Shown here: in pieces, positions 1 through 53,049 of the stretch
Numbering within the stretch: the stretch's first letter is position 1
Layout: each line of letters starts with the position of its first letter
Virus record (IMG/VR): IMGVR_UViG_3300042197_000954
Span: 1 to 53,049 of that record
Length of the DNA: 53,049 nt
From: a virus
Direction: 5' to 3' (one strand)
Translations under genes and position numbers: made by a program
Notes under the pieces: generated by a model
Told to the model about the DNA's origin: nothing
The model's input: only the letters and a program-made list of their open reading frames with translations
Database searches by the model: none

Positions 1-198
1 GTTTTCAAATTGAATTAAATATTCTTCCGCTATTTTAAAATTATCAAAAGATGTTAGATATGTTTTGTTATTCTGTCTTAATAAATAACATCTATATTCT
101 TCATTTATATAAGTATTTGTTGAATTCATAAAACTACCATCCCTACGTTCTATTTGACCTATTACATCACCAATAAATTGAAATTCCTTAATGACCAT
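1..198 (-). CDS. Hypothetical protein, 3' part outside window
   Basis: An open frame starts with ATG at 196-198 and runs off the left edge of the window, giving 66 residues. It begins MVIKEFQFIGDVIGQIERRD and is polar, with several Tyr and Asn residues and no motif I recognise. It lies 16 nt upstream of the epimerase gene in the same direction, which suggests the glycan operon reads on through it. No function is assigned. Confidence 0.6.
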   Translation of the reverse strand, partial: MVIKEFQFIGDVIGQIERRDGSFMNSTNTYINEEYRCYLLRQNNKTYLTSFDNFKIAEEYLIQFEN

Positions 199-214
199 TA
201 ATGTTATATTTTAT

Positions 215-1147
215 TTAAATATTATAAAATTTTAACATTTTTTTAATCCCTTCTTTTATTGATATAAAATTATCATATTTTATATGTTTTTTTAATTCAT
301 CCAAACTTGGTTTTCTCCATTTTGTATCATTTTTCCACGCTTCTTTATAAATAATATTAAATTCTAAACCCATAATTTCATGGATAATTTTTGATAATTC
401 ACCAATTGTTATTTCTTCATCAAAACCTATATTTAAAATTTTATTATCTACATTTTTTATTAGTTGAACCATTATCTCAGTGTGATTGGTTACATAACAA
501 AAAGAACGGGTTTGATTTCCATCCCCGAATAGGTAGAATTGTTCACCTGATTTAATTCTTTCTATAAATTCAGGTATAACCTGACCATATCCGTTCGTTG
601 CCATTCTTGGTCCATAGGTATTAAATGGTCTAACTATTAGATAATTTTTTTGATTTTCTTTGGACCATAATCTAACCAAATATTCACCTATGGCTTTTGA
701 TGACGCATACGAATCCCTATCTGATAATGAATCTAAAATAATATATTCCGTCTCTTTTGTTGGGACTTTGGGTTCAGGTCCATATACTTCAGAAGATGAC
801 GCATAAACAATTTTCTTAACCGATTGACCGCAGGAATCTAAAACATTTTGAGTTAAAAGAATGTTATCATTACAAACCTTGTATGGGATATCATAAAAAT
901 ATTTTGTTCCATTAATTGCAGCATAATGAACAACAATTTCGGGATTTTCAATATCCATCATAGTTCTTGTCTGATTTAAATCCCTTAAGTCCAATTCATG
1001 AAATCTAAAATTATCATGATTAGGTAAATTTGATTTTTTACCTCTAAAGAAATTATCGGCTCCAACAACTTGATACCCATTTAATAAGAGTGAATCACAT
1101 AAATGTGACCCTAAAAATCCTGCCGCTCCCGTGACTAATACCTTCAC
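215..1147 (-). CDS. NAD-dependent nucleotide-sugar epimerase/dehydratase (SDR)
   Basis: This 310-residue extended short-chain dehydrogenase probably epimerises or dehydrates a nucleotide-activated sugar in the cytoplasm. The N-terminus has the NAD-binding TGAAGFLGS (residues 6-14). The catalytic Ser lies in YASSSEVYG (about 115-123), and the YxxxK pair is Tyr147/Lys151. An RPFNTYGPRM segment is typical of UDP-glucose 4-epimerase and dTDP-glucose dehydratase relatives. The length is normal. It sits 1 nt from the dehydrogenase-like gene in the minus-strand glycan operon, so it likely supplies sugar donors to the neighbouring transferases. The exact substrate cannot be read from the sequence. 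Confidence 0.92.
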   Translation of the reverse strand: MKVLVTGAAGFLGSHLCDSLLLNGYQVVGADNFFRGKKSNLPNHDNFRFHELDLRDLNQTRTMMDIENPEIVVHYAAINGTKYFYDIPYKVCNDNILLTQNVLDSCGQSVKKIVYASSSEVYGPEPKVPTKETEYIILDSLSDRDSYASSKAIGEYLVRLWSKENQKNYLIVRPFNTYGPRMATNGYGQVIPEFIERIKSGEQFYLFGDGNQTRSFCYVTNHTEIMVQLIKNVDNKILNIGFDEEITIGELSKIIHEIMGLEFNIIYKEAWKNDTKWRKPSLDELKKHIKYDNFISIKEGIKKMLKFYNI

Positions 1148-1148
1148 T

Positions 1149-1946
1149 TTATTTTCTCATCCCTTTTGGGACTTTTTTTATAAATTTATCATTTTCCTCA
1201 TCAATGAATTTGAAAATGTCGACATCAATATTATATTTTTTACACAAGACTTTCATTGCTTTAGTATCTTTAGGTAAACATACACCAGCATAACCACCAA
1301 ATTCATCATTAACATTTAAGTAATGACTTTCACCTACACCATGGAATAAAAATGCGTCTTTAATTGCCCCGTAATTGGCTCCAAAGTGTTGGCAAACTTT
1401 ATGAAATGAATTTGCGAATGTAATTTTTGTTGCTTTATATGTATTTGAAAAATACTTCATTAGTTCGGCTTCAACAATTTTCATTTTCATTTTGTGAACA
1501 GGTAAATTACCATGACTTTGAACAATTAAATTGTAATCATGGTCACTTTCAGTACCAACTACAAGTATGTTGTTGTTAAATACAAAATCATTAAATGCAC
1601 ATCTTTCTTTTAAAAATTCAGGTACAAAAACAAACCTACGGTTTGGATAAACATTTTTTAATTTATCAGTAGTACCTGGTTCTACTGTACTTTTTATTGC
1701 AATCAAACCGTTGTAGTTTAATTCATTTAGTTGACTTACTACACTATGTACCGCGGATAAGTCACATTCTTCATTTAAACCGATTAGTGTACTAACCGTT
1801 AAGTAAACGATTTCACAACCTAAAACATCTTCTATTTTTGTCTCAGACATTTTTATATCATAAATAGAGACTTCGTGTCCAATGTATTCAAACCCTTCTT
1901 TAATCGCTTGACCTACAACACCAATACCAATGACTCCAATTTTCAT
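1149..1946 (-). CDS. UDP-glucose/GDP-mannose dehydrogenase-like, C-terminally short
   Basis: A Rossmann motif GVIGIGVVGQA starts right after the chosen Met. Later GGYAGVCLPKDTKAM matches the catalytic-Cys loop (G-x-C-x-PKD) of UDP-sugar dehydrogenases. That family oxidises a UDP-hexose to the uronic acid and is usually about 400-450 residues. This protein has about 265 and stops soon after the Cys loop, so the C-terminal UDP-binding domain is missing. The frame opens 24 nt further upstream at 1970, but that start would overlap the upstream gene. The Met at 1944-1946 precedes the fold exactly. It may use a different substrate or act as a reduced dehydrogenase. Confidence 0.82.
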   Translation of the reverse strand: MKIGVIGIGVVGQAIKEGFEYIGHEVSIYDIKMSETKIEDVLGCEIVYLTVSTLIGLNEECDLSAVHSVVSQLNELNYNGLIAIKSTVEPGTTDKLKNVYPNRRFVFVPEFLKERCAFNDFVFNNNILVVGTESDHDYNLIVQSHGNLPVHKMKMKIVEAELMKYFSNTYKATKITFANSFHKVCQHFGANYGAIKDAFLFHGVGESHYLNVNDEFGGYAGVCLPKDTKAMKVLCKKYNIDVDIFKFIDEENDKFIKKVPKGMRK

Positions 1947-1956
1947 AAAACACTTT

Positions 1957-2652
1957 TTATTTTTTTTCAATTATTGCAACACCCCATTTACCATATGGTG
2001 GAAACGAGGATTCTTTATTTGAATAATGTATTTCTATATTTAAAATGTTATTTTGTAGATATAAATTTTCATCATCTGTTACAAAATTTGATTTCAAAAT
2101 ACCTTTATCTTTAAAATCAATAATAGTATTATATGTTTCTATATTATTAGGGACGTTTAAAATTACCTCACTTTCAGGAATAGTAATATCTTCAATAATA
2201 TAATAACCACCCGATTTTAAATGTGGAAATAAATGTGCAAATGAAATCATTTGATGGTTTGGTTGGTGGGAACCATCATCCACTATTATATCAAAATCTT
2301 CGCCACCAAATAAGTTGTACATTGATGTTAAAAATAATCTATCTCCTTGGTCCCCTTGTTGAAAAAAAACCCTATTTGTTTGTGTTAACTCTTTTACAAT
2401 TTCATCAGTTAATTTTCTATTAATATCGTCAATGCAGTGTATTTTACTATTTATAAAATACTCATACCACATAGCGATAGATTGCCCACTCGCAACACCA
2501 ATTTCTAATAATCTAATTTCATTATTTTGTACATTTTTAAACAGATTTTCATAAACAACAGAATAACCATGATAACCGGGTGCACCTATTGCTTTATCTG
2601 TTCCCCATTTGTATGCCAAATCGTATAATGTTTTTAAATTTTCTTGACTCAT
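1957..2652 (-). CDS. Class I SAM methyltransferase, TylF/MycE or cephalosporin-hydroxylase type
   Basis: This 231-residue protein has SAM-binding LLEIGVASGQS (about 48-58) and a metal-binding DDGSH in DIIVDDGSHQPNHQM. That combination is typical of sugar O-methyltransferases related to macrocin and mycinamicin methyltransferases. The N-terminal LYDLAYKWGTDKA stretch is common in relatives found in glycan clusters. It lies 5 nt after the large fusion gene and about 10 nt before the dehydrogenase gene. Methylation of a sugar hydroxyl is inferred from family and context. Confidence 0.85.
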   Translation of the reverse strand: MSQENLKTLYDLAYKWGTDKAIGAPGYHGYSVVYENLFKNVQNNEIRLLEIGVASGQSIAMWYEYFINSKIHCIDDINRKLTDEIVKELTQTNRVFFQQGDQGDRLFLTSMYNLFGGEDFDIIVDDGSHQPNHQMISFAHLFPHLKSGGYYIIEDITIPESEVILNVPNNIETYNTIIDFKDKGILKSNFVTDDENLYLQNNILNIEIHYSNKESSFPPYGKWGVAIIEKK

Positions 2653-2657
2653 TTTTA

Positions 2658-5063
2658 TTAATTTTCTCTTCTATCGTTGGGTTGATAGTGTTTAATTCTA
2701 TCGTGCCAAATCGGTGATGCCAATAACACCGACGGTTTTAGTTTATTTTCTTTTGTCAATTGATACATATACGACATCCAAGTTTGTTCAAATGGGTGTG
2801 CCCAAGTTGTTTCAATAAACATTTTATAATTACCTTCTTTACTTACAATCATCGGCCAATTTGCGTAATAAATTTCACCATCAATGTAAGATAACCCATC
2901 CATACTTCTAATATTTTTGAAATTAGTTAGGGGCACATTTGGGTCTAAACCTGTTACAGGTAGTTTATCATAATGAGGCCAATCTCTTGTTCTAATATTT
3001 TGTGGTACATTGTACCAAGAACATTGTTTATCGTTATCGAAATATACTTCAGTGAATGATAGTTTAAGAAAATCAAATTGTTCTTTTAACATGATTCTGT
3101 GCACCAAATTATAAAGGTTTGGAATGTATTTTCTAAAACCATTTCTACAAAATTGTCCTTCTAATTCGGGTGGATTGACCGTCATATCATCTTCAAAGAA
3201 AAACATGAAGTCAGCATCTGAATTATGAAAATGTTCTGCAGCTGATTGTCTACCACCACATATACCCGTATTACCCTCTAAACTAATGTATTCAAAATTA
3301 TACTCTTCGGCAATTTTTCTATTTTCACTTCTAACCTCTTCAGTTGTTGAATTATCTAATAAAACTAAATGAGGTTTAGTTAACCACTCTGATGTCTTTT
3401 TCATTGACTCTATGGTATGCAATACTTGTTCAGGAAAATTAAAAGTTAAAATGTATAAATTTGTTTTAACTTTCTCAACGTCTCTATCTGTATATTTAAT
3501 AAAATTTTTAGAAATCGATGGTAGTTTTGTTTCGATAATTTTAATATTATTATCTATTATCGCTTGTGTGAATTTCACAATCAATCCATTACCGTCTAAT
3601 TCAAATCTTTTGTAAATGTGAGGTTCTAAATAGGACATTAAAGTAAATATACTTTCTTCCGTACCCATATATCCCGTATTTAGTGTGTTCGTTAATAATG
3701 AGTAGTATGTTGCATTCGCTTCGTTTATTTGTTGTTTATGTCCACCAAATAAACCACCTCTACACACATATTCGACTTTGGTTCCCGCGATTTTATTCAT
3801 TTCACTAAACGTAAATCCATGGATTTCAGTATTAGCCTCATACGGATAACTTAAGAATAAAAATGGGTTACCGATTTCTGTTAATTTATCTAATACTTTA
3901 TTTCCAACAAAATGACCATGCGGTACGGTATTAGTAATACCAGCATCTAACCAAAAGAAATATTCAGTGTTAAAAGGATTCCAAATCGTCGCACTATGTA
4001 ATAAAAACATTTTTGATTGTACTATCGGATTATAATATTCTAAAACCGCTTGCGGTGACCCTGACAACCAACCAGCTTGGTCTAACCAATCAGGGTTAGT
4101 TCTTATATTTTGAGTTTTATCCCAATGTGGTTTATATATATCATTTTTTATGTCATCTAATTCATAAAGTTTAACAAATGTGTTTTCTTTAGAACGTTTT
4201 TCCCAAACCAAATATTCATATTCTTTAGAAATATAAATAAACATGTTAACAGGTATATCTAAAAAATTTTTAAAATGTTCTATATAATGGTTAAAATCTC
4301 TACCAGGACGATTTATGTTCCATAATCCTGTTACTATTGTTAAATCTTTATTGATTACCTCTATAGTTGGTTTTGATAAATAATTAAATAATTTAGTTTT
4401 TTCTTCTTGAGATAAAGATTGTATTTGATTTTTTAATAATATGATATTATCAATATCATTAATATCACTAATAATGTAATCATTAAAATTAGAGTTAATA
4501 AAACTTTGATATGTTTCTGGTATCGAAAATTGTTGTGTTTCAAGAAAAATAGTGTTATTATCTCCTTTAACAAATAAACCATAATCAAATCTTAAACAAA
4601 ATGGTTTATATCCCTCAAAACGTTCAAAAAAATTAATAAATGTTAAATCATCCTGTAAATGAATTTCATATTCATTTTCAAAGTGTATTCCTTGAGGAGA
4701 ATTAAATGGGACACCTATAATAACATCGCTACGATTAATTTTATTTAACAACAATTTAGCATCTTCTAAGGATATATGTTCTATAACATCACCAAAAATA
4801 ATCAAATCATATTCATCGAAATCAATGTCTAATTTAGTTATGTCACCAATTATCACTTTTTTATATTTTTCAGTTAAGTTATAATCTTTAACGTAATTAG
4901 AAAAAACTTCAACACAATCTAAGTTATTGTACCCTTCATTATGTAACATATCATAATATGCACCTGCACCCGCACCTACATCTAAAATTTTAATAGACTT
5001 ATCGTATTTATTTAATATGTAATCTTTGGTTTGTTGTTTAAAATATCCTGTACTAAATGGCAT
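2658..5063 (-). CDS. Three-part fusion: methyltransferase, HtrL/YibB-like domain, GT-A glycosyltransferase
   Basis: This 801-residue protein has three modules. Residues 1-170 form a class I SAM methyltransferase (ILDVGAGAGAYYDML near 25, DLIIFGDVIEHIS near 85). Residues about 235-525 resemble the HtrL/YibB (WlaTC-type) glycosyltransferase family, with TGLWNINRPGRDF and the acidic motif FFWLDAGITN. Residues about 545-800 form a GT-A/GT2-type domain with LLDNSTTEE, GNTGICGGRQ and the acidic metal motif FFFEDDM. It is probably a multifunctional cytoplasmic enzyme that extends and methylates a glycan. The fusion is longer than any one family, and I see no internal stop or frameshift. Confidence 0.8.
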   Translation of the reverse strand: MPFSTGYFKQQTKDYILNKYDKSIKILDVGAGAGAYYDMLHNEGYNNLDCVEVFSNYVKDYNLTEKYKKVIIGDITKLDIDFDEYDLIIFGDVIEHISLEDAKLLLNKINRSDVIIGVPFNSPQGIHFENEYEIHLQDDLTFINFFERFEGYKPFCLRFDYGLFVKGDNNTIFLETQQFSIPETYQSFINSNFNDYIISDINDIDNIILLKNQIQSLSQEEKTKLFNYLSKPTIEVINKDLTIVTGLWNINRPGRDFNHYIEHFKNFLDIPVNMFIYISKEYEYLVWEKRSKENTFVKLYELDDIKNDIYKPHWDKTQNIRTNPDWLDQAGWLSGSPQAVLEYYNPIVQSKMFLLHSATIWNPFNTEYFFWLDAGITNTVPHGHFVGNKVLDKLTEIGNPFLFLSYPYEANTEIHGFTFSEMNKIAGTKVEYVCRGGLFGGHKQQINEANATYYSLLTNTLNTGYMGTEESIFTLMSYLEPHIYKRFELDGNGLIVKFTQAIIDNNIKIIETKLPSISKNFIKYTDRDVEKVKTNLYILTFNFPEQVLHTIESMKKTSEWLTKPHLVLLDNSTTEEVRSENRKIAEEYNFEYISLEGNTGICGGRQSAAEHFHNSDADFMFFFEDDMTVNPPELEGQFCRNGFRKYIPNLYNLVHRIMLKEQFDFLKLSFTEVYFDNDKQCSWYNVPQNIRTRDWPHYDKLPVTGLDPNVPLTNFKNIRSMDGLSYIDGEIYYANWPMIVSKEGNYKMFIETTWAHPFEQTWMSYMYQLTKENKLKPSVLLASPIWHDRIKHYQPNDRREN

Positions 5064-5108
5064 AATTTTAATTTTTTTTATAATTATTCTATCGTGATTT
5101 TCATTATA

Positions 5109-5136
5109 ATTTATTAATTTAATTAAATTAATAAAT
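5109..5136. repeat. 28-bp perfect AT-only palindrome
   Basis: A perfect dyad made only of A and T lies between the stop of the 5139-5984 gene and the start of the 2658-5063 gene. It could extrude as a cruciform, bind a protein or weakly terminate transcription. No U-tract hairpin of usual terminator strength is present. Confidence 0.7.
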
Positions 5137-5138
5137 GA

Positions 5139-5984
5139 TTACATCCAACCCATATTAATAAATTTCATATGGTTGTCATCAATATTTTTGTTTCGATGTA
5201 TATTACAACCTTCAATACCCTCATGTGTTGTATGTGAAATAACGGGGAATGTTAAAACCCCACCTTTTTCTCTCCATTGTTCGATAGTAATAAGAGGTTC
5301 TTCATTACTATAGAATCTAACTAATTTTTTAAACCCATGTTTACCCATATATGCAGAAAAAGATACATCGTCATTCCATGAAGCATCCATAAATTCTTCA
5401 TATAAATCATCTTTGAAAAAATATCTTTGATATGAGATTGTTTTATAGTGCTGTAAAAATTTAACATAAACATCTTTATAAACTGAAACAACAAAAGTAT
5501 TTCTAACATCATCGAAATCAGTTGGGTCAACACATCTACTACCATCATACCCACAGGCAGTATTTATATATGTTTCTTGATTTTTAACTTGTTCCTCAAC
5601 CATTTTTGGGTGGTAAACTAAATCATCATCACATACAATTAGAATCGCGTCAGGTTCAATAACTCTTTTTAGTGTTGGTACTAGTTTGGTCATTGTACCC
5701 AAATCATCCAATCCTTCAAATATTTTAAACTTTGGATATCCATTTGATAAATCCCTCATCCATTGAGGTACAACATATATTTCATCCGTTAATTTACTTA
5801 CAGATGGAACATTTAAATGTATTTCATATTCACCATCGTAATCTTGCTCAATTAGAGATTTGATATTACTCTTTATCCCGGACTCATATTCCGCAGATAA
5901 TCTAGATGGTATTGTTGTTAATGTTACAATAACCCTTCTTTTTGGTTTCATAATTAAATTCTTAATTGTTGTTAATATTGACAT
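5139..5984 (-). CDS. GT-A fold glycosyltransferase-like protein
   Basis: This 281-residue protein has an N-terminal RVIVTLTTIPSRL strand-loop and a metal/donor-binding ILIVCDDDLVYH, followed by Trp- and Tyr-rich acceptor-side sequence. This matches small GT-A proteins found in surface-glycan clusters. It is a paralogue of the next gene upstream (5988-6836), which has LTTVPKRI and MIVCDDDHIYH in the same order. The start is at 5984; an in-frame Met at residue 12, just before the conserved core, is an alternative. Donor and acceptor are unknown. Confidence 0.75.
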   Translation of the reverse strand: MSILTTIKNLIMKPKRRVIVTLTTIPSRLSAEYESGIKSNIKSLIEQDYDGEYEIHLNVPSVSKLTDEIYVVPQWMRDLSNGYPKFKIFEGLDDLGTMTKLVPTLKRVIEPDAILIVCDDDLVYHPKMVEEQVKNQETYINTACGYDGSRCVDPTDFDDVRNTFVVSVYKDVYVKFLQHYKTISYQRYFFKDDLYEEFMDASWNDDVSFSAYMGKHGFKKLVRFYSNEEPLITIEQWREKGGVLTFPVISHTTHEGIEGCNIHRNKNIDDNHMKFINMGWM

Positions 5985-5987
5985 AAT

Positions 5988-6836
5988 TTATTTTTGAAAA
6001 TATATTTTATGATTATTTTGTGTAAATTCGTTGTATATTTTTTGGTCCATATAACCCATATGATGTCCACATTGGACTCTAAATTCATTAAATCCCGAAT
6101 CAGGAAAAGACAAAGGTTGAACAATTGGGAAAGAGTGAGAACCCCTACCGTTACTATTAACCGCTCTCCAATCTCTTTCATTTTCCCATGTTGCACATAT
6201 ATATGGTATTTCTTTTAATCTAAAATAATAACCTGTTAATACATCATCATTTGTCGCCATAGATAAAAATGATTCATCCATAAAGTCCTCACCAAAATAA
6301 TTTCTTTTATATGACACCGAATGCCAATGTCCCGGTTGAATAACTTGACCATCATATTTTATTGGAAAATAAAAATGTGTTGGACTTAAAGTATATTTTG
6401 TTTCACCATCTTCTACCCATTCTCTTTTTTCAATACAATTGTCACCCCTGAAACAAATCATGGAGTTGGGATATTGAGACATTTTTTTTAAATGATACTC
6501 TAACATGTCTTCGTGATAAATGTGGTCGTCGTCACAAACAATCATAACATCATCAGGATTTGTTATGTATAATAGTGCTCCTGTAATTTTAACCACAGGA
6601 CCGTAGTCTTTTTCGACCCTATTAATTATTAATTTAGGGTTTTGGTTTACAAATTCAATTAAATCATTTGAAATGATATAATCTTCATCATTGTTATTTT
6701 TGTACTTATATGGAATATTTAATAAAACCTTATATTCTTTATCCGTTTTTTGATTTAGTAAGGATGTTAGATTTAATTTAAATGTTTCCCATAAATTAAT
6801 CCGCTTTGGTACTGTTGTTAGTGAAATGTAAATCAT
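5988..6836 (-). CDS. GT-A fold glycosyltransferase-like protein (paralogue of 5139-5984)
   Basis: This 282-residue protein begins MIYISLTTVPKRINLWETF and has the acidic triad MIVCDDDHIYH near residue 100. A C-terminal WENERDW...GRGSHSFP segment aligns in position with GVLTFPVISH in its paralogue. The pair probably arose by tandem duplication and then diverged to different donors or acceptors. It is 3 nt from the gene after it and 1 nt from the FkbM-like gene, so the three are co-transcribed. Confidence 0.75.
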   Translation of the reverse strand: MIYISLTTVPKRINLWETFKLNLTSLLNQKTDKEYKVLLNIPYKYKNNNDEDYIISNDLIEFVNQNPKLIINRVEKDYGPVVKITGALLYITNPDDVMIVCDDDHIYHEDMLEYHLKKMSQYPNSMICFRGDNCIEKREWVEDGETKYTLSPTHFYFPIKYDGQVIQPGHWHSVSYKRNYFGEDFMDESFLSMATNDDVLTGYYFRLKEIPYICATWENERDWRAVNSNGRGSHSFPIVQPLSFPDSGFNEFRVQCGHHMGYMDQKIYNEFTQNNHKIYFQK

Positions 6837-6837
6837 T

Positions 6838-7623
6838 TTATAGTTTGTTTATTAATTTTATAAAAGATAATGAATGTTCTGGTTTATTTAAATCGTTTTT
6901 TCTATCAAATTCGGGATTCGGGTAATCATTCATATCCAATTCAATTTTTTCTGCTATTTTGAATAGATTAAATAACTTACTATAAACTGACTGATTAGTA
7001 GAAACTAACGATTTATTAATAAATGTCATTTCAATAATATGAGGTAATGTTATTTCAATATTATACTCACTATATGATGAAGACCCACCATAATTATTAC
7101 AATGTATATGACAATGGTAAAAATAATCGTTAATTTTTTTGAGTGAGTCAAAATAATCTTGCAATAATCTTGGATTTGCCACAGGATGAAATTCTACAAC
7201 AATTCCTACCACAATTTCAGATAATCTTTTCATGTCACAATTTAAAAAGAACGGGAATTCCGCACCTTCAATATCCATTTTTAAAAAAACTTTTTCTTTA
7301 ATTCCACTTTGTTCGTAATGGGTGAAAAATGTATCCAAATCAGTTTCTTTTTGGTAGGATAAACCTTCTTTTTTAAACATCATAAGGTTTTGTAAATCAT
7401 GAGGTATACCCGCACCTTCTACTGTGTGGTCATATGAAAACGAAGGTTTATTTGTTTTTCTAACGTAATCAATTTCAAATGAAATATCTGAACCAACTCC
7501 ATAAGAAAATAAAGCGGCACTTGAATCCAAGATTAATTGAGGTACAACATACCCACCGTCCCATTCGTTACCTAATCTAACTTTAGGTGATTTTACGTCA
7601 TACAATTTTAATTGTTCTATCAT
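6838..7623 (-). CDS. FkbM-family methyltransferase-like protein
   Basis: This 261-residue protein contains VFLKMDIEGAEFPFF, the hallmark K-x-D-x-EGAE motif of FkbM-type SAM-dependent methyltransferases. LFSYGVGSDISFEIDY takes the place of the glycine-rich SAM loop. Relatives O-methylate sugars in exopolysaccharide and lipopolysaccharide clusters. Its place between glycosyltransferase genes supports that role. Confidence 0.8.
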   Translation of the reverse strand: MIEQLKLYDVKSPKVRLGNEWDGGYVVPQLILDSSAALFSYGVGSDISFEIDYVRKTNKPSFSYDHTVEGAGIPHDLQNLMMFKKEGLSYQKETDLDTFFTHYEQSGIKEKVFLKMDIEGAEFPFFLNCDMKRLSEIVVGIVVEFHPVANPRLLQDYFDSLKKINDYFYHCHIHCNNYGGSSSYSEYNIEITLPHIIEMTFINKSLVSTNQSVYSKLFNLFKIAEKIELDMNDYPNPEFDRKNDLNKPEHSLSFIKLINKL

Positions 7624-7641
7624 TTTATTTTTATTTTTAAA

Positions 7642-9303
7642 TTATAATAATCCCATTTTTTCAAAAAAATCAAACAGTTTACCTCTGTCATAAATATGAA
7701 CTTCACCATCTGATAATTCTTTAATCATATAACCCTCACTATCACAATATAAGGAATGTACATCAATATATGAATAGTTATTTTCTTCACATTTATTTTT
7801 TATTAAATTATTCATTTTTTCAACATAACGTAATCTATCAGTATCAAGACCAATTACGGGATATTGTTCTTGAAATCTACTATAATCATAATCACCAGTA
7901 TGGTATTTAATTGCGGGAACTACACTCATTACCGCAAATTCATTGTAATTTGAATTTTTAATTGATATAAAATAATTCGTAACTAATGTAGATATAACCT
8001 CATCTTCGTCTCTACCGTGTAAATTAATCTGATTCCAAATATGACAACGACAATCTATTTCACCAAACGCTAACACCCACAACCCCTCTCTAGAAAGCTC
8101 GTTTCTTGGAATGTAATAATTATCAAAATTTTCTTCTAAGCCAACTTTACCGACTCGATACATTGTTACCGGCCCCACATTTAATGTCCTAATCTTTGGG
8201 TGACCGATGTGAAACGTATTTGCATGCGAATCACCAATTACCCATATTTTTTCATATCTTTTTTGTGAAATTTTTTTATGTAAAATGTTTTCAATGGTGG
8301 TTGTATATACATGGGTGTCGGTGATTTCTAAAATTGGCACGTGTAAATTGTAATATTCGGTTAATGGTTTTTTATTTTTCTTTATAAAATCGGATATAGT
8401 TTTAATGTCATCATAAACAAAGTCATGATTAACCCATCTTTTACCTATATAAAAAGTGTCTTCTGGTCTTGTTAAATGTCTACCAATATTAACACCAAAA
8501 TCACTAAAAAAAATATATTTTGAAGCATCATGAAATTCATATCCAATATTTTTAAAGTATTGCATGATAAAAGGACAAATCCAACTAGTGTCTAAAATTT
8601 GTATAGTACTATTAACATAAAAATTGTATTTTTCAGATGTAAATAATTTTTCAATTGTTTGATTCCATATCTCAAAAAATAATTTCATGTCTTGGATATT
8701 TTTAAAATGAAAACCCCTAAAAAACCCGTCGCCAGCCCCCATTTTAAAATCGTTTGTTGGAAAATCAATTTGTTTAAAATTTGGAATAACAAGTTCATTA
8801 AAAAACTTAACAAATCCATCCCTATTGGGATGGTCGCCCTGAAAGGCTGTGTGTAAAACACCGGAGGGGACTCTATTGAAAAATTTTTCAATTAACGATT
8901 CATCATTATAAAACATAAAATCAGAATCAATAAGAACAAAGTTAAGTATGTTGTTTTCAATTAAATATGGAAATATAAATCTTTGAATATCAAAAGGATA
9001 AAATAATTTTTTATCTCTATTATAAAATTTAAAATTAATTAAACTATCAAAATATTCTTCTTCATTATCTACATTTAGTAATAATTCGTGTTTTAAACTT
9101 ATTGGATAATTTTTTCTAATTTCATCCATTGAAACAAAATTAAAATCTTTATCGTATCCCTTTTCTTTGTATATCTTCAAAGAAAAATCATCGGTAAATA
9201 TAATTATGTTATTTTTTATTATACTTGGCGATGCTCTTTTTATTAAATCCAATCTGTACATCATAATTGGACCTGTAATTGTTATTATAAATTTTCCACC
9301 CAT
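7642..9303 (-). CDS. Glycosyltransferase-like domain fused to SGNH-like domain
   Basis: In this 553-residue protein, the N-terminal part (about 1-280) looks like a GT-A transferase, with a strand FIITITGPIMMYRL and an acidic motif FVLIDSDFMFYNDE. The C-terminal part (from about 345) begins KIWVIGDSHANTFHIG, a GDSxx block typical of SGNH hydrolases and sugar O-acyl esterases or transferases. WVLAFGEIDCRCH and a late DGEVHIYD may supply the other SGNH blocks. The fusion could add a sugar and acylate or deacylate the product. The GT call is weaker than the SGNH call. Confidence 0.65.
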   Translation of the reverse strand: MGGKFIITITGPIMMYRLDLIKRASPSIIKNNIIIFTDDFSLKIYKEKGYDKDFNFVSMDEIRKNYPISLKHELLLNVDNEEEYFDSLINFKFYNRDKKLFYPFDIQRFIFPYLIENNILNFVLIDSDFMFYNDESLIEKFFNRVPSGVLHTAFQGDHPNRDGFVKFFNELVIPNFKQIDFPTNDFKMGAGDGFFRGFHFKNIQDMKLFFEIWNQTIEKLFTSEKYNFYVNSTIQILDTSWICPFIMQYFKNIGYEFHDASKYIFFSDFGVNIGRHLTRPEDTFYIGKRWVNHDFVYDDIKTISDFIKKNKKPLTEYYNLHVPILEITDTHVYTTTIENILHKKISQKRYEKIWVIGDSHANTFHIGHPKIRTLNVGPVTMYRVGKVGLEENFDNYYIPRNELSREGLWVLAFGEIDCRCHIWNQINLHGRDEDEVISTLVTNYFISIKNSNYNEFAVMSVVPAIKYHTGDYDYSRFQEQYPVIGLDTDRLRYVEKMNNLIKNKCEENNYSYIDVHSLYCDSEGYMIKELSDGEVHIYDRGKLFDFFEKMGLL

Positions 9304-9312
9304 TTTAATTGA

Positions 9313-9969
9313 TTATAATTTACTGTAGTATCCACCCAAAACAAAAAATGTTTTTTCGTTTTTACTTTTTTTTATTGAATTTTTGAAATTTTCTTCCGTT
9401 GCGACTCTAAAGTCAATACTAATTCTAGTATCTTCAGTGGTATTGATTTTATTACCGTGAGTTAAATTGGTACCGTCCCACTTAACAACCTGACCATAAT
9501 TACATTCCATTGGAACAAAATCACCTTTATCTTCTTCAGTTTCATACCAAATAGTGTTAGTGTCGTATGAATTCGTAAACGGCAAATAATAATTATCTTC
9601 TTTTATTGACTTATGCCATTCCTCATCTCTCAAGTCTTTGTCTTTGTGAAACATACCGACAGATAACCCATTTGGAAAATGTAACCTAAATGTGGGTATT
9701 GATTGATAAATTAAGTTTTGACCATCATATTCTTTTTTAATTACCTCCAAAATAAACTTTTCATATAAAGGTTTAATTTGTGAGAAGTTTTTATAATAAA
9801 TTTGATGGTATTCTGATTGTTGAAATTTATGTGTGTCGATTATGGATTTTTTAGAAATTTCATCAATTTCAAATTTTTTGTGTATTTTAGATAAATCGGT
9901 ACACTCAAAAATTCTTGATATAATTTCTTTAAATTGATAAACATTACTATCGTAATTAATTTTTTTCAT
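9313..9969 (-). CDS. 2-oxoglutarate/Fe(II)-dependent oxygenase-like protein
   Basis: In this 218-residue protein, FHKDKD supplies an H-x-D pair, and the distal VVKWDGTNLTHGNKINTTEDTR region supplies the second iron-binding His and a downstream Arg for 2-oxoglutarate in ISIDFRV. The arrangement fits the double-stranded beta-helix oxygenases seen in sugar and antibiotic clusters (StrG-like). It would hydroxylate a small molecule or glycan component in the cytoplasm. The substrate is unknown. Confidence 0.7.
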   Translation of the reverse strand: MKKINYDSNVYQFKEIISRIFECTDLSKIHKKFEIDEISKKSIIDTHKFQQSEYHQIYYKNFSQIKPLYEKFILEVIKKEYDGQNLIYQSIPTFRLHFPNGLSVGMFHKDKDLRDEEWHKSIKEDNYYLPFTNSYDTNTIWYETEEDKGDFVPMECNYGQVVKWDGTNLTHGNKINTTEDTRISIDFRVATEENFKNSIKKSKNEKTFFVLGGYYSKL

Positions 9970-9978
9970 TTTTATTTT

Positions 9979-10548
9979 TTATTTTTTTATACCCCAAAAA
10001 TATAGGTCATAGTGTTCTTCATTTACCTCAAATTTATAATCTAAAAAAATGTCATCAACGTTGACACATTTTCTTATATCTTCTTCAGTTAGATTTTTAT
10101 AATATTCATTATCCCAATCTTCACGTATAACATTTGGCATCGTTTTCCAATTATCGTATTTTTTCTTAGATTCCTCCTCTAGTGATTTTACACCATGTAC
10201 TGGTCGTCCCGTTGTTGCACATGTAAATAAAAACAAACCACCTGATTTAAGTAATCTAACAATGTTTTGGATTGTTTCTTTATAATATGGGTTATGTTCA
10301 AAACATTCACACGATATTATCGTATCATAGGTGGAATCAGGTGCGCTATAATCTTGTGCCGGACACACAATATCAACACCCGGACCCGGTCCAATATCTA
10401 AACCACTATAATCACATTTGTCGAAAAATTCATTTTCAGTGCCACATACGTCAAAAGTACCCACACCTAAAACTTTTTTATTAATAAAAAATACTGGATA
10501 TGTACTTTTTATTTTATTTACGAAATCTACTTGTTCTTTATGGGCCAT
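9979..10548 (-). CDS. Class I SAM methyltransferase (Methyltransf_11 type)
   Basis: This 189-residue protein has a degenerate motif I VLGVGTFDVCGTENEF, then YSGLDIGPGPGVDIVCPAQD (acidic end of strand 2), TIISCECFEH (motif IV) and LLKSGGLFLFTCA (post-III). These occur in the usual order for a small-molecule methyltransferase. The length is near the lower end for the fold. It lies in the glycan operon, so a sugar or lipid-linked acceptor is likely. Confidence 0.8.
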   Translation of the reverse strand: MAHKEQVDFVNKIKSTYPVFFINKKVLGVGTFDVCGTENEFFDKCDYSGLDIGPGPGVDIVCPAQDYSAPDSTYDTIISCECFEHNPYYKETIQNIVRLLKSGGLFLFTCATTGRPVHGVKSLEEESKKKYDNWKTMPNVIREDWDNEYYKNLTEEDIRKCVNVDDIFLDYKFEVNEEHYDLYFWGIKK

Positions 10549-10579
10549 AAGTTACTATTATAATATATACACATATCAA

Positions 10580-11317
10580 TTAAATAAATTTTGAAAAGAA
10601 ACTTGATTTTGGTTTTTCTAATTCACAATTTTTAACATACACAGTCTGTCTACCCCACAAAACCTTTACATAACCATTTTCTAATAAGTATGGTGTTAGT
10701 AACTTATCTTTACCACCAAGGTCGGTATCAAAATCAGTGTCATCAATTGAAATTAGATGAATATCTGACAGTTTATCTTTTGCAACCATGAAAGCCTCTA
10801 AATGTTTTTCCGCAAAAGAATCCGTCCCAACGTCCCAACCATCCAAAAACAATAAATCAATTTTTTTATTAAAATTTTTTAAAAACTCAATACCATCTTG
10901 TGGTATATGTATGTGTAAATTACTCGGAATTGGTTCTTTAATATGATGTTCATAAGAGCTTTCTATTTGTTGTTTACACGTTGGGTCAATATCGACAGTA
11001 TAGACTTCAAAACCTTCTCTAACCCAGTAATAAGTTGAATGACCATCTTGACAACAAGGTGGAGCATCTTTACTTTCTAATTTCATCGAATTGTTATGGT
11101 AAGAAATACAATTTTGAGTTAATTCTCGTCTTGTTGAACCAATTTCAACAACAACGTTTCCACCTATTATTTTTAACAATTCAACGGTTTTTGTTATCCA
11201 CGGTGCGGGATAATTTCTAATAGAATTTTCCTCGTGTGTTAAACTATTGTGGTTCCAATAGTAGGTTGTTTTTTTAAAATTATCACACGCTTTTAATACT
11301 TCAATAAATTTATTCAT
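10580..11317 (-). CDS. Class I SAM methyltransferase-like protein
   Basis: In this 245-residue protein, VVEIGSTRRELTQN takes the motif I position, EVYTVDIDPTC the second strand and DLLFLDGWDVGTD motif IV, followed by LISIDDTDFD. The layout resembles the DDGSH-type methyltransferases of this operon but with changed metal ligands. No close subfamily could be named. Confidence 0.65.
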   Translation of the reverse strand: MNKFIEVLKACDNFKKTTYYWNHNSLTHEENSIRNYPAPWITKTVELLKIIGGNVVVEIGSTRRELTQNCISYHNNSMKLESKDAPPCCQDGHSTYYWVREGFEVYTVDIDPTCKQQIESSYEHHIKEPIPSNLHIHIPQDGIEFLKNFNKKIDLLFLDGWDVGTDSFAEKHLEAFMVAKDKLSDIHLISIDDTDFDTDLGGKDKLLTPYLLENGYVKVLWGRQTVYVKNCELEKPKSSFFSKFI

Positions 11318-11329
11318 ATTTTAATTTTT

Positions 11330-12685
11330 TTATTTTAATTTTATTTCTTTTCTTTCGGCCCAACCTCTTTCAGGTGAATGGGCCCAAAATACCACTCTTG
11401 ATGGTTCTTTTTCAATATAAAACATTTCTTCATAGTGAATTTGATGTCCATGTGTTAGAAAATTCTTTAGTTGTCCATTGTCGATGTACTTACTAAATAT
11501 CGACTCCCCGTTTTCATCATCATATGCAACCAAAATAAAGTCATAGTCGTTTTCAGGTAAATCTTCTCTATGTATTGTCACCAAATAATAAAACGAACGA
11601 GTAAATGAATTTTCCCATTCTTCTTCTGTTTCAAATTGTGGGTTTGGTGGTGGTTTATCATCAATTGTCCATTTTTGAAATGCCCTATTTTTAAAGTGAA
11701 TACCGGCATATTTTTCATAATCACGAATGGTTCTTACTGTACCTAAACCATACGGTCCCAAATCATGACCATTGTCTTCACCTGTTAACATTTGTCTTAT
11801 TCTCGAACGACCAACTTCCTGTTGTTTCCACCACATAGGTTCACCTCTTTTATGTTGGTCATCCCAAACCAATTTTCCCGCTCTTTCTTCTCTCATTGTG
11901 GCATGCCAAATAACAACTTTGTGTGGGTGAAACAAATCATATCCATATGTAAAACTTCTAACAGATAAATTTATTTCTTCACCAGCAAAAAAGATATTTG
12001 GGTCGTGTCTAACTTCCTTAGCCCATTTATTTGGACCAAAGCAAAAGTGACCACTAATAAATCTTGCGGGATATGGTTTGGTCAAATGTTGCCAACCACC
12101 TCTTACTCCTGCAGGTCTAATAAAAATAGTTCCGTGAGGATAAAAACATTCCGCCCTTGAAAACCAAGGTTCTTGAACTCGTTTTTCGGGGTCATTAAAT
12201 GGGTCATAATAAGGTAAGTACCCACATATTAAAGGGTTGTGACCATCGTTTTTTAATTCATAGTACCAATTAAGTAACGTTGTGTCCCAATTTGTATCAA
12301 ATCTATGATGTGAATCTAATTGACAGACAAATTCCTCGTCTGTCAATAATTCATCATTAATCACCCCCCTTGCATATGCCAAACCTTTTGCTTCAGTATA
12401 AACAATGTCTTTGATTTTAAATCTCGGGTCATCTCTATACTCATCAATATTGTCAAAACCATCTTCAGGGTTGTATTGTCTACATATCCCAAAACATATT
12501 CTTTCAGGAAATTCGGCATTTTCCAATGCACTTTTAATCGTTGGAATCAATTCTGGTTCTCTATACGCTGGTAGATGAACTAAAATCCTGTCTAATTTCG
12601 ATATTTTAGGTGTAGGTGTTATTTCAACTACCTCAACACTAAAATCTAAATTAAAGTTTTCCCTCGAGCCTTTCACCCCATCCAT
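11330..12685 (-). CDS. GlcNAc-transferase-like glycosyltransferase (GT60/Skp1 type)
   Basis: The catalytic region runs from RILVHLPAYREPEL through DDPRFKIKDIVYTEAKGLAYARG to the acidic block CQLDSHHRFDTNW, the pattern of the GlcNAc family (PF11397). An RFISGHFCFG segment and HATMREERAG follow. It is a tandem paralogue of the next gene. The frame opens at 12775, but the first 30 residues of that reading are an out-of-frame copy of the neighbour's conserved C-terminus. The Met at 12683-12685 is therefore preferred, leaving a 35-nt overlap with the upstream gene. Confidence 0.83.
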   Translation of the reverse strand: MDGVKGSRENFNLDFSVEVVEITPTPKISKLDRILVHLPAYREPELIPTIKSALENAEFPERICFGICRQYNPEDGFDNIDEYRDDPRFKIKDIVYTEAKGLAYARGVINDELLTDEEFVCQLDSHHRFDTNWDTTLLNWYYELKNDGHNPLICGYLPYYDPFNDPEKRVQEPWFSRAECFYPHGTIFIRPAGVRGGWQHLTKPYPARFISGHFCFGPNKWAKEVRHDPNIFFAGEEINLSVRSFTYGYDLFHPHKVVIWHATMREERAGKLVWDDQHKRGEPMWWKQQEVGRSRIRQMLTGEDNGHDLGPYGLGTVRTIRDYEKYAGIHFKNRAFQKWTIDDKPPPNPQFETEEEWENSFTRSFYYLVTIHREDLPENDYDFILVAYDDENGESIFSKYIDNGQLKNFLTHGHQIHYEEMFYIEKEPSRVVFWAHSPERGWAERKEIKLK

Positions 12686-13907
12686 GTTCAGCGGAGTGGG
12701 GCCAAACAATCCATTTTGAAACTCTTTTTGTTGTTTCGAAACTTCTCCATAGTTTACAATATCCATCTTTGTCATTTTTCATATTTTTTATTTCATTAGG
12801 GTCGGCATCTTGTCTAAAAATTTCATTACCTTCGTCATCTTCAAATGCAACCGCCCAAAAAGTATAATCATCGTGTGGTACATCATGGAAACCAATATCA
12901 ATGCAATGTTTAAATCTAATCGAAAATGAATTTTCATATTCTTCTTGACTTTCAATAACAGGATTTGGTGGGTATTTTTCATCCAATGTATATTGTTGGA
13001 CCCCCCTCTTTTTAAAAGATATGCCCGCATATCTCTCATAATCTTCTAGTGTTCTGTGTTTACCAAAACCATAATCACCCCAATTTATATTATTGTCATC
13101 AACCTCCATACCAAAAAGTTTCCTGTTTTTATAATAACAATAATCATTTCTTTTGGGCCAATCTTTATCGTCATCCCATTGTTTTATTGAACCTCTTCTG
13201 GTATAATAGTGCCAAATTATTGTTCTATGTAAATGAAATAAATCGTAACCCCACGTAAATGACCTAACGCTCACAGATATTTCTTCACCATGAAAATAAT
13301 ATTCGGGGTCGTGCGGAACTTCAATAACATGTTGACCCAATGTAAAACAAAAATGTGCGGAATAAAATCTGGCACCAACTGGTTCCGTTCTTTCTTTATA
13401 ATCATCTATCGATGATGGTAAAAAATGAACATTCCCGTCAGGACTAAATCTATCAAAATTCATCCTCCACGGAACACTTTCTCTATTACTATAATCTGAA
13501 CCGGGTTCATAATGGGGGATATAACCTGTTAACATTGGTTTTTGGTAACCTCGTTCTTGTAACTTTTTTAATTCCAATATCAATTCCACATCCCAATTTT
13601 TTGTAAATCGGTGATGTGAATCTAATTGTAATGTATATTCTTCGTTATTATATTGTTGTTGAAGCAAATTTCTCGCCCAACACACACCTTTTGACCTTTT
13701 ATAATTTATATCGATTATTTTAAATCTGGGGTCATTTTTATATTCGTCCAAATTATCCCATTCATCGTCTTCTGAGTGTTGCCACGCTATTGAAAACACT
13801 AAATTATCAGGGTTTTTCGCGTTAGATAAACAATCTTTTAATGTAGGTAAAAGTTCAGGGTCTCTATAGGATGCGATTTGTACAAAAATTTTTCCATTAT
13901 TTGACAT
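12651..13907 (-). CDS. GlcNAc-transferase-like glycosyltransferase (GT60/Skp1 type)
   Basis: This 418-residue paralogue of the gene after it starts MSNNGKIFVQIASYRDPEL and has LQLDSHHRFTKNWD as the metal/donor motif, ARFYSAHFCF and HGEEISVSVRSFTWGYDLFH. The conserved end WIVWPHSAEHGWGERLEGKL shows that the stop at 12651 is genuine. It is the first gene of the minus-strand glycan operon, whose promoter should lie in 13908-14005. It would add GlcNAc or a similar sugar to a hydroxyl acceptor in the cytoplasm. Confidence 0.87.
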   Translation of the reverse strand: MSNNGKIFVQIASYRDPELLPTLKDCLSNAKNPDNLVFSIAWQHSEDDEWDNLDEYKNDPRFKIIDINYKRSKGVCWARNLLQQQYNNEEYTLQLDSHHRFTKNWDVELILELKKLQERGYQKPMLTGYIPHYEPGSDYSNRESVPWRMNFDRFSPDGNVHFLPSSIDDYKERTEPVGARFYSAHFCFTLGQHVIEVPHDPEYYFHGEEISVSVRSFTWGYDLFHLHRTIIWHYYTRRGSIKQWDDDKDWPKRNDYCYYKNRKLFGMEVDDNNINWGDYGFGKHRTLEDYERYAGISFKKRGVQQYTLDEKYPPNPVIESQEEYENSFSIRFKHCIDIGFHDVPHDDYTFWAVAFEDDEGNEIFRQDADPNEIKNMKNDKDGYCKLWRSFETTKRVSKWIVWPHSAEHGWGERLEGKL

Positions 13908-13964
13908 AGATAAGTAATTTTAGAAAAAAAATATATATTAATTTTAATATTGTAAAGTCACATT

Positions 13965-13994
13965 TTGTTTTTTCATTTTTTATTCGTATACTTT
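13965..13994 (+). promoter_or_regulatory. Possible promoter for the 14006 gene
   Basis: TTG at 13965-13967 is followed after 19 bp by TATACTTT at 13987-13994. The spacing equals that of the right-hand promoters, but the -7 box lacks the final G and has C for T. The call is weak. Confidence 0.35.
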
Positions 13995-14005
13995 TAAAAA
14001 AGACC

Positions 14006-14359
14006 ATGGGTAACTATCCTAAAATCGTAATAGACGAAACAAATAACTTTATTAACTCACTTAAAGATATCAATTTTTTTGAAGAAAATGAAATTCAAAT
14101 TGATTCTTCAATCGTTGATTTAGTATGTAAAAAATTAATTATAAAATTCATTAATGGTGAGATGTCAGAAGATGATGATGTTTTCGATTATTTTTCAGAA
14201 GACGAACTCTCAAATCTCTTAAATGAAATAATTCTTTTGGGTACATTAAATTGTTTGCGGGAAAAGGGAATCATCGATTCTATTGAAAATGAAAATAACG
14301 AAGAGTTATTTTTCCTCACAAAAGAAGGTAAAGACTTAGCAAACAAAATTATAAAATAA
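14006..14359 (+). CDS. Hypothetical acidic protein
   Basis: This is a 117-residue acidic protein, transcribed away from the glycan operon. The C-terminal half (about 60-117) has helical segments ending GIIDSIENENNEELFFLTKEG, which could be the wing and last helix of a winged-helix domain. That reading is tentative. It is followed 1 nt later by a convergent gene. Confidence 0.7.
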   Translation: MGNYPKIVIDETNNFINSLKDINFFEENEIQIDSSIVDLVCKKLIIKFINGEMSEDDDVFDYFSEDELSNLLNEIILLGTLNCLREKGIIDSIENENNEELFFLTKEGKDLANKIIK

Positions 14360-14360
14360 A

Positions 14361-14693
14361 TTACTTGGTTGATTTTTCATCAACGGATTGTTGATAAGTC
14401 ATCTTCTTGTGATTCTTTACTTTGGTTTTTAAAGTTTTTAACACGTTGTATGCATCAACCAAATTAGTGTGAATAGATTTGATTCTACCATTTGTTAATG
14501 TTTTTAAACCATCGGGAACCGAATCTTCTAATTTTCTAAATTCTTTTATTGTCTCCAAAATTTGTGATTCTAATTCATCCATTTTAAATTGCACACGACC
14601 ATAATCTGTTCTACTTACTTTAGACGTTTCTTCCAATAAAATATTATCTAATATTTTTAATATTGTATTTTCTTCAATTTTTTTGTTCATCAT
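14361..14693 (-). CDS. Hypothetical coiled-coil protein with N-terminal leader
   Basis: This 110-residue protein starts at the Met-Met pair 14688-14693. A longer frame exists but would run into the opposite-strand IMPDH gene. The N-terminus IEENTILKILDNILLEE is an amphipathic helix ending in I/L-x-E, like the leaders of other genes to 38.7 kb. The rest is charged and helical (residues 30-95). An ATATTTATT box lies 4 nt upstream of the start. Function unknown. Confidence 0.68.
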   Translation of the reverse strand: MMNKKIEENTILKILDNILLEETSKVSRTDYGRVQFKMDELESQILETIKEFRKLEDSVPDGLKTLTNGRIKSIHTNLVDAYNVLKTLKTKVKNHKKMTYQQSVDEKSTK

Positions 14694-14764
14694 ATTAAAT
14701 AAATATTTTGACTTTTTAGTTTGGCAAGTTCTTAAATTTTTTATATATTTTAAAAAAAATAAAA

Positions 14765-15823
14765 ATGAAACTATTCGATTTTGATGATATTTTAATATCC
14801 CCAACAAAGTTATCTGATGTTCGTTCAAGAAACGAAATTAATATTAGATATGAAGATGGTATGTTACCATTAATGACCGCACCAATGGATACTGTTATTA
14901 ATTTAGATAATCATCATTATTTTAAAAATCAAGGTATTGTACCTGTCATACCTAGAATTGGAAATTCTGGTACAGATTGGTTGGATGATAAAAAATTTTT
15001 ATCATATGGTATTGAAGATTTTGAAAGAATATTTCTTAATAATACCCCGTCAACTAACGAAAACCCAATATTGGTCCTTATTGATATAGCAAATGGACAT
15101 ATGAGGGATTTATACAATATTTCCATTGATGCAAAAAAGAAATATGGCGACCGAATGAAACTTATGGTTGGGAATATTGCCAATCCTGATACCTATCTTG
15201 AATATGTTAAATCAAATGTTGTTGATTATATTCGAATAGGGATTGGTAATGGTAATGGATGTTTAACCACAGTTCAAACAGGTGTGGGATACCCAATGGC
15301 GTCTTTAATTGAACAATGTAGAATGATTAAAGTAGAATATGGTAAACCAAATGCACCGAAGATTGTTGCGGATGGTGGTTTTAAAAAGTATTCTGATATT
15401 ATAAAAGGATTAGCATTAGGTGCTGATTTTGTAATGTTGGGTTCCATTTTAAATAAATGTTTGGAAAGTGCTGGTGAAACAAAAAAACATAGGGCATCAA
15501 GTTTTGGTGGATATGATGTGGTTAATCAGTTTTCCACGGAAACAAAAAAAATGTTTGATGCTGATATTCCATTGTTTAAATCATTTAGAGGGATGTCAAC
15601 CAAAGAAGTTCAATTAAGTTGGGGAAAAAAGACGACGACAACTTCAGAAGGTATTGTTAAAGAACAAATGGTCGAATATACTATAGAAGGATGGGTTGAT
15701 AATTTTCAATCTTATTTGAAATCGACAATGAGTTACACGGGAAAAAAAGAACTCCACCAATTTATAGGTGGAGTTGAATATAATCACATTACCGAAAACT
15801 CGTTTAAAAGATTTGATAAGTAG
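14765..15823 (+). CDS. IMP dehydrogenase/GMP reductase, CBS-less
   Basis: This 352-residue TIM-barrel enzyme interconverts purine nucleotides (IMP to XMP, or GMP to IMP). APMDTV is at 39-44, KLMVGNIANP near 132-141, and the catalytic Cys166 lies in GIGNGNGCLTT. VADGGFKKYSDIIKGLALGADFVMLG binds phosphate, and SFRGMSTKE (about 273) matches the YRGMSS loop. The CBS pair of typical 490-residue IMPDHs is absent, so the length matches GMP reductase. Phage copies probably adjust guanine-nucleotide pools during replication. The sequence alone does not settle IMPDH against GMPR. Confidence 0.93.
   Translation: MKLFDFDDILISPTKLSDVRSRNEINIRYEDGMLPLMTAPMDTVINLDNHHYFKNQGIVPVIPRIGNSGTDWLDDKKFLSYGIEDFERIFLNNTPSTNENPILVLIDIANGHMRDLYNISIDAKKKYGDRMKLMVGNIANPDTYLEYVKSNVVDYIRIGIGNGNGCLTTVQTGVGYPMASLIEQCRMIKVEYGKPNAPKIVADGGFKKYSDIIKGLALGADFVMLGSILNKCLESAGETKKHRASSFGGYDVVNQFSTETKKMFDADIPLFKSFRGMSTKEVQLSWGKKTTTTSEGIVKEQMVEYTIEGWVDNFQSYLKSTMSYTGKKELHQFIGGVEYNHITENSFKRFDK
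15750..15775 (+). other. Inverted repeat inside the IMPDH/GMPR coding region
   Basis: A perfect 9-bp stem AACTCCACC / GGTGGAGTT with an 8-nt AT loop lies about 50 nt before the stop codon. There is no U-tract. It may only be a coincidence of codon choice, or a 3'-end mRNA stabiliser. Confidence 0.5.
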
Positions 15824-15824
15824 A

Positions 15825-16058
15825 TTATTCTACTCTAAATTCTTTATCTTCTTCACTATTAATAGCATTGTCTCTTTTCATACCTTCTTTAATGTAGGTA
15901 CGGATAAGTTTTGATACTGTTACATTTTTTTTATCAGCGACTTTTTCAATCTCTCGAAAGTACGCTGGAACCACTCTAAAGGATAACATCCTCACCAATT
16001 GTTTTGACTTTGGTGTGTTGGGTGTTTCAAATCCTTCTTTAAATTCATCATCTTTCAT
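15825..16058 (-). CDS. Ribbon-helix-helix DNA-binding protein
   Basis: In this 77-residue protein, MLSFRVVPAYFREIEKVADKK followed by NVTVSKLIRTYIKEGMKRD fits a ribbon-helix-helix fold: one beta strand and two helices with SKLIR at the turn. Such proteins bind DNA as dimers and often repress phage genes. An ATATTTATA box lies 16 nt upstream. It may regulate the surrounding divergent genes; this is inferred. Confidence 0.72.
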   Translation of the reverse strand: MKDDEFKEGFETPNTPKSKQLVRMLSFRVVPAYFREIEKVADKKNVTVSKLIRTYIKEGMKRDNAINSEEDKEFRVE

Positions 16059-16074
16059 ACAATTAAACTTTTTT

Positions 16075-16083
16075 TATAAATAT
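16075..16083 (-). promoter_or_regulatory. ATATTTATA box
   Basis: The coding-strand sequence ATATTTATA lies 16 nt upstream of the ribbon-helix-helix gene. The same box precedes many genes up to 38.7 kb. Confidence 0.45.
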
Positions 16084-16134
16084 TTGGAAATTCTCTTTTT
16101 TTTCGTTACCTTTTAAATATTAAAAATAAATCTT

Positions 16135-16494
16135 ATGTCAACAGAAAAACCACAACAAATCAGCGCAATTAAAGAATGTGAAGAACGTTATCCTGAAACC
16201 ACTTCTGAATTTAAAAAAATATTAAAAGAACAATATGAGTTGTTTTGTAAAAAACAATTAAACTATGGTCCCGATAACATTTCGGTGGGAACAAGGTTGG
16301 AAACCGAAGAAGAATTGAAACTATCCCAAACAGGTATTTGGTTTAGAATGAATGATAAAATTCAACGTTTAAAACAATTAGTTTTATTGGGGAAAAAAGA
16401 CAATGTCGGTGAGAGTGTACTTGACACATATTCTGATTTATCTGTATATGGTATCATTTCTCAAATTGTAGCTAAAGGTAAATGGGGTAAATAA
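16135..16494 (+). CDS. Nmad1-like (DUF1599) nucleotide-modification-associated protein
   Basis: This 119-residue protein has KKQLNYGPDNISVGT near residue 39, then GIWFRMNDKIQRLKQLV and DTYSDLSVYGIIS. The K-x-x-YG-P, R-x-x-DK-xx-R and D-xx-DL-x-Y pattern is what I recall for the DUF1599/Nmad1 family, related to MazG-like nucleotide enzymes. It could act on nucleotide pools or base modification. Its position after the IMPDH-like gene fits. The family call rests on pattern memory only. Confidence 0.68.
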   Translation: MSTEKPQQISAIKECEERYPETTSEFKKILKEQYELFCKKQLNYGPDNISVGTRLETEEELKLSQTGIWFRMNDKIQRLKQLVLLGKKDNVGESVLDTYSDLSVYGIISQIVAKGKWGK

Positions 16495-16515
16495 ATAATT
16501 TAAAGGTGGATATTT

Positions 16516-16914
16516 ATGTTAAAACGAGAAAACATAATGAAAATGGGGTTAAACAACAATTGGGTCGCTCAGTTTATAGACAATGTCGGTAAAAACATAT
16601 TAAGTTCGGTAGAGATTGGTAATTATTTTTCACTTAGTGGTGAAAAAAAATTAATTACTCAATATCTTGTATTTAAGATAATTTATAAGAGCATAAGTAT
16701 GAAAATAAAAGAGGATAAGGAAACAATGTCAATAGTTGTAAATTTTATTTTGAAAAAAAGTGAAGAAAATGAAAATTACGAACTTTCGGAAGTTATGAAA
16801 GACATTAAATTAAATCATGATAAACTTACCGAGATGACAAATACAAGCATTAAACAACCTACACCAACAAAAAGACCTATTTCAGTAAATAAATCAAATG
16901 AAAATAAAGATTAG
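16516..16914 (+). CDS. Hypothetical protein
   Basis: This is a protein of up to 132 residues. ATATTTATG at 16510-16518 overlaps the first ATG. If that is the promoter box, translation would start at the in-frame Met at 16537 (MKMGLNNNWVAQF). The body is helical and charged; the last 25 residues are Pro/Thr/Lys-rich and probably disordered. It is convergent with and overlaps the next gene by 4 nt. Function unknown. Confidence 0.65.
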   Translation: MLKRENIMKMGLNNNWVAQFIDNVGKNILSSVEIGNYFSLSGEKKLITQYLVFKIIYKSISMKIKEDKETMSIVVNFILKKSEENENYELSEVMKDIKLNHDKLTEMTNTSIKQPTPTKRPISVNKSNENKD

Positions 16915-17117
16915 TCAATAATTTCCGCTTCCTTTATTTCTACTAAAAATAAATAGTAACCTTCGTTTGGTGTTTTTGAATTTTGTTTGACAACAGTGTC
17001 TATCTTCCAAAATGATTTTAGTTCATTTATAAAATCATAATGTAAATGTGATTCTTTTATTTTTCTATCAATATAGAATAATTTATCTTGAAAATTAAAT
17101 AGTTCTTTACAAAGCAT
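16911..17117 (-). CDS. Small hypothetical protein
   Basis: This is a 68-residue protein directly downstream of the nuclease gene (1-nt gap), probably co-transcribed with it. It has no Cys pair or membrane segment and has a mixed alpha/beta character (YYLFLVEIKEAEIID at the end). It could be a partner or inhibitor of the nuclease, but only position suggests this. Confidence 0.5.
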   Translation of the reverse strand: MLCKELFNFQDKLFYIDRKIKESHLHYDFINELKSFWKIDTVVKQNSKTPNEGYYLFLVEIKEAEIID

Positions 17118-17118
17118 A

Positions 17119-17724
17119 TTAGTGTTTACAATTTACCTGATGTTCTGTCCATTTCTTTAATGGTTTAACATTTTCAAATTTGTAACATTTCCAAGAGTTG
17201 GTTTTGGTAAAATTGATATGTTTCACAAGAAAAGTTGGAACAGTTGCACCTGTTGATAATTTCTGTGATTTTTCATCAAAAATCAAGTCTATTTTAATTA
17301 CCAAATTTTCATTATCATCCCAAACTCTTTCTTGTTCTTCAAGAAGTCTCCATTCTCCTCTATTTAAATCTTGATTTTGTAATGCACAATTTAAATATGA
17401 AAATGTTTGTTTTAGATTTTCCATATTATCCGAAAAACTAGCAGCTGGTGCCAAATGACCTTTATCCCACTGATTATTTTTATAATCCAAGTTATCTGAG
17501 GTTTTAATGGTTGGTTCGGTGTAAAAATCCATGGAACCTCTATTAACGTTTGTGGGTCTGTTTTTCGAATAGTATATTAACCAAACAGGTTGTTCTAATT
17601 TTTGGGAATAATGTACTTCAAAAACATTGTTTTTTACGTGTACTTCGTCTTTATTGGTTTGTAGTGATGTGGTTAAAAAAAGAACCACAAATAAAAAAAT
17701 AAAATTTAAAAATTTTTTTGTCAT
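17119..17724 (-). CDS. Secreted DNA/RNA non-specific endonuclease (NUC1/endonuclease G type)
   Basis: This is a 201-residue protein. Residues 1-20 are a Lys-start hydrophobic signal peptide or N-terminal anchor (FLNFIFLFVVLFL). The catalytic motif is DKGHLAP at 87-93, with Lys in place of the usual Arg of DRGH and His90 as the general base. The metal-site region LNCALQNQDLNRGEW (111-125) and the following LLEEQE match the family order. It would cut nucleic acid outside the cytoplasm or in the periplasm, which is unusual for a phage and could scavenge DNA or degrade extracellular DNA at lysis. Confidence 0.87.
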   Translation of the reverse strand: MTKKFLNFIFLFVVLFLTTSLQTNKDEVHVKNNVFEVHYSQKLEQPVWLIYYSKNRPTNVNRGSMDFYTEPTIKTSDNLDYKNNQWDKGHLAPAASFSDNMENLKQTFSYLNCALQNQDLNRGEWRLLEEQERVWDDNENLVIKIDLIFDEKSQKLSTGATVPTFLVKHINFTKTNSWKCYKFENVKPLKKWTEHQVNCKH

Positions 17725-17727
17725 AAT

Positions 17728-18294
17728 TTAAGAATTTTTAGTTGTTGAGTCAAATATAAATATTATATCATCTAAAGAATCATAAGAAAAACATTCGGAA
17801 TAACCAGAAAATTTTTCCATTAATGGTTTAAATTTTTTCACATTATATTTTTGTTTTAACCTATCTTTTATCGTTTCTTCTAATTTTTCAGCGTTTTTTG
17901 AATCAATTCTACGTAAAATTGACTCAACCTGATACCCCTCATATCCATAAACTTTGCTAAATCTTCTAAAAATGTATTTTTTGGACGTTATTCCAACTTT
18001 TACAAAAATAACACCCGTTTTTTCTTCTTTTATTGTGACCAAATAAAGTGATTTTGGTAGTTTTTCAATTTTTTTCTCTTTTTCTATTGAATATTTTTTA
18101 ATTTTTTTGGATGCATGTTTTTTCGCGTCCTCCAAATTATTAAATTCCTTTATTTCTCTATTTAAGTTTGGGTAATATTTCTTATACTTAACAGAGTATA
18201 CTGTTTTTCCATTATCCGTAACATAAATCTTACCCTTTTGTGTGGTTTTTTCATAAATTGAATAAAACCCCACTTTTAATATTAATTTGTCCAT
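17728..18294 (-). CDS. GIY-YIG-like (T5orf172-type) domain protein
   Basis: This is a 188-residue protein. The C-terminal half has SLYLVTIKEEKTGVIFVKVGITS and IFRRFSKVYGY, resembling the LYL...VKVGxT...R pattern of T5orf172/Mug113 relatives of GIY-YIG nucleases. A late Glu (SECF) may complete the site. The N-terminal 75 residues form a basic beta-rich segment that could bind nucleic acid. Catalytic activity is uncertain because the canonical GIY and YIG strands are modified. Confidence 0.6.
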   Translation of the reverse strand: MDKLILKVGFYSIYEKTTQKGKIYVTDNGKTVYSVKYKKYYPNLNREIKEFNNLEDAKKHASKKIKKYSIEKEKKIEKLPKSLYLVTIKEEKTGVIFVKVGITSKKYIFRRFSKVYGYEGYQVESILRRIDSKNAEKLEETIKDRLKQKYNVKKFKPLMEKFSGYSECFSYDSLDDIIFIFDSTTKNS

Positions 18295-18367
18295 CTATAA
18301 TATATACCATAATAATCACAATACATAATTTTGATGTATTTATTATATAATAATCCATATAAATAAT

Positions 18368-20011
18368 ATGAAATTTCAAGAACTTATTTTTGGTACACTT
18401 ACTGAAGAACTTAAAAATAAAAAAGTGGCCGATGCTTTAATACTTAAATGGAACGATGAATTTAAACAACTTAATCCCGGTGTCGGTGATATAACAAAAG
18501 AAGAAATAGATAGAGTGTACGATATATTCGCTCGAGTTCAAGGAGGGTTAAGACCTGATTTACCTCAAGTCGTCACTTTTTTATATCATTTTGATGGGAG
18601 ATTTGGTAGAGATTCTTTTGATGAAAAAAACTTAAAAGATATAACAAAATACACGTATAAACAAATTAAATTTTTAACAGATGAATATACCGCAGATGCT
18701 GGTGAAGAAAGAGCAGATGTTTTTGGTGGAGGTAAAGTCCCACCAACACCAGAGATAATAGAAGCGTCAAAAAAATTATGGGAAGGTCAAGAACATCTTA
18801 TTTTTAACGAAGGTGGTTTAAGGGCGTACTCCATACCTGACCAATTAACATCAATGGCGTATGGGTATTATTATCACGTAATTTATAAACAGGCGTTGGG
18901 ATACCCACCTGATAAGAGTGATAGAGATATATCTCCGTGGTGTGTAACATGGAGACCTGACATGGGTAAAACTAATCAGTGGGGTAGTTATCGAAACGAA
19001 AGAACTTTTTATTTTATAATCGACGAAAGTAAAGATATTACTGACAGATATTATATAAGTACACTACAAAAAGATAATTCTGTTAGTAGTGGTTTTAGAT
19101 TAACTTCACTTAAAAATGATGGTGATAATACCAAGACATGGAATGAAATTGTCACAATATACCCCCAACTACGAGGTCAAGAATCTTTATTTGTCCTAAA
19201 AAAATTCTCACAAGACGAAATAATCTTAAAAAATAAAATAGGTTCAATAAATGAAATTGAGGGTCACGAAAACGAGTTTAGAAGACAACCAAGACAAATG
19301 AAAGTACAATACATACAACAAGGTGGCGTCTTGTCAAAACCAACATCTTGGTCATCCATGGATGAACAATTGAGAACTCTTTATATCACTCAACCTGGTT
19401 TAGATAGAAACTCATTAATGGACCGTTTTGGTAACATGAATTTTGTTAAAGAAATAAAAAAAGTTGGAAATCAATGGTCTCTTTTAGATAATACAATAAA
19501 AAGAATTGATGACAGGGGAGTAAGGTATTTGGTTGATAAATTATTTGAAAATGAATTTACTAATATAAGAGTTAGTGCCGATAACCCAAATATTTCGATA
19601 TATCAAAGTAAAAGAGACGGAAAAGTCGGTATTTTTGATGCTAAAAAAGTAAATTGGTTGGAAATGGATGGAAAAACATATGACAACAGATATGAGGATT
19701 TAATAAAACAGGGTGATGGTGATATATATTTCGACGAAACAACCGGTGATGTTTTTATTGTTGAACCTTTTTGTGCTGGCGTTAGAAATAATGTCGACTC
19801 TGATGATTGTTTTTATGTTGTTTACCCACAAGATAATCCAAAAGATGGACACATTTTATCCAATAGAAAATTTATGGAACTTCAAAACCAATTAACACCT
19901 GAAGTGGGTCAACCTGAAGATGAAGTGGGTCAACCTGAAGATGAAGTGGGTCAAAATAGAAGTAGTCACCCCAAAGATTACGCAGATATAAAAGAAAAAT
20001 GGGGACTATAG
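18368..20011 (+). CDS. Large hypothetical protein with leader and WC motif
   Basis: This is a 547-residue protein. The N-terminus MKFQELIFGTLTEEL looks like the short helical leaders of neighbouring genes. Residues 189-218 have SPWCVTW...WGSYRNERTFYFIID, a Trp-Cys followed by a hydrophobic strand; the same order occurs in 24256-26061 (NTQWCTT...LLYIII), and 30021-31091 has the strand (TFYFIV). The tail has the heptad DEVGQPE repeated two to three times (about 517-535). A virion or ejected protein is inferred. No enzymatic family is recognised. Confidence 0.75.
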   Translation: MKFQELIFGTLTEELKNKKVADALILKWNDEFKQLNPGVGDITKEEIDRVYDIFARVQGGLRPDLPQVVTFLYHFDGRFGRDSFDEKNLKDITKYTYKQIKFLTDEYTADAGEERADVFGGGKVPPTPEIIEASKKLWEGQEHLIFNEGGLRAYSIPDQLTSMAYGYYYHVIYKQALGYPPDKSDRDISPWCVTWRPDMGKTNQWGSYRNERTFYFIIDESKDITDRYYISTLQKDNSVSSGFRLTSLKNDGDNTKTWNEIVTIYPQLRGQESLFVLKKFSQDEIILKNKIGSINEIEGHENEFRRQPRQMKVQYIQQGGVLSKPTSWSSMDEQLRTLYITQPGLDRNSLMDRFGNMNFVKEIKKVGNQWSLLDNTIKRIDDRGVRYLVDKLFENEFTNIRVSADNPNISIYQSKRDGKVGIFDAKKVNWLEMDGKTYDNRYEDLIKQGDGDIYFDETTGDVFIVEPFCAGVRNNVDSDDCFYVVYPQDNPKDGHILSNRKFMELQNQLTPEVGQPEDEVGQPEDEVGQNRSSHPKDYADIKEKWGL

Positions 20012-20018
20012 TCCCCAT
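19999..20018. terminator. Candidate bidirectional terminator
   Basis: A perfect 20-nt palindrome, ATGGGGACTATAGTCCCCAT, spans the stop codon of the 18368 gene and lies 1 nt before the convergent endolysin stop at 20019. T-rich flanks are short. Confidence 0.5.
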
Positions 20019-20843
20019 TTACATTAACAAAGAATAATATTCTTTAAAGTGTTTTATCCGGTCAGCAAGACCTATTGACCCGCCGTTCACACACCTTGTA
20101 ACCGCGGTAACAGAAGCATCTGTTGCATCGTTACATTTTGGTAAACAACGTTGAAAAAACCAAGCAGCTGATAATAATGCATATTTTGAAGCAACCAAAT
20201 CAGGATTTGATATCAGGTCTTCGTTTATTGCTTTACCAAATGCGGTATAGTTATCTTTTCCTGTTAATTGGATGTAACCTCTACCACGAAATTTAAACCC
20301 TTCTTTTGTTGGTTCGGCTCCGTTACCCATTCTACCACCATAAACGCGAGAGGCAATTGCTTCGGGTTTTCTTTGATATTGTTCGGCCAATTGGTCTGTG
20401 GGAAAATATTTCCCAAATGTACCTCTTAGCCCTTTTGCTGAATAATTTAAATTTTCTTGTGTTACTTTAAAACCACCAGATTCGTGTCCACATTGTGATA
20501 AGAAATGTGCCAATTTTAATGGGGTGTCAATTTTAAATTTTTCCGCGGTTTCAGGAATCATCGCAATTACATTATCGGGAATGTGTCCCCTTAATTTTTC
20601 CAATTTTAATCCACCAAGATTAGGTATTGGTGATGGTTCTGTTAAAACCACCTTTGTTTCTTCACCAAACATTTTGGACCAAGTACCCTCACCAACGATT
20701 CCATCGGAAGTCAATCCTTTTGAAGATTGCCAACCTTTTACCGCCATTTCAGTACCGGCACCAAAAACACCATCTGGTTTTAATCCTAATTTTGATTGTA
20801 ATTTTTTTACATCTTCACCAGTTGAACCTTTTTTTAATAACAT
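20019..20843 (-). CDS. Endolysin: peptidoglycan-binding domain plus GH19 glycosidase
   Basis: This 274-residue protein has an N-terminal PG_binding_1 domain (1-60: LKKGSTGEDVKKLQSKLG...DGIVGEGTW). A Pro-rich linker leads to a GH19 chitinase/lysozyme-type domain (about 85-274). The catalytic acid is Glu121 in QCGHESGGF, Glu130 is a likely second carboxylate, and FRGRGYIQLTGKDNY forms the substrate cleft. It would hydrolyse peptidoglycan glycan strands at lysis. No signal peptide is seen, so release needs a holin, which I could not find nearby. An ATATTTATA box lies 16 nt upstream. Confidence 0.94.
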   Translation of the reverse strand: MLLKKGSTGEDVKKLQSKLGLKPDGVFGAGTEMAVKGWQSSKGLTSDGIVGEGTWSKMFGEETKVVLTEPSPIPNLGGLKLEKLRGHIPDNVIAMIPETAEKFKIDTPLKLAHFLSQCGHESGGFKVTQENLNYSAKGLRGTFGKYFPTDQLAEQYQRKPEAIASRVYGGRMGNGAEPTKEGFKFRGRGYIQLTGKDNYTAFGKAINEDLISNPDLVASKYALLSAAWFFQRCLPKCNDATDASVTAVTRCVNGGSIGLADRIKHFKEYYSLLM

Positions 20844-20859
20844 AGTTTTTTCTTTTATC

Positions 20860-20868
20860 TATAAATAT
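20860..20868 (-). promoter_or_regulatory. ATATTTATA box upstream of endolysin
   Basis: ATATTTATA on the coding strand lies 16 nt before the endolysin start, consistent with a late-type promoter shared with virion-type genes. Confidence 0.5.
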
Positions 20869-20887
20869 CTCATAAGTTTTTTTTTGT

Positions 20888-20896
20888 ATATTTATA
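20888..20896 (+). promoter_or_regulatory. ATATTTATA box
   Basis: ATATTTATA lies 11 nt upstream of the 20908 gene and diverges from the endolysin box. Confidence 0.45.
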
Positions 20897-20907
20897 TATA
20901 AAAAATT

Positions 20908-21444
20908 ATGATTAAAATTGTAATTACAGAAAATCAATTAAAAAAAATATTGAAAGAAAATTATTCTCAAACAAATTATTCCGTTCTTTGTGAGGTAGAT
21001 GTTGATTATTATAGTTCGGAAATTGAAAACGAGTTTACATTAGGTGAAATAAGTGATATTGAGGCAAAAGAAAAATTAGAGATTTTTTATAATATAAATT
21101 TAAAACATAATCAACATGGTATTTCAGGAATTAATTTAACGGACATAAACGGGGTAAATAGTATTAATTTAAATTTATCATATTATCCAAAAATAACAAA
21201 AATGGTGGATAATGAAATTATTACAGATTTTAATTATGATTTAGTTGAAAAAGAAATAAAAATAAATTTAGATTGGAAAAACGTTGAAATTGACTCAATT
21301 TACAAAGATGAAATTAGTTATTTGGGTATACAACCTAAATTATCAATTGAGTTAGGATGTGATAATAATAAATTTTTTGTAAAAAAATTAATTATTTATA
21401 GCAATTTATATGATATAAAAAATTTCATCTCTTTTGAAGATTGA
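20908..21444 (+). CDS. Hypothetical leader-bearing protein
   Basis: This 178-residue protein has the N-terminal MIKIVITENQLKKILKEN, a clear copy of the T/S-E-x-QL-xx-[IL][IL]-xE leader. The remainder is rich in Asn, Asp and beta-forming residues (for example GISGINLTDINGVNSINLNL). It has no Cys pair or transmembrane segment. A virion or internal protein is inferred from the leader. Function unknown. Confidence 0.7.
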   Translation: MIKIVITENQLKKILKENYSQTNYSVLCEVDVDYYSSEIENEFTLGEISDIEAKEKLEIFYNINLKHNQHGISGINLTDINGVNSINLNLSYYPKITKMVDNEIITDFNYDLVEKEIKINLDWKNVEIDSIYKDEISYLGIQPKLSIELGCDNNKFFVKKLIIYSNLYDIKNFISFED

Positions 21445-21490
21445 TTTAAATAGTCTCAAATAATAAAGTTTACATTTTAATTTAATTTTC

Positions 21491-21504
21491 TATATTTATA
21501 TTTG
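21491..21504 (+). promoter_or_regulatory. Possible promoter upstream of zinc-ribbon protein gene
   Basis: TATATTTATATTTG contains both the ATATTTATA box and a TATATTTG box, about 90 nt before the 21595 start. No good -33 TTG is present at 19 bp. The leader in between carries two CTTGTGG copies. Confidence 0.3.
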
Positions 21505-21594
21505 ACCTTGTGGTTGAATTTGAAGTGTCCTTGTGGCATTTGAGTTGGAATTGATACCAACGAATTCGGGTTCAAATACAAAAAAAATAAGGAA

Positions 21595-22317
21595 ATGAAT
21601 TACACAACCTCAAAAAGGTATGTTATACCTCAATCTTTCATTACCAAGGGTAAGCAAAGATTAAAACAACACATTGACTCCGTTTATCTTGATAACGGGG
21701 ATGAGTTCGAAATTGAACTTTTTAATCCAACAGAAAATAAAGTCTTAGCCAAAATAGAACTGAATGGTGAATCCATCGGTAATGGTATCATTCTTCGTCC
21801 AGGTGAGCGAGTTTTTCTCGAAAGATATTTGGATGAACCCAAAAAGTTTTTATTTGAAACTTATCATGTGGATATGAATAATAAAGATGTTAAAAATGCC
21901 ATTCAAAAAAATGGGGATGTCATTGTTAAGTTTTATGAACAATATTTTACAAATACAAATTATGTTCACACGGATTTAATTTACAATTATAATAACAATA
22001 CTTCTGATAATATTTCCATTTTTAATACATCAAATAACACATCATTTAATACTAATGACAAATTCTTATATTCAACGTTGATAGGGGATTTAAAAGAAAC
22101 TGGACGTGTTGAAAAAGGTTCAAAATCGGACCAATCATTTAATTATGATTATACAACTTTTAGTCAATATCCCACAAAATCTGATTGGTGGAAAATAAAA
22201 CCAAATTCAACCAAAGTCATGGTTCGAGAAGATTTGGTTGTTTACTGTACCGAATGTGGTTCAAAGAGAAAAAAAGATAGTTACCGTTACTGCCCGACGT
22301 GTGGTACTAAGTATTAA
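21595..22317 (+). CDS. Hypothetical protein with C-terminal zinc ribbon
   Basis: This 240-residue protein ends in YCTECGSKRKKDSYRYCPTC, a CxxC-x(n)-CxxC zinc ribbon (about 219-238). The central part is beta-rich (NGESIGNGIILRPGERVFLERYL), and residues 135-165 are Asn/Thr-rich. It resembles phage-encoded structural or nucleic-acid-associated proteins, but no family is recognised. A hairpin follows the stop. Confidence 0.75.
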   Translation: MNYTTSKRYVIPQSFITKGKQRLKQHIDSVYLDNGDEFEIELFNPTENKVLAKIELNGESIGNGIILRPGERVFLERYLDEPKKFLFETYHVDMNNKDVKNAIQKNGDVIVKFYEQYFTNTNYVHTDLIYNYNNNTSDNISIFNTSNNTSFNTNDKFLYSTLIGDLKETGRVEKGSKSDQSFNYDYTTFSQYPTKSDWWKIKPNSTKVMVREDLVVYCTECGSKRKKDSYRYCPTCGTKY

Positions 22318-22343
22318 AAAGTAAACTAATCACAAAGTCTTTG

Positions 22344-22368
22344 AAGGGGTTACAATTTGTAACCCTTT
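22344..22368 (+). terminator. Rho-independent terminator candidate
   Basis: A stem AGGGGTTAC / GTAACCCTT with an AT loop is followed by TTCTTATTT, right after the zinc-ribbon gene and before a convergent gene. Confidence 0.6.
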
Positions 22369-22373
22369 CTTAT

Positions 22374-22664
22374 TTAAAACCCAACCGGTATTGATTTGAT
22401 GTCACTAATTTTTATATTTTTTAATGGCAAAGTTCCATGTGCCATTGGTTTAAAAGAACCATTCATATGTAGATATTGAAAGTGGTAGTACAAATACATT
22501 GGAACCACTTTATCACGATATTCTTCTTTTATTTTTACACCAATGTTTTCTTCATTGAATTCTTTTAATGGTTTTCCGACGTTATTTTCGGTGCCCTTTC
22601 TTTGTAACCAAAAGTCCGCTTCGGGAAAGTTGGTTTTAAATGTGCACAAATCTCCTATTGTCAT
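22374..22664 (-). CDS. HsdS target-recognition-like small protein
   Basis: In this 96-residue protein, ADFWLQRKGTENNVGKPLKEFN, then MYLYYHFQYLHMNGSFKPMAHGTLPLKNIKISDIKSIPVGF, resemble the second half of a type I restriction specificity TRD (YLYY...hG...l.i.dik.ipv). Similar stand-alone proteins occur in phages. It overlaps the upstream gene by 4 nt and is probably translationally coupled. DNA binding is inferred; no partner methylase or nuclease is nearby. Confidence 0.55.
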   Translation of the reverse strand: MTIGDLCTFKTNFPEADFWLQRKGTENNVGKPLKEFNEENIGVKIKEEYRDKVVPMYLYYHFQYLHMNGSFKPMAHGTLPLKNIKISDIKSIPVGF

Positions 22665-24259
22665 AATTCAGAAAGTCTATCAGTTAAATAATCGTTATAT
22701 TCTTTTTCATCGATATCAGGTGTCCATCTATCATCAAGATAGAATCTTGGTTTTTCGTAATAGTCCCCAAGTATTTCATTAAAAATACACTCAACATCTT
22801 CATCACATTTATCATATAATTCATCCATTTGACTATCACTAAAATTTTTTGTAATATTATTTAAATCTATTTTAATTGTTGCACCGGTGTTGTCTAATTT
22901 TAAAACTTCACCATATTCACTTAATGCATTTTTTAATTGTTTTATTGCGTAATCGTAGTACGATGACGTGGCAACATCTGAATATGTATAATTAATCCTA
23001 TCTTTGATTTCATCGTCATCATCGTATTTTTCAATTAATTCTTTAGTGGACATATCGGGGTCGTAATCCGTACCAGCTTTATTTTTTAAATAATCAATAA
23101 TGGTCTGTTCATTATAATCATTAATATAATATTCAAGAGAACTTTCCCAATCATTATCAAAATAATCCAAATCAGTAAAGAAATCATCCGATAATAATCG
23201 TTCAATAAAGTATATATTTTCTACGTTTCCATATCTATTTTTTCTTTTAGCAACAACCCAGTTTCCTTCGACAAGTCCTGATACGTGTTCTGGTTCAACA
23301 TCATAATTAAAAATAACATTTCTAGGCGCCAGTTCGTCAATTAAACCAAGTTCTTTTAGTTTTCTTTTTAATTTATACATGTTAAAGATTTTAGGTTTCG
23401 CCTGATATATTTTCACAATTTGGTCATCTGATAAATCATTAATACTAAAATCCGTGGAGGCATCATATTCCGAACCAAAACCATTTATGATATCCGTGTT
23501 TAAAATTAAATCAACGATATATGGGTGATATATCTCTTTGGGTTTACTATTTTTTGGTCCTTTTAATTGATACATAATACCGGTTCCATTTTCTATGGCG
23601 GCGGTTAAATGGCTTTTATTAATTGTGTAATTATCTTTTAGTTTTTTTGTCTCCCTAAACGAATATACTGAATTATTGGAATTTGTTCTACCACAATGAC
23701 CCATTCGATTACATTCCTCTCTTGAGTCGTTTGTATTAAGATTTACCCAATAAAAACCAATACCATTTTCATCTCTATAATCTTTTACAATTTCATTTGT
23801 TTCGATGTAATTAATATCACCTTCTCCCGATGTTAATTCTTGATGCCATTTTCTTGATTCAGAATATAGTTCATTAAAATTTAAATTCTTATACTCACCC
23901 AAATTACCATTTAAACCGACACGAATCCAGTCCATTATCGATACGATATTACTTCTCATACCTCTAACACCAGCACTTTTATTTATTGCGTCAATACCCA
24001 TTTTTTTTCTATACTGGGGGTCTGTATTGAAAATTTCTCCAACTCGTTTTTCTTCATCTTCGGGTACCGCACTCATCATATATTCTAATCTTTGTTGAGC
24101 AAACGCATCGATTAGTTTATTACCGATGATAATTGAAAAGGGTCCGGCCAATTGTTCTAAAGCTTCAGCATTATCTTGACTCAAACCAAGTTTATTTACC
24201 AAGGTATCTTGTCTATTGGCTTCCAAAACCAATTCCTCAATTAAATTTATTATTTTCAT
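22661..24259 (-). CDS. Large hypothetical leader-bearing protein with HC motif
   Basis: This is a 532-residue protein. Its leader MKIINLIEELVLEA ends in an I/L-x-E-A site like T4 capsid-targeting peptides. Residues 183-202 (CNRMGHCGRT...VYSFRE), followed by a strand TGIMYQLKG, resemble the MxHC...SLR block of PcfJ-like proteins and are laid out like the WC motif of the next gene. The C-terminal third is very acidic (Asp/Glu/Tyr). It overlaps the genes on both sides by 4 nt. Function unknown; packaging in the virion is inferred. Confidence 0.7.
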   Translation of the reverse strand: MKIINLIEELVLEANRQDTLVNKLGLSQDNAEALEQLAGPFSIIIGNKLIDAFAQQRLEYMMSAVPEDEEKRVGEIFNTDPQYRKKMGIDAINKSAGVRGMRSNIVSIMDWIRVGLNGNLGEYKNLNFNELYSESRKWHQELTSGEGDINYIETNEIVKDYRDENGIGFYWVNLNTNDSREECNRMGHCGRTNSNNSVYSFRETKKLKDNYTINKSHLTAAIENGTGIMYQLKGPKNSKPKEIYHPYIVDLILNTDIINGFGSEYDASTDFSINDLSDDQIVKIYQAKPKIFNMYKLKRKLKELGLIDELAPRNVIFNYDVEPEHVSGLVEGNWVVAKRKNRYGNVENIYFIERLLSDDFFTDLDYFDNDWESSLEYYINDYNEQTIIDYLKNKAGTDYDPDMSTKELIEKYDDDDEIKDRINYTYSDVATSSYYDYAIKQLKNALSEYGEVLKLDNTGATIKIDLNNITKNFSDSQMDELYDKCDEDVECIFNEILGDYYEKPRFYLDDRWTPDIDEKEYNDYLTDRLSEL

Positions 24260-26061
24260 ATGAATCTTTTAAAAGACATTATTGTCTCAAATAATTTATG
24301 TGTTATAAAATATTGCGGTAAATTTTCTATTTTAATTGTTCCATCAAATTTTTCATTTGTTTTTTTGCTTAAATAATTAACAAAAATTGATTTTTCTTCA
24401 CAATCAACCGAATTTTCAAGTATAACAAGTTCAAACTCGTCATTTTCAAATTTGTTGGTGCCATTCATAAATTTTAATTTAATTTTGTGTAAATCGTTTC
24501 TTAATTTAACACAATCTAAACTATCGTCATTATAATATTCCTCAATTACATCTTCAATATCGTCTTTTAAATTATCATAATTAACATCACTTCTTTCCCA
24601 ATTATAAAATACATCACTATCGAATTCTGTTGGTATACTATAATGATAAATAAAATTCTCAAAGAAATCATTAATGTCATTTATTCTATCTATGTTTTGT
24701 TCGGTCAAATATTTGACAAAATAACCCAAATTAACTTTTACTTCCATCAAACTATTATAACTCGCATAACCAAATTCAAAATAATTTTCAATTTCTTTTT
24801 CAGCAACCGCCATACTTGCTTCAAAATTTGGTTGGTTCAATTCCGCGTATTTATTAATATATTTATCCATAATATCTTCATAAAACTTTTCTAAAAATGA
24901 TTCTTCAAATATTTCGTAATTATCTAAACCCATTTCTCTAAAAATTTTGGTTTTATTTTGTTCATAATATTTTTTTAAAAATGAGATGAATATATCATCA
25001 AAGTAGTAATTATCATTATTTGAAACATCATCATAAACATAATCATATGAATTATATCTTTCTGATTTATATCCTTTTAATGTGTTATAAACACTATCTA
25101 AATCACCCATCAGTTTCATTTTAAAAATCACTTTACCATTTTCAACATCTTCAACATATTCTGTGCTTAGTGGAAAGATAATTAGTTCGTTTATTTTGTC
25201 GACATCATTTGAAACAACCGCTTTTATCAAAATATTATTGGTATTGGATGAAATTCTTTCTGTAATTTTTTTAATGTCATCTTGAGGTAAGATATCTAAT
25301 TTATCTAGTTCTTCTGTCATTTTTTCAAAAGATAAGGATTCATTAACCAACGATGGAAAGAAAAAATATTTTATTTCCGGATTTTCTGATAAAAAACTTT
25401 TTGCATTAATTGGGTTATCATTCACATTCATGTATTGTTTTTCTGGAAAATGAAATTGATATTTTTCATTTATATTGCTCTTTTTAATTATAATGTACAA
25501 TAATCCTGTTTTATTATATTGTTTAAATCTGTTTGTTCTATCTCTAAAGTCAGGATTTAACGATAGGGGACCCCATGTTGTGCACCATTGGGTATTAACA
25601 CCCAAATAACAAGCGGCCTTTTCTGTTTTTGGGATAAGAATAACCCAATCTTTCCCGTCAAAAACTTGTGTGTATTCATTTGGAGATAATGAACCAATAA
25701 TCAAACTTAAATCAATTGTCTTTTTAATAATATATTTTTCAACAAGTGGGTATATATCGGAAATGTATCTTATTTTTGATACGTCCACCGGTATTTTGTG
25801 ATTATATATAATGGTCAAATATTCTGTTGCTTTTGGCAAATCTTCGGTTTTTAAATTTCCATTTTTATGTATACCTAAAAGCATTTTTGAATATGGACCA
25901 ATTCGTTCAATTTTATCACCAGTTATTTTTGTCGAGGGGTCTGCAGATATAATATTTTTAAAAGTATTATACGGAATATCTTCATAATACTTTTTATAAA
26001 TTTCTTCTGGTGTCGCTTCCAGTATTATGGATTTAATTAAATTCGTTAATTTCATACTCAT
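24256..26061 (-). CDS. Large hypothetical leader-bearing protein with WCTT motif
   Basis: This is a 601-residue protein. Its leader MKLTNLIKSIILEA begins at the third codon, so the internal Met at 26055 is an alternative start. Residues 147-192 read EKAACYLGVNTQWCTTWG, then RFKQYNKTGLLYIIIKK, a recurrent phage pattern of unknown role. The rest is acidic, Tyr/Asn-rich and helical. It is the first gene of the 22.4-26.1 kb operon and has an ATATTTATA box at the start codon. Confidence 0.72.
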   Translation of the reverse strand: MSMKLTNLIKSIILEATPEEIYKKYYEDIPYNTFKNIISADPSTKITGDKIERIGPYSKMLLGIHKNGNLKTEDLPKATEYLTIIYNHKIPVDVSKIRYISDIYPLVEKYIIKKTIDLSLIIGSLSPNEYTQVFDGKDWVILIPKTEKAACYLGVNTQWCTTWGPLSLNPDFRDRTNRFKQYNKTGLLYIIIKKSNINEKYQFHFPEKQYMNVNDNPINAKSFLSENPEIKYFFFPSLVNESLSFEKMTEELDKLDILPQDDIKKITERISSNTNNILIKAVVSNDVDKINELIIFPLSTEYVEDVENGKVIFKMKLMGDLDSVYNTLKGYKSERYNSYDYVYDDVSNNDNYYFDDIFISFLKKYYEQNKTKIFREMGLDNYEIFEESFLEKFYEDIMDKYINKYAELNQPNFEASMAVAEKEIENYFEFGYASYNSLMEVKVNLGYFVKYLTEQNIDRINDINDFFENFIYHYSIPTEFDSDVFYNWERSDVNYDNLKDDIEDVIEEYYNDDSLDCVKLRNDLHKIKLKFMNGTNKFENDEFELVILENSVDCEEKSIFVNYLSKKTNEKFDGTIKIENLPQYFITHKLFETIMSFKRFI

Positions 26062-26069
26062 ATAAATAT
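26061..26069 (-). promoter_or_regulatory. ATATTTATA box
   Basis: The box abuts the annotated start of the 24256-26061 gene and is 5 nt from the alternative start at 26055, which favours the later Met. Confidence 0.4.
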
Positions 26070-26074
26070 CTATT

Positions 26075-26083
26075 ATATTTATA
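26075..26083 (+). promoter_or_regulatory. ATATTTATA box
   Basis: The box lies 4 nt upstream of the 26088 gene and is divergent from the preceding box. Confidence 0.4.
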
Positions 26084-26087
26084 TATT

Positions 26088-26789
26088 ATGGATAATATTA
26101 TTAGAAGAATACTACAAGAATATATTCAAGAGAGGAATTTGGATATGTCAGAAATAACCATTAATAAAGATGGACATGCATATGAAAGATACGAAGACAG
26201 GTTTTTAAATGATGACCATTTGGTTGTAAAATTTGCAAAAGACAGAATTTCTTCATCTAGAGAGTATTATAATAAAATAATTGGGAGATACAAAATAAGT
26301 GAGGATATTAAAGAAAAAATAATCAATATATATACGAAACTACAAGATATTGATTTAAAAGAAGACGTGTATTATCGAATTGTGGTTCATAAATTTAACC
26401 TTAATCTAAATGATATAAGATTTAATAGTCTTTTTGTTAAAAATGAAACCATAAATGAAAAACAAAAGGGGGACCTTATTAATTTGTATTTAAGACATGA
26501 AACGGGAGAAGTGGATGAAGAGGGAAATAAAAAAAATTCAACCGGCGATATTGCGGTTCTTTTTTGTAGAGGAAATAAAGCCGTTAGTTCCATGTTTATG
26601 TATTCAAAAAATATAAAAAGCGGACAAAATATGGATAACAATACAATTTTTTTGGGGGCAACACCTGAAATATGTTCTGAATTCGGATTACAAAATGTTT
26701 TTAATTACGAATTAAAAAAGAAAAGACCCAGAATAACAACCGACACGTCCAAACTTGAACCGGTTCCAACAACCAAAAAAGAAGATTAA
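26088..26789 (+). CDS. Hypothetical leader-bearing protein
   Basis: This 233-residue protein has the leader MDNIIRRILQEYIQE. Conserved-looking blocks are HAYERYEDRFL (about 27-37) and NNTIFLGATPEICSEFGLQ near the C-terminus, followed by a basic Pro/Thr tail. No enzyme family is recognised. It is convergent with the next gene and overlaps it by 4 nt. Confidence 0.68.
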   Translation: MDNIIRRILQEYIQERNLDMSEITINKDGHAYERYEDRFLNDDHLVVKFAKDRISSSREYYNKIIGRYKISEDIKEKIINIYTKLQDIDLKEDVYYRIVVHKFNLNLNDIRFNSLFVKNETINEKQKGDLINLYLRHETGEVDEEGNKKNSTGDIAVLFCRGNKAVSSMFMYSKNIKSGQNMDNNTIFLGATPEICSEFGLQNVFNYELKKKRPRITTDTSKLEPVPTTKKED

Positions 26790-27265
26790 CCTTTAATCAA
26801 CAACTCACCCAATACTTCGATTTTCCCAACCAATTTTTGAAATTCAACTTGACCAATATTCATTCCCTTTTTTGTGGACGAATATAGTTTCTCCAACAAT
26901 TGTTTATATTCTTTTTCGGCATCTTCCATATTTAATTTTCCTTCTGATGCTTTCTTATAATAAGGAAGTTTAACAACAAAGTGGTGATATGTTAACATGG
27001 ACAATCCACCTTTTTCTTTTGCGTTGTTTGATATTTTTTCAGCACCACCCATTCTTGTTTCCGCAAATTCTTCAAAACCATTTGTTTTATCTTCTTTTAT
27101 ATTTTTAACTTCCTTATCATATTCTTTAAATCGGTCAGGATTTGACATCATTGCGTTTTTTGGAAATAATCTTTTTTTTCTGGTGTTCGCAAGGGTGCGA
27201 GACCTCTCATCAATTTCCTTATCAATTAAATTTCTTAATTGTGATTCTGAAAAAATGTATTTCAT
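26786..27265 (-). CDS. Hypothetical leader-bearing helical protein
   Basis: This 159-residue protein has the leader MKYIFSESQLRNLIDKEIDE, a textbook copy of the ESQL-xx-LI pattern. The body is charged and helical. Its start overlaps the stop of the upstream gene by 1 nt (27265), so it is coupled to the OmpA-like gene. A structural or ejected virion protein is inferred. Confidence 0.68.
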   Translation of the reverse strand: MKYIFSESQLRNLIDKEIDERSRTLANTRKKRLFPKNAMMSNPDRFKEYDKEVKNIKEDKTNGFEEFAETRMGGAEKISNNAKEKGGLSMLTYHHFVVKLPYYKKASEGKLNMEDAEKEYKQLLEKLYSSTKKGMNIGQVEFQKLVGKIEVLGELLIKG

Positions 27266-28773
27266 TACTTACTGAGACCTTTAATTATTGGGTTTTTTAT
27301 GTATTTTTTGTATACATTTTTCATTTTAATTTGACCCTCATTTAAGTATGAATCACCAGGTATTTCGGAACCCATATTTTCAAAATCATCCAATGAAATG
27401 GTTTCATCGTATCCTTCCAATTCCGTATCACCATGTTTCCTGATATTCATTTCTTCTTCGGAAGATGGTTCATTTAATCCCAATTTTTCTTTCATTGCTG
27501 TTTCATAGTCAGAAGATGGTTCACCACCCTCCTTATTCCTTTTCAATTTGTTATAAAGTTCAGTAGCGGCCTTATCCATATTCTCAGGAGTCATATATGC
27601 ACGAGGTGTCAAAAAATCCTCATCATACTGAGACATATCCATTTCTTCTTTTATTAGTCTATTTTTTAAATGTTTTGTTCTTTTTTTAAGAAGAGTTTTT
27701 AATTGACTTTCTGTAATTGCAATTTTCTTAATTTTATTTTCATCAATAAACATGGCACCCAATTCAATATCTCTTTTTATATCTCTTAATTTTCTGCAGA
27801 ATGGGGAGTCAGATAATGGTGTTCCATCAGGTAATGAACTTTCTGAACCAATTTGACCAATACATTTCTCCATTGCTCTTTTAAGTTTTTCACCAAAAGT
27901 TAATGGTGTTCCTCTTGATAATCCATATCGTCCGGAGAATTCCTGTGAATCAAAAAGTTCCAAAATATTTTGTCTAACAATTTCTTTAATTTTATTTTCG
28001 TTAAGTCCATAACGATTTATACCCTCTATCCCTCTTAATGTTCCTTGATTTGGATTTGGTTTTGTACTTGGAAGAGTGAATCCAGGGTATCTTGTAACAT
28101 TTTGGGTATTGTCAATTGCGGATGTTGTTTTGGTTGTCGTTATGGTTCTTTCTCTTGTTAATTTAACAAATTGTTCGGCTCTTGCACCTGGTGAATTTTT
28201 TTCGGTGTTTTTTCCAACAATACCATCTGGCACCAAAATGATGTGATTTAACTTTGGGTTTTCTCTTAGAGCTCTTATCATGTTGTTTGCTCTTCTCATG
28301 GACAGGGCTTTATTGTCATATCCACGAGAACTTCCAACAGCGGATGCTCCACCTGTAACCTTTACAGTAGTTTTTGGTGGGAGATTAGTTAACGCGGTGA
28401 CCGCGTCTTTAAATTCTTTACTATTTTTATTTATACTATCTATCCCTGTTTCAAATAAATTTTGGCCAAGAGTTAAAGTTTGACCCGCTTGTAATGTTTG
28501 AATAGTTGATGGTTGTCTTCCGTGCAATTCGTTAAATGCGTCAATATCAGACCTCATTGCTTCTTTAGACCTCATTGGGGTATAACTACCCGTATTTAAT
28601 GGTGGTTTTGGTGCAAATGTACCGGGTGCCGGAACACCTTGTGCTGCTCTTTGAATATTTGTATTTTGAGTGGTAGATTGTTGTTGTCTTAAATTTGCAG
28701 GCGTTGGTTGCTCTGAAACAAGTTTTTGAACCAATCTAATAAGTTCACTTTCGGTTAGTTTTAGTTTTTTCAT
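27265..28773 (-). CDS. OmpA-like domain protein with three leader-like segments
   Basis: This is a 502-residue protein. The leader MKKLKLTESELIRLVQKLVSE is followed by a Gln/Thr/Pro-rich linker (22-70). Residues about 95-205 look like an OmpA-type peptidoglycan-binding domain (TTVKVTGGASAVGSSRGYDN, then LSMRRANNMIRALREN). Two more leader-like helices occur at 257-275 (LNENKIKEIVRQNILELF) and 346-378 (KIAITESQLKTLLKK). It may be a polyprotein cleaved by a head protease, or a cell-wall-contacting virion protein. Neither is proven. Confidence 0.7.
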   Translation of the reverse strand: MKKLKLTESELIRLVQKLVSEQPTPANLRQQQSTTQNTNIQRAAQGVPAPGTFAPKPPLNTGSYTPMRSKEAMRSDIDAFNELHGRQPSTIQTLQAGQTLTLGQNLFETGIDSINKNSKEFKDAVTALTNLPPKTTVKVTGGASAVGSSRGYDNKALSMRRANNMIRALRENPKLNHIILVPDGIVGKNTEKNSPGARAEQFVKLTRERTITTTKTTSAIDNTQNVTRYPGFTLPSTKPNPNQGTLRGIEGINRYGLNENKIKEIVRQNILELFDSQEFSGRYGLSRGTPLTFGEKLKRAMEKCIGQIGSESSLPDGTPLSDSPFCRKLRDIKRDIELGAMFIDENKIKKIAITESQLKTLLKKRTKHLKNRLIKEEMDMSQYDEDFLTPRAYMTPENMDKAATELYNKLKRNKEGGEPSSDYETAMKEKLGLNEPSSEEEMNIRKHGDTELEGYDETISLDDFENMGSEIPGDSYLNEGQIKMKNVYKKYIKNPIIKGLSK

Positions 28774-28776
28774 GTT

Positions 28777-28785
28777 TATAAATAT
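28777..28785 (-). promoter_or_regulatory. ATATTTATA box
   Basis: The box lies 3 nt upstream of the OmpA-like gene start. This is very close, implying a leaderless or near-leaderless mRNA if it is a promoter. Confidence 0.4.
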
Positions 28786-28800
28786 CCTATTGTTTTTATT

Positions 28801-29091
28801 TTACATATATAAATAATGTTTACGATATAGAGTATCAACTTCTTGACAATCGGGAAAATTATCTTTCCCTTCACACCATTTTCTTGCAATTGCAACCACC
28901 ATTGATAAATCAGCTCTACTAATATTGACTTTTAATTTGGTATGGTCAATACCAAACAATTCCGCACCTTTTAATGCTTCGGGACCCTCACCACCAAATT
29001 CTTCATTAATTGGTTTTCTATAACCATGAGATTTATGCATTTTCATAATCTCTCTTCTTTCTTTATTGTTTAAAGTAAAATTTTTATACAT
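28801..29091 (-). CDS. Small hypothetical leader-bearing protein
   Basis: This 96-residue protein begins FTLNNKERREIMKMHKSHGY, then PINEEFGGEGPEAL, a pattern I recognise from other phage leaders (N-E-x-R-x-x-I-x-x-MH, ending L/I-NE). The C-terminal half has two Cys (WCEGKDNFPDCQE) and could form a disulphide or metal site. Function unknown. Confidence 0.68.
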   Translation of the reverse strand: MYKNFTLNNKERREIMKMHKSHGYRKPINEEFGGEGPEALKGAELFGIDHTKLKVNISRADLSMVVAIARKWCEGKDNFPDCQEVDTLYRKHYLYM

Positions 29092-29109
29092 AATGTTTAT
29101 GTTTTATAA

Positions 29110-29118
29110 TATAAATAT
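29110..29118 (-). promoter_or_regulatory. ATATTTATA box
   Basis: The box lies 18 nt upstream of the 28801-29091 gene. Confidence 0.45.
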
Positions 29119-29149
29119 CATTAAATTTAGTTTAATGTGTATTCATAAT

Positions 29150-30016
29150 TTAAAAAATTTTCCCACCATTATCTTTAAATATTTTCTGTTGTTCTGGTGT
29201 TAATAATTTAAATTGTTCATCTGAAATACCTTCAACTTTTTCCACCCTTTTCATTGCATATTGAAATCTTTGGTCTGGTGTTAATAATTTAAATTGTTCA
29301 TCTGAAATACCTTCAACTTTTTCCACCCTTTTCATTGCATATTGAAATCTTTGTTCTGGTGTTAATAATTCAAATTGGCCATATGAAATACGATAACTTT
29401 TTTCCGCCATTTTCATTGCATATTGAAATCTTTGTTCTGGTGTTAATAATTCAAATTGGTCATTTGAAATACTCCCACCTTTTTCCACCATTTTCATTGC
29501 ATATTGTCCCATTTGTTCTTGTGTTAATAATTCAAATTGGTCATTTGAAATACTCCCACCTTTTTCCACCATTTTCATTGCATATTGTCCCATTTGTTCT
29601 TGTGTTAATAATTCAAATTGGTCATATAAAATACGATAACTTTTTTCCGCCATTTTCATTGCATATTGAAATCTTTGTTCTGGTGTTAATAATTCAAATT
29701 GGCCATATGGAATACGATGACCTTTTTCCACCCTTTTCATCACATATTGAAATCTTTGGTCTGGTTCTAATAATTCAAATTGGTCATATGAAATAAACCC
29801 ACCATTTTCCACCATTTTCATTGTATATTGAAATCTTTGGTCTTGTGTTAATAATTCAAATTCATAATCTTCCAAACCACGACCAGTTTGTTCAACCGCA
29901 ATTAATCTTTTCCTGATATAGGTGTTCTTTAAATTTTCTGGCAAACTTCTGACTTGGTATTCAGGTAATTGAACACCGGTGTCCACATATTTTTGCAATA
30001 GTTGTTTGTTGTTCAC
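29150..30016 (-). CDS. 27-residue-repeat family protein, copy 1 (8 units)
   Basis: This is a 288-residue protein. A fixed N-terminal module (MNNKQLLQKYVDTGVQLPEY through LEDYEFELL) is followed by eight units of the pattern QRFQYAMKMAEKG-xx-IS-x-DQFELLTPE. It ends LLTPEQQKIFKDNGG, as do all paralogues. Each unit is probably two short helices, so the protein should form a small alpha-solenoid. The start codon is GTG, unlike most paralogues. It is separated from the other seven copies by the WC-family gene 30021-31091. No signal peptide; partner unknown. Confidence 0.85.
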   Translation of the reverse strand: MNNKQLLQKYVDTGVQLPEYQVRSLPENLKNTYIRKRLIAVEQTGRGLEDYEFELLTQDQRFQYTMKMVENGGFISYDQFELLEPDQRFQYVMKRVEKGHRIPYGQFELLTPEQRFQYAMKMAEKSYRILYDQFELLTQEQMGQYAMKMVEKGGSISNDQFELLTQEQMGQYAMKMVEKGGSISNDQFELLTPEQRFQYAMKMAEKSYRISYGQFELLTPEQRFQYAMKRVEKVEGISDEQFKLLTPDQRFQYAMKRVEKVEGISDEQFKLLTPEQQKIFKDNGGKIF

Positions 30017-30020
30017 ATTC

Positions 30021-31091
30021 TTATTTATTCATTAAGAAATTAAATTGTTCGTCACTTAACGTCCATCCTCTACCGATATATGCTGATTTATAATAATTAT
30101 TTTGAGTTTCACCCGGTTCTAATTCAGGTTTTCTATAATTTGGGTTATTTGGATTATCCAAATTCATAAACCAAGATAAATCTGGATTTTCTCTACGCAA
30201 TAACGTATCTTCATATCTTTCTTGGTCGGTTTTTGGTCTATTTACGAGTAATTCATCTACTGGAACACCTTTACTCTTTAGATAATTAATATAACCTTCA
30301 GTATCCTGACCATATTCGGCAATGGTTCCTGTACTATTAGTTTCATCAGTTAATAAAACACCATTATTTGTCACATCAAAAACAACTATATGTAATGGGT
30401 CATCCAAATTAACTTGTCCATTTTCATCAGTTTTAAACTTGTTTCTATCAACAATAAAATAAAAAGTTGAAGTTTGGTTGTCTCTATATGATTTATACAT
30501 ATTTAATTCACCAGGTTTTCCGATACAAAAACTATAGTATTTTCCTGTTAAACCTCCTTGAGAGTATGCAATACATTTACCGACATTATTTCCCTCATAT
30601 ATATCAATATTATTTCCGCTCCACATTGGTTTTTTTTCAGGTATAAATGATGAAATTTCTTCGGAACTAAGTTTATATTCTCCCGTTTTGGTGCTTGAAA
30701 GACTATGAATATGTTCCGTAAATTTTAGATAATCGTTAAAAGTTTGTTCACCAATGACCAAACCATTTTTTGTTATTTGTATGGGGGTTATTCTTCTATT
30801 ATTTAAAAGTTTGTTATATTCATTAACAATATTAATAATTTGTTTAATATTAGGTGACCCCGATTTTTTATTTTCCAAAACATAAAGATAAGCCATTATT
30901 GGAATGTTTTTTTGATTGGTTGATTGGTCACCCGAAACAAATTCTTTTACAATATCCTCCACCCTTTCAATACCATTCTTTTTTAAAAAATTTAATGAAA
31001 TTTCTTCGGATTGTCGTGATTCAATAATGATGGGTTTTAATCCCATTATTTCTCTGACTCTTTGAATTTCTTCGTTTAATGTGTGTTTCAT
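30021..31091 (-). CDS. Leader-bearing WC-family-like protein inside the repeat-gene cluster
   Basis: This is a 356-residue protein. The leader is NEEIQRVREIMGL, the same type as in 36380-37528. The central part GKCIAYSQGGLTGKYYSFCIG, then QTSTFYFIVDRNK, matches the strand that follows the WC motif in the 18368 and 24256 genes. The last 17 residues (GRGWTLSDEQFNFLMNK) look like half a unit of the neighbouring 27-residue repeats. That links the two families physically and suggests they work together. Confidence 0.7.
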   Translation of the reverse strand: MKHTLNEEIQRVREIMGLKPIIIESRQSEEISLNFLKKNGIERVEDIVKEFVSGDQSTNQKNIPIMAYLYVLENKKSGSPNIKQIINIVNEYNKLLNNRRITPIQITKNGLVIGEQTFNDYLKFTEHIHSLSSTKTGEYKLSSEEISSFIPEKKPMWSGNNIDIYEGNNVGKCIAYSQGGLTGKYYSFCIGKPGELNMYKSYRDNQTSTFYFIVDRNKFKTDENGQVNLDDPLHIVVFDVTNNGVLLTDETNSTGTIAEYGQDTEGYINYLKSKGVPVDELLVNRPKTDQERYEDTLLRRENPDLSWFMNLDNPNNPNYRKPELEPGETQNNYYKSAYIGRGWTLSDEQFNFLMNK

Positions 31092-31095
31092 AATT

Positions 31096-31104
31096 TATAA
31101 ATAT
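31096..31104 (-). promoter_or_regulatory. ATATTTATA box
   Basis: The box lies 4 nt upstream of the 30021-31091 gene, between it and repeat copy 2. Confidence 0.4.
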
Positions 31105-31110
31105 TTTATT

Positions 31111-31911
31111 TTATTTTATTGAATCAAATAAATGACCCTCGTTATCTTTAAATATCTCCTGTTGTTCTGGTGTTAACAATTCAAACATATTTTTTGTGAT
31201 TCCTTGATTTTTTTTTGCGGCATTTATGGCAAATTTACCTTTCCAATCTTGTGTTAATAATTTAAATTTATCATCATAAAAATAACTTGTTTCCGCCAAT
31301 TTCATGAAAAATTGTCCTTTTTGGTCTGGTGTTAATAATTCAAATTGTTTATTAGATACATCGTATCCACCATTCCATAGTTTTGGTAAATTCATAATAT
31401 ATTGAAATCTTTGGTCTGGTTTTAATAATTCAAATTGCATATCTGATATTCCCGTTGTTTGTCCCCTTTTTAATGAATATTCAAATCGTTGTTCTGGTGT
31501 TAATAATTCAAACATATTGCTTGTTATGAAATCACCATTTTCAACTCTCTTTATTGTGTATTCAAATCTTTTGTGTGGTGATAATGATTTAAACAAAGAG
31601 AACCCAATAAAATGACCCCTATCTACCATATTCATCACATATTGATTTTGTTGGTCTGGTGTTAATAATTTAAAATGGTTATCTGAAATATGATAACCTT
31701 TTTCCGCCATTTTCATTGCATATTGAAATCTCTGTTCGGGGGTTGCCAATTCAAATTCATAATATTCCAATCCATTTTTTATTTGTACCGCAGAAATTAA
31801 TCTTTTCCTGATATAGGTGTTCCTTAAACCATCTGGTAAACTTCTGACTTGGTATTCAGGTAATAGAACACCGGTGTCCACATATTTTTGCAATAGTTGT
31901 TTGTTATTCAT
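31111..31911 (-). CDS. 27-residue-repeat family protein, copy 2 (7 units, diverged)
   Basis: This is a 266-residue protein with the same N-terminal module as the other copies but the most diverged repeats (for example KRFEYTIKRVENGDFITSNM, QKGQFFMKLAETSYFYDD). It ends LLTPEQQEIFKDNEGHLF plus four residues. The divergence suggests an older copy. It lies 3 nt downstream of copy 3. Confidence 0.82.
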   Translation of the reverse strand: MNNKQLLQKYVDTGVLLPEYQVRSLPDGLRNTYIRKRLISAVQIKNGLEYYEFELATPEQRFQYAMKMAEKGYHISDNHFKLLTPDQQNQYVMNMVDRGHFIGFSLFKSLSPHKRFEYTIKRVENGDFITSNMFELLTPEQRFEYSLKRGQTTGISDMQFELLKPDQRFQYIMNLPKLWNGGYDVSNKQFELLTPDQKGQFFMKLAETSYFYDDKFKLLTQDWKGKFAINAAKKNQGITKNMFELLTPEQQEIFKDNEGHLFDSIK

Positions 31912-31914
31912 AAT

Positions 31915-32856
31915 TTAAAAAACTGTTCCACCATTATCTATAAATATCTTCTGTTGTTCTGGTGTTAATAATTTAAACATATTGCTTGTTATGAAATCAC
32001 CATTTTCATATCTCTTTATTGTGTATTCAAATCTTTGGTCTGGTGTTAATAATCTAAATTGGTCATCTGAAATACTCCCACCTTTTTCCGCCCTTTTCAT
32101 TGCATATTGAAATCTTTGGTCTGGTTCTAATAATTCAAATTGGTCATATAAAATACTCCCAACTTTTTCCGCCATTTTCATTGCATATTGAAATCTTTGT
32201 TCTGGTGTTAATAATTCAAATTGGTCATATAAAATACTCCCACCTTTTTCCACCCTTTTCATTGCATATTGAAATCTTTGTTCTGGTGTTAATAATTCAA
32301 ATTGGTTATCTGAAATATCCCAACCATTTTCCACAAATTTCATTGCATATTGAAATCTAACTTCATTCTGTTGTTCTGGTGTTAATAATTCAAATTGGTC
32401 ATATTCCACCATTTTCATTGCATATTGAAATCTTTGTTCTGGTGTTAATAAATTAAATTGTTCATCTGAAATACCTTCAACTTTTTCCACCCTTTTCATT
32501 GCATATTGAAATCTTTGGTCTGGTGTTAATAATTCAAATTTATAATATGAAATATGATAACCTTTTTCCGCCCTTTTCATTACATATTGAATTTGTTGGT
32601 CTGGTGTTAATAATTTAAATTCATAATCTTCCAAATAACCATCTTGTTCAACCCTTTTCATTACATATTGAATTTGTTGTTCTGGTGTTAATAATTCAAA
32701 TTCATAATCTTCCAAACCACGACCAGTTTGTTCAACCGCAATTAATCTTTTCCTGATATAGGTGTTCTTTAAATTTTCTGGCAAACTTCTGACTTGGTAT
32801 TCAGGTAATAGAACACCGGTGTCCACATATTTTTGCAATAGTTGTTTGTTATTCAT
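31915..32856 (-). CDS. 27-residue-repeat family protein, copy 3 (9 units)
   Basis: This is a 313-residue protein with nine units. One is shortened (AMKMVEYDQFELL lacks the usual KG-xx-IS turn), and one linker is enlarged to PEQQNEVRFQYAMK. The same QQNEVRF insertion is found in copies 5 and 6, so units have been exchanged between genes. The second-last unit shares FEYTIKRYENGDFITSNMF with copy 2. Confidence 0.84.
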   Translation of the reverse strand: MNNKQLLQKYVDTGVLLPEYQVRSLPENLKNTYIRKRLIAVEQTGRGLEDYEFELLTPEQQIQYVMKRVEQDGYLEDYEFKLLTPDQQIQYVMKRAEKGYHISYYKFELLTPDQRFQYAMKRVEKVEGISDEQFNLLTPEQRFQYAMKMVEYDQFELLTPEQQNEVRFQYAMKFVENGWDISDNQFELLTPEQRFQYAMKRVEKGGSILYDQFELLTPEQRFQYAMKMAEKVGSILYDQFELLEPDQRFQYAMKRAEKGGSISDDQFRLLTPDQRFEYTIKRYENGDFITSNMFKLLTPEQQKIFIDNGGTVF

Positions 32857-32859
32857 AAT

Positions 32860-33879
32860 TTAATAAACTTCTCCACCATTATCTATAAATATCTTCTGTT
32901 GTTCTGGTGTTAATAATTTAAATTGGTCATATAAAATATTCCAACCATTTTCCACTATTTTCATTGCATATTGAAATCTTTGTTCTGGTGTTAATAATTC
33001 AAATTGGTCATATGAAATACGATAACTTTTTTCCACCATTTTCATTGCATATTGAAATCTTTGTTCTGGTGTTAATAATTTAAATTGTTCATTTGTAATT
33101 TCATAATCTTTTTCCACCATTTTCATTGCATATTGAAATCTTTGTTCTGGTGTTAATAAATTAAATTGTTCATCTGAAATACCTTCAACTTTTTCCACCC
33201 TTTTCATTGCATATTGAAATCTTTGGTCTGGTGTTAATAATTCAAAATGATATTCTGTAATTTCAAGACCTCTTTCCTTCAATTTCATTACATATTTAAA
33301 TCTTTGGTCTGGTGTTAATAATTTAAATTGGTCATTTGAAACTCTCACTATCCGTTTCATTGCATATTGTCCCATTTGGTCTTGTGTTAATAATTCAAAT
33401 TGTTTATTTGAAATACTCCCACCTTTTTCCACCATTTTCATTGCATATTGTCCCATTTGTTCTTGTGTTAATAATTTAAATTGGTCATATGAAATAAACC
33501 CACCATTTTCCGCTACTTTCATTGCACATTGAAATCTTTGGTCTTGTGTTAATATTTCAAATTGGTCATATGAAATAAACCCACCATTTTCCGCCCTTTT
33601 CATTACATATTGAATTTGTTGTTCTGGTGTTAATAATTTAAAATGGTCATCTGAAATATGTTTACCTTTTTCCGCCTTTTTTATTGTATATTGTCTTATT
33701 TGTTCTGGTGTTAATAATTCAAATTCATAATCTTCCAAATAATCACCAGTTTGTTCAATTGCAATTAATCTTTTCCTGATATAGGTGTTCTTTAAATTTT
33801 CTGGCAAACTTCTGACTTGGTATTCAGGTAATAGAACACCGGTGTCCACATATTTTTGCAATAGTTGTTTGTTATTCAT
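32860..33879 (-). CDS. 27-residue-repeat family protein, copy 4 (10 units)
   Basis: This is a 339-residue protein, the longest family member, with ten units. They include QMGQYAMK variants shared with copy 1 and an ITEYHFELL variant shared with copy 7. The conserved ends are intact. The 3-nt spacing to neighbours points to a single transcript. Confidence 0.84.
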   Translation of the reverse strand: MNNKQLLQKYVDTGVLLPEYQVRSLPENLKNTYIRKRLIAIEQTGDYLEDYEFELLTPEQIRQYTIKKAEKGKHISDDHFKLLTPEQQIQYVMKRAENGGFISYDQFEILTQDQRFQCAMKVAENGGFISYDQFKLLTQEQMGQYAMKMVEKGGSISNKQFELLTQDQMGQYAMKRIVRVSNDQFKLLTPDQRFKYVMKLKERGLEITEYHFELLTPDQRFQYAMKRVEKVEGISDEQFNLLTPEQRFQYAMKMVEKDYEITNEQFKLLTPEQRFQYAMKMVEKSYRISYDQFELLTPEQRFQYAMKIVENGWNILYDQFKLLTPEQQKIFIDNGGEVY

Positions 33880-33882
33880 AGT

Positions 33883-34605
33883 TTAATAAACTTTTCCACC
33901 ATTATCTTTAAATATTTTTCGTTGCTCTGGTGTTAATAATTCAAATTGGTCATTTGAAATACGATAACTTTTTTCCACCATTTTCATTACATATTGTCCC
34001 ATTTGGTCTGGTGTTAATAATCTAAATTGGTCATCTGAAATATGATAACCTTTTTCATTTTCCACCATTTTCATTGCATATTGAAATCTTTGGTCTGGTT
34101 CTAATATTTCAAATTGGTCATATGAAATACCCCAACCATTTTCCGCCCTTTTCATTGCATATTGAAATCTAACTTCATTCTGTTGTTCTGGTGTTAATAA
34201 TTCAAATTGGTCATATAAAATACCCCAACCTTTTTCCACCCTTTTCATTGCATATTGAAATCTTTGTTCTGGTGTTAATAATTCAAATTGGTTAACAAAA
34301 ATACCCCAACCTTTTTCCACTATTTTCATTGCATATTGAAATCTTTGTTCTGGTGTTAATAATTCAAATTGGTCATATGAAATACTCCCACCTTTTTCCA
34401 CCATTTTCATTGAATATTGAAATCTTTTTTCTGGTGTTAATAATTCAAATTCATAATCTCCCAAACCACGACCAGTTCGTTCAACCGTAATTAATCTTTT
34501 CCTAATATAGGTGTTCTTTAAATTTTCTGGCAAACTTCTGACTTGGTATTCAGGTAATTGAACACCGGTATCCACATATTTTTGCAATAGTTGTTTGTTA
34601 TTCAT
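33883..34605 (-). CDS. 27-residue-repeat family protein, copy 5 (6 units)
   Basis: This is a 240-residue protein with six units. One contains the QQNEVRF insertion and one a duplicated NEKG in the turn (MVENEKGYHISDDQF). Termini are as in the rest of the family. Confidence 0.83.
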   Translation of the reverse strand: MNNKQLLQKYVDTGVQLPEYQVRSLPENLKNTYIRKRLITVERTGRGLGDYEFELLTPEKRFQYSMKMVEKGGSISYDQFELLTPEQRFQYAMKIVEKGWGIFVNQFELLTPEQRFQYAMKRVEKGWGILYDQFELLTPEQQNEVRFQYAMKRAENGWGISYDQFEILEPDQRFQYAMKMVENEKGYHISDDQFRLLTPDQMGQYVMKMVEKSYRISNDQFELLTPEQRKIFKDNGGKVY

Positions 34606-34608
34606 AGT

Positions 34609-35364
34609 TTAATAAACTTTTCCACCATTATCTTTAAATATTTTTCGTTGCTCTGGTGTTAATAATTCAAATCGGTTATCTGAAATACCAAAACCTTTTT
34701 CCACCTTTTTCATTGCATATTGAAATCTAACTTCATTCTGTTGTTCTGGTGTTAATAATTTAAATTGGTTATCTGAAATATCCCAACCATTTTCCGCAAA
34801 TTTCATTGCATATTGAAATGTTTTCAATCTAAGTTCATTCTGTTGGTCTTGTGTTAATAATTTAAATTGGTCATTTGAAATACCCCAACCATTTTCCAAC
34901 CTTTTCATTGCATATTGAAATCTTTGGTCTGGTGTTAATGATTCAAATTGGTCATTTGAAATATCCAAACCATTTTCCACTATTTTCGTTACATATTGAA
35001 TTTGTTGGTCTGGTGTTAATAGATTAAACATATGTTTTGAAATATCCCAACCTCTTTTTACCCTTTTCATTGCCCATTGAAATCTTTGGTCTGGTGTTAA
35101 TAAATTAAATTGTTTATTTGAAATATGTCCATCTTTTTCCACCATTTTTATTGTATATTGTCTTATTTGTTCTGGTGTTAATAATTCAAATTCATAATCT
35201 TCCAAACCACGTGGGTTGACCAAACCACCATTAGTTCGTTCAATTGCAATTAATCTTTTCCTGATATAGGTATTTTTTAAATTATCTGGCAGACTTCTGA
35301 CTTGGTATTCAGGTAATTGAACACCGGTATCCACATATTTTTGCAATAATTGTTTGTTGTTCAT
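34609..35364 (-). CDS. 27-residue-repeat family protein, copy 6 (6 units)
   Basis: This is a 251-residue protein. The linker after the N-terminal module is enlarged (ERTNGGLVNPRGLEDYEF). Six units follow, one with an insertion QQNELRLKTFQYAMK. One unit carries KHMFNLL in place of DQFELL. Ends are conserved. Confidence 0.82.
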   Translation of the reverse strand: MNNKQLLQKYVDTGVQLPEYQVRSLPDNLKNTYIRKRLIAIERTNGGLVNPRGLEDYEFELLTPEQIRQYTIKMVEKDGHISNKQFNLLTPDQRFQWAMKRVKRGWDISKHMFNLLTPDQQIQYVTKIVENGLDISNDQFESLTPDQRFQYAMKRLENGWGISNDQFKLLTQDQQNELRLKTFQYAMKFAENGWDISDNQFKLLTPEQQNEVRFQYAMKKVEKGFGISDNRFELLTPEQRKIFKDNGGKVY

Positions 35365-35367
35365 AAT

Positions 35368-35760
35368 TTAATAAATTTTTCCACCATTATCTCTAAATAT
35401 CTTCTGTTGTTCTGATGTTAATAATTCAAATTGATATTCTGTAATTTCAAGAACTTCTTTCACCAATATTGCCAAATATCTCTCTTTTTCTTCTGGTGTG
35501 AATACATTAAATTGGTCATCTCTAATCAAAAACCCCCAACCTAGTATACTTTCAGTATATTCTTCCCTTTCTTCTGGTGTTAATAATTCAAATTCATAAT
35601 CTTCCAACACATTTCCTATAGATACATCGGGAAAATCTATAGAAATTAATAATTTCCTAATATAGGTGTTCTTTAAATTATCTGGCAGACTTCTGACTTG
35701 GTACTCGGTTAATCGAGCACCACTATCCACATATTTTTGCAATAGTTGTTTGTTGTTCAT
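35368..35760 (-). CDS. 27-residue-repeat family protein, copy 7 (short, about 2 degenerate units)
   Basis: This is a 130-residue protein, the shortest and most degenerate copy. It keeps the N-terminal module (with SGARLTEYQVRSLPDN) and the C-terminal LLTSEQQKIFRDNGG but has only two poor units (EREEYTES, EKERYLAI). It may be a contracted or decaying allele, though the frame is open throughout. Confidence 0.78.
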   Translation of the reverse strand: MNNKQLLQKYVDSGARLTEYQVRSLPDNLKNTYIRKLLISIDFPDVSIGNVLEDYEFELLTPEEREEYTESILGWGFLIRDDQFNVFTPEEKERYLAILVKEVLEITEYQFELLTSEQQKIFRDNGGKIY

Positions 35761-35763
35761 AAT

Positions 35764-36387
35764 TTAAAAAACTGTTCCACCTTTATCTTTAAATATCTTC
35801 TGTTGTTCTGGTGTTAATAATTCAAATTGGTCATATGAAATACCCCAACCTTTTTCCGCCATTTTCATTGCATATTGAAATCTTTGGTCTGGTGTTAATA
35901 ATTCAAATTTATAATATGAAATTTCCCTACCATTTTCCGCCATTTTCATTGCATATTGAAATCTTTGGTCTGGTGTTAATAAATTAAATTGTTTATCTGA
36001 AATACGCCAACCTTTTTCCGCCATTTTCATTGCATATTGAAATCTATGTTCTGGTGTTAATAATTCAAATTGGTCATTTGAAATACCTTCAACTTTTTCC
36101 ACCCTTTTCATTGCATATTGAAATCTTTGGTCTGGTGTTAATAATTCAAATTGGTCATATGAAATACCCCAACCTTTTTCCGCCATTTTCATTGCATATT
36201 GAAATCTTTGGTCTGGTGTTAATAATTCAAATTCATAATCTTCCAAACCACGACCAGTTTGTTCAACCGCAATTAATCTTTTCCTGATATAGGTATTTTT
36301 TAAATTATCTGGCAGACTTCTGACTTGGTATTCAGGCAATTGAACACCGGTATCCACATATTTTTGCAATAGTTGTTTGTTATTCAA
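35764..36387 (-). CDS. 27-residue-repeat family protein, copy 8 (5 units)
   Basis: This is a 207-residue protein with five nearly identical units (QRFQYAMKMAEKGWGISYDQ type), the most homogeneous copy and so perhaps the most recently expanded. The start codon is TTG at 36385-36387, overlapping the 3' end of the metallopeptidase gene by 8 nt. This is the first repeat copy of the run and is probably translationally coupled to that gene. Confidence 0.82.
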   Translation of the reverse strand: MNNKQLLQKYVDTGVQLPEYQVRSLPDNLKNTYIRKRLIAVEQTGRGLEDYEFELLTPDQRFQYAMKMAEKGWGISYDQFELLTPDQRFQYAMKRVEKVEGISNDQFELLTPEHRFQYAMKMAEKGWRISDKQFNLLTPDQRFQYAMKMAENGREISYYKFELLTPDQRFQYAMKMAEKGWGISYDQFELLTPEQQKIFKDKGGTVF

Positions 36388-37528
36388 GATTGTTTGTTTT
36401 TAATTTTATCATGTTATAAATAAGTTCGGAAATTTGTTCTTTGGTTATGGTTCCGTCGGGGTATTCTTGTTTTATTTTTTCTCGAATATCTTTAATTAAA
36501 TTAACAAGTAAACTTATCGGCACATTTTTATAAATTTTGGGGGCAACATAAGATTTACTGATAACTCCTATTTTAATATATTCTCTAACTTTTCTTGCAC
36601 CAAATTCATCAGCAATTAATTCTACATTATATAGATATTTTGCCGCCTCATCTATATTTGTTCCATCATTGTACATATCATATAATACCTCCGCTCCGTA
36701 TTTTTTAAATTGATATTGATGGGCCAATTCATGAAACATGCAAAATAAAAGAAAACCCAATTTTCCGTGCAATAATTTTTTATTGATTAATACACCATTC
36801 GAGTACGCCGCACCAGCAGCTGAATTAAATTCGTCACTAAATTCGGTAAATTCTATTTTTTGACATCCACTTTTTTCAATATCACTTTTCAATTTTTTTG
36901 ACCATTCTGGAAAATAATCAAAAATGGGATAATGTTCAATAATTTCAGAAATAAATTGGTCAATTCCTTCAACTTGTTCGTTTAATATTTTTTTATTATC
37001 ATAACCAATAATCTCGCTTTTTGTTGAATATTGTCCTTTTTGTTCATTTGTGATATCATTATTATTTTCCATCATTTTATTTCTCATGTAACAATAAAAA
37101 TTTGGGAAATTTTCTTTGCAATCATAAACATCAAATCCGTTATTTTTAAAAATACGGATATATTTTTTCATTCTATCTGAATTGTGTGTTCCAATTAATA
37201 CGGGTCCAACTTCATCAATCCATTTTTTAAATTGTTCAACAATTTGACCCCAAACAACAGGCAAAGAATAATCGGTCTTGATTTTTTTATTTTGCGAATC
37301 GAAAGTACTAAAAGTGTTAGATAAACCTGTTTCAGGATTTACCGAAGATAGTCCCAATTGATATCCATTTGGATATTTAACCAAAGTTATTGAATAAGAA
37401 CCAATTGTTTTTTCATCAATTATTTCAAATTTATTATAGTTAAAATTTCTTTTATCAATATCATCCAATTCGGTTTCATTTAAACCCATAATTTCTCGTA
37501 TTCTTGATATGTTTTCTTGTAGATTCAT
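36380..37528 (-). CDS. Predicted HExxH metallopeptidase with leader
   Basis: This 382-residue protein starts with the leader NLQENISRIREIMGL. Residues 24-155 form a phage-type module (VVWGQIVEQFKKWIDEVGPV, LIGTHNSDRMKKYIRIFKNN). An ILNEQ site near 181 could be a second cleavage point. The C-terminal half has FCMFHELAHQYQF (HELAH 266-270) and a downstream ELIADEFGA that supplies the third zinc ligand, as in gluzincin-type peptidases. A virion-carried protease is the best guess; substrate unknown. Confidence 0.75.
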   Translation of the reverse strand: MNLQENISRIREIMGLNETELDDIDKRNFNYNKFEIIDEKTIGSYSITLVKYPNGYQLGLSSVNPETGLSNTFSTFDSQNKKIKTDYSLPVVWGQIVEQFKKWIDEVGPVLIGTHNSDRMKKYIRIFKNNGFDVYDCKENFPNFYCYMRNKMMENNNDITNEQKGQYSTKSEIIGYDNKKILNEQVEGIDQFISEIIEHYPIFDYFPEWSKKLKSDIEKSGCQKIEFTEFSDEFNSAAGAAYSNGVLINKKLLHGKLGFLLFCMFHELAHQYQFKKYGAEVLYDMYNDGTNIDEAAKYLYNVELIADEFGARKVREYIKIGVISKSYVAPKIYKNVPISLLVNLIKDIREKIKQEYPDGTITKEQISELIYNMIKLKTNNLE

Positions 37529-37551
37529 ATTAATGATAAATAGTTTGAATA

Positions 37552-37577
37552 AATAAAAACCCCCATAAAGGGGGTTT
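37552..37577 (-). terminator. Rho-independent terminator
   Basis: On the minus strand the sequence AAACCCCC, TTTAT, GGGGGTTTTTATTT follows the 37599-38207 gene. It has a strong stem and a U-tract. Confidence 0.75.
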
Positions 37578-37598
37578 AAATCATTCGGTTGGTTTTAT

Positions 37599-38207
37599 TT
37601 AAAAATCATCATAGTCAGGTTCCTTACCAGCATCGGCCTCACCCCACGCAAGTTCATTTACATCTTCCATATCACGAACGTAATCCATTATTTTTCTATC
37701 TCCGTTAATGATTTCCAATTCTTCTTCGGATAATTTATTTTTTTCTCCATTTTCATCAGAAATAAGTGATGAAGTTCCTTGAACCAATATGATGTTAAAA
37801 TCAACTTCCCCCGGGTCATCTGGTTGATAATAATCTCTACTTCTTGATGCAGGTTGATAATATGTTATCTCAATATCAAAACCCAATTCCAATTCCATAT
37901 AATCAACACCATCTTTTTTCGTTTTCACACTTACCCCAAATAAATCACCATATGGACTTGAATATTCACCAGTGAATTCAAATGAATCCGCTTCCCCATA
38001 AAAATTACCACCATTGTCATCACCATCTGACTTATCCCTCTCTTTCGGTGTCACTTCATGATAGATATTCCAATACCTAGGGTCCACGTCTATTATGTCT
38101 TTTCTTTGATTGATAGGGATATTATTTTCATTTTCATTTAATAATTGTTTCATCACCCTCTTTATCTCATTTAACTCCTGCGTTAATGTCAATGTTCTTT
38201 TTTTCAT
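37599..38207 (-). CDS. Hypothetical acidic leader-bearing protein
   Basis: This is a 202-residue protein. The leader LTLTQELNEIKRVMKQLLNE ends in an L-x-E site. The body is strongly acidic with Tyr-rich beta segments (YMELELGFDIEITYYQPASR). It is flanked by an upstream ATATTTATA box and its own terminator, so it is a single transcription unit. Function unknown. Confidence 0.7.
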   Translation of the reverse strand: MKKRTLTLTQELNEIKRVMKQLLNENENNIPINQRKDIIDVDPRYWNIYHEVTPKERDKSDGDDNGGNFYGEADSFEFTGEYSSPYGDLFGVSVKTKKDGVDYMELELGFDIEITYYQPASRSRDYYQPDDPGEVDFNIILVQGTSSLISDENGEKNKLSEEELEIINGDRKIMDYVRDMEDVNELAWGEADAGKEPDYDDF

Positions 38208-38220
38208 TATTGTGTTTTAA

Positions 38221-38229
38221 TATAAATAT
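38221..38229 (-). promoter_or_regulatory. ATATTTATA box
   Basis: The box lies 13 nt upstream of the 37599-38207 gene. Confidence 0.5.
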
Positions 38230-38283
38230 TATTTTTAGGAATACATATATATGTCAATCTTCTTAAGTTGACATGTTAGTGAT

Positions 38284-38709
38284 TTATGTTAGAGATTGTA
38301 AAAGAAAGTCTTTATATGTGGGGTTTTTTTGTAGAAATGCTTTAGCAATTGCAATTATTTTATCTACCTCTTCTGTTCCTAGTTTTGCATTAACACCATC
38401 GATTAACTTTTCCATATTTTCTCTTGTAAAACCTTGGTAGTGATAATTCCATAACTGGTAATAGTCGGATTCTGTTTCACCGACCCATTCTTTGCCCCAT
38501 AATCCTCTTTTAATGTTTTCTAAGTCTCTTAACATTATATCCTTTTCTGTGGGGTAATTACGTATATAACCAACTACTGTATTCACCCTTTCTTCAATCT
38601 CTTCTTCACTTTTTCCAATTACTTTTTCAATATTTTCATTTACCAATCTTTGTTCTAAAAGAATATTTGATTGTTTGATGTGTCTAATTTTTCTGTAACT
38701 TCTGTTCAT
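38284..38709 (-). CDS. Hypothetical leader-bearing helical protein
   Basis: This 141-residue protein has an N-terminus with IRHIKQSNILLEQRLVNE, a leader-like helix with possible L-x-E sites. The rest is helical (EEIEERVNTVVGYIRNYP, VDKIIAIAKAFLQK). It is the last minus-strand gene before the plus-strand cassette array. Confidence 0.68.
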   Translation of the reverse strand: MNRSYRKIRHIKQSNILLEQRLVNENIEKVIGKSEEEIEERVNTVVGYIRNYPTEKDIMLRDLENIKRGLWGKEWVGETESDYYQLWNYHYQGFTRENMEKLIDGVNAKLGTEEVDKIIAIAKAFLQKNPTYKDFLLQSLT

Positions 38710-38721
38710 TTTGTTTTTTTA

Positions 38722-38751
38722 TATAAATATTTTGTTTTTTTATATAAATAT
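38722..38751 (-). promoter_or_regulatory. Two tandem ATATTTATA boxes
   Basis: Boxes at 38722-38730 and 38743-38751 lie 21 nt apart and upstream of the 38284-38709 gene. Their flanks (ATATAAAAAAACAAAAT) are also duplicated. Confidence 0.5.
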
Positions 38752-38762
38752 CGATTTTCCCC

Positions 38763-38836
38763 AAAAATTTCCGGAAATTTTTTTTTCAGAAATAGGGGGT
38801 GAAGTCAACTTTTCCAAAATTTTCCGGAAAAATTTT
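38763..38836. repeat. Two palindromes with TTTCCGGAAA core
   Basis: AAAAATTTCCGGAAATTTTT (38763-38782) is a perfect 20-bp dyad. A second near-perfect dyad with the same core spans 38816-38836. The centres are about 53 bp apart in the gene-free strand-switch zone. They are operator-like; no gene is seen here. Confidence 0.6.
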
Positions 38837-38904
38837 ATTTTAAATTTACGAAAAAAAGTCGAATTTTCGGAAAAAAACTGGAAAAATTTCTGCAAAGGTA
38901 TTGT

Positions 38905-38999
38905 CCCCCCTATTTAGACCCCCCTTTTTACCTTATATAAGGGGGGATACGGGAGGGGGGAGGGGGTACACCCCCCTACACCCCTCTATGGTAGGGGGG
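38905..38999. other. G-run/C-run block at the strand switch
   Basis: Runs of C6 and G6 alternate. GGGGGG, ATAC, GGG, A, GGGGGG, A, GGGGG at 38941-38966 fits a G-quadruplex pattern. A 9-bp hairpin CCCCCCTAC / GTAGGGGGG spans 38971-38999. No gene is present. Confidence 0.6.
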
Positions 39000-39055
39000 T
39001 CCAGACAAAATTCAAAACCCCTCGACGGGGGTTGGTAACTTTTTTCTGTCAATGG

Positions 39056-39085
39056 TTGTATGTAATGATTTTCTTATTATATTTG
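39056..39085 (+). promoter_or_regulatory. Cassette promoter without a gene
   Basis: TTG at 39056, a 19-bp spacer and TATATTTG at 39078-39085. The expected RNA start is only a few nt before the terminator at 39098. Confidence 0.75.
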
Positions 39086-39097
39086 TATTCACTAAAA

Positions 39098-39123
39098 CCC
39101 TCACCGAAAGGTGGGGGTTTTTT
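39098..39123 (+). terminator. GAAA-tetraloop terminator of the gene-less cassette
   Basis: CCCTCACC / GGTGGGGG stem, GAAA loop and six T. It lies 12 nt after the -7 box. Confidence 0.8.
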
Positions 39124-39215
39124 ATTTAAGAGGAACTCCTCAGGATATCCCGGTAGGAAATTTGTCTGGAATTTCAGATGAATACCTCAGGAGTCGGACC
39201 GGTCTGACTATTGGA

Positions 39216-39275
39216 ATTTTGTCTGGAAAAATGGTGTATGACGTTTGCCATAATGTGAGAAATTCCAGACAAAAT
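39216..39275. repeat. Array palindrome 1 (60 bp)
   Basis: Arms ATTTTGTCTGGAA and TTCCAGACAAAAT with 34 bp between. The right arm is the first unit of a tandem repeat. Confidence 0.85.
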
Positions 39276-39451
39276 TCACCATCAAAAAAAAACAAGGATG
39301 GTGAGGGAAATTCCAGACAAAATTCACCATCAAAAAAAAACAAGGATGGTGAGGGAAATTCCAGACAAAATTCACCATCAAAAAAAAACAAGGTTGGTAA
39401 GGGAAATTCCAGACAAAATTCACCATCAAAAAAAAACAAGGATGGTGAGGG
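39260..39451. repeat. 48-bp tandem repeat, 4 copies
   Basis: Four units, each containing the palindrome right arm, then CACCATC, an A9 run and GATGGTG, which form their own hairpin. A partial fifth unit follows. An open frame crosses it only because 48 is divisible by 3; it is not treated as a gene. Confidence 0.9.
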
Positions 39452-39505
39452 AAATCCAGACAAATTTTCAAACCCCTGACAGGTGGTTCACCTGTTGTTA
39501 CAAAG

Positions 39506-39572
39506 TGTGGATAACTTGTGGAAAACTTTTTTGTGTCAATGGTTGTATGTAATGATTTTATTATTATATTTG
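39506..39572 (+). promoter_or_regulatory. Cassette promoter with twin DnaA-like boxes
   Basis: TGTGGATAA at 39506, TGTGGAAAA at 39517, TTG at 39543 and TATATTTG at 39565-39572. It drives the 39595 gene. Confidence 0.8.
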
Positions 39573-39594
39573 TATTCACTTAAACCAATTTATT

Positions 39595-39867
39595 ATGTCA
39601 AAATTCATTTTTGTTCACCCATTTGTTCCAAGTGGAACACATGGTAATGAAGGGACTTTCTTTGAGAAAGACCTGACACCCTCGGAAGAGGAAACTATCT
39701 ACTCAATTTTGGGAATCAACCCAAAAGAAGAGATGGTAATGGTGTACGATGGTAGTACCCCAATTTATCACCCAAAGAGTAGGTGTGAGTGGGATGGGGA
39801 AAACGAAGAGTTGGTGTGGAAGGAGAAGGATGAGAAGTTGAGAAACCTACAAAGTTGGGTGGTGTAA
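39595..39867 (+). CDS. Hypothetical cassette protein
   Basis: This is a 90-residue acidic protein starting MSKFIFVHPFVPSGTHGNEG and ending in a Trp/Lys/Glu-rich helix. No family is recognised. It has the standard cassette layout, with the ATG 22 nt after TATATTTG in a TTTATTATG context and its own terminator 12 nt after the stop. Confidence 0.75.
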   Translation: MSKFIFVHPFVPSGTHGNEGTFFEKDLTPSEEETIYSILGINPKEEMVMVYDGSTPIYHPKSRCEWDGENEELVWKEKDEKLRNLQSWVV

Positions 39868-39879
39868 CCCCCAATGAAA

Positions 39880-39907
39880 CCCCCTACCGAAAGGTAGGGG
39901 GTTTTTT
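39880..39907 (+). terminator. GAAA-tetraloop terminator
   Basis: A perfect 9-bp stem CCCCCTACC / GGTAGGGGG with a T6 tract. It differs from the usual CCCTCACC stem by compensating bases. Confidence 0.85.
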
Positions 39908-39945
39908 ATTTGTGGGGATTAAAATCGGAAACGCTCGTATTCGTC

Positions 39946-40005
39946 ATTTTGTCTGGAAAAATGGTGTATGACGCTTGCCACAATGTGGGAAATTCCAGAC
40001 AAAAT
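39946..40005. repeat. Array palindrome 2 (60 bp)
   Basis: Full 13-bp arms. A solitary right arm follows about 70 bp later (40063). Confidence 0.85.
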
Positions 40006-40092
40006 AAACAGGGGACGGGTGGTTCACCGAAGGGTGTATGACACCTATTACGATGGGGGGAATTCCAGACAAATTTCCAAACCCCTGACGGG

Positions 40093-40159
40093 GGTGGATA
40101 ACTTGTGGAAAACTTTTTTCTGTCAATGGTTGTATGTAATACATTTGTTCTTATATTCG
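40093..40159 (+). promoter_or_regulatory. Cassette promoter with twin DnaA-like boxes
   Basis: GGTGGATAA at 40093, TGTGGAAAA at 40104, TTG at 40130 and TATATTCG (variant) at 40152-40159. A second -7-like TACATTTG lies at 40140. Confidence 0.75.
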
Positions 40160-40191
40160 TATGTTCATTTAACCCTTAAACCCTTAACCCT

Positions 40192-40485
40192 ATGTACACC
40201 AAAGAACAAATCCAAACCAAACTCCGTACCAACCAAAGGTGGATTGAAAGGACTCTCGTGGTTCTTTATCAAAGACAGACCTCCGATGAACAGACCACAG
40301 GTCAGACCCGTGAGTTCAATGGTATCGGTTTTAATGGACCCGATTCTCGTTACCTATCGTGGTGTTCTCGTTGGATTCTAGATGGTAACCACCTCAACCG
40401 AAAACACCTTGAAAAGTGTAGTTCTCGTCTTCCCAAGTATTGGAGACAAGTCCAAGAGTTGATTAAAGAGAAGAGTGGGAATTGA
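40192..40485 (+). CDS. Conserved phage hypothetical protein
   Basis: This is a 97-residue basic protein. The pattern TSDEQTTGQTREFNGIGFNGPDSR, then LSWCSRWILDGNHLNRKHLE and LPKYWRQ, is one I know from many small phage proteins (ADEQ...NG-GFNG-DA...KYWRQ). No function is established to my knowledge. It may bind nucleic acid given its basic, aromatic character. Confidence 0.8.
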   Translation: MYTKEQIQTKLRTNQRWIERTLVVLYQRQTSDEQTTGQTREFNGIGFNGPDSRYLSWCSRWILDGNHLNRKHLEKCSSRLPKYWRQVQELIKEKSGN

Positions 40486-40507
40486 CCCCTTCTTTGTTGT
40501 TCAAAGA

Positions 40508-40533
40508 CCCTCACCGAAAGGTGGGGGTTTTTT
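40508..40533 (+). terminator. GAAA-tetraloop terminator
   Basis: CCCTCACC / GGTGGGGG stem with a T6 tract. Confidence 0.85.
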
Positions 40534-40575
40534 GTTTGTGGGGATACGAAAAATGAACGGGATGGGACAGGTGGA

Positions 40576-40635
40576 ATTTTGTCTGGAAAAAGGGTGTATG
40601 ACACTTATTATGGTAAGGGGAATTCCAGACAAAAT
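40576..40635. repeat. Array palindrome 3 (60 bp)
   Basis: Full 13-bp arms. The right arm is then repeated within the next 70-bp units. Confidence 0.85.
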
Positions 40636-40760
40636 AAACAGTGGATGAGTGGTTCACCGAAGGGTGTATGACACCTACTACGATGGGGGGAATTCCAGAC
40701 AAAATAAACAGTGGATGAGTGGTTCACCGAAGGGTGTATGACACCTACTACGATGGGGGG
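40621..40760. repeat. 70-bp tandem repeat, 2 identical copies
   Basis: Units 40621-40690 and 40691-40760 are identical. Each has a right arm, a GTGGTTCACCGAAGG segment and GGTGTATGACACC, a small hairpin. A similar single unit is at 39991-40060. Confidence 0.9.
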
Positions 40761-40792
40761 AATTCCAGACAAATTTCCAAACCCCTGACGGG

Positions 40793-40859
40793 GGTGGATA
40801 ACTTGTGGAAAACTTTTTTGTGGTGGTGGTTGTGGGTAATACATTTATCCTTATATTTG
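40793..40859 (+). promoter_or_regulatory. Cassette promoter with twin DnaA-like boxes
   Basis: GGTGGATAA at 40793, TGTGGAAAA at 40804, TTG at 40830 and TATATTTG at 40852-40859. Confidence 0.8.
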
Positions 40860-40887
40860 TAGTGTTAAACCTTAAACCCAATTTATT

Positions 40888-41112
40888 ATGATTAAATCAA
40901 AAGAAGAAAAGTCAAAAATTGAGATTGACTTAACGGGAGAACAAGGAAATTCATTTTTCCTACTCGGAATGGTTAAAAATCTTGGAACTCAAATCGGGTT
41001 GGATAAAGAAAAAATTTCTAATATCCAACAAAAAATGATGAGTGGAGATTACGAAAATCTTGTCCAAATTTTTGATAAAGAATTTGGAGATTATGTTATC
41101 TTGTATCGTTAA
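40888..41112 (+). CDS. Hypothetical cassette protein
   Basis: This is a 74-residue protein with a beta-strand start (KIEIDLTGEQGNSFFLLGMV) and amphipathic helices. The phrase NSFFLLGMVKNLGTQIG resembles small phage proteins of unknown role. It is the first of two genes in one cassette, 12 nt before the next ATG. Confidence 0.75.
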   Translation: MIKSKEEKSKIEIDLTGEQGNSFFLLGMVKNLGTQIGLDKEKISNIQQKMMSGDYENLVQIFDKEFGDYVILYR

Positions 41113-41124
41113 ACCAAATCAATT

Positions 41125-41286
41125 ATGGAAACACAAACCCAATTCCTTTCTTTTCGTGAATGGTTAGAGTACATTCGTGAGGAGTGTCTAAAAGTCGTTC
41201 CTATTGAACATTCGGAAGTAAAATCGGGGTGGAGAGTTAATTGGACACTTTATGGTATAATACTTGATTGTAAGAAAAGGTTGTGA
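41125..41286 (+). CDS. Small hypothetical protein, second gene of cassette
   Basis: A 53-residue frame begins ATG at 41125-41127 in an AATTATG context (METQTQFLSFREWLEYIREE) and ends TGA at 41284-41286. It fills the space between the previous stop and the terminator. It is acidic and helical at the N-terminus with Trp residues. Function unknown. Confidence 0.65.
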   Translation: METQTQFLSFREWLEYIREECLKVVPIEHSEVKSGWRVNWTLYGIILDCKKRL

Positions 41287-41308
41287 ATGGACTTTTCTTA
41301 TCGAGAAA

Positions 41309-41338
41309 CCCTCGGACTTAATTGTTCGGGGGTTTTTT
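41309..41338 (+). terminator. Variant terminator
   Basis: CCCTCGGA / TTCGGGGG stem with an 8-nt loop and a T6 tract. It is unlike the GAAA-loop copies. Confidence 0.75.
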
Positions 41339-41373
41339 ATTTGTGGGGACACGGAGAAGGAAGACAGACGGAA

Positions 41374-41433
41374 ATTTTGTCTGGAAAAGGGGTGTATGAC
41401 ACTTATTATGGTGGGGGAAATTCCAGACAAAAA
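41374..41433. repeat. Array palindrome 4
   Basis: Left arm exact; the right arm has one extra A in the A-run. Confidence 0.82.
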
Positions 41434-41542
41434 TAAACAGGACACGGGTGGTTTACCAAAGGGTGTATGACACCTACTACGATGGGGGAAATCCAGACAA
41501 ATTTCAAAACCCCTGACGGGTGGTTCACCCGTTGTTACAAAA

Positions 41543-41609
41543 TGTGGATAACTTGTGGAAAACTTTTTTGTGGTGGTGGTTGTGGGTAATGATTTTCTTT
41601 TTATATTTG
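41543..41609 (+). promoter_or_regulatory. Cassette promoter with twin DnaA-like boxes
   Basis: TGTGGATAA at 41543, TGTGGAAAA at 41554, TTG at 41580 and TATATTTG at 41602-41609. A hairpin ACGGGTG / CACCCGT (41516-41532) lies just upstream. Confidence 0.82.
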
Positions 41610-41632
41610 TGTTCACTTAAACCCAATTTATT

Positions 41633-42196
41633 ATGAATGAAGAAATCAAAAAAGTAACAAAGTCCGAAATTGTCCGTATCATTATGGATATTGAGGAAAA
41701 AAACCCGAACACCTTTGTAGGAGTAAAGATGAGAACACTTTTTAGTCATGTTCTAAAAAAGACAAAGGACACCAACGAAATCAACCCTTATTACAAGGAG
41801 ATTTTTAAGGTAACTAACAAGACCTATCGTTTGGTTACTGACTATCAACAAAGAGTGTGGAATAACTTAATCAAAGAGGGTAAAAACCCGAACACCTTTA
41901 AGGTTGAAATTCCGAGTGGTAAAAAACATATCAGTAAATCTTTACTGACCGACAACGAAACGGAAACGAAAACCTATCTTATGATTGAGTGGTTTCCCGA
42001 AATCAAAGGTACTACCGAGTACGAGTATAGAGGTAACTCCATAGATAAGACCTTGTTTGAGAAGTGGATAAATGATGTTGAGAGTAGTAACAAAAAACAA
42101 GGTTTGGATAGAGTGGTTACACCGATAACTCCCAACCTTGATAATGTACTTGAAATTTCAGTAGGTGGTAAGAGGTACGAAATTGTGAAGGAGTAA
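41633..42196 (+). CDS. Hypothetical protein, paralogue of 46330-46875
   Basis: This is a 187-residue protein. It shares with the 46330 gene the order KVTKSEIVRIIMDIE, INPYYKEIFKVTNKTYRLVTDYQQRV, GKKHISKSLL, WFPEIKGTTEYEYRGNSIDK and LFEKWINDVE. Charged, alpha/beta, no transmembrane segment. The paralogy shows that duplication has built at least part of the array. Function unknown. Confidence 0.8.
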   Translation: MNEEIKKVTKSEIVRIIMDIEEKNPNTFVGVKMRTLFSHVLKKTKDTNEINPYYKEIFKVTNKTYRLVTDYQQRVWNNLIKEGKNPNTFKVEIPSGKKHISKSLLTDNETETKTYLMIEWFPEIKGTTEYEYRGNSIDKTLFEKWINDVESSNKKQGLDRVVTPITPNLDNVLEISVGGKRYEIVKE

Positions 42197-42219
42197 TACA
42201 CACCCAAAACAAAACCGAA

Positions 42220-42247
42220 GGGGGTACGAAAGTATCCCCTTTTTTTT
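42220..42247 (+). terminator. GAAA-loop terminator, different stem
   Basis: GGGGGTAC, GAAA, GTATCCCC followed by T8. The stem sequence is unrelated to the common one, but the loop is kept. Confidence 0.8.
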
Positions 42248-42280
42248 GTTCCCAATTTGGGGGACACTAAACCAGGTGGT

Positions 42281-42331
42281 ATTTTGTCTGGAAATTCGTA
42301 TTACATTGGTGGTGCAAAATCCAGACAAAAT
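42281..42331. repeat. Array palindrome 5 (51 bp, short-loop type)
   Basis: The loop has TTCGTATTACATTGGTGGTG instead of the GTGTATGACAC type. Confidence 0.82.
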
Positions 42332-42381
42332 GGATACCAGGACCACAAATGAGATATTGGTGAAAAAAATTGTATCAATGG

Positions 42382-42411
42382 TTGTTGGTAATACATTTGT
42401 TCCTATATTTG
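42382..42411 (+). promoter_or_regulatory. Cassette promoter
   Basis: TTG at 42382, 19 bp, TATATTTG at 42404-42411. No DnaA-like box upstream. Confidence 0.78.
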
Positions 42412-42441
42412 TGTATTCATTTAACCCTTAAACCCTTTATT

Positions 42442-42630
42442 ATGAGTAAAGATTATTTAATCGGAAAAAGAGTTCGTCTTATCTCAATGGAAAATGACCC
42501 TAACCCTATTGAAAAGGATTCAATGGGTACGATTTATCATGTCGGAGGTGGTGTCATCAATGTCAAATGGGATAGTGGTAGAACTCTTGGTTTGGTTGAT
42601 GGTAAAGACCAATACGAAATTGTGGAATGA
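42442..42630 (+). CDS. DUF4314-like small protein
   Basis: This is a 62-residue protein. IGKRVRLISMENDPNPIEKDSMGTIYHVGGG, then INVKWDSGRTLGLVDGKD and YEIVE, matches the SH3-like DUF4314 pattern (G-x-RV-x-L..., GT-x-x-x-V, VKWD-G-LGL-G-D). The frame opens earlier at 42370, but that start sits upstream of the likely RNA start. MSKDYL at 42442 has the standard TTATTATG context. Function unknown. Confidence 0.82.
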   Translation: MSKDYLIGKRVRLISMENDPNPIEKDSMGTIYHVGGGVINVKWDSGRTLGLVDGKDQYEIVE

Positions 42631-42664
42631 CCCAATGATTGAAGTTGTTTGTCAAACAACAAGA

Positions 42665-42692
42665 CCCTCATCAGAAATGGTGGGGGTTTTTT
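42665..42692 (+). terminator. Variant terminator
   Basis: CCCTCATC / GGTGGGGG with an AGAAAT loop and a T6 tract. Confidence 0.75.
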
Positions 42693-42727
42693 GTTTTAGG
42701 GGATACGGAGAAGGAAGACAGACGGAA

Positions 42728-42740
42728 ATTTTGTCTGGAA
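42728..42740 (+). repeat. Solitary left arm of the array palindrome
   Basis: ATTTTGTCTGGAA with no right arm before the next gene-less cassette. Confidence 0.75.
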
Positions 42741-42758
42741 AAAAAGTTTAATAAAATT

Positions 42759-42788
42759 TTGGTTTTTGAATTTTTATTCGTACATTTG
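42759..42788 (+). promoter_or_regulatory. Promoter of second gene-less cassette
   Basis: TTG at 42759, 19 bp, TACATTTG at 42781-42788. The flank differs from the other cassette promoters. Confidence 0.65.
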
Positions 42789-42794
42789 TTCCGT

Positions 42795-42868
42795 CATTTA
42801 ATTCTATTGGTAGGAATTGGTGTCATAATTTATTGGTTGGAACCCTCACCGAAAGGTGGGGGTTTTTT
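42795..42868 (+). ncRNA. Candidate small RNA (no ORF between promoter and terminator)
   Basis: From the expected RNA start to the end of the terminator is about 70 nt, with no ATG. The sequence before the hairpin is U-rich with GGUAGGAAUUGGUG. Whether it is functional or an emptied cassette cannot be told from the sequence. Confidence 0.4.
42843..42868 (+). terminator. GAAA-tetraloop terminator
   Basis: Common CCCTCACC / GGTGGGGG stem with T6. Confidence 0.85.
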
Positions 42869-42906
42869 GTTTTTAGTCAGAATAGTCACAACCAGAGTTC
42901 AGGTGG

Positions 42907-42965
42907 ATTTTATCTGGAAAATGGCGTATGACACTTATTGTAGTAGGGGGAAATCCAGACAAAAT
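42907..42965. repeat. Array palindrome 6
   Basis: Left arm ATTTTATCTGGAA carries G-to-A; right arm TCCAGACAAAAT. Confidence 0.8.
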
Positions 42966-42990
42966 TTGACATCAGAAAAAACAAGGTTGT

Positions 42991-43047
42991 TGTGGATAAA
43001 TTTTTTTATGTCAATGGTTGTGGGTAATACATTTATCCTTATATTTG
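42991..43047 (+). promoter_or_regulatory. Cassette promoter with one DnaA-like box
   Basis: TGTGGATAA at 42991, TTG at 43018 and TATATTTG at 43040-43047. The single box sits near the usual position of the second box. Confidence 0.78.
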
Positions 43048-43083
43048 TATGTTCAATTTTTCATTCACCCTTAAACCCTTATT

Positions 43084-43443
43084 ATGAAAAGAGGTATTTT
43101 GATTGACGTTGTAGAACGTAGTGTTACTGAAATTGATGTAACACAAAAAATTTCTCAACACCTTCGTTGTGATATGATTGACGTTGTGATGTATTCCGAT
43201 TCGGAAGATATTTACGTTGATGATTCTTGGAGGTTCAACACCGAAAACTATGTGAATACTTATTTTGAAATTGAAGGTGTAACTAAACCTATTTGTTCTA
43301 ATGGATTGATTTTAGGTATCGACCACCAAACGGGAAAAAGTGTTAATACCACTTTAAGTTTAGAGGAAGTTAAAAGTAAGATTAAATTCTTAACTTTTAT
43401 TCCCACCCCAAAAAATGGAGGGTTTTTTTTCGTATGGAAATGA
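43084..43443 (+). CDS. DUF3846-like protein
   Basis: This is a 119-residue protein. GILIDVVERSVTEIDV, HLRCDMIDVV, EDIYVDDSW, then PICSNGLILGIDHQTG and TLSLEEVKSKIKFL, follow the DUF3846 pattern (strand, cysteine-acid block, NGLILG, LSLEEV). The last 15 codons run through a terminator-like hairpin (43402-43430), so the natural C-terminus may once have been shorter. Function unknown. Confidence 0.82.
   Translation: MKRGILIDVVERSVTEIDVTQKISQHLRCDMIDVVMYSDSEDIYVDDSWRFNTENYVNTYFEIEGVTKPICSNGLILGIDHQTGKSVNTTLSLEEVKSKIKFLTFIPTPKNGGFFFVWK
43402..43430 (+). terminator. Terminator-like hairpin overlapping the gene end
   Basis: CCCACCCC, A-run, TGGAGGG and T8. Imperfect stem, with the stop codon after the T-run. 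Confidence 0.45.
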
Positions 43444-43465
43444 AACTTTATGGTGGAACATTAAA

Positions 43466-43491
43466 CCCTCACCGAAAGGTGGGGGTTTTTT
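43466..43491 (+). terminator. GAAA-tetraloop terminator
   Basis: Common stem with T6; second hairpin after the DUF3846-like gene. Confidence 0.85.
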
Positions 43492-43531
43492 ATTTGTGGG
43501 GATTGGAAACGGAACCAGTCTGACTGGTGAA

Positions 43532-43591
43532 ATTTTATCTGGAAAAGGGGTGTATGACACTTTTATTATGTTACGGAAATCCAGACAAAAT
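43532..43591. repeat. Array palindrome 7 (60 bp)
   Basis: Left arm ATTTTATCTGGAA. It is preceded by a small hairpin ACCAGT-CTG-ACTGGT. Confidence 0.8.
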
Positions 43592-43641
43592 AAACACGGA
43601 CGACAGATGAGGGAAGTGTGGATTTTTTTTTATGTGAGTGG

Positions 43642-43671
43642 TTGTAGGTAATACATTTAATCGTATATTTG
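43642..43671 (+). promoter_or_regulatory. Cassette promoter
   Basis: TTG at 43642, 19 bp, TATATTTG at 43664-43671. Upstream GTGTGGATTTT is a degraded box. Confidence 0.75.
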
Positions 43672-43731
43672 TGGTGTTAAACCTTAAACCAAATTCAAAT
43701 GGACTAGATTCAAGAAAAAAATAAAAAAACA

Positions 43732-44067
43732 ATGTTACCCAAAGGGTTTTTATCATCAGGTAACCAACCGACACAGAGGGCGGTTGAAATGTTTTTTGTT
43801 TATCTTTCAACTTTACCCGATGGGTGGGATATTAAAAAAATTAACAAAAGTTCACTTGAAATATTACGAGACTATTTCAATGTTGATTATGGTTTTAGTG
43901 CTATGATAATGTGGGGAATAAAGATTGGATGTGCAAAATCAAATTCATCAAAAGATACATATGAGGCGATGTCCACCGCGTTTATTATCGCTAAAGGTAT
44001 GATTGGTCAAAAAGTTAAACTAACAACCAAAAAAATCTCTCCGTTAGAATACTCAAACGCGGCTTGA
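43732..44067 (+). CDS. Hypothetical cassette protein
   Basis: This is a 111-residue helical protein (QRAVEMFFVYLSTLPDGWDI, LEILRDYFNVDYGFSAMIMWG). The start lies 60 nt from the -7 box, the longest leader in the array. The leader contains an ATG-GAC-TAG mini-frame. Function unknown. Confidence 0.75.
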   Translation: MLPKGFLSSGNQPTQRAVEMFFVYLSTLPDGWDIKKINKSSLEILRDYFNVDYGFSAMIMWGIKIGCAKSNSSKDTYEAMSTAFIIAKGMIGQKVKLTTKKISPLEYSNAA

Positions 44068-44124
44068 TTAAACTAAAAAAAAGGAGTGGGGTTAAGTGAA
44101 TGAATAAATTTTTCACTCCGAGAA

Positions 44125-44150
44125 CCCCCACCGAAAGGTGGGGGTTTTTT
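44125..44150 (+). terminator. GAAA-tetraloop terminator
   Basis: Perfect CCCCCACC / GGTGGGGG stem with T6. An extra GGAGTG / CACTCC hairpin lies just before it and recurs at 52756-52797. Confidence 0.85.
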
Positions 44151-44190
44151 ATTTATGGGGTTTGGAAACGGAACCAATCTGACCCGTGGA

Positions 44191-44249
44191 ATTTTGTCTG
44201 GAAAAGGGTGTATGACACCTACTACGATGGGGGAAAATCCAGACAAAAT
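44191..44249. repeat. Array palindrome 8
   Basis: Left arm exact, right arm TCCAGACAAAAT; loop contains GGTGTATGACACC. Confidence 0.85.
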
Positions 44250-44288
44250 TCACGACACCGAACCGATGGTTCACCCGTTGTTACAAAA

Positions 44289-44355
44289 TGTGGATAACTT
44301 GTGGAAAACTTTTTTATGGAAAAGGTTGTGGGTAATACATTTGTTCTTATATTTG
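44289..44355 (+). promoter_or_regulatory. Cassette promoter with twin DnaA-like boxes
   Basis: Boxes at 44289 and 44300, TTG at 44326, TATATTTG at 44348-44355. Confidence 0.82.
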
Positions 44356-44376
44356 TATCGTTAAACCAAACCTATT

Positions 44377-44574
44377 ATGATAGTAGAACTCAATTCCGTT
44401 GGTAGTGTGGTTGATACTGAAACACTTTTTACATACCCCAAATATATCGATGGTGGGTATGATAAAGATGGTGGTGTCCATATATGTGAAGTCAGTGATG
44501 AATGGTATTCCTCTTTGAACGAAGAAGACAAGTATGTTGTCGATACACTATTTTTTATGACAAAACCGACTTGA
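44377..44574 (+). CDS. Hypothetical cassette protein
   Basis: This is a 65-residue acidic protein (MIVELNSVGSVVDTETLFTY, HICEVSDEWYSSLNEEDKYV). No usual terminator follows; the array palindrome begins 16 nt after the stop. Function unknown. Confidence 0.73.
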   Translation: MIVELNSVGSVVDTETLFTYPKYIDGGYDKDGGVHICEVSDEWYSSLNEEDKYVVDTLFFMTKPT

Positions 44575-44590
44575 TAGTACCCCTTCCCCG

Positions 44591-44649
44591 ATTTTGTCTG
44601 GAAAGAGTGTGTGGTACTTATTATGGTAGGGAGAAATTCCAGACAAAAT
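44591..44649. repeat. Array palindrome 9, directly after a gene
   Basis: Full 13-bp arms. It takes the place of the terminator in this cassette. Confidence 0.85.
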
Positions 44650-44675
44650 TTGACATCAGAAAAAAACAAGGTTGT

Positions 44676-44732
44676 TGTGGATAACTTTTTTTGTGGTGGT
44701 GGTTGTATGTAATGATTTTCTTGTTATATTTG
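44676..44732 (+). promoter_or_regulatory. Cassette promoter with one DnaA-like box
   Basis: TGTGGATAA at 44676, TTG at 44703, TATATTTG at 44725-44732. Confidence 0.78.
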
Positions 44733-44754
44733 TGTTCACTTAAACTCAATTATT

Positions 44755-45021
44755 ATGAATACACAAACAGATTTATTACCTCAACAAATTATTCAAAAAA
44801 TGGTTAGGGAAAAGATTGACGATTTATTAACTGAACAAATTGACTATGAATGGGGTAATTCGGATTTCACCAACGAATTGAATTCTTATACTGATTTGAC
44901 ATTAGTTCAAACAACTCGTTCGGTTACATTGAATGAAAGTTTTTATGAAAGTTTTCTTAAACACCTCACGGAAGTCGTGTCATCGGGGATTATGGTTTTG
45001 GTGGAAAAGGACACGAATTAG
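44755..45021 (+). CDS. Hypothetical cassette protein
   Basis: This is an 88-residue acidic helical protein (LLPQQIIQKMVREKIDDLLT, FYESFLKHLTEVVSSG). No family is recognised. Standard cassette start, 22 nt after the -7 box. Confidence 0.75.
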   Translation: MNTQTDLLPQQIIQKMVREKIDDLLTEQIDYEWGNSDFTNELNSYTDLTLVQTTRSVTLNESFYESFLKHLTEVVSSGIMVLVEKDTN

Positions 45022-45041
45022 AGATGGTATGTTTTAAGAAT

Positions 45042-45067
45042 CCCTCACCGAAAGGTGGGGGTTTTTT
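45042..45067 (+). terminator. GAAA-tetraloop terminator
   Basis: Common stem with T6. Confidence 0.85.
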
Positions 45068-45109
45068 ATTTGTGGGGATACGAAAGAAGGACGGGACGGG
45101 ACAGGTGGA

Positions 45110-45169
45110 ATTTTGTCTGGAAAAAGGGTGTATGACACCTACTACGATGGGGGAAAATCCAGACAAAAT
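45110..45169. repeat. Array palindrome 10 (60 bp)
   Basis: Its loop and following 60 bp are almost identical to those of palindrome 8. Confidence 0.85.
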
Positions 45170-45208
45170 TCACGACACCGAACCGATGGTTCACCCGTTG
45201 TTACAAAG

Positions 45209-45275
45209 TGTGGATAACTTGTGGAAAACTTTTTTGTGTCAATGGTTGTAGGTAATGAATTTGTCCTTATATTTG
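45209..45275 (+). promoter_or_regulatory. Cassette promoter with twin DnaA-like boxes
   Basis: Boxes at 45209 and 45220, TTG at 45246, TATATTTG at 45268-45275. Confidence 0.82.
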
Positions 45276-45298
45276 TGTTCACTTAAACCCAATTTATT

Positions 45299-45430
45299 AT
45301 GAACAACCCATCAACAATTCCATCACAACCCAATGTTCTTCCCGACACTCGACCAAAAGAAAAAGGTAAACCAAAACGAAGAACACCTTATGACCCAGGA
45401 CCCCGTACTGACCCTAAACCCAAAGGGTAA
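45299..45430 (+). CDS. Small basic Pro-rich protein
   Basis: A 43-residue frame in the exact cassette start context (AATTTATTATG, 23 nt after the -7 box): MNNPSTIPSQPNVLPDTRPK, then a KGKPKRR cluster and a Pro/Asp tail. It is flanked by promoter and terminator, so it is the only candidate product here. It is probably disordered and might bind nucleic acid through the KRR cluster. Confidence 0.68.
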   Translation: MNNPSTIPSQPNVLPDTRPKEKGKPKRRTPYDPGPRTDPKPKG

Positions 45431-45439
45431 GTAATTCAA

Positions 45440-45465
45440 CCCCCACCGAAAGGTGGGGGTTTTTT
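45440..45465 (+). terminator. GAAA-tetraloop terminator
   Basis: CCCCCACC / GGTGGGGG with T6, 9 nt after the stop. Confidence 0.85.
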
Positions 45466-45502
45466 ATTTGTGGGGATACGAAAGAAGGACGGGACAGGTG
45501 GG

Positions 45503-45562
45503 ATTTTGTCTGGAAAAAGGGTGTATGACACCTACTACGATGGGGGAAAATCCAGACAAAAT
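45503..45562. repeat. Array palindrome 11 (60 bp)
   Basis: Left arm exact, right arm TCCAGACAAAAT. Confidence 0.85.
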
Positions 45563-45615
45563 TCAACACCAAAGAAAAACAAGGTTGTTAAAAATGAATT
45601 TCTTTATGGAAAAGG

Positions 45616-45645
45616 TTGTGGGTAATACATTTGTTCTTATATTTG
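45616..45645 (+). promoter_or_regulatory. Cassette promoter
   Basis: TTG at 45616, 19 bp, TATATTTG at 45638-45645. No DnaA-like box. Confidence 0.78.
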
Positions 45646-45673
45646 TATCGTTAAACCTTAAACCAAACCACTT

Positions 45674-45967
45674 ATGAATAAGTACATTGATTTCTCCATT
45701 GACCACAATGGTAATTGTGAATGGATTGATGACTTTCTTGTCAATAACGAAGAAGTGATGATTGATGAAACGGATGTTCAACCTTTAATTGAAGAATTGA
45801 AGAAGATAGAGGGATTCAATATCTCTGAACACCGAACCGAAGTTCGTATTTGGTGGAACGAAAACGGAACTATGGATATTCTTTATCGGTATTTCAACGA
45901 TTCGGATTCGGGGGATTTTGATGAACATAGATTATATCCCCCCACACCAATTAACTTTGAACCCTAA
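45674..45967 (+). CDS. Hypothetical protein, paralogue of 47774-48073
   Basis: This is a 97-residue acidic protein. EELKKIEGFNISEHRTEVR, then NGTMDILYRYF, is shared with the 47774 product, and both start with a strand YIDFSID / YLEFSLD. The fold is probably alpha/beta. Function unknown. Confidence 0.78.
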   Translation: MNKYIDFSIDHNGNCEWIDDFLVNNEEVMIDETDVQPLIEELKKIEGFNISEHRTEVRIWWNENGTMDILYRYFNDSDSGDFDEHRLYPPTPINFEP

Positions 45968-45986
45968 GTTGTCTAATCAACTTAAA

Positions 45987-46012
45987 CCCTCACCGAAAGG
46001 TGGGGGTTTTTT
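45987..46012 (+). terminator. GAAA-tetraloop terminator
   Basis: Common stem with T6. Confidence 0.85.
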
Positions 46013-46049
46013 ATTTGGGAAGAATCCCTCAGTGATACCGGGATGTTGG

Positions 46050-46108
46050 ATTTTGTCTGGAAAAAGGGTGTATGACACTTATTGTAGTAGGGGAAATCCA
46101 GACAAAAT
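46050..46108. repeat. Array palindrome 12
   Basis: Preceded by AATCCCTCAGTGATACCGGG, a flank shared with the copies at 49307 and 51120. A solitary right arm follows at about 46188. Confidence 0.83.
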
Positions 46109-46239
46109 TCCGAGATGACCGAGATGGTGGTGATAAATCACAATATGTTATATAACAACAAATAAATCATAACAACAAACACATACATTCCAGACAAATT
46201 TTACGACACCGAACCGATGGTTCACCCGTTGTTACAAAA

Positions 46240-46306
46240 TGTGGATAACTTGTGGAAAACTTTTTTATGGAAAAGGTTGTGGGTAATACATTTGTCCTTA
46301 TATTTG
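46240..46306 (+). promoter_or_regulatory. Cassette promoter with twin DnaA-like boxes
   Basis: Boxes at 46240 and 46251, TTG at 46277, TATATTTG at 46299-46306. Confidence 0.82.
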
Positions 46307-46329
46307 TGTTCACTTAAACCCAATTTATT

Positions 46330-46875
46330 ATGAAAAACACCCCAATTTCAATCACTCAAACCGAGTTGATTAACATTCTCAATGGTATTGAGAAACCAAC
46401 ATTTTGTAACCTTTTAACGGAAACCATTGTCAAGATGAACAAGGGTAAAACCAAAGAAGGTATTATTGAACCTAACCCCTATCACGATAAAGTGGTAAAA
46501 CTTAAAAGTGGTAATTTTCTTATTGGTTCGGATTACGAAAAACGAGTAATTGTAAACGATGAAAAGGAAGGTGGAGAAGGTGATTTCAAAAGTCAAGAGA
46601 GTAAGGTCGGTAAACATATTTCAAGATGTGTTTTGTTTAATGAAAAGAAAAACAGGTACTATCTATCGTTGGAGAGATTTCCCGAAGTAAAACCAAAGGT
46701 GGAGTATTTGTTTGAGGGTAACACTATTGATAAAGTAATTTTCGATAAGTGGATTTCCGATACTGACAATTACCAAAACCAACCCCAAGAAAGAAAAGTG
46801 GAGTGGACAACCCTAATGTTATCGAACATTCGAGAGATTAGTTTGAACGGAAATAGGTATAAAGTTGAGGGGTAA
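46330..46875 (+). CDS. Hypothetical protein, paralogue of 41633-42196
   Basis: This 181-residue protein shares ITQTELINILNGIE, PNPYHDKVVKLKSGNFLIGSDYEKRV, GKHISRCVL, RFPEVKPKVEYLFEGNTIDK and IFDKWISDT with the 41633 product in the same order. Similarity is moderate, so the duplication is old. Function unknown. Confidence 0.8.
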   Translation: MKNTPISITQTELINILNGIEKPTFCNLLTETIVKMNKGKTKEGIIEPNPYHDKVVKLKSGNFLIGSDYEKRVIVNDEKEGGEGDFKSQESKVGKHISRCVLFNEKKNRYYLSLERFPEVKPKVEYLFEGNTIDKVIFDKWISDTDNYQNQPQERKVEWTTLMLSNIREISLNGNRYKVEG

Positions 46876-46898
46876 CACCCTCAATTTTGTATCACAAA

Positions 46899-46924
46899 CC
46901 CTCACCGAAAGGTGGGGGTTTTTT
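46899..46924 (+). terminator. GAAA-tetraloop terminator
   Basis: Common stem with T6. Confidence 0.85.
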
Positions 46925-46966
46925 ATTTGTGGGGATACGAAAGAAGGACGGGACGGGACAGGTGGG

Positions 46967-47017
46967 ATTTTGTCTGGAAATTCGTATTACATTGGTGGTG
47001 CAAAATCCAGACAAAAT
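46967..47017. repeat. Array palindrome 13 (51 bp)
   Basis: Short-loop type, the same loop as palindrome 5. Confidence 0.85.
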
Positions 47018-47070
47018 TTGAGTCCGAGACTCACGGGTGAGGTTGTGGTAAAAAAAAATTGTGGTGGTGG

Positions 47071-47100
47071 TTGTATGTAATGATTTTCTTATTATATTTG
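47071..47100 (+). promoter_or_regulatory. Cassette promoter
   Basis: TTG at 47071, 19 bp, TATATTTG at 47093-47100. No DnaA-like box. Confidence 0.78.
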
Positions 47101-47130
47101 TGTTCACTTAAACCTTAAACCAAACCAATT

Positions 47131-47505
47131 ATGACAAACATTTTCAAACCCTTCAATGAGGATTTTTTTTCAAAGTCCAACCGAACAATTAAGTGGTACG
47201 ATAAACAAGGAGTATTTCAAACAACGGATGGTGTTGTAACCATAACCATTGATGATGTTGGAGTCCGTGACCACTACAATGGGTATTGGGTGGAAAAAAT
47301 TAACCCCCGTGTTGGGTCTATTGTTAAAAAGTTTTTTCGTTTCTCCGACCATTTAACAATGATACACCGAAATGAACGGGATAAGTATTCTCACGTTTGG
47401 TTACAAGATAGTAGGTTTGAATGGTACATATCCAAACCAAAGGACACCAAAGAAATGACCGATGTGATTTTTGATTGGATTGATAATTTCACAACACGTC
47501 CGTAA
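47131..47505 (+). CDS. Hypothetical cassette protein
   Basis: This is a 124-residue beta-rich protein (GVVTITIDDVGVRDHYNGYW, HVWLQDSRFEWYISKP) with many aromatics. No family is recognised. Confidence 0.75.
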   Translation: MTNIFKPFNEDFFSKSNRTIKWYDKQGVFQTTDGVVTITIDDVGVRDHYNGYWVEKINPRVGSIVKKFFRFSDHLTMIHRNERDKYSHVWLQDSRFEWYISKPKDTKEMTDVIFDWIDNFTTRP

Positions 47506-47526
47506 CCCTCATTGAGGTATGACAAA

Positions 47527-47552
47527 CCCTCACCGAAAGGTGGGGGTTTTTT
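47527..47552 (+). terminator. GAAA-tetraloop terminator
   Basis: Common stem with T6. Confidence 0.85.
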
Positions 47553-47583
47553 GTTTGGTAGTGATTGGAATCGGGACAGATGG

Positions 47584-47634
47584 ATTTTGTCTGGAAATTC
47601 GTATTACATTGGTGGTGCAAAATCCAGACAAAAT
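47584..47634. repeat. Array palindrome 14 (51 bp)
   Basis: Identical loop to palindrome 13, 620 bp away. Confidence 0.85.
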
Positions 47635-47654
47635 TTGAATCCGAGACTCGAAAA

Positions 47655-47721
47655 TGTGGATAACTTGTGGAAAACTTTTTTGTGGTAATGGTTGTATGTA
47701 ATGATTTTCTTATTATATTTG
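47655..47721 (+). promoter_or_regulatory. Cassette promoter with twin DnaA-like boxes
   Basis: Boxes at 47655 and 47666, TTG at 47692, TATATTTG at 47714-47721. Confidence 0.82.
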
Positions 47722-47773
47722 TATGTTCATTCACTTAAACCCACGGATGGGGGATAAACCAAACACCAATGAT

Positions 47774-48073
47774 ATGAACACAATTTATTTAGAGTTCTCA
47801 CTAGACCCAATGGGTGATGTGGACGAGATTACCAATTTGGTCATTAACGATGAATCGGTAGATGTTGATGACGATGAAAAGTCCGTTTTGGATTTTGTTG
47901 AGGAGTTAAAGAAGTTGGATGGGTTTATGGTTTCCGAACACCGAACCGAAGTCCGTTGTGATTTGAAGGAGGATGGTACGATGGATATTGACATTGAGTA
48001 TTTTAATTTCCTTACCTCACCTCACGAGTACAAGTTGGTTGGTATTCCGAGAATACCCTTCGACCACGAATAG
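47774..48073 (+). CDS. Hypothetical protein, paralogue of 45674-45967
   Basis: This is a 99-residue acidic protein with EELKKLDGFMVSEHRTEVR, then DGTMDIDIEYF. The start MNTIYLEFSLD is chosen by alignment to the paralogue. An in-frame ATG at 47747 would place the start 25 nt from the -7 box, which is the array norm, and is a real alternative. Function unknown. Confidence 0.75.
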   Translation: MNTIYLEFSLDPMGDVDEITNLVINDESVDVDDDEKSVLDFVEELKKLDGFMVSEHRTEVRCDLKEDGTMDIDIEYFNFLTSPHEYKLVGIPRIPFDHE

Positions 48074-48095
48074 TGGTTGATGACCTCAACGAAGA

Positions 48096-48120
48096 CCCTC
48101 ACCGAAAGGTGGGGGTTTTT
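48096..48120 (+). terminator. GAAA-tetraloop terminator merged with palindrome arm
   Basis: The common stem is followed by T5, which also forms the start of TTTTTGTCTG, the left arm of the next palindrome. Confidence 0.82.
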
Positions 48121-48250
48121 GTCTGAACAATCCCCTATATTTGATGTATGACTAAACTACCCCTAACTAAACGATTGAGATGTTTGGTGGATTTGATTGT
48201 TTTTTCCCCACTCATTATCCATTCCATTTGGATTATTTCCAGACAAAAAT
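48116..48250. repeat. Array palindrome 15, arms split by 110 bp
   Basis: Left arm TTTTTGTCTGAA at 48116-48127, right arm TTCCAGACAAAAAT at 48237-48250. The interval holds a possible mini-gene. Confidence 0.6.
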
Positions 48251-48273
48251 CCTCTCGACCTGATGGGAGATAA
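48148..48273 (+). CDS. Possible small membrane peptide inside a split palindrome
   Basis: A 41-residue frame (MTKLPLTKRLRCLVDLIVFS, then PLIIHSIWII and a basic tail) would form one transmembrane helix with basic ends. TATATTTG at 48136-48143 ends 4 nt before the ATG, so the mRNA would be leaderless; its best TTG is only 14 bp upstream. The frame runs through the palindrome right arm. Evidence is weak. Confidence 0.3.
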   Translation: MTKLPLTKRLRCLVDLIVFSPLIIHSIWIISRQKSSRPDGR

Positions 48274-48291
48274 AATTTTTTTTGGTGGTGG

Positions 48292-48321
48292 TTGTTCGTA
48301 ATACATTTGTTCTTATATTTG
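48292..48321 (+). promoter_or_regulatory. Cassette promoter
   Basis: TTG at 48292, 19 bp, TATATTTG at 48314-48321. No DnaA-like box. Confidence 0.78.
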
Positions 48322-48342
48322 TATCATTAAAACAAACCAATT

Positions 48343-48501
48343 ATGTCTAACACTATTCCTTATACCATTGAAATCGGTGTCTATTACAACATAGATGAAG
48401 AAACGGGTAAACCCATGTTTGATACCGATAGTATGACCGAAGAATTTCAACAAAAACTCAATGAGTTGGAAACAAATGAATGGGACACCGATGAACAATA
48501 A
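48343..48501 (+). CDS. Small acidic hypothetical protein
   Basis: A 52-residue frame starts 21 nt after the -7 box (MSNTIPYTIEIGVYYNIDEE...), has an acidic C-terminus and ends at 48499-48501. It overlaps the next gene by 11 nt, suggesting coupled translation. Function unknown. Confidence 0.68.
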   Translation: MSNTIPYTIEIGVYYNIDEETGKPMFDTDSMTEEFQQKLNELETNEWDTDEQ

Positions 48502-48715
48502 AATCGTATCGTGTCGGATAACCGACCAACCGAAATCTTTATTTGACCCAATGCCCCAAGTATGGGTTACATTGGAGAATGAAAGTAAAGAACAATTCTT
48601 GTTTGAGTATTATCCTGATGAAATTAGTTTCACCCCAAGTGAGTTTATTGGATTGACAATGGATGAAGGTAAACACTTAAAATACCTAAAAGATAGAAAG
48701 TTCTTGACAACTTGA
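48491..48715 (+). CDS. Hypothetical cassette protein
   Basis: This is a 74-residue protein. MNNKIVSCRITDQPKSLFDP, then VWVTLENESKEQFLFEYYPD, suggests a small beta barrel. A longer frame from 48461 exists, but the overlap start at 48491 (ATGAACAATAA) fits coupling with the preceding gene. No terminator follows; the palindrome starts 12 nt after the stop. Confidence 0.73.
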   Translation: MNNKIVSCRITDQPKSLFDPMPQVWVTLENESKEQFLFEYYPDEISFTPSEFIGLTMDEGKHLKYLKDRKFLTT

Positions 48716-48727
48716 AGGAAATCGTCA

Positions 48728-48767
48728 ATTTTGTCTGGAAAAGGATGTATGACATTCCAGACAAAAT
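48728..48767. repeat. Array palindrome 16 (40 bp)
   Basis: Compact type with full arms and the loop AAGGATGTATGACA. Confidence 0.87.
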
Positions 48768-48841
48768 TTATGGAAGTGCGTGGGGGGTTGTTTAATTTTT
48801 ATGTCAAATGGTTAAACAAAAAAATATTTTTCAATGAATGG

Positions 48842-48871
48842 TTGTGTGTAATGATTTTGTTCTTATATTTG
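48842..48871 (+). promoter_or_regulatory. Cassette promoter
   Basis: TTG at 48842, 19 bp, TATATTTG at 48864-48871. Confidence 0.78.
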
Positions 48872-48901
48872 TTCCGTTAAACAACTTAAACCCATTTTTA
48901 T

Positions 48902-49219
48902 ATGAACAAAGATTCAATTAGTGATTGCCTCGGTATTGGATTAGACAATCCAAACTACCCAAAACTTATCGGAAGTAAAGTGATAGATGTACTTTCGAAA
49001 GAAGAAACCATTTCCGAAGTCTTGTTAAATCTCGGTTCTTGGTCAAAGATGGAGAACTTTTTTTCAGAAGAAAAATTGACACCTTATGAGAAAGAGTTGT
49101 TATTTATTGGTTATGTGGTTGGTTTGAGAAATGCAACTTCATCCCAAGACTCATTAACTCAATTAGAAAAAATGGTTGAGTTGATGGAAAGAGTGAAAAA
49201 GGTTAGTAAAGAAGGTTAA
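48902..49219 (+). CDS. Hypothetical cassette protein
   Basis: This is a 105-residue, mostly helical protein (SKEETISEVLLNLGSWSKME, KELLFIGYVVGLRNA, LEKMVELMERVKKVSK). No family is recognised. Confidence 0.75.
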   Translation: MNKDSISDCLGIGLDNPNYPKLIGSKVIDVLSKEETISEVLLNLGSWSKMENFFSEEKLTPYEKELLFIGYVVGLRNATSSQDSLTQLEKMVELMERVKKVSKEG

Positions 49220-49243
49220 TCATCAATCTATCTTAACGAAGAA

Positions 49244-49269
49244 CCCTCACCGAAAGGTGGGGGTTTTTT
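49244..49269 (+). terminator. GAAA-tetraloop terminator
   Basis: Common stem with T6. Confidence 0.85.
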
Positions 49270-49306
49270 GTTTGGGGAGAATCCCTCAGTGCTACCAGGA
49301 TGTTGG

Positions 49307-49346
49307 ATTTTGTCTGGAAAAGGATGTATGACATTCCAGACAAAAT
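49307..49346. repeat. Array palindrome 17 (40 bp)
   Basis: Same compact core as palindrome 16, but with the AATCCCTCAGTGCTACCAGG flank. Confidence 0.87.
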
Positions 49347-49401
49347 TGGAGTCGGAATTCTGGTCCCTCCAAAAAAGATTAAATTATTTTTTTGTGAATG
49401 G

Positions 49402-49431
49402 TTGTATGTAATGATTTTATTATTATATTTG
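49402..49431 (+). promoter_or_regulatory. Cassette promoter
   Basis: TTG at 49402, 19 bp, TATATTTG at 49424-49431. Confidence 0.78.
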
Positions 49432-49457
49432 TCTCGTTAAACTTTAAACCCCTTATT

Positions 49458-50090
49458 ATGAAACATCAAAACAATCATCCACCTAATTACTATCTGAACC
49501 TCGCAGAGGAAAGGAAAAAAACTTACAATCTAATCACTCCAACGGAAATGAACCTAAAAATGAGGGACTTCATTCCGTGTATCTACCAAAAATGTTCCCC
49601 AAATATGTACGGGCATGTTTTTAGTCAAAAAATTATTAAAGAAACAAACGGATTTTTCAAAACATCCCCTCACTCAATGGATAACGGAGATTTTTATTTT
49701 AATGTTGGTTATCAGAGTTTTTATGGTGAAATTAAAATTTCTTACAAGGGAAAAAATGGTGGTTACAGAATTACCAACATACGAGACCACCAAAAATTTA
49801 ATTTCTTTTTACTTTGTTTTGTCGATACCCAAAAAAGTTTTATCCCCCAATATTATGTTGTCCCCAAAGGGTCAATAACCGAAAGTAACTTTTTTTCATT
49901 AACACCTATGAACGGAACATTTTTATCTAATGTTAATAATGAAGTTGTACCAAAATCGACAAATGTGAAGCACGAATATTGTGAATGGTTTTTTAAAAAA
50001 CATAACATATTAAAAGGAAACAAATTTTCACATTTGAAACAATTTTTTAATGAAGATTTTATTAAAACAACTCAATTTTATCAACCTTAA
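49458..50090 (+). CDS. PD-(D/E)xK-like nuclease candidate
   Basis: This is a 210-residue protein. NGDFYFNVGYQSFYGEIKIS places an Asp about 12 residues before E-I-K, the spacing seen in PD-(D/E)xK restriction-type nucleases, followed by GGYRITNIRDHQKFNFFLLCFVD. The start at 49458 has the array TTATTATG context; the frame opens at 49398, upstream of the promoter -7 box. It is the first gene of a two-gene cassette. Activity is inferred from motif only. Confidence 0.6.
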   Translation: MKHQNNHPPNYYLNLAEERKKTYNLITPTEMNLKMRDFIPCIYQKCSPNMYGHVFSQKIIKETNGFFKTSPHSMDNGDFYFNVGYQSFYGEIKISYKGKNGGYRITNIRDHQKFNFFLLCFVDTQKSFIPQYYVVPKGSITESNFFSLTPMNGTFLSNVNNEVVPKSTNVKHEYCEWFFKKHNILKGNKFSHLKQFFNEDFIKTTQFYQP

Positions 50091-50101
50091 ATTTTTAAAC
50101 A

Positions 50102-51037
50102 ATGGAAACTAGAACACAATTTTCAAAACAAGAAGTCTGGTCAATCGACAAATTTTTATCCGTTCCTGTATATGAAAAAAACAGAACTATTGAACCCCGA
50201 CTTAAACGAATTACCAAACTTTTAAAAGATAACAAAAATCAAAGATTATTTGAAGTATCGGTTGGTGTTGCAACAAAAGATTTTGATGAAACATTATCTC
50301 GATACAAAAAGGATGATGTTTTTTGTCTGGATGGTAATTGTAGAAGTGAAGTTTGGAAAAGAAACCCATCATTATGTCCAGAAAATGTTTTGGTCAATGT
50401 TTATTCATTAGATACAAAAGAGAAATCGGACGAAACTTATTTCACTTTTGATAATTCATCAGCCAGTGAAACTTCCAGTGATAAAATGAGTGGTTTACTT
50501 CGTGAGAAAAACTATTCAGCAAAAAGTGATGTTATACGATATGGTAGAATGAACACTTTTCTTAAAAAATCAACTCGTTATTCTTGTGATAAAGATGGGG
50601 TGTATTTAATGAACTCATCGATTGAGAAAAAGTTAAATTTTCATTGGGATGAAGTTACATTTCTCGACCAATATCAACAAATTTTCAACAAAAGTGTAAA
50701 GGGGTCTTGTAATGTATATGCCGCATTATTGATGGTTGGTAAAAAGTATGGTGTTACTCACCCTCGTTTCAAAGTGTTACTTGATAACTATTGTAATGAA
50801 GAAACCGAAGTGAACAACAAAGATTATGTTGATGGTGTTACTTATGTTTTCAATACCTTGTATGGAAAACACAAAGAAATTTGGGGTAACAACGCATTTA
50901 GTGTTAATTGTTCACCTTTATTTGGAAAAATTTTGTTTTCTTTTGAAACATTTGTGTTGGGTAATTTTATTGAAAAAAACAACAAGAAAAAAGATAGTTT
51001 TTATATGGACTATTATCGGGATTTTTATTTCAGTTAA
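50102..51037 (+). CDS. ParB/sulfiredoxin-like fold protein
   Basis: This is a 311-residue protein. EPRLKRITKLLKDNKNQRLF, then DDVFCLDGNCRSEVWKR (77-87 LDGNCRSEVWK) and VLVNVYSLD, follow the ParB-type layout in which a G-N-x-R loop binds nucleotide. A helical C-terminus of about 190 residues is unassigned. It lies 11 nt after the nuclease-like gene in the same cassette. The pair could be a nucleic-acid-acting system. One of the longest genes in the array. Confidence 0.6.
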   Translation: METRTQFSKQEVWSIDKFLSVPVYEKNRTIEPRLKRITKLLKDNKNQRLFEVSVGVATKDFDETLSRYKKDDVFCLDGNCRSEVWKRNPSLCPENVLVNVYSLDTKEKSDETYFTFDNSSASETSSDKMSGLLREKNYSAKSDVIRYGRMNTFLKKSTRYSCDKDGVYLMNSSIEKKLNFHWDEVTFLDQYQQIFNKSVKGSCNVYAALLMVGKKYGVTHPRFKVLLDNYCNEETEVNNKDYVDGVTYVFNTLYGKHKEIWGNNAFSVNCSPLFGKILFSFETFVLGNFIEKNNKKKDSFYMDYYRDFYFS

Positions 51038-51056
51038 ACTCACCCCCTTTAATGAA

Positions 51057-51079
51057 CCCTCACCGAATGGTGGGGGTTT
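51057..51079 (+). terminator. Terminator with GAAT loop
   Basis: CCCTCACC / GGTGGGGG stem, loop changed to GAAT and the T-run interrupted (TTTATTG), so probably weaker. Confidence 0.75.
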
Positions 51080-51119
51080 ATTGTTTGAGGAGAATCCCTC
51101 AGAGCTACCGGGATGTTGG

Positions 51120-51147
51120 ATTTTGTCTGGATAATTCCAGATAAAAT
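51120..51147. repeat. Array palindrome 18 (28 bp, minimal)
   Basis: Arms nearly touch: ATTTTGTCTGGA then TTCCAGATAAAAT with about 3 bp between; right arm C-to-T. Confidence 0.85.
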
Positions 51148-51193
51148 TGGAGTCGGAATTCCGGCGTACCAAAATTGTTTTTTCAATGAATGG

Positions 51194-51223
51194 TTGTGTG
51201 TAATGATTTTCTTCTTATCTTTG
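51194..51223 (+). promoter_or_regulatory. Cassette promoter
   Basis: TTG at 51194, 19 bp, TATCTTTG at 51216-51223. Confidence 0.77.
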
Positions 51224-51243
51224 TATCGTTAAACCAATAAGAT

Positions 51244-51792
51244 ATGGAAAATACTTTAATCATTCATCCAAAGGATAAAACAACACAATTTTTGGATATT
51301 GTCTATAATCCAATTCCAAACAAAACTATCATAACAGGTGGTCTTTATAGGAAGGAAATCCACGAGTTAATTGAGGGACACGATAGAGTTATGATGTGTG
51401 GACACGGAAGTCCTGGCGGTTTGTTTTCCGTTGGACGATTTCCAAGTAATAACTTTTATGTCATCGACGATAAGTCAGTTGGTGTTCTCAAAAAGAAAAA
51501 CAATTCGATTTTTATCTGGTGTAATGCCGATAAATTTGTGAGAAACCACAACCTTAAAGGTTTCTTTTCGGGAATGTTTATCTCTGAACTTTACGAGGCT
51601 ACATATTGTGGTGTAAATTCAAACCAAGATGATGTTGATGAAAGTAATTACGGATTTTGTAATCTTTTATCCGAATGTATCAACGAACCGATTGAGAATA
51701 TGTATCAAAGTATAATTGAGGGGTATGGTAAAATTGCAAAAAGAAACTCCGTCGCAAAGTATAATCACGACCGATTGTATTTATTGGTTTAA
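51244..51792 (+). CDS. Caspase-fold (clan CD) peptidase candidate
   Basis: This is a 182-residue protein. A hydrophobic strand ending RVMMCGHGSPGGLF puts His54-Gly55 at a strand end. 39 residues later NSIFIWCNADKF puts Cys93 at the end of another strand. Strand-HG and strand-C is the order of the catalytic dyad in caspases, gingipains and CHAT domains. The protein is compact and has no signal peptide. It could cleave a host protein or act in programmed killing. The family is inferred from two motifs only. Confidence 0.5.
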   Translation: MENTLIIHPKDKTTQFLDIVYNPIPNKTIITGGLYRKEIHELIEGHDRVMMCGHGSPGGLFSVGRFPSNNFYVIDDKSVGVLKKKNNSIFIWCNADKFVRNHNLKGFFSGMFISELYEATYCGVNSNQDDVDESNYGFCNLLSECINEPIENMYQSIIEGYGKIAKRNSVAKYNHDRLYLLV

Positions 51793-51816
51793 CATTTGAA
51801 AGGGTAGGTCGTGATT

Positions 51817-51848
51817 GGGGATACTCACAAGGTATCCCCATTTTTTTT
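51817..51848 (+). terminator. Strong terminator, different sequence
   Basis: Perfect GGGGATAC / GTATCCCC stem with a 7-nt loop and T8. Its stem is related to that of the terminator at 42220. Confidence 0.85.
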
Positions 51849-51883
51849 GCTAAAAATTATAGGGGCCCAGCAAGCGGCCCGTG

Positions 51884-51932
51884 ATTTTGTCTGGAAATTT
51901 GTATTACATTCGTGGGGAATTCCAGACAAAAT
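51884..51932. repeat. Array palindrome 19 (49 bp)
   Basis: Full arms. Loop with TTTGTATTACATTCGTGGGG, the short-loop type. Confidence 0.87.
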
Positions 51933-51969
51933 TCAAAACCCCTCAGGTGGTTCACCCGTTGTTATAAAA

Positions 51970-52036
51970 TGTGGATAACTTGTGGAAAACTTTTTTATAG
52001 AAAAGGTTGTATGTAATGATTTTCTTATTATATTTG
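51970..52036 (+). promoter_or_regulatory. Cassette promoter with twin DnaA-like boxes
   Basis: Boxes at 51970 and 51981, TTG at 52007, TATATTTG at 52029-52036. Confidence 0.82.
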
Positions 52037-52061
52037 TATCGTTAAACTAAACCCCTTAATT

Positions 52062-52481
52062 ATAGCATCCTATACACTTGACCCCGAAGACCCAAGACAA
52101 GATGACAACTTGGGTAAAATGTTATGTTTTCACCGAAGATACTCTTTGGGAGATAAACACGGCTACAAATCCTATGACTATAATAGTTGGGAGGAAATGA
52201 AGTCCCATATTATTAAAGACAACGATGTATTAGTTATCTTACCACTATATCTATACGACCACTCTGGAATTACAATGAATACCACTGGATTCGGTTGTCC
52301 CTGGGATAGCGGACAAGTTGGTTGGATTTTTGCAACAAAGAAAGATGTTAGACAATGGTTTAACCTTAAAAAGATAACTAAACCTTATATTGATAAGGTA
52401 AGGGAAATTCTTTTGGGAGAAGTGAAGATGTATGACCGATACTTAACTGGTGAACACGAGTACGAGGAGATAGAAGACTAG
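52062..52481 (+). CDS. Conserved phage hypothetical with ATA at the start position
   Basis: The conserved N-terminal block YTLDPEDPRQDDNLGKMLCF, then HRRYSLGDKHGY, is one I know from many phage proteins, and it begins upstream of the first in-frame ATG (52110). At the position where other cassettes have TTATTATG, this one has AATTATA, giving ATA at 52062-52064, 25 nt after the -7 box. Either ATA is used as a start, a TTG at 52104 is used, or the gene has lost its start. From 52110 it would be 123 residues. No terminator follows; a lone palindrome left arm lies 7 nt after the stop. Confidence 0.65.
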   Translation: MASYTLDPEDPRQDDNLGKMLCFHRRYSLGDKHGYKSYDYNSWEEMKSHIIKDNDVLVILPLYLYDHSGITMNTTGFGCPWDSGQVGWIFATKKDVRQWFNLKKITKPYIDKVREILLGEVKMYDRYLTGEHEYEEIED

Positions 52482-52487
52482 CCCGTG

Positions 52488-52500
52488 TTTTTGTCTGGAA
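52488..52500 (+). repeat. Solitary left arm of the array palindrome
   Basis: TTTTTGTCTGGAA without a right arm before the next promoter. Confidence 0.7.
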
Positions 52501-52509
52501 AAAAAAGAT

Positions 52510-52540
52510 TTGGATAATTAAAATTTTGTTTCTACATTTG
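52510..52540 (+). promoter_or_regulatory. Cassette promoter, divergent type
   Basis: TTG at 52510, 20 bp, TACATTTG at 52533-52540. The flank is unlike the others and resembles the promoter at 42759. Confidence 0.65.
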
Positions 52541-52562
52541 TATTCAACTAAACCCATATTAT

Positions 52563-52778
52563 ATGTTCATTAAACTCACATTTTATCCGTCAAATAAACC
52601 CACGATACTCAATGTTTCGTCAATAAAATCAATTTACCAAGTTTATAACAAACAAGGTGGTGAATACAACACAAAAATTGAGTTCAATAATGGTTCTTAT
52701 GTTAATGTATATGAAACACTTGATGAAATTCTAATGGTTTTACCAAGCGAGAAAAGGGAGTGGGGGTTAAGTGAATGA
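52563..52778 (+). CDS. Hypothetical cassette protein
   Basis: This is a 71-residue beta-rich protein (MFIKLTFYPSNKPTILNVSS, KIEFNNGSYVNVYETLDEIL). It has the look of a small SH3-like or host-factor phage protein. No family is recognised. Confidence 0.75.
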   Translation: MFIKLTFYPSNKPTILNVSSIKSIYQVYNKQGGEYNTKIEFNNGSYVNVYETLDEILMVLPSEKREWGLSE

Positions 52779-52803
52779 TTGAACAATTTTCCACTCCGAG
52801 AAA

Positions 52804-52829
52804 CCCTCACCGAAAGGTGGGGGTTTTTT
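52804..52829 (+). terminator. GAAA-tetraloop terminator
   Basis: Common stem with T6, preceded by a GGAGTG / CACTCC hairpin as at 44080-44120. Confidence 0.85.
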
Positions 52830-52864
52830 ATTTCACCAATTTGAGCTTGGGCAACATGTTTGTC

Positions 52865-52904
52865 ATTTTGTCTGGAAAAGGGTGTATGACATTCCAGACA
52901 AAAT
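52865..52904. repeat. Array palindrome 20 (40 bp)
   Basis: Compact type with full arms. Confidence 0.87.
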
Positions 52905-52972
52905 CCCCTGGCGTGTTTTTGCTGTAAATCACATTCCAGACAAAATCCCCTGGCGCGTTTTCGCTGTAAATT
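52889..52972. repeat. 42-bp tandem repeat, 2 copies
   Basis: The unit begins ACATTCCAGACAAAATCCCC and continues TGGCGYGTTTTYGCTGTAAAT. A further AGCGCGTTTTTGCT fragment follows. No gene is present from 52779 to the window end. Confidence 0.8.
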
Positions 52973-52996
52973 TTTTAGCGCGTTTTTGCTAGTTAT

Positions 52997-53046
52997 CCCA
53001 CATTTTGTCTGGAAAAGGATGTATGACATTCCAGACAAAATGTGGG
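52997..53046. repeat. Array palindrome 21, extended arms
   Basis: Arms lengthened to 18 bp (CCCACATTTTGTCTGGAA and its complement); the longest dyad of the set. Confidence 0.87.
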
Positions 53047-53049
53047 GTT

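Follow-up and report, generated by a model that had tools for sequence, protein, structure and literature searches.

DnaA, the protein that starts bacterial replication, is also a documented activator and repressor of transcription, and at ori-lambda it acts through RNAP beta (PMC8203912). DnaA-stimulated transcription at ori-lambda and lambda pR (Szalewska-Palasz 1998, cited in PMC8203912) is the closest described case of a host replication initiator acting at a phage promoter through DnaA boxes. In lambda, the boxes lie downstream of pR. In the host, tandem DnaA boxes occur in oriC/dnaA upstream regions, where they form part of an origin-like region. CRP class I/II activator sites occupy upstream positions one helical turn apart on the same face of the DNA. 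Bacteroidota sigma-ABfr promoters, in turn, consist of -33 and -7 elements (TTTG/TANNTTTG; PMC6847099). Here we describe DnaA boxes that lie upstream of promoters of this last type, in one orientation and at fixed whole helical turns, repeated over an array of cassettes in a large virus and recurring in many apparently unrelated ones. This arrangement suggests that these viruses use the host protein as a switch for their own transcription. Unlike the CRP sites, the 9-bp site is non-palindromic with fixed orientation, and its reader is presumably a replication initiator.

The window analyzed is a 53,049-nt IMG/VR virus record (IMGVR_UViG_3300042197_000954), a linear fragment. Its host phylum was inferred from promoter type only, and no host genus can be named. 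Megablast of window 1-25000 and 39000-53049 returned no match to known phages, and tblastn with gene 46330 found none in 50,697 phage records. The nearest relatives found are other uncultured phage contigs, referred to here as G014 (310 kb), the overlapping records G001/G002 (69 and 162 kb), G431 (65 kb), G003 (40 kb; locus L082) and G432 (335 kb). Gene order of window 14-27 kb is kept in G014 and G001. From 39 to 53 kb, the window is an array of cassettes with the following features:

39000..53049 (+), cassette array: small ORF, terminator CCCTCACCGAAAGGTGGGGGTTTTTT, inverted repeat TTTTGTCTGGAA...TTCCAGACAAAA, optional DnaA box(es), promoter
39056..52035 (+), array of 20 GGTTG-19-TAT(A/C)TTTG sigma-ABfr-type promoters, one per cassette: 9 twin-box, 2 single-box, 1 degenerate box (47071), 8 without a box (39056, 42382, 43642, 45616, 48292, 48842, 49402, 51194)
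39506..39525 (+), twin DnaA box, promoter TTG at 39543, 50 and 39 nt from -7
40093..40112 (+), twin box, first box GGTGGATAA, promoter TTG at 40130 with -7 TATATTCG
40793..40812 (+), twin box, first box GGTGGATAA, promoter TTG at 40830
41543..41562 (+), twin DnaA box, promoter TTG at 41580, gene 41633-42196
42991..42999 (+), single DnaA box, 40 nt from -7, promoter TTG at 43018, gene 43084-43443
44289..44308 (+), twin DnaA box, promoter TTG at 44326
44676..44684 (+), single DnaA box, 40 nt from -7, promoter TTG at 44703
45209..45228 (+), twin DnaA box, promoter TTG at 45246
46240..46259 (+), twin DnaA box, promoter TTG at 46277, gene 46330-46875, whose orthologues have boxes in 3 relatives
47655..47674 (+), twin DnaA box in a different upstream context, promoter TTG at 47692
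51970..51989 (+), twin DnaA box, promoter TTG at 52007, gene about 52110-52481

The preliminary description had reported twin DnaA-like boxes, 11 bp apart and in the same direction, at nine positions in this array, and this observation proved correct at every coordinate. The seven exact copies of TGTGGATAACTTGTGGAAAA and the two one-mismatch GGTGGATAA forms, which have G as first base, all lie on the + strand, whereas 0 were expected in 100 dinucleotide shuffles. The 9-mer TGTGGATAA occurs 9 times in the window, all in this array and none on the - strand. The two boxes, TTATCCACA and TTTTCCACA, match the DnaA-box consensus TTWTNCACA (PMC5835720). In twins, box 2 ends 17 nt before TTG and 39 nt before the -7 element, and box 1 lies 50 nt before it. 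The two single boxes, however, sit 18 nt rather than 17 nt before TTG, and a degenerate box (TGTGGTAAA) occupies the same register before the promoter at 47071. The 20 near-identical promoters (GGTTG-19-TATATTTG) fit the sigma-ABfr definition of a TAHHTTTG -7 element with TTG/TTTG 19-20 bp upstream (PMC6847099), although the -33 element is GGTTG in the window. As several modules share long, nearly identical stretches upstream of the box, their constant spacing is weak evidence on its own and could reflect copying. We therefore tested the arrangement in other genomes.

We first scanned IMG/VR (2.9 million contigs) for TGTGGATAA followed at any of 30 distances by TTTG-(19,20)-TAnnTTTG, which returned at least 120 stretches. 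With the 20-bp spacer, 65 non-redundant sites showed gaps to TTTG concentrated at 5-6, 14-16 and 25-27 nt, with few between (Rayleigh p about 1e-7 at 10-10.5 bp; 2e-8 for the 40 sites with a TTTGGW -33). The reverse-complement box gave only 44 stretches in the whole collection, without phase. A second scan, TGTGGATAANTTT then TATCTTTGT, required no -33 element and returned 68 stretches. Of 44 non-redundant sites, 25 lie at 28-30 nt and 16 at 38-40 nt from -7, one at 22 and two at 32 (Rayleigh p about 1e-13). Both scans were selected on canonical elements, and the p-values treat de-duplicated sites as independent, which is only approximately true, since de-duplication does not guarantee one site per phage lineage. 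Across 297 distinct TATCTTTGT upstream regions, most of them obtained by such scans, TGTGGATAA occurs 94 times, nearly all in these registers plus 49-52 nt, against 8 for its reverse complement, while shuffled 9-mers gave about zero apart from those overlapping the box itself. Further registers lie near 50 and 59 nt, the latter seen in G014. Additional boxes upstream of a phased box occur at offsets 11 and 12 and hardly anywhere else.

Not every search was informative. The exact 20-mer TGTGGATAACTTGTGGAAAA recurs in 58 IMG/VR stretches (L008-L065), mostly in other arrangements, many with further boxes (for example ...CCTGTGGATAA) and no Bacteroidota promoter, so the 20-mer alone is not diagnostic. 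BLAST with idealised promoter sequences gave only chance-level matches, and three of the metagenomic huge-phage records so found have no box-promoter match. The cultured phages examined (Flavobacterium mumin6-2 and Tenacibaculum Gundel_1) lack phased boxes.

Diverged relatives of the window keep boxes before the same gene. In G431, eight array promoters carry a box at 28-29 or 38-39 nt. In G001, the array boxes sit at 29-30 and 40-41 nt from -7, in several cases with no recognisable TTTG at -33. The orthologue of window gene 46330 has boxes at 39/50 (window), 39 (G431), 30/41 (G001) and 59 nt (G014), showing that the box has moved by whole helical turns. G003, in contrast, has the same cassettes and no box, and 8 of the 20 window promoters have none, so the element is dispensable to the architecture and not essential to every promoter.

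A host regulon was rejected as the source of the pattern: the twin-box promoter occurs once in 84,980 prokaryote genomes, and the single-box promoter in 5 of 395 Bacteroidota genomes. Yet the tandem pair itself (TGTGGATAACCTGTGGAAAA or TGTGGAAAACTTGTGGAAAA; 11 bp apart, same orientation) lies directly upstream of dnaA in two Bacteroidota genomes, G044 and G062, so the phage pair has the form of the host's own DnaA arrangement. Whereas the host copies form part of an origin-like region, the phage pairs are isolated and locked to promoters. To examine what these promoters control, we compared 71 distinct downstream genes, typically about 100 codons long and mostly unknown, with known families. 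Where they match anything, they match ParB-like proteins, single-strand-binding proteins, anti-repressors, methyltransferases and homing endonucleases, with no structural family among the 25 of 42 PHROGs examined. This is the profile of early genes, by inference.

The reading that we favor, with moderate confidence, is that these are DnaA-box-dependent phage promoters. In this model, a DnaA-type protein, most likely the host's own DnaA, binds one or two head-to-tail boxes upstream of the -33 region. With -7 spanning -12 to -5 (PMC6847099), box centres fall near -46, -56, -67 or -76 in F. johnsoniae numbering. Bound there, the protein would stand on one fixed face of the helix relative to RNA polymerase and activate a set of mostly small, early-type phage genes, the second box 11-12 bp further upstream giving side-by-side binding of a second DnaA. 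Upstream, phased, orientation-fixed sites are typical of activators, and the placement of these boxes upstream of -33 on a conserved helical face is of this type. Their upstream, single-orientation, whole-turn-tolerant placement fits an activator that contacts RNA polymerase. The sequence data establish the boxes, their phase and orientation, their recurrence across phages, their near-absence from host chromosomes and the use of the same tandem boxes upstream of host dnaA, whereas DnaA binding, an activating effect and early expression are inferences, as neither binding nor transcription was assayed. The interpretation in the preliminary description was supported in part: control by DnaA or by a protein with its specificity is supported, but its alternative, that the boxes spread replication initiation, is not.

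The main rival is a phage-encoded reader with DnaA-type box specificity that activates, represses or blocks host DnaA at the same boxes, which we consider unlikely but not negligible. Stand-alone DnaA domain IV proteins of 110-180 aa (PF08299) were found in 9 of 53 phage records examined, with the base-reading motif KDHTT kept. These include G014 (C1:83398-83595, beside the orthologue of window gene 51244), G432 (C1:328568-328768) and G020 (C1:70349-70855, where two copies are adjacent), all Bacteroidota-type phages. No such protein was found in most records with phased boxes, including G001/G002 and G431, nor in G003; these records may be fragments and the window itself was not scanned with this model, so the survey does not settle whether such phages carry their own reader. 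Two cultured phages with such a protein have no phased boxes. Repression, in which bound DnaA holds the promoters off until phage replication or a phage protein titrates it, also appears unlikely. DnaA is a repressor at several host promoters (PMC8203912), and boxes multiply with phage copies, but the sites lie upstream of -33 without overlapping the core promoter, and their phase, fixed orientation and tolerance of whole-turn shifts fit activation better.

We regard the remaining alternatives as very unlikely. About 20 boxes in a 14 kb stretch, multiplied by phage copy number, could act as a sink that titrates host DnaA to stop host replication, but titration needs neither promoter phase nor orientation, and many phages have only one or two such sites. 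The window contains no box cluster of the kind found in datA-type titration/DDAH sites; IHF sites between boxes were not examined, so membership of that class was neither supported nor excluded. Dispersed replication origins would be consistent with the origin-type boxes and with the activation of origins by transcription in lambda (PMC8203912). However, the pairs are isolated, 400-4300 bp apart and each tied to a promoter, without the cluster of several boxes beside an unwinding region expected of a DnaA-dependent origin, and GC skew, proposed in advance as a way to probe replication initiation, follows gene direction. Finally, the spacing could be a functionless relic of copying one module, as several modules share nearly identical DNA upstream of the box. 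The cross-phage phase test has largely refuted this possibility: the same registers occur in many other phages with different flanks, and orthologous genes show whole-turn shifts.

A broader reading, which the data allow but which we regard as tentative, is that many apparently unrelated Bacteroidota phages use host DnaA as the activator of their early genes through a common phased promoter architecture, so that phage gene expression reads the replication state of the host. Some of these phages also encode a DnaA domain IV protein that could take over or switch off this control. DnaA-controlled transcription and DnaA action on phage lambda are known, but literature searches, confined to an open-access library that does not cover most subscription journals, found no earlier description of a recurring, helically phased DnaA-box promoter class in Bacteroidota phages. 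Transcriptional activators of these phages are hardly known. A promoter class recognisable by sequence alone predicts which genes come on early in many uncultured phages, ties phage expression to the host replication initiator, gives a direct test of whether DnaA works as a phased, contact-dependent activator, and offers a role for stand-alone DnaA domain IV proteins in phages.

Nearly every cassette has the inverted repeat TTTTGTCTGGAA...TTCCAGACAAAA, of unknown function, between terminator and promoter, often with GTGTATGACA inside. The inverted-repeat arm with its first loop bases has no exact match in IMG/VR, but relatives have variants at the same place: TTTAGTCTGGA in G431 and TTGTTTGGCG...CGCCAAACAA in G003 (L082). 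The word TTGTCTGGCA recurs in the loci L036/L057. Short tandem repeats of GAAATTCCAGACAAAATTCACCATCAAAAAAAAACAAGGATGGTGAGG, built on one arm of the inverted repeat, occupy window 39259-39450, and G+C rises from about 29% to 31-40% in the cassette array (window 38700-53049). Window 29150-36387 contains six or more tandem paralogous genes starting MNNKQLLQKYVDTGV with internal repeats of the type QFELLTPEQRFQYAMKMAEKG. In a 353 kb jumbo phage contig, G004 (IMGVR_UViG_3300020045_006153), nine TGTGGATAA copies lie within about 270 bp (346750-347023), all on one strand, forming a candidate DnaA-box cluster or origin.
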